Shown piece after piece: positions 1-64,000 of a stretch of DNA of 64,000 nucleotides (position 1 is its first letter; every line of letters begins with the position of its first letter). Source of the DNA: Nemopilema nomurai (lineage: Eukaryota; Cnidaria; Scyphozoa; Rhizostomeae; Rhizostomatidae); the NCBI GenBank assembly GCA_003864495.1, contig ML133436.1:4630212-4694211 (forward strand), written 5' to 3'. Position numbers and translations under genes: made by a program. Below the pieces are notes generated by a model. The model was not told where the DNA came from. It searched no databases and was given only the letters and a program-made list of their open reading frames with translations.

Positions 1-899
1 CACTGATAATACTCAAGCTCTATGACAAAGAATAGTCTTGTAGCATTCTCATGATATGCATCAGTATATTGAATTGCTTTTGAGGTAAATATTTTAATCT
101 TGAATTTTCAGAGAATATTTGATCTAGTTTATAGGATTTTTGTGTGTCAAGTGTATTTTATATTTCTACCTGGGACCAGGTTTTTATTGGTGATGGTTAT
201 TACTTCATTTTCTACACTTTTTTGGTTTATAATGGACATTTTCCTTTATTTGTTTTTCTAGAATTCAAAATGGCTTTACGAAAAAGTAGGAGTTCCAAGA
301 ATATCTTGTTTACCATTTTTGCTTTTGAGATTGGCTTGAACCAAAAACAATCACTGCAACACTTTGCTGAGGAAAGCGTAGCTACAGAATTTCCTAGTCG
401 TTATGTGAGACATTCATGTTTATTCTTATTTGATTGCTGTAAGAAAGGTTTTCAAGCTTGTCCATGTTCCCCTCTTCTTCAAAACAGAAACTTGTTTGAA
501 ATATCTAATATGAGAATTTACAATCCTTGTGGAGTCAAGTGGAAGAATAACACAATCATGTTACCTAATCATGCATATACAAGTATGCTTCAATTTGTTT
601 AGAATTGCTTCAAACTCAGGTTAAATACAGTTGCCTTAATGTCATTACCTCATGATAACATATTTTCCTTTCAGTCTGTCTAAATATCTTTATTAGTTTT
701 TGTTGAATTCAACATCAGGTTGTTGGCCAAATTTTATGCAAGCCACTAAATTATTAGAAATCATGGACCTTACGCTTAAGAATCTTTTGTTAGGGGCTGC
801 CAGATTATGTGGAAAATGAAATTGATTTTCTAGAATACATTTGCCTCCAAACAACACAATATTTGGAAACTATTGAAGTTGTTGGCATTCTAATTTTAG
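1..899. other. No assignable gene; upstream flank or 5' introns of AMBRA1
   Basis: AT-rich sequence upstream of the first recognisable AMBRA1 exon. The N-terminal coding part of AMBRA1 (start codon and first residues) should lie here or before the window, but I could not identify it. An open frame at 144-602 has no recognisable similarity and no convincing splice borders, so it is not called. Confidence 0.5.
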
Positions 900-3800
900 C
901 AGTACCAGCCTCACGCCAAGTCCACATTCCTGATTACATTTAGCCCAGACAGGTGAGTCATCAGTTGACATTTTGAAGCAGTGAACTGCAGACTACACAA
1001 TGACTCATCCACATAATTTGTATCAGCTATGTTGTGCTACATTGACCCATTGATAATGCAGATTTGCTTGCTTGAATCTAGACGCTTGAGGCGTTTGTGG
1101 CAATTGGAAGCAAAGCAAATGCATCTCTATCCAGTTATCTCTATTCTGAGTATCAATTGCATGTCTTTTTAAAAAGGCCCCAAGGTTCAGCAAAAGTGGT
1201 TGCTGTTGTCTACTTACATTCATTCTTCTAATAGATCGAAAGTAGCAGTGTCCCATTGTGATCACACGATAAAAATATTTGACATCCGATCCACTCAGTT
1301 GGTCACTTCTTTGACTGGACATTCGAGAACAGCTTGGACCATCTCTTACCACCCGTACCACAACCACATTCTCGCTTCAGGATCCCTAGCTGGTGAAGTG
1401 AAAGTTTGGGATGTTGATGTAAGTTCTACTAACCGCACTTGCGAATGCCAAACTAGTAGCCGTTTTTGTTCCCGTTATTTCATTGTGAGGGAAATCACTT
1501 GCTCTTAGGCAAAATCGTTTTTTGGATGACAACTGTCCCATTTTTATTGATTTATTTTTTTATAAGACCGTTGGATTTCAATTATTTAATGCAGGTCTAG
1601 TTTTGTACCTTGTCATGCTGAACCTTGCTTTTTATCTCTTTTTATTCCTTTATGAATCTAGTCCACTTTTTATTGTTGTTATTTAGCTTTGTTTACCTTT
1701 TTTACCATTGTTTTTGGTGGCACAGCTTTTCTCCGTGGAATTAATCTTTATAAGGTAATCTGTTTCCTTGCCATCTACTTGTTGGTCAACATTTTTTTAG
1801 ACTGATTAGCGACTACTAGGCTCATTTGTTATTACTGCTCATATCGTTTTAGACTGGGCACTGTCAGTCGTTTGATGTTGCAAAAGGACACGTGATATCA
1901 TCTCTCTCCTTTCACCCCAACGAGGACATTCTGACGGTCGCATTTACAAATAAATTGTACTTTCTCAATTGGAAAACTGGGGACATAATTCACTACTGTG
2001 AGACAAGAAGCCCAAAAGAGGGCCCAAAAGAGTCAGTCAGGTTCATCTGCTTAATCCTTAGCTTACATTGGATCGAAGGTCGTTCTCCTACCTGCATTGG
2101 AAGTGCATGCTATTCGCCTTCATAATGAAATAGCATACTGCATATAATACTAAGGACTTTTAATACCCAGGACTAAAAGAGAGCTGCACGATTAGACTAG
2201 ATTTGGCAAAGTCACTAATTTTAAGATGCAGACTAATAGCTTTTCGAAGGAGCAGCCTCAATGAAGCACTTGAAGCTTTTTGCAGGGTCATTTGGAAAAT
2301 CTCACAAACCACCTTGTCAAGGTTATCTCATCGTAGCTTTGATTTGCTTAGCTTTCATCTTGTAAGTGGAATGAAATTTGTTTGAAGTCTTACAAACCAT
2401 GTCAAGACCATCACGATTCATTTTTCAATGCGTCGCCTCTTAAAGTCCAGATCTTAGCCCATTACTGAAATTCTGAAAAATTCAGAATTGTTGATCGATG
2501 CTCAATTTTCAAATATTTTGTATGTCTGATTACCCGGACCATGTCTTTGCAGATAAAATTTTCAAAAATAATGGCATCTCCTTTGGATTTCTAGGTACGT
2601 CAAATTTGGCCTGCGTTCTGATTGGATTTTAACTGGTGTTCTGAACGCCCCCGAAAGAAAGGAAGTAAGTTATATTCGAATTAGAGCTAAAGTCACTTAA
2701 ATGAAAAGTTTTTTGCTGACCCCTTCTAGACTCCCCTAGAGTCTGAAAGCTGATCTTAACGTTGTTGATTAACCAGGTTTTGACGAGGAATTATCTGCTT
2801 CACGAGGCTTCATTGCGTTCCATGATTCTAAAGGGGTGATACACGAGTAGCACTATTCGTCTTACTTGCACGTGCTCTGCGCTTTCTGCAGATTTCTGCG
2901 CTCTTTTCAAACTTCTGCATGTTTCTGCAGGTTTCTGCAGGCTTTTACGAAGTGCACCATAATCCACTGCAAACCAAAACTTTGCCTCAAGAGTTTACGA
3001 ATCTGGCAAACCCTGCTCATGGAAAGTTTTTGTTGTATTTTAAGTTAGTTTTTTGCATGCTTGCCGTTTTTTCAAGTTCTAGGTGTTCCTTGGAACACGA
3101 ATTAGTACTCTATACTTCATTATAAAATGCTTGTTCGTCATGCTGCAAGTTGGAGATGATATACTTCATTGAAGTTCCATTCTATTTGTCTGCTAGTCTC
3201 TGTGATGGTCTTTATGCACATGTCGCCCTCTCTTACGCACTGAAAAGCAAAGCTCTCGACTCTGACCCACGACCTTTCAATATCACGTCATGTGATGTCA
3301 AAATTGTTTGATATCACATCGTCAATGTCATCTCTGCTGAAGACGATTTCCTTATTGAAACAGCGGGTTTGAAGTCGTTCTTCATAGCTTAATTTGACAT
3401 CAAGGTGTTTTTCAAACAAAATTGAACAAGTACTTTGTGGTACAAAACTTCACAATTGCTAGAAAAAGCGGAACTATTTTTCGCATACTTAAAAGTACTT
3501 TTTTCGTCCGACACTCCTCAGAGTATGCAAACGTCGGAAGATAACCAAAAACTGACCGAATAAATCTTCTAATAACTTCGAATAGTATTCTTGCTTCATT
3601 GGTTTGGTGCATTATCCATGAGTTCTTTAAACATTTGATTTTGTAGCAACGTAATGGCGATATCCGAATTCAAAGGTTGGTGGCGTTTACAAAAATTGTG
3701 TTTGATAATTTTACGTCATCAATTGCATCGCTTAGTCCACATCGATTTTACTTTAGAATTCTCAAATGATTGGTCTTGTGGTCGTCGACTAATTGCCCAG

Positions 3801-6800
3801 TCCACACTTATTATTGGTCCTGATTATTTATTTTCGTTTTTATTGATATTTATAATATTATTGTTTTGCATAGTTATTATGAATATTAAACTCGATGCAA
3901 ATTTTCAGCAGCTCAGAACAAAGGCCATTGCAAGCTGTCAGTTGTCAGCCATTGGCAGCCTCGTTTTCAGAGACCCCGAACTCGAGGCCTGGAAGCCTTG
4001 CGAGGCCTGGGAGCCTTGCGAGGCCGACGCACTCTTCGGACACGGAATCGCCCTCACAAACAGATCACTCTTCAACTTTCACCCAGCCACTGCGCTCTTC
4101 TCCGTCGCATAGCTTCATTCCGTACCCACCCCGCTCAAGACACTGTGCAACAGGCACTGAAGACCCTGATCACGCCATTGGCATGGCAACAGCGAGATCT
4201 TCCTACCACGTGAGCCCCGCCGTTGCGGTAACTGGTGGCATTGCGGAGCAGCCCACCGTGTCTGTCAGTACTGGCATCAATCGCGCAATTGCCAGGATCT
4301 TGGCAGGCAATGGCGACGGAGCAGTGGCAGCCAATGTAGCAAGCTCAACGTACAGACTGCAGCTGTGGAGCTTAAGGGATGCGGATGTGCCACTGCTGGG
4401 TGATGGTAAGTAAGGCGCTTCGCTGTATTACGTCATTCATTTTCCAACACATCAAGTGTTCTTATGGGAACGCACTGCTGGCCGGCTGTGAAGGAGCGAC
4501 GATGTAGCAATGCGATGTAGCAATGCGAGGTAGCGTAGGGGCTTCTTGGTTTCGGTGAAGCAGTCGATGAGCTGAATGGGCTCGGTTTGTCCGCAGCTGA
4601 AAGAGTTTCAATTATAGAAACATGCGTCGCCCATAAGCACTTTGAAGGAGGCATGCATCACACGATTAAATGTGCTACACCCCTTAGAAGGCCTTTTTAA
4701 TTTGCCTTATGAGTTTTAATGTCGATTTTCATTTAAGACTAATAGATAAACACAGATGACACAGCATTGTCCATATCACAAGAAAATGACATCTAACTCA
4801 GAGGGTCTTTGCTTCGCAGCGAACCACAATGTTATCGCCCCCTGTTGCAAGATCTACAACGATGGCAGCATCGACGTCTCCCAAGATGAAACCCTGCTTG
4901 CTGCCTACGTGCCTAGCGTGAACGGCTTTCCCGACAACGGCAACATTTGCGTATTCTCTCTGCGGAGGCAGACCTTGGGTCATTGCATCTTCAGGGCATC
5001 AAAAGGTTTCAGTGAGCTGTTAGCTGTTTAACCGCATAATATCCTTTTTGATTGATGTGCACCACCGCAGCCTCCTTATGAGTCGCAACACCGATTGCCC
5101 TCTGGTGCTATTTCGTGTTCACGCCAAAACTGTATGAGATCTATCGCCAGCTTGTTTTTACCGCCACTATAAAATTTATGATGATCTACGGCATCACTGC
5201 AGCTTAAGAACATGCTCTTAACTACAAATCCGTATTTCAGATGATTTACAACCATTTTTATGTGTCGTCGACTGAGATCAGTCCTTCTAAATGCATTTTG
5301 CTTGACAATCAGTTAGAGTTTCTAAGAACCTTTATTTCACACCAAATGCAATATACGTTCCCAAGCCGGGGGATTCCCGTTCTGTTGCCTCCAGATGTTT
5401 TTGATTTGCTCTGGTACAATGGAATTCTGTATTCCCAGCGACGCGTCTGGATGAGTGAATCTTGTTTTTTCATTCTTTCTTAAATATTATGTTCTTAAAT
5501 GCGGCGGGTCATTCTTCTCCTGTGTTTCATCGGAAAACGAGGATCTGATGCAATAAACCTATGTTCATTTTGATCAGATCCTACAAAAAGAAGCGTTAAA
5601 TATTCATCATTTAGGGTTTCTAATGTCTTCTATGTTTTACATTTCCTTTTGCTTACAAAAGCAAATGCATATTCGGCCGCCTTTATCGGACTTGATTTGC
5701 CCATGATCTGCACTAAATCTTTGAAAACTTATGTACTTTCAATGGTAAACATGTTTTGATATTGATGCTTTCGTTGGCGTTATCATTTTTGTTTCGCTCC
5801 TAGGTCCAAACACTATATGCCTGAGTTTTTCACCTTTGAACACCTTTCTGTTAGTTGGCTTGGCATCAAGAAGAACAGTGGATTACCGAAAGTCTCATGA
5901 TGTACTGACATTTGTGGCCCTTCTTGATTCTGCCTTGTTATACTGCAAGTAGCTGAGTGATGAAAAGCCCCCCTCCCCTCCGTTAATTCACTGACTGCGA
6001 TTAATATCTAAAAGCACCATTCACCCGCAAAAAGATTTAAATTCTTCAATGGCTGAATTTTTTGATGATTTTGATAATCAGACGGTTGAGTATCAAAGTT
6101 GTCATGACTTTGGTGGGTAATCGTTGTTCTAATACCAAATGCGTGTCCCATCAGCTTTTTTGCTTGAGTCATAAGAGGGTTGATGACATACATGAGTTGA
6201 TTTTCATTACGGCTTTCAAGTTTGTGTAAATACTTTTTAAACGTTGCCATCTCTTTTCAGCTTGTTGGCCAGATCATTAAATTGCCCGTGGATAAAAGCG
6301 TTGTTCTGGAAAGTGAAGAGGTATTGCATTCTCATTATTGTTTTCTTATGATTTGAACATTAATGTTTAAAAACCGTGCACTCTGGGTGATTTCTTCTTG
6401 TTTCTGCGAAATGCTATTATGAGAAAGAGTTTAGGAAGCCACACTTTTCACAGCTATCACTTCACTAATTCAGCTAACTTCAAAGCTATCTCGCGGTTGC
6501 TTGTGATCGTGAAGGAGCCTGTTTTCTGCCACAGGTTGTACACACCTTGTATCACCCAAGGAGGAGAAACCCCACTGTGAATGTAGTAATCAACACCGCA
6601 AAATTCCACCCCACTCCTGGCATAGGAGTTTTCTACGGCACCAATCAAGGAGACGTGATGCAATATCGAGAGAGGTAATTATTGAGTCTTTCTTTTAAGC
6701 CTTTTGGGAAGTGTTATCACAGAATCACTTGGGCGTTTGGGGCTAGGTATTGCTCGTTTGTTGGACTTGAGTTAGCATTTACGTTTTCAATATTATTGAA

Positions 6801-7342
6801 GTCTTGGTATTTCTTCAAGGCGGTTGAGTTGATTAAGAGCTCGCGGCCACCACTTCTATTCTCATGCTTTTGAATATGTAAATATTCAATTCTATCTGAT
6901 CTTATTATCGTATCAACGTACTGCGATTGTTTTCCTCAAACTACTAGCATTGACTCTTCCTCTCTAATTATACTGATAGTCCTATCCGAAGTTACTGATA
7001 CTTATGAGGCCAGAAAATATCAAGGATTAACCACGTCATTCTTGGTGCAAAACTGCTAGAACGATCAAAGCTCAAGATATTTGGATAAAGATCTTTCTGT
7101 GGTCTAATTGTAAATGGCGAGTATGACATGAAGATGTGAAACTAAAGCAAAGGTTTTAAATAGTTTTATGGCTCCTGCTGCTCCCCGCAATTCAAAGATA
7201 TGAAAGTGAACGTTTATCAAACTTTTTGCAATCTAAAAATAGATGATAACATAGATGTCCTAATTGTTTTCGTTCTAGGGTGAAATATTCGAGAACAGAG
7301 ACAACAGTAATGGAATTACAAGGCACTCCAGAGGTGATCTAA
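900..7342 (+). CDS. AMBRA1: AMBRA1 orthologue: WD40 autophagy / Cullin-4 adaptor protein (5' end not found)
   Basis: AMBRA1 is a scaffold of the Beclin-1 autophagy machinery and a DDB1-CUL4 substrate receptor for D-type cyclins. Exons read by eye: 900/903-952 (ends STFLITFSPDR, a hallmark of the first WD blade), 1235-1418 (TGHSRTAWTISYHP, GEVKVWDVD), 1853-2040 (TGHCQSFDV, SSLSFHPNEDIL), 2595-2664 (YVKFGLRSDWILTGVLN), about 3909/3949-4405 (low-complexity linker ending YRLQLWSL), 4820-5011 (CKIYNDGSIDVSQDETLLAA), 5804-5901 (SFSPLNTFLLVGLASRR), 6261-6320 and 6535-6675. Phases agree at every junction except the entry into the 3.9-kb exon. As in vertebrate AMBRA1, N-terminal blades are separated by a disordered linker from C-terminal blades that close the propeller. 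Here the linker is far shorter. The end is either the TAA at 6676-6678 or, through the donor after 6675 and an acceptor before 7279, the TAA ending at 7342. Confidence 0.88.
3434..3490 (-). repeat. Dispersed repeat family B, copy 1 (AMBRA1 intron)
   Basis: Reverse complement of 16095-16150 with about six mismatches in 52 bases. The block CTTCACAAT(T/G)GCTAGAAAA followed by AGCGGAAC and TTTTCGCATAC is common to both. Confidence 0.8.
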
Positions 7343-8253
7343 TATTACTCAATGTGTCTCATCAAAGCTGCTACATCCAGTCTCCGGGCACAAATCAGTC
7401 TCCGGGCACAAATCAGTCTCCGGGCACAAGACAGCTTCCGGGCAGAAACCAATCTCCGGGCACAAATCAGTCTCCGGGCACAGGACAGCCTCCGGGCAGA
7501 AACCAGTCTCCGGGCACAAATCAGTCTCCGGGCACAAATCAGTCTCCGGGCACAAGTCAGTCTCCGGGCACAAATCAGTCTACAGACAGCTATATCCGGC
7601 TTCGATTCTACGTGTATGACAGAAAAATCTTTCATACCACATTGTGCATGTAACATTGATCCCGGATGAACGAACTAAAGGCGTTTGGCTAATGGTGGAA
7701 TGGCCGAATGCCCTGACCGTAAGTCGGTAGCTATTGCGACGCTCCGGCCTCGTTCTTGTCTAGCCTTGATAGTTACGCATTGATAATGGCGAACAGTGAA
7801 CTTATGATGATGTTGCTCTTACCACTATCATTGTAAACAGAAACAATTTCTTCTTAGAATGGTATGAATGGTATGGTATGGATATGTAATACTTTTTGTA
7901 TGGTTATGAATTTTTTTATTCCGACAGTCATCTCTAACTGTTTCTCACCGTGATTTTATGTTTTCGATTGATGCGCAGTGTTCAACTTGTTTGGTACATG
8001 TACATAATGATCCGTTCACTCTCCCAAGATTGAGCCCCCCTCCCCTAGGTAGCCATTTTTTATAGAGGAACATAGAACATAGACAATCGTCTCCCTTTCA
8101 AGGCCACAAAACACCAAATAGAAGACCAAAATAGAGCAGGTTGAACGGAGCCTAAGTTGTGGGCCTAAGCTAAAAATCAGAGTGTCAAGAATTCGAAAAT
8201 CGATCTTCTAATTCGACATAGCTTTCGATATATTGACCTGCTTTAAAAGTTTC
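6679..8253. other. AMBRA1 3' end and intergenic DNA before the WD40 gene
   Basis: Contains the possible last AMBRA1 exon (7279-7342), an 18-bp minisatellite (7381-7590) and otherwise unremarkable sequence. No other gene is recognised. Confidence 0.5.
7381..7590. repeat. 18-bp minisatellite, 11 full units
   Basis: Eleven 18-bp units with consensus TCTCCGGGCACAAATCAG start at 7381, 7399, 7417 and so on to 7561, followed by a decayed partial unit to 7590. The period is a multiple of three and the unit lacks stops, so several frames stay open on both strands. These long frames are a repeat artefact, not evidence of a gene. Confidence 0.97.
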
Positions 8254-9418
8254 ATGTTTCACTGTATGATGGAAAAGGTGGAAGAACGTTTTTCTACTGC
8301 TGGAGATACCTGCAGGAAGGAATTGTCTAGCTTGCACTTCGAGCCAGTTTGGCGTCCAGAAAAACTGTGGACACAAGCCGCATTCATCGAGTGCTGTAGG
8401 TTCAGTGCAGATAACAAATCACTGATATTTGCAGACTCAGATGGCACTATACGAAATATGCACATTGACAGCCAAGCTGTATTGGAGTTCTCCGCCGGCG
8501 CAGAAACAGTTTGGGCGCTGGACACAAGCCCCGACGGTGCATACATTTGCTGTTGCGGAGGAGATCGAGTCGTCAGTGTTTGGTGCACTCGTTCCATGGA
8601 GTGTCTAGCCTCGCATTCATGCCACACGGACACAGTTTGGGACGTGAAATTCGCCCTAGGATCACAGTACATCATTTCGTGCTCTTCTGACCTACAAATA
8701 ATTATATGGGATGTCAAAAAGAATTCGGAGCCCATTCCTGTTTCAACAGGTCACACAAGGCCTATTTCACACATTGGCGTATCGCACGATGGGAAAAGTT
8801 TTGCCAGTTGTTCGTATGACCAGACGATTCGGATATGGTCAGATCTAACTACTGCCTCCCAAGGGGAAGTCAAATGTTCCACTGTACTAACAGGACACAG
8901 AAACCGAGTAACATGCTGTGCATTCTCGCCTCATAGAGATGACGTAATTGCTTCTGGATCGGCTGACTGTGACGTCATCTTATGGAGTCTTCGTGACCGA
9001 CTTGCTCTTTTTAGATTTAAAGGGCATGCAAACATTATTTGGTCCTGTGCTTTCCTTAGACTGAAGAATGAACTGGTTTTGGTGTCATGCTCCAGCGATC
9101 ACAGTTTACGGTAGAATATCAGTTTTGTATTTTTCGTCTAGTTGTGTGAATGTTAAATGTTACTACTGGCAAATTAGAAGGAATATTTGAAAATTGAGCT
9201 TCGACGTTTTGTTTCAATTTCATTGTATTTTTTACAGGTTTTGGGACACATTCACGGGGCATGAGTTGGCGACAAGAAAAGGCTTTGGTTTGCAAGAGGA
9301 CATTCCGGCCCAGTTGCTGTGTTGTCAAGTGTCGAAAGATGGAGGAACGATTGCAGTAACAACAACGGATGGTTGCGTATACATCGGATCATTTAAGCAG
9401 AAAATAAAAAACGACTAG
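8254..9418 (+). CDS. WD40-repeat protein, two exons, about 345 residues
   Basis: Exon 1 is 8254-9110 and exon 2 is 9238-9418 (stop TAG); donor CG|GTAGAA and acceptor TTTTTACAG join in frame (SLR|FWD). ATG 8254 is the first in-frame methionine; ATG 8266 and 8269 are alternatives. The product is almost wholly a beta-propeller of about seven WD40 blades, with GH and WD dipeptides at regular spacing: HTDTVWDVKF with IIIWDVK, GHTRPISHIGVS with IRIWSD, GHRNRVTCCAFSP with VILWSL, GHANIIWSCAF with FWDTFTGHEL. WD40 propellers are protein-interaction platforms. No fused catalytic domain, signal peptide or membrane segment is visible. I cannot assign it to a named WDR family. Its stop lies 70 bp from the stop of the receptor gene on the other strand. 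Confidence 0.9.
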
Positions 9419-9487
9419 TTTGTTCTATGCATTCACTTAGAAGCAGAAACGGGTTGCAACTGTTTATAACTGCACTGGAGTCATTTC

Positions 9488-12400
9488 TCACGTGTTGCCA
9501 TCCGTGAGATGGTGGATTTTGTGGAGTAGAAAGAAGCTCACGGAAATGGTCAAGGTGGATACGAAAATGACGAGGAAGGCCCGATCGATGACCATCGACG
9601 CGTACTGCCATTCTTCGACCGTCTCCTTCTTCTTCTCCTTCTCATAAACATCGTGCGTCAGTACCTCGATCTCCTTGTTAAGCAGCTTTGCCTGCCTGCG
9701 CTCAGCGCGCTCGGTCATTCGAATGCCAAATATGTTCTCAAACATGTTTATTGTTTCGGTTGGCGATGAAAGTGACGCCTCGTCGGACTGAGACGAGGCA
9801 GATGCATAATGGTGCAGCGAGCCATTACTCAGCTTCGAATCGGTGTCGTTGTTCTCTTTGTCCTTGTGCCTAGGCCATTGACTGTGCACCGGTTCTTCTA
9901 CCGACTTGTTGCTGCCTTTCTTCGAAGTCCCATTGCTCCCTGCTCTACTGCACCTTGAAGTCTCGGATGCCATGCTCCCATTCACCGTGATGTAGTCGCT
10001 GAAGCGCACAGTTTTCCTTTGCTGCGCGGACCGAAACCTGATCGGCCGCTCTTTCGGCACCTTTTGTCCGCACAATAGCTTGCTCAAATTGTCAAATATC
10101 AGCCACCTGAACCATTCCGGCATTGGCTTGGAGAAATTCTGACGATAGAAATTGGCAAGCACGAATGTAGATGCGGCTAATGAGAAGCCAATTTGGATGA
10201 AAAGTAGAAAGTAAAACAGCGAAAGAAGTGGGACATTGTTGGACGTTGCTGGCAGTTTCTTCCCGGCAATGTTCAAGTAGACGGTCATTGATACCAGAAT
10301 GGTGACGGACAATGTTATGCGTTCGCCACTGTTTGGCGGCAGGCAGAAGCCCAGGGCGATCAGTGACGTGATTGTCGTGACAGGCAGTACCAGTGTGTAG
10401 ATGTAGTACAGGGTTTTCCTGCGCAGGTGCAAATGGTACACGACCTCCGTAAACGGCTCCGCGCAGCATTCGTACCGCACCATTCGCTTCTCCGCGCTGA
10501 ATTTCAACACCTCCCATTCTGCGTTCTGCGTGAAGTGGTCCAAGCCAATGTCCATGTCCACTGGAGTGATGTCCATTTGATTGATCGCCTTAGTCCAAGA
10601 GCTGAAATTTGTTTTATCATGGTTACTCAAGCTCTCAATTTATTTGTTTTTCTCGCAATTTATTTTGCTGAACTCATAATGATGCTTCGAGCAAATGATT
10701 CTTATCATGGAACTATAAGATTGCGGATATACAATTTTTGCATATTTTAACGCTGGGAAACGACGCAAAGCTGGGAAACGACGACATTTTGTTAATAAAG
10801 TTAATTGGCTGCTTATTTCGTCTGCTTTTTATAATTTTCGAATGCTTGCATACCCTGAAGAGTGTGGGGTGAAAACTGCGTTAAGTATGCAAAATAAAGG
10901 TCCGATGTTGGGTGCTACTTAGAAGATGATATTTAAGAACATGATTATCCAAAGCCATCTCTTGGACAGCTATCTAAAATTATGGCCTACCGTTAGGTTA
11001 ACTGAGAACTGTTCTCAGGGGCATAGAGATGCACGCGTCGACTTACCCGAACCTCAAGTCGCAGGCTTGCTGGTCGAAAGGGAAGTACTTGACGTTGATG
11101 TTGCAAGAGGCCTTGATGGAGGTGGCGGCGAACCAGGTGCTGTGGCCAGAGCTGTTCACGATCACCTTGGTGTTCAAGGCCTTAAGGCTGGCCATGTTCG
11201 TGTCCGCACTGGAAGGCAAAACAGCACGTGATTCAGTCTGATGTTAAAGGACGTTCTACGGTGTCACGTATTTTGTCGTAGTTTTGACGAACAGGAAACG
11301 AAAAGTTAGAAGATACTGAACATTTTCTTGTGCAATTAAATATTTTTGAAACTGAGTGTAAAACCTGATTGGGATGAGCTCTCTGCATTCTAAGTTATTC
11401 AATTGCACGCTCAAGCATTAATAGCAGTTAGCATATCTCCATTTAAATCTGTTCGTTGTCGGTATGCTCATTCCTTGTCAAGTTGTGGCCTAGACCAAGT
11501 TTTGGCCTCGACCAAGTTGTGGCCCAGACCAAATTGTGGTCTAGACCAAGTTGTGGCCTACACCATGTTGTGGCCTAGACCAAGTTGTGGCCTAGACCAA
11601 GTTGTGGCCTAGACCAAGTTGTTGCCTAGACCAAGTTGTACATATGAATCATATGCATATAATAAACTGTGGTCGAATCAAATTATTTTACTTGACATTC
11701 TTGTCACAATATTCGACATTGGTACGACTTTTGATCAGACATCTATTTTACATGCACCAAAAATGATGCATAAATTATGTCACTCTGACTCCGAGGCTAA
11801 CATATGCGCACCATGGTTATGTTTTGTGTGCAAGGACGGAAGGCAACAGCCTAGGTCTCTTGAACCAACTACCACAAACTCTCTCCCACTCACTTGTTGT
11901 ATAGCATCAGCACTGGCGTCCATACCATGTTGGGCTCCACATTAACGATGCTGACATTACCGTAGTCTTCCCGTTGCCATGTCAACAAGGGGTTTTTCCA
12001 TTGCTGTCAAAACAGAAAACTTGTGTCAATTGACCTTGCAAAAAGTAGCGATTAATCTGGAACGATCGACTTATGATTATGAATATTATTGAAATAAAGT
12101 TTTTGTTTATTTAAGAAGTCTTCGGTCAATTATGTTCCATGTAATTAAAAAGCAATGAATACTTATTATTCTATTACATGAAATCATGAATTAGCTTTGC
12201 AATTCAGTAATGATTTTGAATTACTGAAATGAGTCACTTATTTCATTTTTCATCAACAAAATTAACTTTGGCTTGCCAGCAAACTGTGGCTTCAGCTTGA
12301 AACGTCAGCATTTTTTCAATTCGATATCCAATTCAATAAATATCAATGTCGTATGAAGGAAGTTTTGCTAGTGAATTCAAAATATATGGTGCTTCACTTT

Positions 12401-15168
12401 AGAGCGAATACTGGAGAACACAAGGTGACGTTGGCCACCAATGCAAAGACCGTTAAAGCAGTCATATTTGACCGAGCACTGCCATGCAAATTTACTCCCT
12501 CTTTTGTTTCACATACAGCTTTGCTTTCTTTGAATCACTAGCAATTATCTTTGTAAATTTCTCCTCTGGCTTTAATAGGTCCTCCAATTCAATGCAAAAA
12601 GCAATACCTGTGTCGTCCAGACATTAAGTTTGATTGTTTGCCCGACTGCATCCTGAAAAAGATTCATTGATACAGCAAATTCCTATCTTAAGCTACGCAA
12701 ATTCTTCGTCAAAACATTAGCTGAAATTAACGCTTTGTGGTTTGCGAAAAAATCTACTGAGATCTGACGGGGGTGGATTCTCTGGGTAACTTTAGCTAAT
12801 TGCGCTAAAGCTAATGATGAAGCAAGCAATCTAGATTTAAATAGTATCGTAACACAAAGTGGTCTGAACGAAGGCAAGCGTTGTGAACGAAGGCAAGCGT
12901 TGTGAACGAAGGCAAGCGTTGTGAACGAAGGCAAGCGTTGTGAACGAAGGCAAGCGTTGTGAATGAAGGCAAGCGTTGTGAACGATGGCAAGCGTTGTGA
13001 ACGAAGGCAAGCGTTGTGAACGAAGGCAAGCGTTGTGAATGAAGGCAAGCGTTGTGAAAGAAGGCAAGCGTTGTGAACGAAGGCAAGCGTTGTGAACGAA
13101 GGCAAGCGTTGTGAATGAAGGCAAGCGTTGTGAACGAAGGCAAGCGTTGTGAACGAAGGCAAGCGTTGTGAACGAAGGCAAGCGTTGTGAATGAAGGCAA
13201 GCGTTGTGAAAGAAGGCAAGCGTTGTGAACGATGGCAAGCGTTGTGAACGAAGGCAAGCGTTGTGAACGAAGGCAAGCGTTGTGAACGAAGGCAAGCGTT
13301 CCACTCACCACGTCAAAGAGCTGCACAAGGCGGATGCTGAGGAGAACTTGAATCTTTGTTTCGAACTGTAGCCTCGGTCTGATGGCCTTGTTCATCAAGT
13401 CGCGGAAGATGTCTGTGATGATTCTATGCTCGTGTGACATAAATGCTTTTGGGTGAAGGATAATACAGAGTTAGCCAAAAGCAGTGAAATTTAGCTTTTA
13501 GAAATATTGAATGCAATAGCTGCTTGATATACTAACTTGGATAGAAACCTAGATAGAAGCGACACTTGCGTAGAAGCAGCAGATGATACCTTAAGTCGGG
13601 TTGTGAATTTCTAGCACAAATGTATTCACATGCAAGCCTCTACACACATTAAACCTTTTATCGATTTAAAACCAAGTTTTCCATTTATGCGTAAGATCCT
13701 CACAAACCGAGTAATGCTTAATCGTGGGTACATTTGTTGACCTGCTGGTCATTAAGAATGCCAAGATCTTACATGCTGCCATTTTAGGCCCGGTTAGTTG
13801 AAAAGAAACCCAGACAGTGAACGAAACAAGCAGCTTGTATGCAAACCCACGTGTTCTTGAGATTCCAATCAGCCTCGTTTGCCTCACTGGTGAATCGCCT
13901 ATGACGTGGCATTTCTTGATGCATTTGACAGCATAACATATGTCAGAAAGCATGAATGCAAAGTCGGCCGAGCGAATGTCACAGACTGCCTCGCTGCACT
14001 CATTCCAAGTGGCGCGCCTTCCCAGGTGGTAGACTTCCTTGCCTCGCATCCCATCTTTTAGCGTCACATTGAACTGCATTGATGTCAGGTGACAAATAAG
14101 TCTCTTTTCGTCGTTAATGATATTTTGAGAGGCGCCGCCTAAAACACAGAATGATTGATTGATTTGATGAAATCTCCACTCTCTGCAAAGAGACGTGAAT
14201 GTAGCAAGCCCAAGCATGGATTACGGGGATCGTAATGGAACAGGATGGAAGTGAAGTTTGTTTGAAGCTGGTCGTCGCTGCATCAGGATTCATAGCCAGC
14301 TATTGTTGAGCTATCTGCAGCTATCTTTAAACAAATACAAAATGAAGGAGACGACAGTGGAAAGGTGTGACGTATCCTTACAGTTTATCACCTGTTGGTA
14401 GAGAAACTTGTAGAGGTCGATGAAAAAACGAGAAAAAATATGTATCATGTAGAGGTCGGAATTAGGCTTAAAGAAAGCATTTTGTCATTAGCAAACCATA
14501 TGTGGGGGCGCCTGGAAGAAATATCAACTAACAACACAGATAACCTGCAGATATGTGTCCGAGTCACTGTTTCCGGGCCATTTTCGATCATTTCTGCTAT
14601 TCAGATGTGTTGGAATGCTGGCTTATTTTCTTCCAATGTTCCATAATTCTTTAAGAATGCTTACGCATTTTTACAAAAACCAATTCAATATGGTCAACAT
14701 AATTTCCAGTGTTCATTTGGCTTGTTACCTTTTTAGTTGCGAAGTCCTCCCGGTAAAATTCCATAACATGGTAAAGACGTCCAGGAAATTTACGGATAAA
14801 TTTACAGTAAAATTATTGCTTTGATCGTATATGAAGTTCTTGAAGACACAATCTGTTGCTCGTTAATTGACAGAACACTTTCTAATGACCTACATCCGTT
14901 GACACATCACATCATACTGAATAACACAGGTTGAAAACAAACTCCCTATCAACTTTTAATTCAACCCCCTTGAAGTGTTTATAAATTGTGGCAACATGCA
15001 TAAAATTGCTGTCCATCCCAATTTTGAAGCTGCATTTAGTGCAATTTACGGAGCTGGAAGGAGGAACCATGCCTCCTGCATGAAGAATCACCAAAAATAT
15101 TGTGAAGAAAGAAGAAATGACATACATGCAGTGACAATTGCCAACAGGACCATCAATATGCGCCTCAT
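9488..15168 (-). CDS. Nicotinic acetylcholine receptor-like Cys-loop channel subunit with cysteine-rich N-terminal domain
   Basis: Seven coding exons join in consistent phase to 614 residues: 15168-15126, 14138-13888, 13428-13309, 12652-12608, 12003-11894, 11208-11047 and 10601-9488. Order: signal peptide MRRILMVLLAIVTA; a cysteine-rich domain of about 83 residues; ligand-binding domain with loop D (VWTTQQW), loop A (WTPVLMLYNNAD), Cys-loop CNINVKYFPFDQQAC with 13 residues between cysteines, loop B region GSW, and loop C RYECC with the vicinal cysteines of alpha subunits; M1-M3; a long M3-M4 cytoplasmic loop rich in S, K and E; M4 (FLVIFVSTLTISVSFFLL) near the C-terminus. M2 is preceded by SGER, whose glutamate is typical of cation-selective pores. 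The 45-bp exon 12652-12608 matches the size of a conserved nicotinic exon. Oddities: the second loop-C tyrosine is phenylalanine (AEPFTE), and M2 ends in KK where acidic residues are common. The acceptor at 13429 is the least certain. Confidence 0.92.
11480..11639. repeat. 17-bp minisatellite in a receptor intron
   Basis: About nine copies of a 17-bp unit (GTTGTGGCCTAGACCAA with variants) in the intron between receptor exons 12003-11894 and 11208-11047. Confidence 0.93.
12867..13300. repeat. 19-bp minisatellite, about 23 units, next to a splice donor
   Basis: Tandem units GAACGAAGGCAAGCGTTGT with rare single-base variants (GAATG, GAAAG, GATGG). Because 19 is not a multiple of three, all three minus-strand frames read the same 19-residue cycle, producing long false frames. 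The array lies in the receptor intron and its last unit ends a few bases from the donor of exon 13428-13309. Confidence 0.97.
13888..14138 (-). other. Cysteine-rich domain exon of the Cys-loop receptor
   Basis: A 251-bp exon bounded by acceptor CTGTGTTTTAG and donor GTGAGG. It enters in phase 1, matching the signal-peptide exon donor (CAT|GTATGT after 15126), and leaves in phase 0. It encodes six cysteines, including WNECSEAVCD and ICYAVKCIKKC, and one N-glycosylation sequon (NVT). The W-x-x-C-x4-C pattern with later cysteines vaguely recalls MANSC or PAN/apple modules, but I cannot assign a family. Ordinary nicotinic subunits go straight from signal peptide to ligand-binding domain. Confidence 0.7.
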
Positions 15169-15904
15169 CGCCGCCCTTCGATCGCCTCGCTTGCTCCTGC
15201 CCTTCTTGCGAGACCACGTCTCTCGTCGTCTAAATGCAGACACCTGCCCTGTTTTGCCACTCTTCAGCAAAACCTTCACCGTGCTTCCCCCGCAATGCTT
15301 TAATCCAAACAATCAATAATTCAGGACAGATTGTTTGATTCGCTGTTCATTCACTAAGCTTCTCGAAAATCGTCTTACGAAAGCCTATACATTGACACAC
15401 TGTTGTGATCACGTGAGATGCGATGGTGAATTCAGTTCTTAGCAAACTGCACAAGCATTTGTGAAAGCCTTCCTCTTCTCTTGTTTGCTAATCTATGTCA
15501 GATGATGCAGTATACTGCCATTAAGAGCCCGTTTACAATCTCCGATAAGTTAATCAGATGTTTCATGCGAAACTCAAGCAAGAACACTTTGGTGCTACTG
15601 TAGACACTAAGAGCATCTCAAGCGGCAGCGCCAACAGGGAATCCGATACATAGGCACTTGAAGTACCGGAGCTGAAAGACCAGTGCTGGATCTTTTGGCG
15701 TGCTTCCGAAAACCGGCAGTTGATTGGGTGGAGCCACGCTAACATTAAGAGCGTGACACTCAGCCATAAGGCGCTCGTTGTGTAGAATAAATGGTGCCTG
15801 CGAAGGCGCATATCCCTGACAGACGACAACCGCATACCGGCAACCGGCTGTGCTTGCCCGCAAAGGTCTTCTTTGAACCGAAGCGAAGGGAATGTCCTGT
15901 TCGT

Positions 15905-16018
15905 TTATTTAGCAAAATAAATACAATACCGCTCATAATTGACAGTTCTACGATTCTATTTGGTTATAGTTTTTAGGACAAATTTGGGAGAAGAGGATTC
16001 ATGCTAAGTGAACACACA
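15905..16018 (+). repeat. Dispersed repeat family A, copy 1
   Basis: Similar over about 100 bp to 54122-54225: shared blocks CAAAATAAATACAA, ACCGCTCA, ACGATTCT, TTTTTAG-ACAAATTT and TCATGCTAA occur in the same order and spacing. The second copy lies 38 kb away in another intergenic region. Confidence 0.8.
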
Positions 16019-16094
16019 TTGCTCCAGCAACGGTGTAATCTTCAAAGTCAAAAACAAATGTTTCGTACATTTCTCACAGATATTGAGTTTCTTT

Positions 16095-16150
16095 GTATGC
16101 GAAAACTGGTTCCGCTTTTTCTAGCCATTGTGAAGTTTTGTATCACAAAG
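16095..16150 (+). repeat. Dispersed repeat family B, copy 2
   Basis: Inverted relative to the copy at 3434-3490. A weaker 14-base match (CTAGCCATTGTGAA, reverse strand) also occurs near 53480. Confidence 0.8.
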
Positions 16151-16169
16151 CAGTTGTTCACAGATATTG

Positions 16170-16260
16170 AGTTGCAAAAAGGAATTTGTGGAGTGACATA
16201 ATGTGAAAGAAGATAAGGGTGAATTTGCGGAGTGACATAATGTGAAAGAAGATAAGGGTC
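16170..16260. repeat. 38-bp direct duplication
   Basis: Two tandem copies containing GGAGTGACATAATGTGAAAG followed by AAGATAAGGG, differing at a few bases. Confidence 0.88.
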
Positions 16261-16509
16261 TTTGTTGACACTCCAGGTTCGCTTTCTCTTTCAAGTTGTC
16301 AAATGAGTGTTTCAGTGATTGGGCCATCATTGGGAAATGAAGTTTGCTCTTGCTAGCTTTAATTTCTTAAAAAGGGTGTGCTATGTGCTATTCCAGGAGC
16401 ATTTGATTGCGTTACGTGTTAGTCGAATGACAATTTAACACCAGCAAGGTTTTCAATGATTTGAGGATGTACCTACATTAACAAAAAGCACAATAGGATT
16501 TAGAGAAGT

Positions 16510-16572
16510 TTTGGAGATCGTTTTGAAGAGCGTTTTGGAGATCGTTTTGGAGATCGTTTTGGAGAGCGTTTT
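16510..16572. repeat. Short 12-bp tandem repeat
   Basis: About five imperfect copies of GTTTTGGAGATC (variants GAAGAGC and GAGAGC). Confidence 0.85.
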
Positions 16573-18050
16573 CCTAGAGTCATTTGCAAACGAAGCTTTT
16601 GATGAAGTAAGACTGATGCTTTTATTTTCGATTTTTTTCAAATTCGTTTGAAATCGAATTAAACTGTCACCTTGAACTTACTTGTAACCAAATTACTAGA
16701 CAATTTAAGTGGAAGCTCTATTTACAGCTTAATATTGCTGAAATTTCACTAATTTCAGAACAAGAGACTTGATTCTTTCATTCAGACTATTATTTTGAGT
16801 TATTTTTCTTGTCTAATTAAAGTCTTGTTTGATCGTCTTAGTGCAAGTCTAGTCCTGACTGCTGAAACAAAAAAACTAAGTAAGTGATCTTTTTCAAGAA
16901 TAATTGTCCTGTAAATCGCATCCAAGCAAAACATGAAAACCCTCGTGCATTTCACCTCCGTGACAGGCTGTATTCCTTTTCCATTTCAAGTACAGCACCC
17001 ATCCACTCTTGCGGTGCAAATTTCTGCATTAGATCCCAACCTTCCTGACTCATTTCCTAGATGTTTTGCAATTGGGTCATTTGCCATTTTTGACCAAACA
17101 TTTCCATTTCCATCAGTATACGACGTGTTGCATTCTGCACTTATAACAATTAGACTTTTTATTGACCATTCCCATTCATCATGGTCTTTACCTAATTACT
17201 TCCCTGTAAGGGTCCCTTAAAGCTTAAGGCTAAAGATCACTCGAGCCCCTTCAAGTCTCTCTTTTGAATCTACCATTTGTTATTTGTTACTTTTTGAGCC
17301 CCACAATCTTCCAAATGCTACGTCTCAAAGCACCATCGATCGCATTTGTTTGGAGACTAGGCTATTCCTGCAAGAACAACCAAACTCCAAACTCCAAGAA
17401 AATTCCACGCATCAGTAACATTGTCAACTGCGTTAATCATCTCAAAGTGTATGTAAATGTGTCGATTGGATAACGTAGAGCTCTTTGAATATCCTTTTTT
17501 GTGCCATTGTTTCAAAGATTCGAAGGTGCTCTTTGAGATTCACTACTCTTTGAAGTTAATAGGATGTTCTAGAATTACTGTAAAGGGTTGTATCTGAAGT
17601 CCCACTTGTAAGATTTGATATTTTGCCACCTCTCCAGAACAGTCAATAAATCAATAGCAATAGAGGATGCAAATGGTTATTGAAGCCATTTGTCGTAAAT
17701 TGAACCCATTTGTAGCTTTTCAAAGCTTTTCATAAACCCCTACAATATGACATTCTGTCTTTGCCAGTCTTTTGAACTAGGCTTTAATGGTGACTCATAA
17801 ATATGCACTGCTTTTGCTGTAAATAAATAATGCTGATTCAGATTGAATTCGCACTGCAAAAGGCCACCATGAATGCTGAATGCGCGGTGGGAATGATATC
17901 CACATGACCGTCAATTGACTTCACCTGTTTTCTTCATCTGTTTCACCTTGTCGCCTTGACACGGCTTCTACCGACATCTCAAGCTTAAGAGACTTTTGAC
18001 ACAGATACTCAAACATGAACTAAGATCTTCTGGCCCGAGTTTCGTGGGAC

Positions 18051-21000
18051 ATGATGCTGTTCGTCTTTCTCGTCATCTTTCTGCCTGCTTACGAAGGTAA
18101 GAAGTCAGCATTAGTCATTTCTATGCTACAACGTAATGTTTTCAATTCCAATACAAAGGATAGCATTCTTGCATTACAAATGTGTTTCTCCTTGTTTTGT
18201 AAACCAATCCTAAGTGATTCTCATCAAAGCTGTCTCGAAGTGAAGCAGTTGTAGAAATCATTCAAAAGCATGTTTAATATCATTGTATTTCAAATCAACC
18301 CAATGATAATTGCTCCGCATGAAATCTCAACAGCTTCGGAGTGGTGGAAACGGTCTAAAATTGTTTACCTGAAAGTTTGCAAAATTGCGAAGACGAATAT
18401 TGTCTACGTGAATGTCATTCTCTGTAAATTATGCATTTTGCAATTTGTTTAAACGTTCTAGCAATGAATCTCGCTTAGGCCTTCCAAATAATCTACCCAT
18501 CTAATTTCAAATCGTAAAAATAACCATGGTTTGATTTTACTTCTTGTTCGTCTCATCAAACTTGTTTGGGTACCTTGTCAATGAAGTTACTGACATCTTA
18601 TCAACAGGCTTGAGGCAATCAGGAGTGAGTCTTAATCTTCTAACTAATGTTGCCGTCAAGTCTACCGGTTGGTACAAAGTAAAAGGCTGGCAGAGTCCAG
18701 TTGACACGGGACACGCGATTATTGGAACAAAGTTGAAAGCACCTGACAACGCCGACGTACTTGTGCCACATACTGGGATATACCTTGCTTTTGTGACAGT
18801 AACACTCACTGGTGCAAATGTTGAAGGCAAATTCAAAGCCAGATTGTTGATAAATGATCAATTCAATAGCAGTCATACTGGAATGAGTTCATCAACACTG
18901 GGTGGTCCATTGGGGCCCAAGAGCCTGAGCTTCAAAGGGGCCATATTGCTTCAGTCAAGGGATTACATCTCCGTGCATGTTTATTCTGAAACAGATAATG
19001 ATTGGTCGATAAGTGGCCAATCAGAGACCACTTTTTCGTTGCAATATATTGAGGCATTCGGGGCAACACCTGGGTTTTCGGCAATTGTCGAAAAGACAAC
19101 AATCTACAACAGTTCAGGTTGGAACGATATTAAGCACTGGCAACACAGAGGGGAAGCTGGGCTTTTCAAGAGCATGACCGGATTCTCAAGGTACATTGGG
19201 GAATTCGCTGCAATATGTGATGGCATTTATGCTTTCACTGCAAACATACAAATTATAACGGATGCCACCAAACCCTTTGATCTAGGAATCGCAATAGATT
19301 CGTTTGTCAATGGCAGCATTCTAAGAAAGACCGCTACGAAGGAATTCACCCTATCAATGTCCACGTCTTTGTTTTTGAGAAAAGGACAGCTTGTCTCCTT
19401 GCGAATAAACTCACAGGGGGAAGCATTTACAGTTGGAGCTGAAAGCGCCTTCACAGGAACAAGAATGCGTAGCAGCAGCATCACAGTGCCAGGTACGATT
19501 TCATTAGTGATTTGGCATATGCGCACATTCTCACGCCTTTCCAATATATGATCGTCCCAGTAATATCTACTGATCCACAAGAATCCCTTTAAACCTAGTA
19601 AGGGAATTATGGGGAGGGTTGGGCTCTCCCTTGCCCTAGTTTATTTCAAGGTAACCGCGTTGTCTTGAAGGCAGAATACTTTTAAACAACGTATCAAATG
19701 TGCCGGTTTGACTTCGCAGGATTCTCAACAGTGCTCGAACATGATATTCAAGGAAGCGGCGCCCGCTGGACTCAGGTTCCTCTTCTGCAACCGAACGGTA
19801 CCTCCTTTGGGCAATTTCAAGGCGAGGCCAGGTACATCACTGGAGGCAGGTTAGTGTCCCCTGAGTCAAATGCGGCCATGTTATCGCACGTCATGTTGAT
19901 AGCAATCTCATCGTACGTTCAGGAGGCCAAGCGAAGTGATTATTAAGCCCGATGCTCATTTGAATTTGTCATCAGTCGCACTGGCACTGTCCCAGGAAGA
20001 GGTGTTAAGAACAAACGGTAGATGGAACGTTGCGATGCGTAACAGCAACATTAGGGGGTGGGGGGGGGGGATGCTTGTTGCAGCAATTCTGTAGGATTCT
20101 GAGGCACACGCACTTATGAGTGAAGACTGATTTGCTTTCTCCTAGTTATTACCCCCCTGAAAACGGAATCTATGTTGTGTCAGCCAATATACGCATCGTC
20201 GCAGAGAGCCTGATCACTGCCAACATCTTTACGAGGCTCGATTCGGCTTCGAGGCTGACTGGCAACATCCTGGGCGTCTACACCAGCATAACGAAGACCG
20301 ACTACGCCGAAGAGGTCACCTTCGCAGCGGCTGGAACGATCGAGTTGCTTACATCGCAGAACAAGCTATCTCTGTTTATATACATGCAGAATTCAGGAAA
20401 GTTCAGAATACTTGCTGGAAGCAGGATCTCTGTCATCAAAGTCGAGGAACGGTACCCAGCATTCCATGCAACCCTAGAGGCAGATGTAAGTAGGCCTGCT
20501 GTTAATGTTGTTGTTGTTGTTGTTGTTGATCTGAGCAGCATTTGGTGCTCAGCAATTGTTTCTTACCGCTTATGACCTAAAGTGGGCCTACCTGAAATCT
20601 TAGCAAAGGAGCTAGAGCAGTGAGCAGCTCCATGATGCACCCATGTGCTATTCTAATTATTAATAAAAGATTCACGATAAGCAGTATGGTTTTATGAAGG
20701 GGTCTAACCGTACAAGGTAGTAAGTATTTGCTTCAATTTGGTTGTATGCCATTTCTTCTTTATTGATATGAATCTTGAAGTTTATTAGTTTTACAGCACA
20801 CCCGCCACTCGTGGACGATGAAAGAAGGAAACTAGCAGTGCGATTTTGATAAAAAAGAAACACATCTCCATGGCTTATTTTTCCTTTTCTTGCAGGTCCC
20901 ACAGTCTTCAGATAATGCCTGGGTGGAAATTTCAGCCTGGAAGATAAACAGGGTCTCTGGATCGTTTTCCCTGACAAAGTCACTGTCTGAAACGACTGGT

Positions 21001-24000
21001 CGCTACACCGCAGAGGCCTCTGGCATTTATCACGTGTCCGCCAACATGATGTTCAATGCTCCAGCGAGCGTTATATCCCTGATGATTTCAGCCAATGGGG
21101 ACCAGTCGAAGCGCAATACTTTGTTTTCAACAAAAGGAAACCTGGGCAGCAAGGACTTCTTGACTGTCAGTGGCTCGCTCAGACTAACAAGAGGTTTGGT
21201 CCTAGCCTAGTGTCACGTGATATTCTTCATCTTAAGTTACGGCCTACACAAGAAGTCATCCTTATTAATCTCTACTTCTTCATTTAGCAAGTATCCTTCG
21301 AATTACTGTTCCCCTAAACGCTCAGACATCAGTGTAATTAGTGCACATAATCGCGTTCAAAACTCATTTTACCGTTCTACGCCGTGGCATTATTTAGGGA
21401 CGGTTTGTTCTTAGGTGACTTTGTATCCGTCATGGCCAAAGTCACTGGCACTTCGTCATGGTCAGTTGCGGACAAGAGCAGCTTCTCTTTGGCTTTCGTC
21501 GGGCTACCTTTTTCGGTACCAGGCTTCTCAGCAGTCTTCTCCTCCACGAGGACATTCACTTCTGACCTTTGGCACCAAATGCAAGGACTACAAGAACCTG
21601 GCTCTTCAGGAACGATGTACCATTATGGTGGTGGGTTGGAGGCGAGTTCCTGCAAGTACCAAGTACCACTTCCTGGTTTGTACGCAGTCAGTGCCAACCT
21701 GAAACTGAAAAGTGCCACACGAATTGGTGCACAGTTCGCCGTAAACATTGCACTTGATAACAACCCCGGGTCTTCCACATACCTGAATGGCATTAATGAC
21801 TACATAGCATACAGTACCAGTCTTGGGGTCGAGTAAGCTCTTTCACTTATTATGTAATCAACAATTCGTAGTTTGGAATAGTTTACAATTTATTCAATAC
21901 TCATTCTTTCTATTGCATTAATGTTCCTGCTGCAGCCTATTTAGAGCATTTTCAAGGTTAAGGTTGATTGCTAGCAAATGTAAAATAGAATTAATTTATA
22001 CATCAGCTTGGTTTCCGTTCATGGAAACAATGTTTATTCACACTAATTTAACTTGTGAGAGGGCCAAAACCCTTTTGACTTGAAGTCGATGCATTCTTGC
22101 AGGGACTTCTACTCCATGAATGTCGCTGGCGTTCTCAAGCTGCAAGCAAAACAAAACGTCACATTGTGGGTGAGATCGACCTCGGCAGGAACGTGGCAGT
22201 TGAGCGAAGACAGCAGCTTCAGTGTCCTCATGCTGCATCCAGTGGGCGCCATAGATTCGTCTGGCTTGCAGGCAGTTCTTAGCCTCGGAATATCGCAGAC
22301 CATCCTTGGCGCAACCGACTGGAAAATCGTTCGATCTTGGACTACCACCAGAAGCAACTCTGGGGCAGGGCTATTTAGTCTAGGTAATTGAATGCAGTGA
22401 CTCTTTAGCTTTGTAACTTGCTCAATTCAGTGGTACAGGGAATTTTATCGGAAATCACCCCCGTGTCGTTCTACTGCTCTCACTCTCACTGGTAGGACAT
22501 GATCTAATCGAATCTTTGCATTTCTTTTGGGTATAAAGCCCATTTAGAAAGAACGTTTTGTGGGCTTCTCGTCGACTTTTCTTTATTGTTTCTTTTTGTA
22601 AATAAGGTAACTACCAAGAGATCTCTTCATCAAGCGGCACTGTTAGCATACTGCAGTCTGGTTTGTACTTTGTATCTGCCTCCATTACACTGATGGATGC
22701 CATTGGGAAGTTCGAAGTTGGTGAGTTGAAAGAACTATATCGCACTTAATGATTACGATGAAATTGATGATGATGATAATGATGGTTATAACGCTGATCA
22801 CGATTAAGATGATTATTGCTATTATCATTATTTCTATCATGATTCCGATTTTGATTCTGATGATGATTATTATTATTACTGATGATTGCTATTATCATTA
22901 TTTTTATCATGATTCCGATTTTGATTCTGATGATGATTATTAATACTGATGATTGCTATTATCGTTATTTCTATCATGATTCTGATTCTGATTCTGATGA
23001 TGATTATTATTACTGATGATTGCTATTATCATTATTTTTATCAGCGACAACTATGCACGAATTTTTAGTGTAAGTTTTTCTTTTCTAGGTATCCATCTCG
23101 ACTCTCGCTTAGCTGCCTTGTACTCAGTCATCGATTCCAGACTCTCCAGTTACACCGTGAAAGTAACAGGTCTGCTCTTTATCTCCAAGGGACAAACGTT
23201 ATCAGTGCAGGTAAGATTCGCAACTTACTTCTTCCATTTCAAGGAGTGGCTGCTGAGCAAAATTTAGGGGCTGAAGAAAGTGACAGTTTTGGCATTCCAT
23301 CTAAGTGAGAAGATATAAAATAGGGGAACGAGTCTAGGCGCTCAAAGGTTGTTTAGTTAGAAGTTGAAGAAGCATTAACTATATCGAACCCGAAAATAAA
23401 AGACGAAAAGCAGAAATAGCACTGCATATGCATACCCATCTACAACTTGGTCAATTCCAACTAAAGATTATACAAATTAAATTTAGCTTCTCACCTTCTT
23501 CTTGTATTCTTAAGCAAATTTGATACAGATTCCGTTTCAACTTGATAAGATTGAAGATTGTTATCTGTAAAACTTACTATAGTTAATCAAAGTTAATTAA
23601 CAAAGCCAATGAAATTCTACCAGCGCAATCACATTCCCCCTTTCCTGGCACTTGACTCTCTGAAGCTCTGGCACCTAGGGTAATGGAAGTCATGTTTTCT
23701 CTGATAAAACGGTCCTCCCATAGCATTACAAAATATCATGATGTATTCTTGGTGAATATTATTTCAGACACTTTGTTTTTGAACACGTGAAGTATGTTTA
23801 TATGATATAGGTGAAAGCTCCTTTGAAGATGAAGTGGGAGCAGGATATCTTGTACTGTGGATTATCCTTTGTGAAGATAGGCCCTTTTGTTGTTCCACCC
23901 CTTGTTTCATCCGGAACAACGCATGAAAGATACATTTCATTGCAAAAGAAGTAAGTTGGAAATCTCAAATAAATTTAGATTTTTATTGATTGAAGACAGC

Positions 24001-27000
24001 CTCCTTATACAGGTTAACTCAATGCCCACTGTAAATGTTGACAAACATTTACTGGAGCTCGTCCTTCTGTCATCTTCCTGTTGATATTATACCAATCGCC
24101 TTTGTCACATATGTCCATTTATGTATGGCACCAACTTGTAAACTTTCTCATCGGATTGATGAGTTGTTTATGCACGGTACAGTATCCCACATAACTAAGT
24201 AGTAACTACTGTATCCAAGTTTGACGTATACTCTGAATGATTTTTGTGTGCACTGTTGGTATACGATAAAAGTGATTGCCAGAGGTATATGAAAGAAAGA
24301 AATTTTCTCTTGCATCAATGCTTTGCTTTTCCTCTTTGCCTTTCATTCTAAGATTAACATACCAAGCACTTTTCAACAATAGCTTGTGGACAAGAGTAGA
24401 CAGCTGGAAGACACATCTCACCGACACCCAGCTGTTGACTGGCAATGAGTTTCTGAAGACCTCGGGCGTTTTCAAGGCACAGAGTAGCGGAATATACATC
24501 GTGAGCGGATTCTTGGAAGCAGAATCAGCGACTGCAAGGGAGTCGATGGAAATGAGGCTCACTGTGAACGGGGACACCACCAATATCACCACATCGAGGC
24601 CCGGAAGCGGCCTAAGCTCTGTGGTCTCTAATTGCAACAAAAGTTGTGTTTTGTTTGGCGGGGGTGTCTTCTCACTCTCGGCACTCGATACAGTGGCAGT
24701 GTATATGACAGCCAGCCAAGACGTACAGTTGAAAGTTAGTAATGCGAGTGTCTTTTCTATTTCCTTGATCTCCGAGTCCTTCCCGTTACCAAATGGCATG
24801 TTTGGACTACTAACGTTAAAACAAACAATCAGCGTCAAAGGAAACAAACAAGTCACAGATTGGGTGCTCTCACCCTCATCCGGGAACTTCTTTGGCTCAA
24901 CTGGAAACATGGACAGTTTTTCTATCCAGAAAACCGGTATCTACTTTGTTTCAATCAACATCAAGTTCAGGAATCTTCTTGGAGTTGCAAAGGCGTTTAC
25001 GTCTTTGGTAAACATCCCATCAATAACCTCGGTGAAAAGACAAGAGTCTAATTCCGTGTTCACATTGTCTGTAGCCGGGTGCATGAAAATAAGTTCCGGG
25101 TCATCATATACCGTTACGGTCTTTTCCGAGACTGATTCCAATTACGAAATCATGCCTGGATCGTCGAAGTCGGCGATATTTCTTGGTTCACGCGCTGCTG
25201 GTTTCATTGCGACACAAACATCAACCAAGTCATTGGCATTGACTTCTAATCAAGCAAGTGTCATAACTGGATGGACTATTCTCGGAAAAGATTGGCTTTT
25301 TGAATCTGGAACTGGATTCGGCAATCGAGTTTCATTCTTGGTACAGGAGAGTGGAATCTATTACGTGAGCTCACACGTCATAACCAGCTTGAACACGAAT
25401 TCTAGTGACGTCATCTTATCTCTTGGCGTTCTGCTGGACGGCTTGTTGAGCCAAGAAAACGGACTGTATTCAAGCAGCAGCGTACATGGCATTGTGACAG
25501 AAACATTGCTGATTTCTGGGAGTGTGTTCCTGCAGAAGTGGACGCAAGTAAAGCTTGTTATGCTTGCCAGCAAAGCCGCAAATGTTGAAATTAGCATCGA
25601 CTCAACATTCTCTATCGTGAAAACAAGTAAGCACTTTAGTGATCATTGCTTTAGCGTTCTCGTAAGATCATGCTGAGACATGCTTTAGGATACTGGACCA
25701 TGCGATTCGAATAAAGATGTGATCGAACGCCGTGAATTCAGTGTTCATACACGACTTAGATGTTGTATTGCACTGCTTGAAAGCTTTGAAAGTGTATTGC
25801 AGGTAATGCGACAAACTTCTGCGTTTTAGGCAAAGAGCTACGCGTGGCCTCCTGCGCAGACAACGGGCCTAACATCATAGGCAAGCTGGACCCGACGGCC
25901 CTACGCACGAGCTACCGGAAGTCAATCGGCTGGCAATGTGAGGCTGTTGGTCAGTCCGTTGCATACAGCTGGCTTAAGGATAACCAGGTATGAAGTGTCC
26001 TGCAATTGACTTTTCATTACAATGCTTTGAGATCAGATATATTTTGCCACGTAATGAATTTGTACAGGTGCTAGTTCTAACATTAAGTAAAGAGTTGTAA
26101 TTTGTCTCCCTAACTTTTTCGATGTTGGCAACTAGGGAAAAATGGTAAAGAATTGCGCTCTCCTCCGAGCTGAGACCAAAGCAAGAAGCTGCAATGTGTG
26201 ATGCCTTTTGTTTATTGTGGCTCACATAGATGCTACAGACCTTTACTAGATAAGGTTTGGTCCATGTAATAAGAGCCAATCAAGCCCTAAGTGACATGTA
26301 ATAAATGTGCAACAGAATATCCATTTTCTGTCATTCATTCACGAATTCATTGATTACAAAAGTGTGCGTGAGTGAATGTAATACTTAAAATCACATGTTT
26401 TTACCTGCAGCCACTTCCTGGTAAAACCCTGCCAAGTCTTCAAATAGCAAGTACACAGGTTTCAGACACTGGAGAGTATGTTTGCGCAGTGGCACACGAG
26501 GGAGTTCGAGTCACGTCAAATGTGGCAAAACTGACCGTTTATGGTACGTCAAACTACTTCTCGGACTGTTTACGTCATCGCAATTATGTGCCAAAATAAG
26601 CAATTATATCTCATCAGAATCGACTTGATTTGAATACAATTCTCATTTCAGATCCAGTCCCATTATTCATGAATCCAGTTGGCGAGTACAGCCTGAGAAC
26701 ACCTGAAAATGGACTCAACGCAACAAGTTTCTTGTTCATCCAGGCAAGAGCGAAAAGCCTTGGTAGTGCATTTGCATTAATGTCCTTTGAGATCATTTCA
26801 GGTAATAAAAAAAACTTCACTTTCATCTTTTTAAAAACCAACTTTTTTTTATGATCTGATTAGGAGCTTGTCACCTAATTCCATCTGTTGTGAATAGCGC
26901 TACCACATTGTTGGTAAGACAATAGGAAGCAAGGTCACGTGTTCCAGTGAGATTAGTAGCTTTAATCTATGCCATGTATGGGTAGGACTTAATATTGTTG

Positions 27001-30000
27001 ATGGTTCCAAAAAATATAACCATCATCCAAGACATGGCTTGATCTTAGCGTTTGAAGAAAATCTAGCATTGATGGCACGGCGAGCGTGAGCAGTAATATC
27101 CAACTAGCGGTTTGGGCTTTCCATCATGTTTTCAAACTGAAGCATACGATTGGTTGACATTCACAGAAGGATTGCTTAGTTGGACTGAACATGAAAATGA
27201 TGACGTGTGATTTACATAATATCCCTTTCAAAACGCAATGATGACGTATGATTTACATAATATCCCTTTCAAAACGCAATGGTGACGTGTGATTTACATA
27301 ATATCCCTTTCAAAACGCAATGGTGACGTGTGATTTACATAATATCCCTTTCAAAACGCAATGATGACGTATGATTTACATAATATCCCTTTCAAAACGC
27401 AATGATGACGTATGATTTACATAATATCCCTTTCAAAACGCAATGGTGACGTGTGATTTACATAATATCCTTTCAAAACGCAATGATGACGTATGATTTA
27501 CATAATATCCCTTTCAAAACGCAATGGTGACGTGTGATTTACATAATATCCCTTTCAAAACGCAATGATGACGTATGATTTACATAATATCCCTTTCAAA
27601 ACGCAATGATGACGTATGATTTACATAATATCCCTTTCAAAACGCAATTATGACGGGTGATTTACATAATATCCCTTTCAAAACGCAATGATGACGTATG
27701 ATTTACATAATATCCCTTTCAAAACGCAATGATGACGTGTGATTTACATAATATCCCTTTCAAAACGCAATGATGACGTGTGATTTACATAATATCCTTT
27801 CAAAACGCAATGATGACGTGTGATTTACATAATATCCCTTTCAAAAGCAATATGACGTGTGATTTACATAATATCCTTTCAAAACGCAATGATGACGTGT
27901 GATTTACATAATATCCCTTTCAAAACGCAATGATGACGTGTGATTTACATAATATCCCTTTCAAAACGCAATTATGACGTGTGATTTAAATAATATCCCT
28001 TTCAAAACGCAATGATGACGTATGATTTACATAATATCCCTTTCAAAACGCATTGCAATTTACCATCTCCACGAGCTACAGTGAACTCTGGAGACACGTT
28101 ACCATGCTCTATTAGATTAACATTGATCACTATTTCACTATTAATATCATATATTTATTAATATATTACAGGAAATATCAACAACACATTTTCTTTGAAT
28201 CCTGCCAAGTCAATAGGAGGAACGTTCTTGTGGAGAATGATCCCTCTGGACAGGGAAACAGTAGAAAATTACAGTATTATTATCAAAGCAACAAATCTGG
28301 AAGCATTTTCAGTCGAATACCAACAAATCAACATTACCGTCGATGATCTTAATGACAATGCACCTATTTTCACCCAAGCAATGTATGAATCGTCGATCTA
28401 TGAAAATACAACACTGGGAACAACTGTTGCAAGAGTTCTTGCTACCGACAGAGATATTGGCAAAAACTCTGTCATCAACTATTGGTTTATTCCTAGTTCT
28501 GCCAAAAATGTTTTTTCAGTTAATTCAAAGACGGGATACGTAACTTTAGATGGCCCCATAGACAGGGAAACGAGAGACCTGTACGTGATTTTTGTAAAAG
28601 CCTCAGACGAGTCGCACAGCGCCTATTCAGAGCTGTCCATAAAAATACTAGACATTAATGAACATAAGCCAGTGTTTAAGGTGCATTACTACTCTGTCAA
28701 TGTGTCCGAGACGATGCTGCCCGGATCATCCATCATTCCAGTAACGGCATCAGACAATGATACCGGACCGAATGCGGACCTCACGTACAGTATAGTTGAC
28801 GGAGACCCTCATAGCATCTTCCGAATAACCAAGTACGGAATGATTCAGAATAGTAAAGCCTTGGATTATGAAAAGAACAAGACTTTCACCTTGACTGTGT
28901 CAGTTAGAGACAACGGCCAACCTCCATTGTATTCAAATGAGAATGCAGTTGTTCTTATTAGCATCACAGATGCAAATGACAATAGTCCGGCGTTTGAGAA
29001 GGCCAGCTATTCTGCAAATGTGTACGAGAACGAAACTATTGGAATGATCATACTGACCGTAACAGCGAGGGACAATGACGCACCAGGACAGCCAGGTGAG
29101 TAAAGAAGTCATTAACGTATATCTTTGCTTCCAATGAGGTCATCAAGGTATGTCTAAAGACAGTGTCTTCTCCTCCTTACTTAATGTTTAGATGTAGAAG
29201 GTCACTGATTTTGGCACTTTGACACATTACGTTTCGCAATATTGTCAACATTTTTGTAAATAAACACATCAAATGTTTAATTCCCCACTCCGATAAGATT
29301 ACAGTGCTTTTCCAAAAGACTAAGGAACTAATTACATAGAGTTTGTAATTGATTCGGCAGAGTAATAGATTCCTTAAATTTTCTATTCAGAGGATTTTTT
29401 GAATCATCTTTTAGCATCTCTGTCAGATGTTATCGTCGATCTGTCTTCTTTTCAAAAGCTTTATTCTTGATCAACTGGTCGTTCATTTAATTTTAGAAAG
29501 TCTTTTGACATACGAAATGGAGAGAAAAAGCCCCGAAATGGAGATATTTTCAATAAACTCATCAAATGGGCAGATAAAGCTTAACATGTCACTGGATTAT
29601 GAACGAATAAATTCGTATAGATTTGCTGTTACTGTAAAAGACGGTGGGACGCCCTCTCTGCAGGACAGTGTTCTTGTGTCAGTCAAAGTGTTGGATATAA
29701 ATGACAACAGACCATTCTTTACGCACTTGCATTTCTCTATTAATGTTACCGAGTCCTCGCAACCAAACCGCAAGGTATTCAAAGTAACCGCTTTTGACGC
29801 GGACGCCGACGTGAACGCAAAACTCAGGTATCACTTGCAGTCTGGCAACGTTGGAAATACATTTGTTATGGACCCAATATCAGGTCAGTTGCAATGTCTG
29901 TCTGTAGCGTGGTATTTACAAACGACTTTATCAGAGCTGTGTGCCATAATATTGGTGGAATAGTGGAACGCTCAACTGCATCGTTGTTGATCAATTGATT

Positions 30001-33000
30001 TTGGAGTACAGGAGACCAAAGGTTTTCCTGAATGTCTCATTCGGTTGAAATAATATATTCTGTCATTTGACGGGAGTCTCCTAGGATGGTTTGATACCAA
30101 AATTGATCAATTGATGCAATGATAGTTAAATGATTCTTAGGATCGTCTCTGGAAGAAAGTTGAAAAATTCTCTCATTTCTGTTTTGAATCAGTGAAATTT
30201 TGCGTTAATACCAAACTTAAGTTTCAATGAAACATTGAAATTCTAATGAATTATTATAGTTTGCACAGATGGCTATCAAAATTTTTTTCGATACAGGTCA
30301 GGTTATTGCATTGAAGCCACTGGATCGTGAAAGCCACATGTTTTACAGCCTTTTTATTGGTTGTAATGATATGGGGAATCCACAATTGGAAGCGGTATCA
30401 CCTCTGAGATTGGACATCAACATATTGGACGAGAATGACAATGCTCCAAAGTTCAACCTTGAGAAATACTCAGCTACGATTTCGGAAGAGACTCCCGTTG
30501 GCTCAACAATTCTTTCAATGAATGTTTCGGACCCAGATGAAGGGCAGAACGGAAATTTTAGTGTGAGAATTGTCGAAGACAGCGCAAGATCAATTTTCGA
30601 GTACATCCAAGGCGAAGGAGTCCTCATTCTGAAGAAGAAGCTTGACTTTGAATCACAGTCAAAATATCACTTCACTATCATTGCAAAGGATCATGGGACC
30701 CCACCACTAGAGAAGTCTACACAGGTGGGTATAGAGATTCTTGTCATGGACTTTGCCTAAAGCCGGGCAAAAGGCAATCATATACCAGGTTTCACGAAAT
30801 ACTGAAATTTCTTTGCCACTTATCCTGTTGAAGCTTAATTAATACACACACTACACTTCTTTGGAGCTGATGTCAGTGTGACTGTATGATAATCACAAGT
30901 TATAAGATTGTAATTATAAGTTATTATAGAGCCGATAGTTGGCCTATTATCAGAAGAAGAGGTTTGTGTTTATCAATTTGTTATAAATCGACGGCGTAGA
31001 GCAGTCTCTGGCTTAAAAGTCAAGCTTAATTAAAGAGCTGCTATTGGCGTAGTCAATGATGCCTAGTTGAGGTAAGAACTTACTTTATTTGAACTTAAAG
31101 AGCTGATTGTCTACCGTAGTGTTTGGGTAATTAGTTTTTCAATCGCGTTTGGGAGCATAGAGGTTTTCCGGTAGCTTTGAAGAGGGTTTGAAGATGAGCT
31201 TGAAACTGCTGCCTGTTTCGTTAGGTCAATATCGAAGTGACCGATGTCAATGACAACGCGCCTCGCTTCTCGCATCCCAGTTATGACACGCAGGTCCAGG
31301 ACATGGTTTATGGCAATGTGACAGTGTTCCAACTGATCGCAACCGACCCCGACATTGGCCCAGCCAAAAGAATCACGTACGAAATTGCCCATGGCAATGT
31401 GGACAACCAGTTCAGAATCGGAGAGTACAGTGGTGTGTTGATCTTTGATCGATATGCTTCATCTTTTCAATAACATTAAAAATTTTAAATTTAGTATTAA
31501 ATAAAATTTAATAATATTTGAAACCTCATTTCATGTTATATCTGCTAAAAATAAAATATTTTGCTGATTTACCAAAGAAGGAAGAATAAATAAAAGGCTA
31601 TTAGAAATTTTACTGTGCATATTATTTTTTGCAAAAGATTGTGAATGATGCTAAGCTGATTCAGTGAACCCCGATTATTCGGTAAGAAATTTGTGAAAGA
31701 AAGGTAAATGATAACTCAAATATAGTTTAGCAGAATAAATGTTTGAGCGTAAGGTTCTTGTCTTGTTGTTGTTATACACCAATGAAGGTGACAATTCCAA
31801 TTTTCTACCAACCAAATATTCTTTTTTCCTTAAATTCGTGGAAATGTGCAACTTTTTGCTATTTTTTTAGGAATTATCGAAACAGCCAAGTTTTTAAACA
31901 CTACATTTATTAATCTATTCAAACTCGAAATTATTGCGAAAGATGGATTCAATCCACCGGCAACTTCAAATCGGACGGTCTTGAATATTCACGTGACCAA
32001 AACACCGGCAATATGGCTGACCAACGTGAAGGCTGGAACATCATCTCTGGAAGCAGTTGTTGATATATCGGAGTTTTCCTACCTAAAGATCGCGCAATAC
32101 CAAGTTTTGGTTCAACTCTACAAATCTGATGATCCCTATTGTACGTCTAATTCTTTTTTCTCCATATTGCGCTCTGCGAAATCAATTGATGTTGCATTTG
32201 TATCCCAGATTGTAAATTTTCGACAAAATACTTTTTGCTTTATTAAGGTTCCTGCTTTTACCAAAAGATTGCTTGTGCTCTTGTAGAAGTCACAATAAAC
32301 TTTTGCTACAAAATGCTTAAAGGCGACAATTAGACAGGAATCCTAATATTTCCTTTAATAGAATAAGCGAATGTGGTAATCATAAAAAGTTTCTTTGCAA
32401 GGTAAACCTGCCAATAAGCGTGTTTTATCATCTTTTGCAGTCAACATTGCCGCTAGCCTGCCTCCAGTAAGCTGGTATAAAACGAACGTGGAAATTTCCG
32501 CCCTGAGTACGATCCGGCGGTACATTGCTCTTGTCACTCAGGCCTCTTCAATCAACGGAACAAAGATGAAAGTGGTAATTGGAACAGAGACCGGTTGCCA
32601 AACGAGGCCAACTGAAAACTGCAACGGTCCCTTGACACCAAACAAAAGATACAGGTGCCCAGCTTTGATTACTCATTTTCGTCTGCTTTATACTTGAAAG
32701 GCGTATTAAGCTCATGAGAAAATTCAAGAAATGATTGAGTAGGAGGCGTCTTGCAGAAGCCGCATTCGCAAAAGCCCAAATTATTCAGATTGCGCCTTGT
32801 CAAAATATATCTAGTCATTGCCAGGAAGTGTTGGATGCATTGCAGGCGAACTTATGATGCCATGCGATTGTTGCACAATCTCTTGCTTCCCTGCAGCAAC
32901 CTCCGATTCAACTTAATGTTTTCACTAGGAGGCTGGTCAAGGGAACCGGTAGAATCTGAATTTGGACTTGAATCTGAATCTGAATCTGAATTTCATTGCT

Positions 33001-36000
33001 GCTTTGAGGTTATTTGATGACGTAGTTGAGTCTTCTTTAATCGATTTTAGATTGCAAATCCGAGGAAAAACGAATAACAGCCAGTTTCCTAGAGACAGCC
33101 ATTTCAGCACTCCGATATCATTAGGTATGTTGTGAGCTGTTTTGCTAATGCGTAACACAATTTTTCAAGGGTGTATTCAGACTCTGTCCTGTTGAAGTGA
33201 ATAAGTGTTGAGAGGAACAACCGCAGTTAAACTGGGCTAGTATTCAGCAAAGGGGTTTTTTCTTGTTACTACTAGAAAGGGATTGTGGGAACATCGTACT
33301 AGGAAGCCGGGCCATGGACTGCCCCATTAGAAGTAGGGGCCACGGGAATGCTCTTTTAGATAGGGAGTGCAGAAAGACAACGTTCCTTTCTGTGTGGATG
33401 TGTTTTTGTTCTTGTGCAGGCACGCCTGCTGCCACGGCTGCGGAGTTGGTCGACTCAAGCATTAAGGATGGAACGATTGGCCTGGCTGTGGCGTTTGCGG
33501 TTTGCACACTGCTTACGATCTCAATCCTCATTGCATACATCCAATACAAACGAAAACACCAGTAAGTACATACACATGAATGAAAGGCCTAGTCGAATGA
33601 AATCAACTTGTTTGAGTGTGGTTCCTGATTAAGTGAACCAAAACAGTAGTTGCTTACAGAGCAGGTCTGAGACGAAATGTAAGACATCTGATGCATCTAA
33701 TATCAGAAGGCTCGTTTTCTTACCAAAATCCCTGCTATCGGGAAGGTCTTGAACGACATCAGTTTTGCCCTAGAAAGCCACTTACCGACAAACTCTGCTT
33801 CAAGTTTGATCTACTTGCATACGGTCTAGTACCCATGCTTTTCATTTCATGGTTTTCACTTTACCGTCTACATCTTATTATTTTCCCTTAGCATTTCAAT
33901 AAAATCTCTCCCTTGTGTGAAGGTGTTGCGGATACAATAATGGTATAATTTTTTGTTTATAGAATAATTGAGGTTGAACACGTGAACAAGAGCTTGGAGC
34001 TAATGCAAAGTAAAAAGTTTGGTGATCAGCTGACGCCGAGATCTGGGTGAGATTACTGGAAAGGCACATAAGTGAAAATCCTAGTTATTCATTAAGTATC
34101 CTTCTTTAGAATGTCAATGTAATGTATTAGTATTGAGAGACAACTAAGAAGGCCGCTGGTTATGCAAGATACATTGAATGCTTTGCATAAATCTCAGTTA
34201 CTTAAAACAAAAGTCAGGAACTCACTTTGTTGCTTCAGCAAATAGAAACGCAATGCCTTGCGATTAGGCCAGTGTCATCATGACTCTGTCGCAGCCATCT
34301 CGTGCAACGTGCAGCAAGTCAATCTGAATTTTGAAGGCCTAAAGTCATTCTTGTGACACAATTATCAAATGAAGATCATTTAAACTTTGTTTCTCATAGC
34401 TTCGGGGCACTGAGTGATATAGGCGTGTGGCCTGAAATGTCCATGGCTGAGGCATCGCACATGTTCCAGCGAAGGTATTTTCATCCTTAGACGTGCTAAT
34501 TTTATCGCTTATTTATTGTTTAGTAAGGGGATAACACAACTTTATTGATTCGATTTTGGATTAATTAAAAGTAGCACGGAGATCAAAGAAAGTTGAAAAT
34601 CAAAATTAAAGAAGCTTTTACAAGAACATTTTAATGATAATACTAGGTGCACGTGTTGTTCTTAAATTAAGTAGAAATAGAATGAATAAACGAAGATGGT
34701 TATGATTTCTATTTGGAGATATGAATTGGTCATCGTTTTGCATAATCCTTAGCGAAACTGGAAACGAGATAGTGCCTGGAAATGTTTGGCTTTCTATTTT
34801 GAACGCCCTTGAAATGCTTTAATTTTGTTTACAGTCAAGCACCAAAAGACCTCAAAAGACCGAGAAGTCCTGGAGACAGTATGTATTCATTTCATGTGTC
34901 AAAAAATCCATCTCTTTCTCACTGCATTGACGTTTTAACATAAATCAAAGCTTTAGAAATCAAAATATCAATTTATTATTTTTAGACTGCCTATCATCTG
35001 CTTAAGAACACACTTTTCCTATTCAGCTTCTAAAACCTACATTTTCTCAGTACTTCGTTAATTGCAGTTTTACTATAATTCCGCATCGGATCTTTGTATA
35101 TTCTATCATGTTTAAAAACCAAGAAATATACTCCTGTATCAAAGTCAAATTCAGCAAAATTAAAAAATTGCAGAAGAGGAGGTATCTTTTTCATTAAACG
35201 GACTATGAAATAAATCACTGTGGAATAATTCTTGAAAAGGTGGAATAAATCACGGAAATGAAGACGACGACAGCTGGCGCTTGAACATTTCTGACGACGG
35301 GGAGGAGCCCTGGGAAGGTAACTTGTTTCCTAGAAGTTTCTTATTATTTTCTTAGAAGAACTTTGCAAGGGCCTTAGTATTATAATAAGGAAGAAGCAGA
35401 TAGTAGAGAAATGTTCTATATTGTGACATTTCCAAGTTTCTACGATTGCTTTTTTACCATTGACATTAAAACCCAGAGGAATTAAATGGGAATTAATATC
35501 TTAACCGCCCTCGGTCGAACAATTTTCTGCTGGATAGGAGCGAAAGTGAACCTTCATTTGTCTGGGACCGCCTGTAGATGCATTCTAAAATTATTAATTC
35601 GACTATGATTTCTCTAAATAATTAAATATTGGATGGTATTATGACGACTTATTTCATTAGCACGTGGTCAAAACATGCGATCAAGGGACCAAAACACGCG
35701 ATTACAAGAACAGAATGTGTTAACATCTTCTGCACACAACAAGAGCTTCCAACGATCGGGTCTTCTGAACAACAGCGACAGCAACACATCACTAGACACA
35801 AGTATGGACAAGTTTCACCTGCCTATGCTACCTGAAAGTTTGCACTTCGTAAGAAGTGACGGGCATGAAGCTCGTGCGAAAACCAAGGTTGCCGGGGAAA
35901 CAGAAACCGAGATCGAGACAGAATTTGGGCCTGAAATAGAGACCAGCCTCGGTGTGGATGCTGACTTGTCAAGCATTGATGAGGAGCTGTCGGACGATTG

Positions 36001-36001
36001 A
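18051..36001 (+). CDS. Giant type I adhesion receptor: 9 C1q/TNF-like domains, Ig, 7 cadherin repeats, membrane helix
   Basis: Twenty-seven exons placed: 18051-18096, 18608-19492, 19720-19849, 20146-20485, 20896-21193, 21415-21832, 22103-22383, 22607-22720, 23089-23210, 23811-23950, 24383-25626, 25830-25987, 26411-26543, 26652-26801, 28172-29095, 29497-29883, 30297-30724, 31225-31432, 31871-32140, 32441-32654, 32897-32948, 33420-33561, 33963-34046, 34400-34474, 34835-34878, 35240-35317 and 35661-36001. Phases agree at all junctions except 32948 to 33420, where a small exon or different donor is missing. About 2,570 residues: signal peptide MMLFVFLVIFLPAYEG; nine jelly-roll modules to about residue 1340; one Ig domain; seven cadherin repeats (DLNDNAP, DANDNSP, DENDNAP, DVNDNAP linkers); an FN3-like juxtamembrane stretch (CNGPLTPNKRY); membrane helix near 33470-33545; an acidic tail without an enzyme domain. 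Cadherins imply calcium-dependent adhesion; ligands are unknown. Confidence 0.9.
20044..20071 (+). repeat. G-rich tract
   Basis: Run of guanines interrupted by one T and then AT, in the intron between exons 19720-19849 and 20146-20485 of the adhesion gene. Confidence 0.9.
22749..23042. repeat. GAT/ATT-rich imperfect tandem repeat, about 80-bp period
   Basis: Three degenerate copies of a block containing GATGATTGCTATTATCATTA, TCATGATTC and GATTCTGATGATGATTAT, built on a GAT/ATT trinucleotide theme, inside an adhesion-gene intron. The plus-strand frame 22749-22943 is a product of the repeat. Confidence 0.88.
25830..26543 (+). other. Immunoglobulin domain (two exons)
   Basis: Exons 25830-25987 and 26411-26543 encode GWQCEAVGQSVAYSWLKDNQ, then LPGKTLPSLQI and DTGEYVCAV. 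The B-strand cysteine, core WLKD tryptophan, L-x-I and D-x-G-x-Y-x-C are the canonical Ig (I-set/V-like) residues. The intron between the two half-domains is phase 0. Confidence 0.9.
26652..32050 (+). other. Seven cadherin repeats
   Basis: Repeats follow one another with linker motifs DLNDNAPIF, DINEHKPVF (degenerate), DANDNSPAF, DINDNRPFF, DENDNAPKF and DVNDNAPRF. The seventh ends HVTKTPAIW, lacking the calcium-binding linker. Internal LDRE/LDYE and (A/S)-x-D-x-D motifs are present (PLDRETVENY, ATDRDIGKN, LDYEKNKTF, TAFDADADVN). The first repeat is split by the large intron that carries the 41-bp minisatellite. Confidence 0.93.
27198..28052. repeat. 41-bp minisatellite, about 21 units, in an adhesion-gene intron
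   Basis: Each unit runs ATGATGACGT, then (A/G)TGATTTACATAATATCCC, then TTTCAAAACGCA. Variants are TGGTGACGTG or TTATGACG(G/T)G at the start, and one to a few deleted bases (CCTTTC for CCCTTTC). There are no unique spacers. Every unit carries a TGACG(T/G) core and TTTACATAAT. Confidence 0.97.
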
Positions 36002-36358
36002 CTGGCAAGGGGGCGCGGTAAGCAACTTTATTGCCAATGCCAAAAACATTTAACGAGCCAATTTTGCAAAAATAGCCACTGAAAGAAAGTAAGCAAGTGG
36101 GAGCCTATCACCATCTGACGTTTAATTGTTTTACAACTGACATGGAGATTTAAAGCTTTAAGTTCCAAATACTTCACAGATTGTCACAAGATGCCCGTCC
36201 CGGTCTCTTCCAAGATGAAAATAACATAAAAGGAGATCGTCATAAAAGAGCATGCGATTACATTTGAATTGGTGGACGATAAGTAGAAAAACACGACAAA
36301 GCTACTTCTATAGATCTCTAAGCTATGAAGTCAGCTGCAGTTAGGGCGAACGATCTTT
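36002..36358. other. Convergent intergenic gap between adhesion gene and EXOSC2
   Basis: Only 357 bp separate the two stop codons, so both 3' untranslated regions must lie in or overlap this interval. No other feature is recognised. Confidence 0.6.
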
Positions 36359-39300
36359 CTAGGTGGCATCCATCTGCTGCAATAGACTGGCTCTTGTCTC
36401 ATCCATCAGTTCATCTTGAACGTCAGATCGTAATAAATCTTTCACCTAAACATAGAAGTTAAGCTACAAAGCTTGCTGAATATCGGGGCAACAATGCGTG
36501 AGTAACTACAAAATGTGTAACAAAGATAGAAGACCTATTGGCTACCAAAAGCGGGCAACACCGAGCAGTTGAACTACATACGGTCGGTAGCCAGTTTTCA
36601 CGTAATTACAAAAATTTACGAATACTCTTCAAGAAACCTGCGAAATAAACTCCTGAGCCGCTAGAAATTATCAAGCTAGTTAAAACAATTGAGTACGGTT
36701 TTGAATCATAAGTGGGTGTGGAAGGTGATGTTGACTTACCGGAAACTTCAATGAAGCCTCATAAGCATAAAGAATTGACGTATCGTAGAGGAGGATCTTG
36801 TTTGCCGCTAAACACGTGATGCAAGTACGCAATCTTGCGATGACCTCTCGTTCATGTCTCGAAACATCCTGATGACGAGATTTCAAAATCCAAATCATAG
36901 CGCAAAGCTTTAAAATTGATATATCAACTCAAAACTCAAAATCTTTATCAGCAAAAACAAATTTTAATTACAATATACCAAGAATTAAAAATTAGAATGG
37001 AAAGTTAGCATTTTCAAAAATTTAATTAATTAATTACATTAGATAAAGTGGTTTTGTTATGCTGAAGGACACATGAGAAAACTCGCCAGGAGCTATCGAG
37101 TCATATGTCGTAGTGACGTATTTAAACTCAAGATTATAATTTCCAATTCAGTTTGAAGTAGTCTATAACAGTAAAAAGTAAAAAATTAAGGATGTAAGAG
37201 TATAGAAAAATGTATATATATATAGGCTGGTAGGTTGTAGGCTGTAGGCTGGTAAATTTCACTGGTTAGGGATATGTTTAAAAAAGTAGAACGAATTCTT
37301 ATAGCAATAAACTATAAAAATTTTATGGTAATGTCGTATTGGGTTTTGTTAGTCTATGTGCTTGCTAGGATGCCAACCAACTTTAGTCTTGATAAATATA
37401 AGAGGTTTCATGTTGAGTGCCTTAGAGGAGTGCATAAATTTCATTTCTTGACATATAAGCTTGTAATTAGCACATATATGTAATGTAAAGTAATCATCAC
37501 CTTTTCTATCCTTTCAGAGCTGTGTAGCGAAAGGTCACTTTCCTGGGACATGACTGGGCCTATCCAGATGTAGCCATTGTTTCCAAGGATGACGGTAGCT
37601 CCACAAGGGAGGTCATGAAAATGTATTTTGCATCGTTTAATAAGTGACGGGGGGACGCTCACCATAGTTCCTTGGGGCAACTGCAACAAATTAACGAAGA
37701 ATAAATTAAAATATATTGAAAATTGATTAGACTTGATTCGAAATCAAAGAAGATCTTCATAACAAAAAATGATCAAAAGCTTGTTCGGTTACTCTTCAAA
37801 GCTAACAACGGAAACCAAACAATCATACATGCCAACATTCTCAAGCAGTTGAGGGAGCCTAATCATAATTGATAAAAACATAGAATGGGGTTGCAGGCAG
37901 GGAAATTTGCGACAAATCAAAGATTTTGGCTTGCTAGGAAATTGTTTGGGCCTAAAATTCTTCATTTTTTAACATCAAACGTCTTGTCATATATTCTCCA
38001 TAGACCATGGCCTCTGCAGAGGACAGAAATGCAGATTGGGTAAAATACGCAGCCTTCACTACTTTTAGAAGCCCTCAAAGATTGATATTTGATGTTTCAC
38101 TTTTCTTTTCAACACTCAAATTTCATAATAAATTTTCCACATTTCCTTTCTGATGCAAACCTTTTCCACACAGTCAATCATTTATAGACACACTGCAACA
38201 AAAAGTGTCCAGTCCACACACCCCGTCGAAAACATATTTTATTCCAACTCTAGACCATTCAATTTTGATAACTTGTCAGATTTCATCAGGGAAATCGAAA
38301 TATGCTCTAAGTTCATAACCACAACGCACTTCAAAGTGAAACTTTTCTCTGATATGATGGTAGCGTGCTGGTGGTCATCATTGAGGGGAAAAATTTGGTA
38401 GCCTATGTAATATGTGGGAGTGTTGGCATGTATGCAACATGTTTGAGAGAAGAAAGAAATAGCGTTTGCAGTGCTTGCTTGCATTGCCAGAGGCAATTTA
38501 TATTTTGGTGTTATTAGTCAATGACTTTTTTATCAGATTAGTTAAATTTGGAAAATTAGAGGAACTTGTAAAAGTTAGATGATGTTTAGAATTAAGCAGC
38601 AGAAGCCATAGCAGATAATAACCTTGCCATATTTGAGACTTCTTGTGTGTAAGGAAAGTGAACCATCTGCATACAATGACTGAACCTCTGCCTGTATTTA
38701 GCAATTAAGCTCAAACAAAGGCTTTATTTCATTCTATTTTGTTCCTTTATATAATATAATATCAAATTGTAAATAAACATTACTAACCAGGAGGATGCAT
38801 TTTAAATTTTACACAAGCATAAAATTGTTTTTGATTTTGTCTCAGAATCAGGTACTTGTCTATTCTAATATAAAGTTGTACTCTGATTACATAAATAAAT
38901 AAACTTATGTGAAGTTGCAAAACAAAATTTCAGAGGATACAAATATTAGGTCTCCTTCAGAGAGGCATTCTCTCATAAATAGCTCATCTTCTGCAGATCT
39001 TCTTCTCTTTGAACATAAAAGAAACAATCCAGTTAGCATATAAAATACACTATATATCAATGAAAACATTAAAATAAGCATTTGAAATTTGCATACTGCT
39101 CCTTGAAAAACAGGGAAAATCAAGGTACTACTCAAATTAGTTATAATTTTGCAACCTCAGCAAATACTCTATGAAAAGCAGTAAGAAAAGTTCACATACA
39201 GCAACAAACCTATATGCAAAAACATTGCTGTATAGCTATGTCAACTTATACAGAATCCTAAGGTTAAGGGGATCACTGGACCATAAGAGAATGTAGCAAT

Positions 39301-40499
39301 CAATTTGATAGGAGACGACACTTACCAACTCACCACCAGGCAAATTCACTGCAGATAGCAACAGGATTGAATCCAGCTTTGAAAATGTATCCACTTTCCA
39401 CCTTTTCTCTGCAAGCTATTTTAAAATAATTTTTAACATCATTTTACTTGGGTCAAGTCAAATAATGATGAAATGGCACAATTTTTGAAATGAAAAAAAT
39501 TCTATTATGCCTAAAGCTTTAATTTGAAACATTTTCAAATTTTTAAAAGGCATTTTAACAAAACATGGTTATGATTAGATACCAAAAAATGCCATCATTC
39601 ATCAATTAATCATTGTAAGTACAGTTTAACTCAAAAACAATCATGCTTAAAATATACTAAAGTTGAAAATTTATCAAATGAAACTGAAGCCTTACAGAGC
39701 AAAAATGATATTTCAAAATAGCAATTTCTATGATACAGCTGGAGGGAATAAAGATATATTCTAAAGACTTTTAGTTAAACTCTGTAAATTGACATCTTAC
39801 CTCAGTTACCCTACCAACAACCACATCGCCAACTTCACCTGCATACCTGAATTCAAAATAATTTTTACATACATAATGAATACTTTGTGAGTTGCCTCAT
39901 TATTTATTTTCATTAATCTTGTATTCACAGAATCGTGAAAATAATTGCATTTCATGTTAAAAGATATCAATAAAACAACCTCAATGCAAACTACCTCAAT
40001 TTTTTTTAAATTGTGTACTAATCCTATTACTTACTTTGTCCTCAAAGGTCTAACCGAAATGAGTTTATTCACTCTCTCTACAACACCTGCAACAGATGCG
40101 AATAGCTTATCTCCATTAAGATATGTTCCATGACCTCTAGAAAAGATATTTGAGCACATTAATATTAGCTTTGAGGTAAACAATGAACAATGGTTTTTAA
40201 ATTTGGCTGAATCGAAAAAGATGGTGATAAATTGTGGGATATAAAAAAATTTGTTAATTTATGAAACTAACTCACAGCCAAAGAAATTCAAAATAGAAAA
40301 ATGCATTGTTTATTCACAATTGTTAAAATCTTTCTAACATTTAAAAATTTTGGTACAAAAGGTTACCTATTTGAACATTTAAAATGTATAAAGATGAATT
40401 AAAAGTTGAATCTGCAAACCTCATGAATCCTATATCTTCAGTGATAATATCTCCTGGAGTAACAAAATGTTTTACTTCTGTGGTTTCATCTTCATCCAT
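36359..40499 (-). CDS. EXOSC2: Exosome complex component RRP4 (EXOSC2)
   Basis: RRP4 is one of the three S1/KH cap subunits of the RNA exosome and guides RNA into the 3'-5' degradation core in nucleus and cytoplasm. Exons: 40499-40420 (MDEDETTEVKHFVTPGD, GFMR), 40136-40035 (GHGTYLNGDKLFASVAGVVE), 39846-39801 (GEVGDVVVGRVTE), 39406-39326 (KRWKVDTFSKLDSILLLSAV), 39006-38941 (RRRSAEDELFMRECLSEGDL), 38666-38623 (GSLSLHTRSLKYGK), 37680-37501 (KIHFHDLPCGATVILGNNGY), 36868-36740 (REVIARLRTCITCLAANKIL, LLYDTSILYAYEASL) and 36445-36359 (stop TAG). N-terminal domain, S1 domain and KH domain follow in the usual order. The junction 38941 to 38666 is unresolved: the frame suggests about eight residues (a micro-exon or a GC donor) are missing. 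The N-terminal extension is shorter than in human EXOSC2. Confidence 0.94.
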
Positions 40500-41111
40500 T
40501 GAGGTATAATATATTCAAATAAATCCCCAATATTTCCTAGTGAGTTGGAAAAAGTTAGGTAACAAGGTAACAAATTGGATGCACGAAACAAGTTCATTTC
40601 TGATGAACGGTAGATCTAATAGAACTAATAGACATTTTAGCAAGTCGTCTGTTTAATCTCTGGTTAGGCGAATTGCTATTGTACATGAAATCGTAGTTTC
40701 AGATGCATTGGGACATTTGTATATTTGCCAATCAGCGATACTCAGCCAGTATATTACTATATGTATCACTAGACGCCTTATCGAGGCAATCATTTGCCGC
40801 AAATGTCTTGAAATTAGACTTAACCAAACATCTAGTGTATTTTAATTCGTGTGCAAATGAAAATCAGCTTTGCGAAAGAGCCATATATCAAGATCAAAAA
40901 TCTGAATTAAAGAATTACTTTAAATATCTGCTAAAATTTCAAAATATTTACCTGTATATACTTTTCAATGAAGTTCCTCTAGTCAGTGTTCATTCCACCA
41001 TCTTTACCGCCATGCCTGTGCAACGACAACAACACTAGCCTCCTCTGCAAATGTGGACAAGTGTACAGCAAGATGGCGAATGTTTACAAAAAGAATGACT
41101 AGCTAACCGCT
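40500..41111. promoter_or_regulatory. Bidirectional promoter region of EXOSC2 and COG7
   Basis: The two start codons are 612 bp apart and diverge, so this interval must drive both housekeeping genes. On the COG7 side are a YY1-like AAGATGGCG (41071-41078) and an inverted ATGGCG match (CGCCAT, about 41008-41013). No TATA box is obvious at the COG7 end. A nine-codon upstream reading frame (41073-41102) starts in the YY1-like motif and ends ten bases before the COG7 ATG. An open frame 40703-41038 looks incidental. Confidence 0.6.
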
Positions 41112-44100
41112 ATGGTAAGTGTCTATCTGTACCATTTTGTTTAGGATGTATAATAAAGATGGAGGTCTTATGTTTTATCTGCATTTGACGGATAAATGTG
41201 TTGCATCAATTTTTTAACAGCGGCTACTAAGGTGCATGCTGAATTCAAAAGAAAAATATCTTGACCAAAAATATCTTTCGCCTAGTACGGGAAAGAAAGA
41301 AGGTATATTTTCGCGATTCAAAAATGGTACCGCGCTTAAGCATAAAGTTGAAATATTTTTTTAAATCTATTTTAAAAGAAACAAGTTGTTGTACCCCTGC
41401 AAAAAACCATTGCTCAACCATGGTTAACCGTGGCGAATCAATATTTATTTCATTTTTTCTGATTTTTTGTCAAAAGCCTGAGTTCTCACATTTTCACTAC
41501 CCTGTTTTTGTGTTTTCCTGAAATAATGTTCATTTTTTAGGACTTTCAAAAGTTTTCAGATGAAAATTTTGATGTCAAAGATTGGCTGAACAGTGCTTTA
41601 AGAGCGCACAAGGATGCAGGACAAAATTTAGATGTAAACTTTGCAATATTTAGCTAATAACCATCATCAAACATTTTTTAGTTAAATCCCAGAAAAGTCT
41701 CTGGTCAATAAATATATTTTGAAAAGAATTCCTTATGATTGTTTAGTACTTATACGTATACTCATTTAAGACTTTTTATTATGCTAATAATGAATGGAGT
41801 TTACCCTATATGGTTTATCTATCAAATCAGAGATCTTCTCAATTGGTTAAATTAAATTTACCACTATTGGCCCATATGAATCTATATATGTGCATCTATA
41901 TTTTGGTCTTTGGTCTATAGTATAATCTGAAGAAGAAGTAAATGATGACAATGTTTGCCATTAGCTTCTCTTAATCTATGTTTGAATTTTTCTTTTAATT
42001 TGATTTTGAATTGTTGAGTGTTTCAGTGAAACACTATTTCTTGTTGGTCAGTCAAAACAAATATCAAATGTAAAGTAAACATACATTTAAATTTATTTAA
42101 ATGAATTAAACTTTTCCTTGCCTAAGGTGCATGCTTCAAACTTGGTCATGAAGCTTCAGCTTTTTATCCAGGTATTCAACCTCTTTTGTCAGAAGTTTTG
42201 ATTTCCTCCCAATTTCATTGCTACCATATTGGTTTACTTACCACTTTTGTGTTTCTACTAACTGGTATCTTACTGGTTAACTTTCATCTTATAATGTACA
42301 ACATAAGATGTATATTCAGTTTTTTAGTTCTTGTATGCTAATTGTTTTTGTTCAATTGTTCTATTGTTTATTTACCTTTCTGTGCTTTTAAATCCTTTGG
42401 ATGTACAGTTACAAGCTGCCTTTGCATTTATTTTGACATATTTTGGTACTTGGCTTCTAGGAAGTGAACAAATCTTTAGAAGAAACAAGTCAAATTGCAG
42501 TTAACAATCTACCAAGGTAAATCAGTCTTTTTCTTACTTAAGAATTTTCAAATTGAACAAGCAAGCAGAACCATAAATTGTTTCTGCAATTTCAAATTTC
42601 TGTATTTCTTGTCAAATGGGGATCCACAATTTTGATTTGTCTTGTTGTAGATATGTATAGGATTGTTTTTGTTTGTTTTCTTGATACATCGTCTCATGAC
42701 TGCATGAAAATTGCTAATACTTCATAACAATCAGCTCATCATTTGTAATTATAGCAGAAAAACGATACTTTCTGATTTCTTATGCAGATGGATTCTGAGT
42801 GCTTTTATCCTATACATTGAGCTTTGCTTTGTGTTTTCTATCAGAGTTTTGCGGGAGATTGAAGGTATAAAGATTGAAGCAGGAAATTTGAAGGATCAAA
42901 TGCAAATGGTCAAGGATGATATTAAGAGGGTTTGTGCAATTTATAAAGTAGCTTGTGTCTCAATGTTTTTCATTGTTGTCGGGTGGAATGTTGAAGAGTC
43001 AAAATTTGTATCCATTGGCATCTTTCTACAAAATTTTTAGCATGTAATTGATTGAGGCGCCTTTTATGTCAAACAACCTGATCTGAAATCTGAAAAGGAA
43101 TGAAATAAAGCAGTTGAAAAAGGAATTTGAGAGGGGTTTGACAGAGGGAAGCTGGAAAAGAGATGTTTGATGTTCCCACAATCAAGGCTTATTGTCATGA
43201 ATGATGAAGTGAATAAATTTTGATAAATATGTTGTAATTATAAAAAAAGTAGTCATAAAAATTATGGTTAATGTTACAATGCCAGTTAGAATTTTGTAAT
43301 TGTACACATTTAAAGGCTGTATGGGTTTTTTAATTTTAGATTGAGGAAAACACATCACAGTCAATGAAAGCTCTAGTTGATATTGACAACATAAAAGAAA
43401 GATTACAAGCAACATCAAGTGCTTTGGAGGTAAAGCTAAAAAATACCTTTCTTAAGGGTGTCTCAGCAGTTTTTGTTCCAAGTCAATTAAAACAATGTAA
43501 TTTATACATCATTACAAAAATTTGTTATGTGTAATTGAAATAATTTGATTTACATTATATTTTGTGTTTCACTGTACCAATTTGCCATAATTGAAACAAC
43601 GTCTTTAATTAGATATAATTAGAATAAGGTAAAGTTAGAAAATTTTTGCTTTCTCCCGTTACTTTTCTTAGCTATATTTTCATTTATTTGCTTGCTCTGA
43701 GATGCCAGTCATATTGTCAAAAATTTTGTTGTTGTAATGAATACCAAGCATATTCCATGGAACATATGGTATTTGCTCTGAATCACAAATTAATCTCATT
43801 TTGGATGTAACTTTGTTTTTTCACTGTATTTAGTTGATACATCAAAATTAATCCAATTTGCTTGCATTGACTCCGAGTGACTGTCATTTATTGGGACTAA
43901 ACTGATAATGTTTGCTATGCAAATTATCATTGACTAACATTTCATGCTAATTATTCTGATTTTTGCATTTCAAAAGATTAACTATTCTTCACTGTTTAGG
44001 AAGCAGATAATTGGACCACTTTGTCAACCAATGTGGATGATATATTTTCTTCTGGAGATGTTGATGAGGTACTGCTAAGTTGGATACAAGATTAAGAAAC

Positions 44101-47100
44101 TTACACTTTGATGTCTCCAAACATTTTATGGATTGATGCCAAAATATTCTTGTTGGAAAATGTTTAATTTACCCTTTGTAAAAATAGATTGCTATTTTGG
44201 TACCTTTGCAGATTTCAAGTCAATTAGTTGGAATGCAGAAAAGTCTTGTAAGTTTCAGAAGTCCTTTCGTAATTTCCCTGATTAGGAAGAAGGAAGATGC
44301 TTGCCTTAATCCTTTTTCAATTATTACTCAAACAAACTTACCCATTTAATCCAGAAGTTATAGAATTGATTTATAAATGCTTTTATTAGGTTGTCTTGAT
44401 CCACATTGCTATTTTTTACCAATATATAACCATCGCAGATATTTGTGACCCTAGTTTGCTATTGATTTCTACTATCTCTTCTCAGTTCAAAGGTCACACC
44501 TTATTTTGGTGATCCAGTTTCAAGTTCTTAATTTTGTTTTTTGCTCATTTTTAGTGTTAGTTACCAGTTTTAGTCTTAACAATAGATTTCCAGCAAGTTT
44601 TTTCAATTATATCATGCTTTTTAAATTTTGATTTAAGAACGTGCTTCAAGATGTTCCTGATTTTGCGGAGAGAAAGCGCTTCTTAGAAACCCTGAAAAAC
44701 AGGCTGGAAGCTTTACTTAGTACGAAATTGGTCGCTGCATTTACAGGACATTCTCTGGGTAAATATGTACCAATTATATCCAGTTACTCTCAGTTGAACA
44801 AAGTTTTTCTTTCTTTCTACTGATAAGGGTTTTATGGCCTTTTTGAAACCATTGTCTATGTTGTAGTCAATTTTGCACCCCATATATTTCTTTGTTTTTA
44901 ATTCAACTTTAGAGGAGGCTAAAAAGTACGTTCAAATATTCACTGAAGTAGGAAGGCTGGAGCAAGTACAGACGTATTACAACAGCTGCCACAAGGTGAG
45001 GGAGCGTAGAGGAATGCCTCTATTCCACATCATCGAATGAGGATATATCAAAGTTGCGGCTATAATCAGTGCGACAACTCGCTTTGTTTTTTTCAGAAAG
45101 TACATTCTTCCAACACATGTAGTTCATACTCGTCTATTACTATTAAAATGCTTGTTTGCACTCCTTGATTGTTTCATGAAAGAGCGAAAAACAAGATTCT
45201 TAAAAAAATTGTTTCGTCTTACAGTCTTCTAGGTATATGAACTTCAATTGGGATAAAAAGTCAGCATTTATTGATCAAAGCCAATCGATGACTGAATCCA
45301 GTCACGTGTCAGAACCGCACGAGAAGCTTTATGAAGGACATGATGTGCTGTTTATTTTCAAATTTTAAAGAATATTTTGTTTTCAAATTTTGAAGAATAT
45401 TTTAAAGAGTAGCCTTTGGCGCCTGTGAAGGTGTATCAGGTGCTTTCGAATGTTTTGGGATGTACATGCACACATTGGGGCATTTGTCTCTGATTTGATG
45501 GTAGCCGGCTGTTTTTATACTGAAACTGCATCTATTCCAGGGCAGTCTTCTGAGTGTTTTAAACGAGCTGCTGGAAGACCCTACGATCGATGTGGCGATC
45601 TGGCTCCCGAAATATTTTGAAATTTTGCTCTCCTTTTGGCATAAGGAGGTAACATCCTTTTCTTCCAATCAGTTTGAAACCTTTGCAATCGCTATTGGCA
45701 AACTGTTGTTGCTGTTGCAGACTATAACAAGACTATTCTGTTATTACACATCCTTTTCTTCCAATCAGTTTGAAACCTTTGCAATCGCTATTGGCAAACT
45801 GTTGTTGCTGTTGCAGACTATAACAAGACTATTCTATTATTACACATCCCATAAATCTTTGTGAACCTAGTGCTTCTCTCTCGAAATAAGCCTTCATAGT
45901 CAAGCAGGCTGCCGCGTTTGGCTTCATGAACGTGTTGCATTGAATGACATTTTACTGAATTGCATTGTTCTTCTCTACCCAATAGCTGGCTTGGTGTGGC
46001 CAGGTGTTCCAGGAGCCCGTCTCTGTTCTGTCGTCTCTGCTTGCCCAGACCTTAACCAGTGCCGAGCCATCTATAGCATCTGCTATTGCCAAAACGTCAC
46101 CGGACGAAGATGTGCCATTAAGTTTTCTCATTCAAATAAAATTGGTAGGTCTATTTTGCACCATTTTCAAGAAATGCTTATTTCATAACTAGGCGAATAC
46201 GTTACGACTTAACGATCAATTTCTAGCTTTGAATGTTCTGGCTACCAATAGTGCGATTTACTGCTTTTTAATTACACGGAGCAGCTTTTTCAGGGCCTGA
46301 AATCACGTGACGCAGCTTTATCGTTGTCTTACTCGTGTTAAAGCTGGCTTGAATAAAAGCTGCTTTTGTCTCATAAGCATTGTTTCGTACGATTGGTGCA
46401 GCCAGTGGTTGAGAATTGACCTCCGCAAGGCATAAAATGTTTCTAATGGAGATTTCGGCTACACAAAGAGAGTTCCATGATCTTCAGGCCAGCATGAAAT
46501 AAGGACTAAATTTCATTGGATTGTTGAAATCGTTGTATGCATTTTCCAGCCTGTTTGCTTCATAGATATGTGAAAGATTAATTAGAGGATTAGAAGCATC
46601 CCTGAAACCAGAGCAAGGTAAAGCTTCACAGTAAATGGCATCATCTTTATCTTTCAATGGGAACAAGAGACCTTGACTTTGGTTAACATGCAATATATCA
46701 ATCTGTCCGCCAATGTTTTCAGTCAACAATGCACCTGGAAACATCTGCCTACATCCGTCCATAGCCCACTCATACTCGTAGAACTACACCTACCTACTGA
46801 TTTCAAAGGGACACGCTCAAACAATCACTTTCCCTTTACCAAAACTATTCAAATTCATTTACTTCTCTTGTAGAATAATTTGAGACCAAAATTTTAGGCG
46901 AAAGACGTTTGGGTTGGATGTCGATCAAAGACATGATCAATTATTTTGCAACTTAACAGCTTACAACCTTTGCTTATTGTCATATTGATTTTATTGTATA
47001 GGAATTGTTACCATGTTTTGGATGTTCCTCCACCCCTTATTATTACTTTCCAAACTAATTTACGTGGGTATGTAGCTTAGACTGCTTCAAGTAACCACGG

Positions 47101-50100
47101 ATACTGTTACCAGCAGACAGTGTAAATTGTTTAGACTGTGGTTCGAATATCAGTCAATGGTTCTTGGAATCCTTTCTCAGGACTTACATTGGCTACCGAA
47201 GCTGTTCTTCGATTGGTAAGGAAAATCCAAGAGCCATATTCAAAGAGCCTTATTCGATACTCAGAGATCCAGCAGATGGAGCTGATTAGCGGAATAGAAA
47301 AGATGAATCTTGTAAGGAAATCTCTATTTATGTCGTCTTTAGCCAGTCTCATTCAACTTATGGTTTATTTTTAAAAGTGCATTCCTTGCTTTTTCTTCTT
47401 GTTATACCGCTTTTATGTCTTTGCAAAGCATTTTGCTTGCTAAATGAAGAATTGTTTTCATCTCTTGGAGGACTCTCATCCATCAAGAGTGATTGATAAC
47501 GAAAAGAGTGCTAGGATACGCAGCTGAAATGCTTTGTAGCAATTATATGTTAAAATCTTTCATCATTACATTGCGTCAAAAGTTCTCCTTACTTTGCTTC
47601 AGGGTCATGCTGACTTTTCAGAAACAGTAGCAAGCATGTTAGAGTCTGTTGGCCAAGCTATTATACTCGCAGAAGAGGTTGCATTTTATTTCTGTCTCAT
47701 TTTAAAGCTGTTCCTCCCAGACCCTGTAAATCTGTTGTCAATTGATCGTTGTTCTCTATCAGCCGAAGTGCCACTGCTAAAGCGCTTCCATATTTGATTC
47801 CAGCTTCGATTCTACAATCTCTGCCAAAAGTAGTTGGAACACCGTGAGATTTGTTTTATTTTGCGACCCCCGTTCTATTTCCGTTTCTCCTTGGTAGCTG
47901 CAACCCCCTTGCCTCCTTAAACAATGTTGCATCTTTAGAGAAAGACCATAGGTACATGGGAATACTTCACTTTTGTTTTTAGGATTATTCACTTTTGCGC
48001 TACACAACATTGTTTGCGGGGCTAGGGGATTTTGCAACTTGCGTGATGCGTAAATTAGGGCAAGTGTTCCAAGACTTTTGGCAGAGACTGTATGCTTTGA
48101 TTAGAATTCTTTCTTTGCTAGAAAGAGCTCACGAAAATACATGTAAAATGTGTCATAAATTGTGGTCTCATCATTTTAGACTTTATTTGAAAAGTTTCCT
48201 CCTGTTCAAAAGCATTTGGGAATTGCACATAATTTGTTTATGTCCAATGTTCGGCAACGTTTGAGAAAGCTTGGGCTACGGAGAAGGAAAGGTGTTGGGG
48301 GGAGAGGCGTAGATTTTATGGTTTCGATTGGTGCCCTTCTTCACGAGCTACTTGATATAGTTTTATCTCTTTCACATGCATCTTCAGGGTCCTTCGCGCT
48401 TAAGGGAAGTGTTCGATGTTCTGTCAAACTAGATACAAACTCATCGTAACGGGTTGATAGTTCACTTTCGTCGATTTGTTTACTTTATCTTGCCAGATGG
48501 ATGTGTAAAACTTTGATTTCAAGGCCATCTGAATCTGTTTTGAAGGCCAAAGACTATTGTTGGCAGTTTACAGACGGCTTTGGGGCTGTTGGGTTGATGC
48601 AAGCACTACAGGTATAGTTGCATCTCTCATAACCATTGATCTTCCTAATTGATCTATTTCCTTCTGACGCTTGCCATTTATTTGTATCAGAACCTTAACC
48701 TTACTTTTATCAGCAGCTTGATAATTTTGCATTTTACTAGATAATCTGCCTCGTTTGATAAAGCTTTTTGGTCTACTTTTTCAATAATAATTTTACATTT
48801 TATTTTTCTGCAAGTTTTCATATAATTTTAAATTAACTTTCTATCAATGTACCGTTTTATATTATTGCAATGCCAAACTATCTAGTAAGACTGCATAGAG
48901 CTGGGGGTTGGTTGGCAAGGATGGTAAAGAAGTCGTAGTGGACACCAACATAAGCATAGTAACTGCACCAACTTATAGTGTACAAGCGATGGAGTGTCTG
49001 TTCAGCATTCTCATCGCTCAAAACAATGTTCTACCAATTTTGTCATTAAGACAATTTTAATTCATATTCAAATTGTGGAGATTTTCGTTCTGTCCCATGG
49101 TCCAGAATTTCTTCTCTGCCTACCTTGGAAAGCTAGATGGGCTAATCAACGAGCTGAAGAAAATGTGTGGCATAGTCGGGGGAACATTAGAAGACAGGAG
49201 TTTAGAGGAAGAGGATCAGTGGTGTATATTTCAGAACTCATTTAGAGTCATCGAGATGTGTGGTATGTAATATCTCGTTTCGCTTGAATTGGATATAAGA
49301 AGTAGAGACGCTTAATACCTTGCTCGTTGAAGTGCAAATTTGAATTAAAATGAATTAACAAGATTTTGAGGTCTGGGTTTGAAGGCTAGAGTAGTGTGTT
49401 GTTCATAAACTGGCTTCAAAGTTCCAAATAGGTTCCAAAGTTCTTTAACAAGTTTGACTTATCCTGCACAACATAATTTGAACTGTTTAAATTTGTGTCA
49501 AACCCCTGAGATGACTTTGACGTCTAGAAATGGGGCAGCATTAAGATATTGACATCTTTGTCTTCCTTTAGGAATTTTTTATTACCTTGATTTGCTCTTA
49601 TGATGAATATTCAACAGGCAATTTGCTAGTAAAGGTGGAGGCGTTCAGGCAATTGCTGTTGAAGGAAATAAAGGAGAAGCTGAAGAATTGTATCGATGAA
49701 GAGACCACAGATTGGATGAGTTTGTTTAACTACCTGAAGAGCTCCCGACCGTCTGAGTTCGAGGATCTGAAGGAATTTGTTGAAAGAGTAAACACATGTG
49801 AGTTGGGGCCGTTCTTCACGTTCAAGTCCACTTTTGCATCGATTCAGCTTCACGTAGCTTCATCTCATTCCAATGGTTTTTCCCAATTCGTTTGTTTATT
49901 TGTCTGTTTGTGATTTTCAACTTTTTCTAATAGCTTCAATTTCTTAAAAATATTTTTCAAGAGCATATTTTTGGTAAATTTTTTGCAACGATCTCCTTTC
50001 AATTCTGCTAGTATTTTGCAGACGAAATAAAGGCAATACTTGCGCAAACTCAAGAGCAGGTTTTGAGACTAAACGAGCATGCACACAAACTGGCATTTGA

Positions 50101-52880
50101 CGTGGTGTTTTCCCAATTACAACGCAAGCTCGATGAAATACCCAGGCTCAAAGTAGGTGTATGACGTCATCGTCCTTTTCCCGTCGCATTTTCTAAAAAG
50201 GGTATGTTTAGCGACGAATTAATTAAATTGACAAACTACCTTTGACTTTGTAAACGTTGTTGTCATTTTCATTACTTGGGATTACAATGCACAGGAGATT
50301 TTCAACAAACATTTTTTTGACATGCTTAGTTATGAAAGCCACGCGATCATACCTAGAATTTGATTGATGGCAGGTATTAGAGTTTTAATTCGTTTTATTC
50401 GCAACAGATCTGGTCGTCCGACTCTGACGATAGAGAAGCCATTACCGAGGACTTGCCAACTTTCAGTTTGTCTCCACAAAGCTGTATAACCGATGTAAGA
50501 ATGATGATTTTTATTTAATGTTCTTTGCTGCATGTTGCATCGTGTATTTCGTTGGTAATATTGTTGCAGATACTTTTGACTCAAACATCTGGAAAAGATT
50601 TCAGTCTGCTGTATCAATGAAAGATGAAATTTTTATTTCTGCTGTACTAAATCATCTCAAGCTCTGTTTTACCAAAATGACTAATAGCTTCTATTCGCTG
50701 ACAAACATTGGTTTACTTTTATCGTTTATTCTTAAACATTGAATTATTGACTTTTATTGTAAATCAACAAAACGTAATTAACTTCGATGTAAGTAGCTGC
50801 ACCTGCTTTTCTTGTTGCGCAGGTCGGTGACTACTTGCTGACGCTTCCCCAGCAGCTTGAGCCATTTTTCACACAGGACAATGAATTCTTATCTGCAGCA
50901 TTAAAAGCTGGTCAAATCCCATACACTGGTCAGCAAGGTAGGGGCTTGCTATTATCTTTAAATAATAGTGTCCATACATTTATTTTGGCCTTCAAACGCC
51001 AACTGAATGATTTGATGCTCAAGCCTCACCCTATTCTTTCGCTGTTCAGTTCCTCCTCTTCTTTCCACTTATTCCCTAGCTTTACCCCAATTCCCCTCTT
51101 CGCCCCCTTCAACTTTTCTTATTCCTATCATCCCACCCGCTCCTCTCCAGTTCTTTTCCTCCCCTCTTCGCCTTTTGCTGCTGTTGCTATAACTACCGCT
51201 GATACCGAAGCATTTCATTGCAGATTCGGGTGTAGGGGACGATCATTTCTGGCTGATTGGGTTTGCACGGGGAACAATGGATCATTTTATTGTTAACCTC
51301 CTCAATATTTCTGAGCTCAAGTCCCAGAATGCAACACGACAGCTTATTGCTGACATCGGTTTGTGAATTCGACTCAACCTTTTACTGTTATATAGTGAAA
51401 ATGTAGCCCAACATACCTCTTTTGAAATTACGATATGTTTCTGTTTTTTTTATTAACTTGTGCTATTTATGTATTATCCGCTTTCCAAATATTTCAAGGG
51501 AAATGGGCGAGGGAAGATCTCAAAAGTTCAACGTAGGTCCAGGAAGTTTAGGGCAGAGAAATTGCGTCACGTGTAATTGCGCCCTCGTGGAGGTATGCTT
51601 TGCAGCCTGCCAAAATGTGGAGCAACGTTTCTTGTATATGACAAAGAGCAATCGGAAAGAGCTCCCTTTAGTTAGGCTCTTCATTGTGGCAATAGGGCCA
51701 CTCAGATATTTGATAGTAGAATTGTAAATTTTGGGCATTGGATGAAATTCTCATTCTATTTCTGTTTTGGCTACCAGTGACATTCAATCCTTAAAGATCG
51801 TCCTTAAGGACAAATTGTCTATTTAGAAACAGAGCCTCAAGATGATTGACAACTAAGAATTTGGCTAGATTTCAACTCAAATGGTGATAAAAATTTTTGA
51901 AGCAGTTGCTGTCTGCCAAGAGTTGCGAAGCATGAGTGATTACTTATAATTATAAAGTTATAGAGTGATTACCTATATGATTAATTATAAAGGATTGGAA
52001 AATGTCAATGACGTCATACGATGTCCGTGGGCCTTGGGTTGATTGTGATGCAAGTCACGTCGATATGGTCGACCGCTCTTGTAGTGGTTACTAAGACTGG
52101 CTGTGAAGTAACCGTGGTTTGAACCATCGAAATATATTAGGGTTTTATGCTGGCTGTGGCAATCACCCCTTCGGTCATGGCGATTCCCTTGCAACAGGTT
52201 GAGGATGCCTCTGTTTGAAGTCGTGCAGTCTGAAGGTCGAAATATTACGGCGATGCTGGCACGTTCTACTTCAAGTATTCTTCACTTTTTGATGTCTATC
52301 ACATTTTATGTTCCAGATTATCTTTGCAACATATTTGAGGCAGTCGAAGTTCACCCAAGTGAAGAATTGAATGCGATTAAAAAGCTATTAATAGCAGACG
52401 AAGAAAGGTGTTGTATACACTTTTACCTTTTATTAGTTTAGATTGTGAAGATTTATTTTGCAACTGTTAGTTTTCAGTTAGCTTTTCACAGGACCATTAC
52501 TAACATTTTTAGGAAGTAGAATTTGATTTGTACCTTAAAGGGACATGCCAATATCCTGTCGATTTTGTAGGTGTTGTGTCAATATTGTACACCATTATTC
52601 AAGTATGCATCACTCGTATAACTCAAGCATTCCCAACTTTTTTCATGTCATTTTTTTTGTTGGTTTAGCACCTAGGCCTAGGGTTGCCCTGCTTGTCGCA
52701 CTTAAAAGAAATATTGCTTTTGACTTCTTGCTCCGCTTCTGTAACTCGAATTCTGTCCCTTCCATTTCGAAAGTTTCCCGAAGGCTTTTTTGTTTTGCTT
52801 GCAGTTTCCATGTGGTAGCAACTGAAATATCAGCGGATACCCACATTGTTAGTGAAATTGCAAGAATGAGGAAGATTTGA
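41112..52880 (+). CDS. COG7: Conserved oligomeric Golgi complex subunit 7 (COG7)
   Basis: COG7 belongs to lobe B of the COG tether for retrograde intra-Golgi vesicles and is needed for normal glycosylation. Exons: 41112-41114 (ATG only), 41541-41633, 42127-42171 (NLVMKLQLFIQ), 42461-42516, 42845-42929, 43340-43429, 44000-44068, 44212-44247, 44638-44758 (ETLKNRLEALLSTKLVAAFT), 44913-44995, 45541-45648, 45986-46144, 47181-47311, 47603-47677, 48546-48611, 49106-49262, 49618-49797, 50022-50152 (LNEHAHKLAFDVVF), 50408-50494 (ITEDLPTFSLSP), 50823-50937 (LPQQLEPFFTQDNEF), 51224-51358, 52317-52407 and 52805-52880. Phases agree except between 46144 and 47181, where an exon of roughly 25-30 residues is not found. 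The product is all-helical with early heptad-like segments and no signal peptide, as expected of a peripheral Golgi protein. Confidence 0.94.
45652..45848. repeat. 96-bp tandem duplication in a COG7 intron
   Basis: Units 45652-45747 and 45748-45843 differ at about one base and are followed by the first bases of a third copy. The array starts three bases after the donor of exon 45541-45648. Each copy contains TTGTTGTTGCTGTTGCAG-like sequence that resembles an acceptor. Confidence 0.95.
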
Positions 52881-54121
52881 CTTCAAAAGAAGTAGATGTA
52901 GTTTTTATAACAATGAGCAGCTTCCCACACAAGGGCGTTGTGGTAACCATGGTAATCATGCCACCGAGGCTTCAATACTGTTTGAAAGGATTTTAGGTAC
53001 TTATTCAAATTGCAAGATATGCGTCGCCATTATGTGTGCCTTTTTCGTATCTTTTCTTTCTCCATCGCAGCCGAACATATTGCGGCCCTGCATTGTTAAC
53101 AAAACGATTCAGAAACTTGTCATACGCACCACGAACAAGTTTTAAAGCACTGAACACGGCTCTCGGGAATCTCCAGTTGCAAGAGTGATTTTCGTATACC
53201 GCAAAAACGAAGCTAACCCTGAAATGTAAGACGGAGGGGGGGGGGGGTGTTGTGGTGGATGGCAAGGTGGTGCTCTAATTCTTAGGCAGAAGGCGTTGCA
53301 TTCCAAAAAGGCCTTTCAGCGTGACAAGAATAGCCCCGAGGGATGTTGTCAGCATCCGCAGGTCATGTCTCTTCTCTAGCGTAGGACAGACAGGGAGAGA
53401 AGCTTTTATGGCAAGTTTATTGTCATCAATAATGACAAAATCTCTTTGGAATTGATAAGTTTTGTGAAGAAAAATTCACAATGGCTAGCAATTATGAGAA
53501 CTTTTTTAAAAACTAGAATCAATAAATCATCAGGTAATAATAATCATAATCATAATCATAATCGAATGTTTTAACAGGATAAATTAAAAGTACAATAATA
53601 CTGTTATCATTAGGGTCCTGATGTAAAACATTCTAATGGGAGTTGACATCTTGAGCAACAAGGCACAGAGCATTGAAAGTTTCTGGAAATAGGGAAATTG
53701 AGATAATGGAAATATAAGATTAAGGAAGGGTGGGATAAGGGGGTAGGGCAAAGAAAGTGTGGGATGAGTAGGATAAGGACAGTGTTGGATAGAGAAAAGT
53801 TGAATATGAGAGTTTCGTATAAAAACGATTTTTTTTGCCTTTTTCCATTAGGGGCGGACCAAAATAATTTTGAAGAGGGGCAACTGATAATAAGGTAGCC
53901 AAACATTTTCTGAAATTTGTGATGAGTGTACCCTCTATAAAACCATTTCCAACTTCACTTCCTGATGAACGGGTCCTCTATTGACGTTCTACGAAAATTA
54001 TTATAATCCCGCTGCATCAAGGCAGTACTATATAGCCTGAAAACAACCTAAGGCAGCTATCAGACGACGCAAAAGAAAAGTTTTTGAAATTAAACTGGAG
54101 ATGCATCTACAGGACTAGAAT

Positions 54122-54225
54122 TCAACAAAATAAATACAAAACCGCTCAGAATAGTCAGTTCGACGATTCTCATTTATCATTGGTTTTTAGACAAATTTTG
54201 GAAGGGGAGGGGTCATGCTAAAGCT
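54122..54225 (+). repeat. Dispersed repeat family A, copy 2
   Basis: Partner of the repeat at about 15905-16018, roughly 75-80 percent alike by eye and in the same orientation. Confidence 0.8.
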
Positions 54226-54775
54226 CTGTGGGAAAAGGAAGTAAGGGTGACCATTAGTTCAAATAATATTGAATTGACTGATTTACTCCTGAAAAACACT
54301 TCTTTTTCTCGAGAATTGATGCAAATAAAAGATGAATAATAGAAATATACCTAAAATAGATAGTAAATAGGTCAAATAATAACAAGCAGTATATAAACAC
54401 TGTAAAACTGTAAAATAATATGATACTTGAAAATGTGTTGACTGTGGGTGGGATATGGTGCTTTCAGAGTTTCTACTCTGCAGGTTTGTTTGGTGAATAG
54501 TGACAGATGAACATTCTAGGTGCTTCTACGTATGGAGCCAACCCTCTCTGACCAATGGCGAAGGACTTTGGAATCGCCCCACTTGAACCGGTAACACCGA
54601 CCAACACTGATGAGGCTGGGCTAAACTTATCTAATAGTTTCGTTTGTTTCAGGGACGTGAAACTATATGATAATAACTGAAAATGCTATAAAAAGGACTA
54701 AAATTACTAACACACTAATCGAAAGATGATATGCTGGCGTTTGGTCTCAGCAGGTCTATCGTTCATTGAACGTTT

Positions 54776-54846
54776 GGGCATTGAGCTGACTCTTTTTGGG
54801 CATTGAGCTGACTTTTTGGGCATTGAGCTGACGTTTTGGGCAATCA
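54776..54846. repeat. Short tandem repeat, about 23-bp period
   Basis: Three to four copies of GGGCATTGAGCTGAC followed by a variable T-rich TTTTT(G) segment. Confidence 0.9.
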
Positions 54847-56039
54847 ATTCTTTTTGGGCAAGCTTTAATAGTTCTTATTGCTGTTCTTTGGGAACTATTA
54901 TCAAGAAGACAAAAAGGATTACCTTACCGAATCGTTGATCTTTGGTTGATATCACCAAGAGAAGAGTTTTGACTTCTGTTCTTGACTTCTTATGAATTAC
55001 CAATCTCTCTACTATACCAGCGCAAATTTATATTCCTAAGCTAAAAATACAACTTGCTGACGAAGCGTGTGTTAGTATGATGTAATGATGATGTAATTGG
55101 ATGGAAAAATCTAGAGCTAGAAAAGAGCGAAGGTGAGTCAGCTTGACTTGGTGTGATGATGCAACGATGAGAGAATTGTGAAAATGATAAGCGTTAGTTG
55201 ATTAAGCAAATTATTTAATCACTACAAAGCATTATAACGCCACAAAGGTTTCAACTGGGGGCCGCGTCTGGAAGCTTCTTTCTCTTCAAAAGAAATATCG
55301 AAAATAAGCTTACCAAAAGGAGCGCAAAATTTTAAAAAGGGGCATTATCACGGCTTCAACTGGGCGGACTGCCCCCAGTTGCCCCCTTAATCCTTCGCTG
55401 CTTTTAATAACCTTTTATGACGCAGGTGTCAAAGACAGTGTCCTGACAAGCTGTTTACGATGCTTTGCCCATTACTGGCTTTAACTTTAAAATGTCTCAA
55501 TTTAGTTGCCACTTTTCTTTATAAATGCTTTGGAACAAGATTAAGAGAACAATAAAACAGTACTAATACCCAAGATGTTCAAACCCCGGATTTTAATTTT
55601 CAGTTGATTATACAAATGTTTCGCTGTAACACAACATTTCAATTTTACGTATTTTTAATTTGTTCGTCCATTCGTAATTAACAATTGTATTATTTAAAAT
55701 GGGGTTAATATTAAAGTTCCACAAGTTGTTGTAGCAGTAATTTTATTAACTGTCATTGTTATGTTGAGATTGTAATTAGGTTAGTAATTATATTCATTTT
55801 TTCAATGTTATGCCAATGTTGTAATTAGGCTAGAGGCCATCATAGCCTAGAAACCTTTTGAATACTAAAAAAACAATCATTCTTGATAAGAATTGCAAAC
55901 GATCCTAAGAAATTTAAGACTTAATAAGCAATCATGTGTCCCTTGCCTACTTTCTTTCGGTGTTGTCAAATCAGCAGGATTGCGGAAGAACAAAAGTATA
56001 AACTTGATCCCTCGGTACATGCGTACTATTGTGGTCAGA

Positions 56040-56046
56040 GTTAATA
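56040..56046 (+). repeat. Target-site duplication, left copy
   Basis: GTTAATA immediately before the left terminal repeat, identical to 61119-61125. Confidence 0.85.
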
Positions 56047-56079
56047 CACAGAATAGAAAATACGCAGAAGGTGAACTCT
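56047..56079 (+). repeat. Left terminal inverted repeat (33 bp)
   Basis: Begins CACAGAATAG and ends GGTGAACTCT. It is the exact reverse complement of 61086-61118. Confidence 0.96.
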
Positions 56080-56976
56080 ACGTCGGCACCTTTGATGTTT
56101 ACGTGCACAAATCTAGAACAAAGAAACAATAGCTTTGCGCCATAAACTCGTTTTGATTCAGAGGTCTGGAGGACGAATGGCGGCCGGCTGGATTAGTTGC
56201 TGCGGTGATGCAAAGAGTGAATAATGGCTTGAAATTTTACATTTCATTTTCGTCAATTTTGGAAATTAACTACAAAGGTACGTATTCTTATTCACTTTTT
56301 AAAGCTATTTCCGGTTTCGCCCAATTTCAGGGCTCGTCAGTGCAGCTAGACGAGAGCCAAACTACCTAAAGGTTTTGGTCTGTGCTTACATGATTATGAA
56401 GTCACGTAATTTCTCTGCGCAAAAAATCACCAACAGTCTGGGAGGTTAAAAATGGCCAGTACTAATTTTGAATATGTGAAAACAACTAAAATGAATTTTT
56501 AGTGGTCAGCTGCAGACCGGACCTTTTTATTGGGATGAAGCAATTACTTATAATAGTGACTGTGTGCAACAAGTTCCCCTTTACTGCAGTACTTAGGGAA
56601 GCTGTCTACCGTATCCCTGGTAAGGGTGGCTAAAGAGGTAGTTCATGCTTGCCAAAGGCACAACCCCAAGGCTAGCAGATGGTGGAGGCACCTCATATCT
56701 CCTTGTTAGACTCATTGTTCTAACCTGCTACCAAAAAGAAGAGTGTATATGTACATAAATGATTCATTTTTGGAGAGCAAATGCAAAGTTCCAATGCCCT
56801 TTGTTTTTGGCTAGCAAATGAGTCCTATTAGATAAATTATTTGCAAAGATTTTGAATAAAGAGTTTTTTAAAAATTTAGAAAGAATGCATTTTAGAATAT
56901 GCGAACAAAGAATTATCACATCAGTGGAAGGCAGATGAACGGTTAAGAATGTTAATGACAATTCCTTGCTTGATCA

Positions 56977-57385
56977 AAATCGAACTCCAGTTTACAGCAT
57001 CAAAAGCAACCTGCTCTTGGTCAGAATCAAACTCCAGTTTACAAGATCAAAAGCAACCTGCTCTTGGTCAGAATTGAACTCCAGTTTACAACATCAAAAG
57101 CAACCTGCTCTTGTTCAGAATCGAACTCCAGTTTACAACATCAAAAGCAACCTGCTCTTGTTCAGAATCGAACTCCAGTTTACAGCATCAAAAGCAACCT
57201 GCTCTTGGTCAGAATCAAACTCCAGTTTACAAGATCAAAAGCAACCTGCTCTTGGTCAGAATCGAACTCCAGTTTACAAGATCAAAAGCAACCTGCTCTT
57301 GGTCAGAATCGAACTCCAGTTTACAACATCAAAAGCAACCTGCTCTTGTTCAGAATCGAACTCCAGTTTACAGCATCAAAAGCAG
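56977..57385. repeat. 47-bp tandem array inside the transposon
   Basis: Nearly nine units with ATC(G/A)AACTCCAGTTTACA, then (A/G)(C/G)ATCAAAAGCAACCTG, then CTCTTG(G/T)TCAGA. Three overlapping open frames (56966-57486) are products of the repeat; 47 is not a multiple of three, so the frames cycle through the same peptides. Confidence 0.96.
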
Positions 57386-57494
57386 CCATGATAATTCTAT
57401 TGAACTTAAACTTATCTGAATACATTGATATTGATTCCAGGAGAACTGGACTGCTCCAAGCTCCAAAGCCAAGCAATTTACATTAATTTTCAAT

Positions 57495-60400
57495 CTAAAG
57501 ATGCACCAGTTTGATGTATTTTCTATTCTTTCTCTTTGTTGCTACAAGTTCTCTGTTTACATACTTCAGACAATAATAGATTCTCATTCGAATAAAAAGT
57601 TCAATCAAAAAAAACTTGTCAAAATTTTCACATGAAACATTCAGGTTTATGGTGGCAAGAATCTCTTTCAGCTCTTTTCCAATCCCAGATGTTTTCTTTA
57701 TATTGCTGAAATATTCCATGAATGCATCTTCCAATTGCTTGGCATAGGCAAACATGTCAGCAGATGGTACAACAAGTCCAGAAAATGTACTGCTAGATTC
57801 ATAGGCCTTAAACATCATAAATACATTATGGTTTTCCATTCCATTGTTATTTGAGAGAACAGAGCATTTTTCGCATTTGTGCTTGCTGTATGTCTTGCGC
57901 AGCAAATAACCAGCAACATATGCCATGGCATTATCTTTGAAAACTCTGTTTTCAACTTGCTCATTGCTGTAGTCAGTGGAAACAATTCTAAGCGGCTTTT
58001 CAACAACAGGAACCTCTGGGAGCTCTCTTATATCTGATAACTGTGCAAGGAGTTCATTTTCATCTTGCTCACAATTGGCAGCTGAGACTGTTAGAAGATT
58101 TGTGTGGAACAATTTGCGATATGCACTTTTAAATTGGTTTGGGGTTGGGTTGTCAGAATTCCCCCCTTGCTGCCTAATACATCCAAAAAAATTTTCAAGT
58201 GGATCTTGGTTAAGCTGTCTTGTAACCAGGAAGGTGACATCATGCTCTTCATTTAATTTATGCCACAAATTTGAAATTGCCTTTAATGTAATGCACCAGC
58301 CTTTTAAACACCTTAATTTATTTGTATGGTCTTCTCCTGTTGCTCCATTGATGACTTTTATTGACTGCACAAATCTTATGCCATCTTCCATTACTTTCAG
58401 GTGGGGAGAGGAAGCAGTTAAAGGCCGTCGAGATATTTTACTATCCCTGAAACTTAATGAGTTGCAACAATCAAAGATTGAATCAAATTTAGAAAGAACC
58501 TCTGCAGTACCCAAGGCGGTAGATGGCAATCCTTGAAGTGCAACATATGTAAATATCCCAGCAGAAACTGAATGACTGAATACTTGTGCTGCTAGCTTTA
58601 CCTTCATCTTTGCAAATTGTGCTGGATTTATATGCTTATCTGTCAACTTAGGGCTAGTTCTTATTGCAAGCTTCTTTTCTTTTTCATAGAATGATTTAAC
58701 ATCTGACCAAGAAGCAGTTCTTCCATCAAAAGTAAAATTGTACTTCAATAAATTGTTCCTTATTGACTTCAACAAATGTGGTGGATCAAAAATGGTAAAG
58801 TACTGTTTGCCATGCATTTCAAAATATGGCTTATCTACTGTGACTCCCATAGCATCATAGAAACTTGAAAAGTTGGATCCCTGATCACTTACCACACCAA
58901 CAACCTTTAAACCAATTGACTCTAACTGCACAAGTGCCTCATCTACAATACCCTCTAATTTAGCACTGCTACAAGCCTCATTCACAAAGTAATATGCCAC
59001 AGGCTGCTTCCAGTTTTCAAGAACACCACGGGCCATAAGCACTAAAGAGGAATTAGCAACAAGACTTGATGTCTCACCATCACCAAGAGTTTCAAATCCA
59101 ATAATGGAGTCTTGAGCTACATTGTAAAAGAGATGGGACTTCAATGACATTTCATCCATGACCAGAGTGCAAATTCTAGCATTGTCAGACATGACTTGAA
59201 CACGTTGTCTGAGAACATATAATGACTTTTCTGAGAAGCCAACATCTGAAGCAAATCTAGAGACAAGTTTGGTTAATGATGATTTTGAAGGTAAATTGAA
59301 AAGCTTAGCAAGGAATCTGTATGCCTTACCACTGATGTGATACAATGTTAAAGCCCAGGCTTTGAAAGCTTCATCATAACGTCTCCCTTTCTTTTTTTTC
59401 AAAGAGAGGGTCAGTTGTTTTTTAATAAAGTCTAATAAGTTAGGGGAAATTACCCCTTCCAATAGTTGAAATGCCTTATTAACTTTTTGAAGCTTAGTCA
59501 TTTTCTTTGGAGATGTAGAACTGTTTTGAATGGAATTATTCAATGCACAGATCTTACGCCTCTTTCTTTGTAGCAATTTCCTAAGGTTTTTTTTTCTTGG
59601 TGTGTACAAAGAAAGGTCAGCAGATGTTTGACATGACTTTTCATCTTGGATTGCTTCCATGCATGCAACAGTTGACTCAAGAGGAATTTCTCCTTTTGTG
59701 GCTTCTTCATTATCAACTAGGAAATGAATGTAAACCATCAATGACAAACTGGATGGTTTGCATACAAAGCTTTAGTTTACAATTTCAAAAAGAACAAATA
59801 CTTCGAAAATGATTTAAAGCATACCTGGAATAGATGCATCACCTTCAGAATTTGCTGAGACCTGGCGTCTTTTCTTACTAACTGAGTCTGTAGATTTAAG
59901 GGAAAGTCACTAATTAGCCATACTTACAAACAATGTTTTTATTTATCAAAACAACTTCATTCCAGGTCTGTACAACAAATAATATTTTTAAGGTGGTAAC
60001 TGAAAGAAAATGTCTGTATATTAAGATTATAAATCAATGTTTCTTTCAATTTATGTTCAAAAGAATTTACAATAGTCATAATTATTATGATACCACATGG
60101 GTCTTGGTGGTAGATACCAACCCAATAGCAATCAGTTAGGCTGTCACTAGCTTTTTTGCCCCAGGGGGGTTTCAAGGTCAAATTTGTGGACAAGGTGGGT
60201 GAACCATCCTTTATTTGCAGACAAGTTTTAAAATTTGTTGACTAAGCAAACCACCCATACCCCAGATGGTGAAAAGATTCCTTGCTTTGCAAGGTAATTT
60301 TTTCAAGGGGGTGTCACTGTAATGTTTTTAATAATATTAACAGCAATTAACTTTGAAGTCTCCAAAAAACTGAAACTTAGTAAAGTGTCCCTCTTTCGGG

Positions 60401-60959
60401 AACAAACCATCAATTGAATTGTTGTAACTAGATCAAAATGAGAAAATGTAATACTCACAGTCAACTGGATCCGATCGTACCCTTCTTTTCCGCGTGGTAG
60501 TGAGAAGTGGTGGTGGGTTTGGTACATCGAATAGGGTTGGTTTTGCGTGTCTTGGTAGTCTTTTACGCTGATTTGTAAATTTGGGGAGGAGATCTGGTTC
60601 AAAATGAATGGAACAAATTGAGCAGTTTTTACTCAAGTACTCAGGAGTTTTCTTCATTAAGTCAGCTCGCCGACAATTCTGAAGCCATTCTCTGCAACTG
60701 AATATAGTTAAAAAAATTCCTTTTTATTTTGGAAAGTAAAAAATCCCGACAGAATAAAGGGAAATTCGCTTAAAGTGTTCTTTAAAATCGATATACAATA
60801 AATAAACATAAGAAAGGAGAATACGCTGCTTACTTACCGAGAAGGATCGGACGGAAACCTGAAGAAATTCAGCTCCGGATGAGCAAAATTATTATTTTGA
60901 CAATTGATGGCAGCGCAATGATACGATTTCTTTGAATGCTTTTTTGCCGTGTCAGTCAT
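57495..60959 (-). CDS. THAP-domain P-element transposase (THAP9-like), four exons, about 881 residues
   Basis: Exons 60959-60838, 60697-60459, 59887-59825 and 59716-57495 join with matching phases (2, 1, 1) to an uninterrupted frame. Residues 1 to about 85 form a C2CH THAP zinc finger: YHCAAINCQ, FFRFPSDPSR, REWLQNCRRADL and CSICSIHFEPD. A basic linker follows (RKRRKICAL). The large exon carries P-transposase signatures: MDEMSLK (about 59155), VVSDQGSNF (about 58885), DPPHLLKSIRNNLLKYNF after it, and DPLENFFG-x-IRQQGGNSDNP (about 58200). These fit the acidic catalytic triad of the RNase-H-like core interrupted by a GTP-binding insertion in Drosophila P transposase and human THAP9. It would cut and paste the element via the terminal repeats. 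It could instead be a domesticated THAP9 gene, but the terminal repeats and target duplication argue for a live or recently live transposon. Confidence 0.94.
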
Positions 60960-61085
60960 ATCGACGAGAGTATTTCGCAACGTGTGCTACCAACAGTATG
61001 GACAGCGTGAAAGAAAATTTTTCTAGTTTATTTAAACTCGATCTCAATCACAGCCTCATTCGCGCGCGCATCCCGTGAAATGACC

Positions 61086-61118
61086 AGAGTTCACCTTCTG
61101 CGTATTTTCTATTCTGTG
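61086..61118 (-). repeat. Right terminal inverted repeat (33 bp)
   Basis: Read on the minus strand it begins CACAGAATAG and ends GGTGAACTCT, the same as the left end. Confidence 0.96.
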
Positions 61119-61125
61119 GTTAATA
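61119..61125 (+). repeat. Target-site duplication, right copy
   Basis: GTTAATA immediately after the right terminal repeat. Confidence 0.85.
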
Positions 61126-61303
61126 CGACATGTCACTTGCATTGTGCGCACTTGTTGTCACCAAGCAGGTTCCGCGATTAGCATGTGCTGGTGTGCAAAC
61201 AAATTTGACGACGACGTGTACAGTATGTTGCTGTAAAGTCGTAGGCCGCTTCTTCTGTAGAAACACGCACAACGATAGTGAAGCTGGACAGTTTGATTTC
61301 TCG

Positions 61304-61633
61304 ATGGCCTTCGTTTTTGAAAGAAGAAGTCTTAGCGAATCCGATCTGGGACACAGCTTTATCGGTCTGCAAAGTCGCAAGGAGCACAAAGGTCAGGAAA
61401 ATGACGACCCTGTCGAAGACATGACCGACGGACCTGCTGGACTTCTCTGGAGAAAACGGGGTTACGAAAAACTGGAATCGGGAAGGGGAAGGTGGAAGTC
61501 TGAGCCAACAGTTGCGAAGGCTGACAGCGAAGGCATTCAAGATGACAAAACTGGCATTAAGAGTGGGAGAGATGTTTCCCAACGACCAGCCAAGTCGAAA
61601 AGAAGGATTGTTATTATCGAGAGTTGCGTTTGA
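61304..61633 (+). CDS. Hypothetical protein, 109 residues, low confidence
   Basis: A single open frame starting with ATG in a fair context (CTCGATGGC) and ending TGA at 61633; the frame extends upstream without a stop to 61130. The peptide is hydrophilic and charged (SLSESDLGHSFIGLQSRKEH, RYEK/KSKRR-type basic stretches), with no signal peptide, membrane segment or known motif. It could be an exon of a larger gene or a chance frame just outside the transposon end. I do not recognise it. Confidence 0.25.
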   Translation: MAFVFERRSLSESDLGHSFIGLQSRKEHKGQENDDPVEDMTDGPAGLLWRKRGYEKLESGRGRWKSEPTVAKADSEGIQDDKTGIKSGRDVSQRPAKSKRRIVIIESCV

Positions 61634-62508
61634 CATGGTTTGACTGGCAGGGTACCTCATTGGAACCTGCCGGACAAGGAAATTGGACGCGAGCCACTTT
61701 ATCAGCATAAATAAACGGCTACGTGCAGCTTTGCGTTACGTTGCGTGCCGGGCTGCCGAAGCTTATGTCATTGTTTTCCCAAGGACATGCGGGGGTCGGG
61801 GTCCGACGTTTATGCGTCAAACGCTTACCCAAAGTGATATCTTTGGGTTTAGTTTTTCATCAGAAATGATATTTTTAGATCCCGCAAAAAACAATAGATA
61901 CAAGTCTGATACTTCTAGGTCTCAAATTTAGAATCACCGATATTTTTGAGCTTTTGTTAGATTTCCATATTCGAATCACATGTTGCAAGTCATGTGACCT
62001 TACTCGTTGGAAGTTTTTGCTGAATGCTACTTTTTGCTGATAATTTGGATCTTTTGAAAATGAGCTAATAACAGTCACCTACCCTGGGCACCAGACCCAC
62101 TCAGTCTCCAAGAGCCGTTCAACTTTTCAAGATAAGATTTTCGCACTCATTGTCTATAAACACTTTCAGTGAAACGTCTTGACTTTCGTTCGAAGTTTCA
62201 AATCAATTGAAATTTATCAAAATGCATATCGTATCAAAAATACCCTTTTTAACATTTCCTTTATTTGATCTGTGAAAATTTCTTTCTTCATTAGAAATGA
62301 AAAGTAAAATACAGAAATTTACAGTAACCAACAGTATTATTAACATTATCACTGAAACGTAATCATCGCATTGGCCTACTAAGAGAGAGCTGCAGTCTGC
62401 TCTTGTTAATTCCACGCCTTGCACAAAATCTGTATCCTCCTGCAGGGAATGTTCTAAGTCAATTTTGTTGGGAAACATGTTCGGTACAGCAGAGGCGTGG
62501 CGACAATG

Positions 62509-62530
62509 GGGGGGGGGGGGGAAGGGGGGC
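62509..62530 (+). repeat. Poly-G tract
   Basis: A run of at least 14 G, then AA, then six G: prone to length error in sequencing and to G-quadruplex formation. Confidence 0.9.
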
Positions 62531-62805
62531 TAGTGGCACAATGAGGGGGGGATTGTTTGTTTGTGCTATTTTTTGTGATAAATAGAGCTACAGTAAAAAG
62601 CGAGGGATGCATAAATCGACTTTGCCACCCCGGAGAAACATAGCCACCAGATTGGAGTAAATTTGGGCTAGCACCCTCGCCAATGAACAGACCCGCCAAA
62701 CCTAAATGCTGAGAGTGGATGATTCGAGGCCGACTTTGCAATTTAATTCAACGAACGTCATCAAGATAATAAAACGTTTGGTAAAAAAGTGTTGTATTTA
62801 TTGCT

Positions 62806-63930
62806 TTAAATTACCCCCAAACGGTCGGAAAAGCTTCCAATAGGTGGAAATGTGGCCCGGGTGGTATGCGGCTGCGCCATTTCCACCAGTGCTATTCTGG
62901 TCATCCAGCCATCGAGAATTCTGTGAATTTCCTGAAATGACGGTCTTTCTTCTGGTTGCCTGCGCCAACAATTGTTCAAAAGTGTCTTCAAATCTCTGAC
63001 ACAAGTCTCTGGAATCTCCGGGCGCACTCCGCTTATGATTGCGTCCATTATCTTTGAAGAAGAAACAGAATCAGCAACCGTTTATTTTCGTGAAGAGCAA
63101 TTCAATGTCAACGTTTTATAATCCAAGCTATTTTCAAGCTATTCGCAGATGAAACGAGCTACAAAACTTTACTTTTATATGCACCTGATTTTAGGAGTAT
63201 AATTTTGTTACGCTGCGTACAATGAAATAAGGGTCTCAACTCTCAACGCGTGCAAGGTAGAAAATATTGAAAATTATTTATTCTACATTCTTTTATTCAT
63301 TTCTAATTGCACTGTATCTATGAATTATATCTAAAATACTACAATGCTTTGACTCTAAACTTATCTCTAAATCACTTTTTGGTTATAAACAGCTTATTGC
63401 AAAATGGAAAACAGTTCACTGCCATGCTTCGGAAATAGATAATTTTATAGGTATCATTATGCATTGTTAAGACTAACAAATAGCATTTTCCAAATCACTT
63501 TTTGGATGGCCGTGTTTCATAAAATATAGCTAAACATAGGTGAAAATGTATCACAATATAGCATACTATGTGCACAATATAAGGTGTAACGCATCACTTG
63601 TAATACTACAATACTATATATTTAAATCATTATCATACCATCACGTCATAAAGCAACTAAAAAGAGTACTTCATATGGGAAATCAATCTATTTAAGAAGC
63701 AAGCAATTTTATGCAGATGTGGTATTTCAAGGGAACATTAAATCTTACTTGGAACTCAAACTGGTAGCCTCTGTAGGGCCGCTTGTTCGCAACCATTTCC
63801 CAGAGTGTTATTCCATACGAATAAACGTCTGCAGCAGGGGTGTACCGGCCCCTTACTTTGGGGGGTTTCGGGGGCAGAACCTCAGGTGCTGCCCAGCAAA
63901 CTGTCCCCGGAAAACTTGACATTCGATTGT
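62806..63930 (-). CDS. Protein kinase (TKL-like), C-terminal half; 5' part outside the window
   Basis: Two exons, 63930-63749 and 63051-62806 (stop TAA), joined in phase 0. They encode the activation-segment end and C-lobe of a protein kinase: MSSFPGTVCWAAPEVL (P+1 loop and APE motif), AADVYSYGITLWEMVANKRP (subdomain IX aspartate and W-E-M), GVRPEIPETC and LLNNCWRRQPEERPSFQEI (subdomain XI, C-W-x-x-x-P-x-x-R-P-S-F). The GTVCW start of the P+1 loop and VRPEIP resemble tyrosine-kinase-like (Raf/MLK/RIPK-type) serine/threonine kinases more than tyrosine kinases. A short tail of about 30 residues follows the domain. The glycine loop, catalytic HRD and DFG motifs must lie upstream of 64000, so activity cannot be judged. 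The intron of about 700 bp contains nothing recognisable. Confidence 0.9.
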
Positions 63931-64000
63931 CTAAGAAAAAAGAGTTGTTCAGCTTCTCACAGTCAGGTCAGCCGTTGAAAATCATCCGCTTCTAGAGGAC

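Follow-up and report, generated by a model that had tools for sequence, protein, structure and literature searches.

C1q/TNF proteins are usually viewed as secreted or membrane ligands that form trimers between chains, and C1q trimers serve as binding modules. In molluscs, C1q-Ig proteins of the QREP type carry C1q and Ig in one chain, but these are soluble, have a single C1q, and are not known to carry a cadherin. Protocadherins and CELSR cadherins are, to our knowledge, families to which a C1q or Ig head does not belong. According to PMC9952994, C1q trimers and cadherins are paired at the cell surface in mammals, where adiponectin binds T-cadherin in the presence of calcium as a hexamer or larger assembly but not as a trimer, and N-cadherin is bound by CTRP9. 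The same source describes CTRP4 as having more than one C1q per chain. CTRP4 is secreted, has two C1q units, and has no cadherin, Ig, or transmembrane (TM) segment.

In this study, we analyzed a 64,000-nucleotide stretch of DNA from Nemopilema nomurai (the window, meaning the whole stretch) with a gene for a putative membrane receptor that carries nine C1q-like domains. The encoded protein shares with the QREP type the presence of C1q and Ig in one chain and with CTRP4 the presence of more than one C1q unit, but it has the cadherin, Ig, and TM parts that CTRP4 lacks. The layout of CTRPs and adiponectin, in which a secreted protein has a collagen stalk and one C-terminal C1q, was not found; instead, nine N-terminal repeats and a TM helix are present, and no collagen family appeared in the Pfam list for the window protein. 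Whereas ligand and receptor are separate proteins in the adiponectin/T-cadherin and CTRP9/N-cadherin pairs, the window protein unites both folds in one chain. Its parts are known folds; new to us are their number, the putative covalent trimer, and the way they are combined.

A sequence-only reading of this DNA knew of no described family with this domain order. This still holds for the literature, as no description of the C1q-Ig-cadherin combination was found in open-licence publications, including the available parts of PMC9952994, PMC12549020, PMC5560861, and PMC6626399. It does not hold for the databases, which contain the architecture in "uncharacterized" proteins. Six proteins with the order C1q-Ig-cadherin were identified, comprising the window protein, P0001 (EukProt; 52.7% identity over 1,805 residues, ending past the start of the fourth cadherin repeat), P0002 (JGI; 2,985 amino acids [aa], 15 cadherin stretches), P0008 (Sycon ciliatum LOC135810172; 4,524 aa, 14 cadherin stretches), P0012 (Oculina patagonica LOC144659523; 2,336 aa, seven cadherins), and P0022 (Stylophora pistillata LOC111337931; 2,004 aa).

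Gene structure and domain order

In the exon reading of the window, all 26 introns are of the GT-AG type, and a single frame opens with the ATG at 18051 and closes with a stop whose last base is 36001 (Table 1). The start of exon 12 was placed at 25830 and not at 25803 because only there is a gapless alignment with P0001, P0002, and P0012 obtained; the resulting protein has 2,575 aa, compared with 2,570 in the sequence-only model. Junctions E2/E3 to E18/E19 are covered by colinear alignments to both P0012 and P0002, and the alignment with P0001 is colinear across junctions up to E15, as far as this protein extends. At E1/E2, relatives match on the downstream side only, and the junctions beyond E18/E19 were set from splice signals and phase only.

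Table 1. Coordinates of the C1q-Ig-cadherin gene and its features in the window
Feature	Position	Strand	Basis
Whole coding span, 27 exons, 2,575 aa	18051..36001	+	Splice signals, frame, relatives
Exon 1, hydrophobic N terminus, probable signal peptide	18051..18096	+	Sequence inspection
C1q-like repeat D1, aa 21-168	18622..19065	+	Repeat profile
C1q-like repeat D2, aa 171-307; contains Cys219 (codon 19216-19218)	19072..19482	+	Repeat profile
C1q-like repeat D3, aa 311-458, intron-split	19492..20458	+	Repeat profile
C1q-like repeat D4, aa 459-600, intron-split; opens modeled D4-D5-D6 pseudo-trimer	20459..21515	+	Repeat profile, model
C1q-like repeat D5, aa 603-755, one intron inside	21522..22250	+	Repeat profile
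C1q-like repeat D6, aa 760-906, intron-split	22263..23894	+	Repeat profile
C1q-like repeat D7, aa 910-1059, one intron inside	23904..24785	+	Repeat profile
C1q-like repeat D8, aa 1063-1197	24795..25199	+	Repeat profile
C1q-like repeat D9, aa 1198-1343, final residues on exon 12	25200..25840	+	Repeat profile
Pre-Ig Cys1348 plus Ig domain on two exons, aa 1348-1436	25853..26542	+	Pfam, relatives
Seven cadherin repeats EC1-EC7, aa 1437-2180, exons 14-19	26543..32004	+	Pfam
Intron 14, with 41-bp tandem repeat x21 at 27196-28052	26802..28171	+	
Membrane-proximal PTP_tm-like domain (receptor phosphatase J type), aa 2181-2322	32005..33421	+	Pfam, below cut-off
Transmembrane helix, aa 2341-2363	33476..33544	+	TM prediction, single strong segment
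Cytoplasmic tail, 212 aa, six exons, and stop	33545..36001	+	

Analysis of the N-terminal residues 1 to 1340 with Pfam revealed TNF (65.9 bits, cut-off 23, five stretches) and C1q (45 bits, cut-off 23.7, three stretches), placing the protein in the C1q/TNF superfamily by sequence profile. The Ig domain scored below the Pfam cut-offs (Ig_3, 23.8 versus 30); it is nevertheless accepted, as had been read from the sequence, since both Ig cysteines are present and the counterparts in P0002, P0008, and P0012 pass the Ig_3 cut-off. The position of the Ig intron is common to the paralogous loci described below. In the part following the head, Pfam Cadherin matched with 397.6 bits in seven stretches, in agreement with the seven repeats that had been proposed. 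Linkers of the DxNDN type follow EC1 and EC3 to EC6, and DINEH follows EC2; DxN[DE][NH] occurs six times, as do LDRE-like motifs, and calcium-site motifs are kept in six of the seven stalk repeats. Tandem repeats with such motifs identify the stalk as a member of the cadherin superfamily, and its best PDB sequence matches, which it resembles in sequence, are CELSR1 first and protocadherins next.

Between stalk and membrane, we added a PTP_tm-like domain to the earlier description (24.6 bits, below the cut-off of 26.3). PTP_tm gave no match in P0002, P0008, and P0012, the three relatives scanned with Pfam, and the domain had no match among PDB sequences at E values up to 1. Pfam found no PTPase domain in the window protein, which is not classed as a receptor tyrosine phosphatase. 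The predicted membrane helix was reproduced as a single strong TM segment. No Pfam domain was found in the cytoplasmic tail; Cadherin_C was not among the 13 families listed for residues 1341 to 2584 of the first model (E up to 10), and the protein is not classed as a classical catenin-binding cadherin. The tails of the relatives are mutually unlike; only those of P0002 and Sycon contain NPxY motifs, and the window tail has none. The coral tails end in -DTRL (P0012) and -ESRL (P0022), which resemble PDZ ligands, and the window tail ends in -ELSDD.

Elsewhere in the window, tandem arrays were found at 12865-13300 (19 bp x23) and 56969-57384 (47 bp x9). On the plus strand, there are an exon of a WD40 protein (8212-9111; best match, first beta-propeller of WDR3, 164.9 bits) and an exon match to the Golgi complex component COG7 (50793-51293; 39.6 bits). 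The minus strand carries a gene fragment of a pentameric ligand-gated ion channel (9491-10639; Neur_chan_memb 115.5 bits, LBD 30.2), a family with 81 matches genome-wide, a weak KIAA0319_N match below the cut-off (13669-14220; 26.6 versus 27), and a 758-aa open frame for a P-element-like (TNP-like RNase H) transposase (57498-59771).

Relatives and paralogous loci

Oculina, Stylophora, Sycon, P0002, and P0001 have C1q repeats, Ig, and cadherin in the same order as the window protein. There are nine units per block in all six proteins, with the organization nine-Ig-nine-Ig in Sycon; in these counts, P0002 and P0012 start inside the first unit, and the P0022 count includes two weak units that overlap. 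The Oculina protein aligns repeat by repeat with the window protein over 2,155 residues at 30% identity. P0002 and Sycon differ from it in having 15 and 14 cadherin stretches, respectively, versus seven. In a midpoint-rooted maximum-likelihood tree built from seven C1q-Ig blocks, one split received 100/100 support, separating the window protein, P0001, Oculina, and Stylophora from P0002 and both Sycon blocks; branches of P0022 and both Sycon blocks are long, and the joining of Sycon blocks a and b is a possible artefact. Together with the 81 genome-wide matches to the pentameric ligand-gated channel family, which is not known from demosponges, this split speaks against a sponge source of the window and makes a cnidarian one likely.

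Furthermore, four loci in the same genome encode C1q repeats followed by an Ig domain; wherever both halves of this Ig were recovered, the split falls at the same profile position. C36a (116.7-122.8 kb) encodes nine units, Ig, and about 35 cadherin repeats, with a TM candidate near 140.7 kb, and C36b (370.7-376.8 kb, minus strand) encodes eight units found, Ig, and at least seven cadherins. In C129b (2,757.9-2,763.2 kb), nine units and Ig are followed by successive EGF-like repeats and a TM segment, and in C129a (432.6-438.4 kb), eight units found and Ig are followed by one EGF-like repeat and a TM segment; the EGF and TM assignments for these loci come from open frames and carry no profile score. 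Nine C1q units followed by Ig were thus found in the window protein, its relatives, C36a, and C129b. Since the paralogs carry head and Ig on either cadherin or EGF stalks, the two form a conserved cassette whose stalk is exchanged. In full, the giant paralog C36a spans C36:116.7-141 kb (L034-L036, L047), and the EGF-stalk paralogs span C129:2757.9-2768 kb (L030-L031) and C129:432.6-441 kb (L025, L027). A gene with a single TNF domain (85.8 bits) lies at C133:552196-552567 on the minus strand (L001, L041).

Repeats, cysteine pair, and modeled fold of the head

Tested alone with Pfam, D5 reached 22.1 bits with TNF, below the cut-off, D9 reached 17, and D3 gave no match; D5 alone yielded no C1q or TNF match among PDB sequences. 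A profile built from the nine units and the units of four relatives recovered nine units in the window protein. The proposed count was confirmed with a profile made without the window protein and P0001, which detected exactly nine C1q-like units with 40 to 94 bits each, while 200 shuffled sequences scored at most 5.7 bits with it. The same-index repeat was the best partner for nine of nine window repeats in P0001, six of nine in P0012, and one to four of nine in the rest. With these numbers, single-repeat orthology beyond cnidarians depends mainly on the D2 cysteine.

This cysteine precedes the G-x-Y core of D2, and a second one lies directly before Ig; the window protein has both (Cys219 and Cys1348, the latter with codon 25853-25855). 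In a small sample of 11 units related by descent, nine contain both cysteines (window, P0001, P0012, P0002, Sycon a, Sycon b, C36a, C129b, and C36b). Both are absent in C129a, where the D2 cysteine was judged from the first two visible repeats only, and at the pair positions of P0022, whose D2 cysteine lies three residues earlier. When the neighboring D7 and D9 cysteines of Sycon block a are paired, exactly the D2/pre-Ig pair remains in D1-D9 and the linker; pairing the D2 and D3 neighbors in block b leaves the same remainder plus an Ig cysteine without a partner. A disulfide from D2 to the D9-Ig linker is therefore predicted from the cysteine pattern and probably closes the head across more than 1,100 residues.

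Two structural models were calculated on P0001 in place of the window protein (five to six alignment rows, mean pLDDT 68 to 71, pTM 0.56 to 0.58). Their best structural matches are C1q/TNF chains, in particular the engineered single-chain trimers 5hkj, 4dou, 5kca, and 4zch, and both models group D4-D6 within one chain, even with a construct started out of register, consistent with the C1q/TNF jelly-roll fold and its assembly into a trimer. The nine jelly-rolls thus probably form three intramolecular trimers rather than nine separate binding modules; since the structural comparison gives the best alignment per chain only and covers D4-D6, we infer the D1-D3 and D7-D9 trimers by extension. The engineered single-chain trimers of C1q, adiponectin, cerebellin, and APRIL-BAFF likewise form one trimer from three jelly-rolls per chain, but they are laboratory fusions of three copies, whereas the fusion in the window is natural and its units have diverged.

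Tandem C1q proteins without cadherin were also among the matches (P0009-P0011 and P0013-P0016), one of them with a Symbiodinium-type gene name. P0009, P0010, and P0016 have 18, 6, and 3 counted units (P0011, P0013, P0014, and P0015 have incomplete ends and were left out). These multiples of three, compared with the single-chain trimers, are suggestive only, and an additional half unit between 465 and 513 of P0010 stands against a strict rule. Three-fold sequence periodicity within blocks found no support in six of seven blocks (P = 0.16 to 0.67); repeats three apart were more alike in one, P0008a (P = 0.035).

Alternative readings and significance

In our preferred reading, to which we assign a probability of about 0.7, the gene encodes a single type I receptor with a 3x3 pseudo-trimer head, an Ig domain, and a cadherin rod, and it belongs to an old, undescribed animal family. 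The sequence-only reading had already favored one gene over two neighbors. Erroneous joining of a gene for a secreted C1q array with an adjacent cadherin gene was rejected as exceedingly improbable, since splice phases run through without a break and relatives have the identical order within one polypeptide: in P0001, C1q and Ig lead into four cadherin repeats; P0002 shows the same passage on a 10,894-base contig with no interruption of its frame; the gene models of Oculina, Stylophora, and Sycon also span C1q-Ig-cadherin; and the seam between Ig and cadherin is conserved (LTVYDPxP-like). The C1q domains might instead trimerize in trans, with three chains side by side, or hang as separate beads. 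Assembly between chains is the rule in all well-studied C1q/TNF proteins (PMC9952994), and the periodicity missing in six of seven blocks would suit either arrangement, but both models unite D4-D6 in one chain and nine, a multiple of three, is constant over paralogs and phyla, so that we consider these arrangements unlikely.

With the same anatomy but a different role, the protein may be mainly a recognition receptor (immune, self/non-self, or for microbes) whose cadherins are a mere spacer, replaceable by EGF in other members. Such a role would fit the presence of C1q-Ig on cadherins (window, C36a, and C36b) or EGF repeats (C129a and C129b) before the TM helix and the fast divergence of the repeats (30% identity between window and Oculina). 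The calcium-site motifs in six of seven stalk repeats, as in an adhesive or at least stiff cadherin, argue against it, and we put it forward tentatively, at clearly less than even odds.

In the preferred reading of a pseudo-trimer receptor, D1-D9 would be packed as three intramolecular pseudo-trimers (D1-D3, D4-D6, and D7-D9), with the register taken from the modeled D4-D6 trimer. The Ig domain would connect this head with a calcium-stiffened rod of seven cadherin repeats, beyond which the phosphatase-J-like juxtamembrane domain, one TM helix, and the tail would follow. Three trimers with unlike faces per molecule would provide an avidity that adiponectin reaches only through assembly of several trimers. 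Kept at a distance from the membrane by the stalk, the head would bind a partner in the matrix or on a neighboring cell, whereas signaling or anchoring would fall to the tail. We infer a role in multivalent binding, adhesion, or signaling; multivalent ligand binding together with calcium-dependent adhesion is plausible, and we take the window protein to be a multivalent adhesion or recognition receptor.

As coral and sponge relatives keep the nine modules, the protein seems to represent an undescribed family of animal surface receptors of old origin. We consider it rather likely that the ancestral family is older than the sponge-cnidarian split and was characterized by a covalent C1q nonamer in fixed 3x3 register, the 219-1348 disulfide, and exchangeable cadherin or EGF stalks. 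That the number stays at nine in sponge and coral as well as in several paralogs suggests a strict structural rule. If true, the head would be a natural counterpart of laboratory single-chain trimers and would show that covalent C1q trimers of unlike subunits occur in nature, and the exchangeable stalk would separate head function from stalk function. A single adhesion molecule would have combined C1q trimer and cadherin well ahead of the adiponectin/T-cadherin pair. The timing of the C1q-cadherin partnership becomes testable, and the early-animal toolkit for adhesion or recognition would be extended by an undescribed receptor family.
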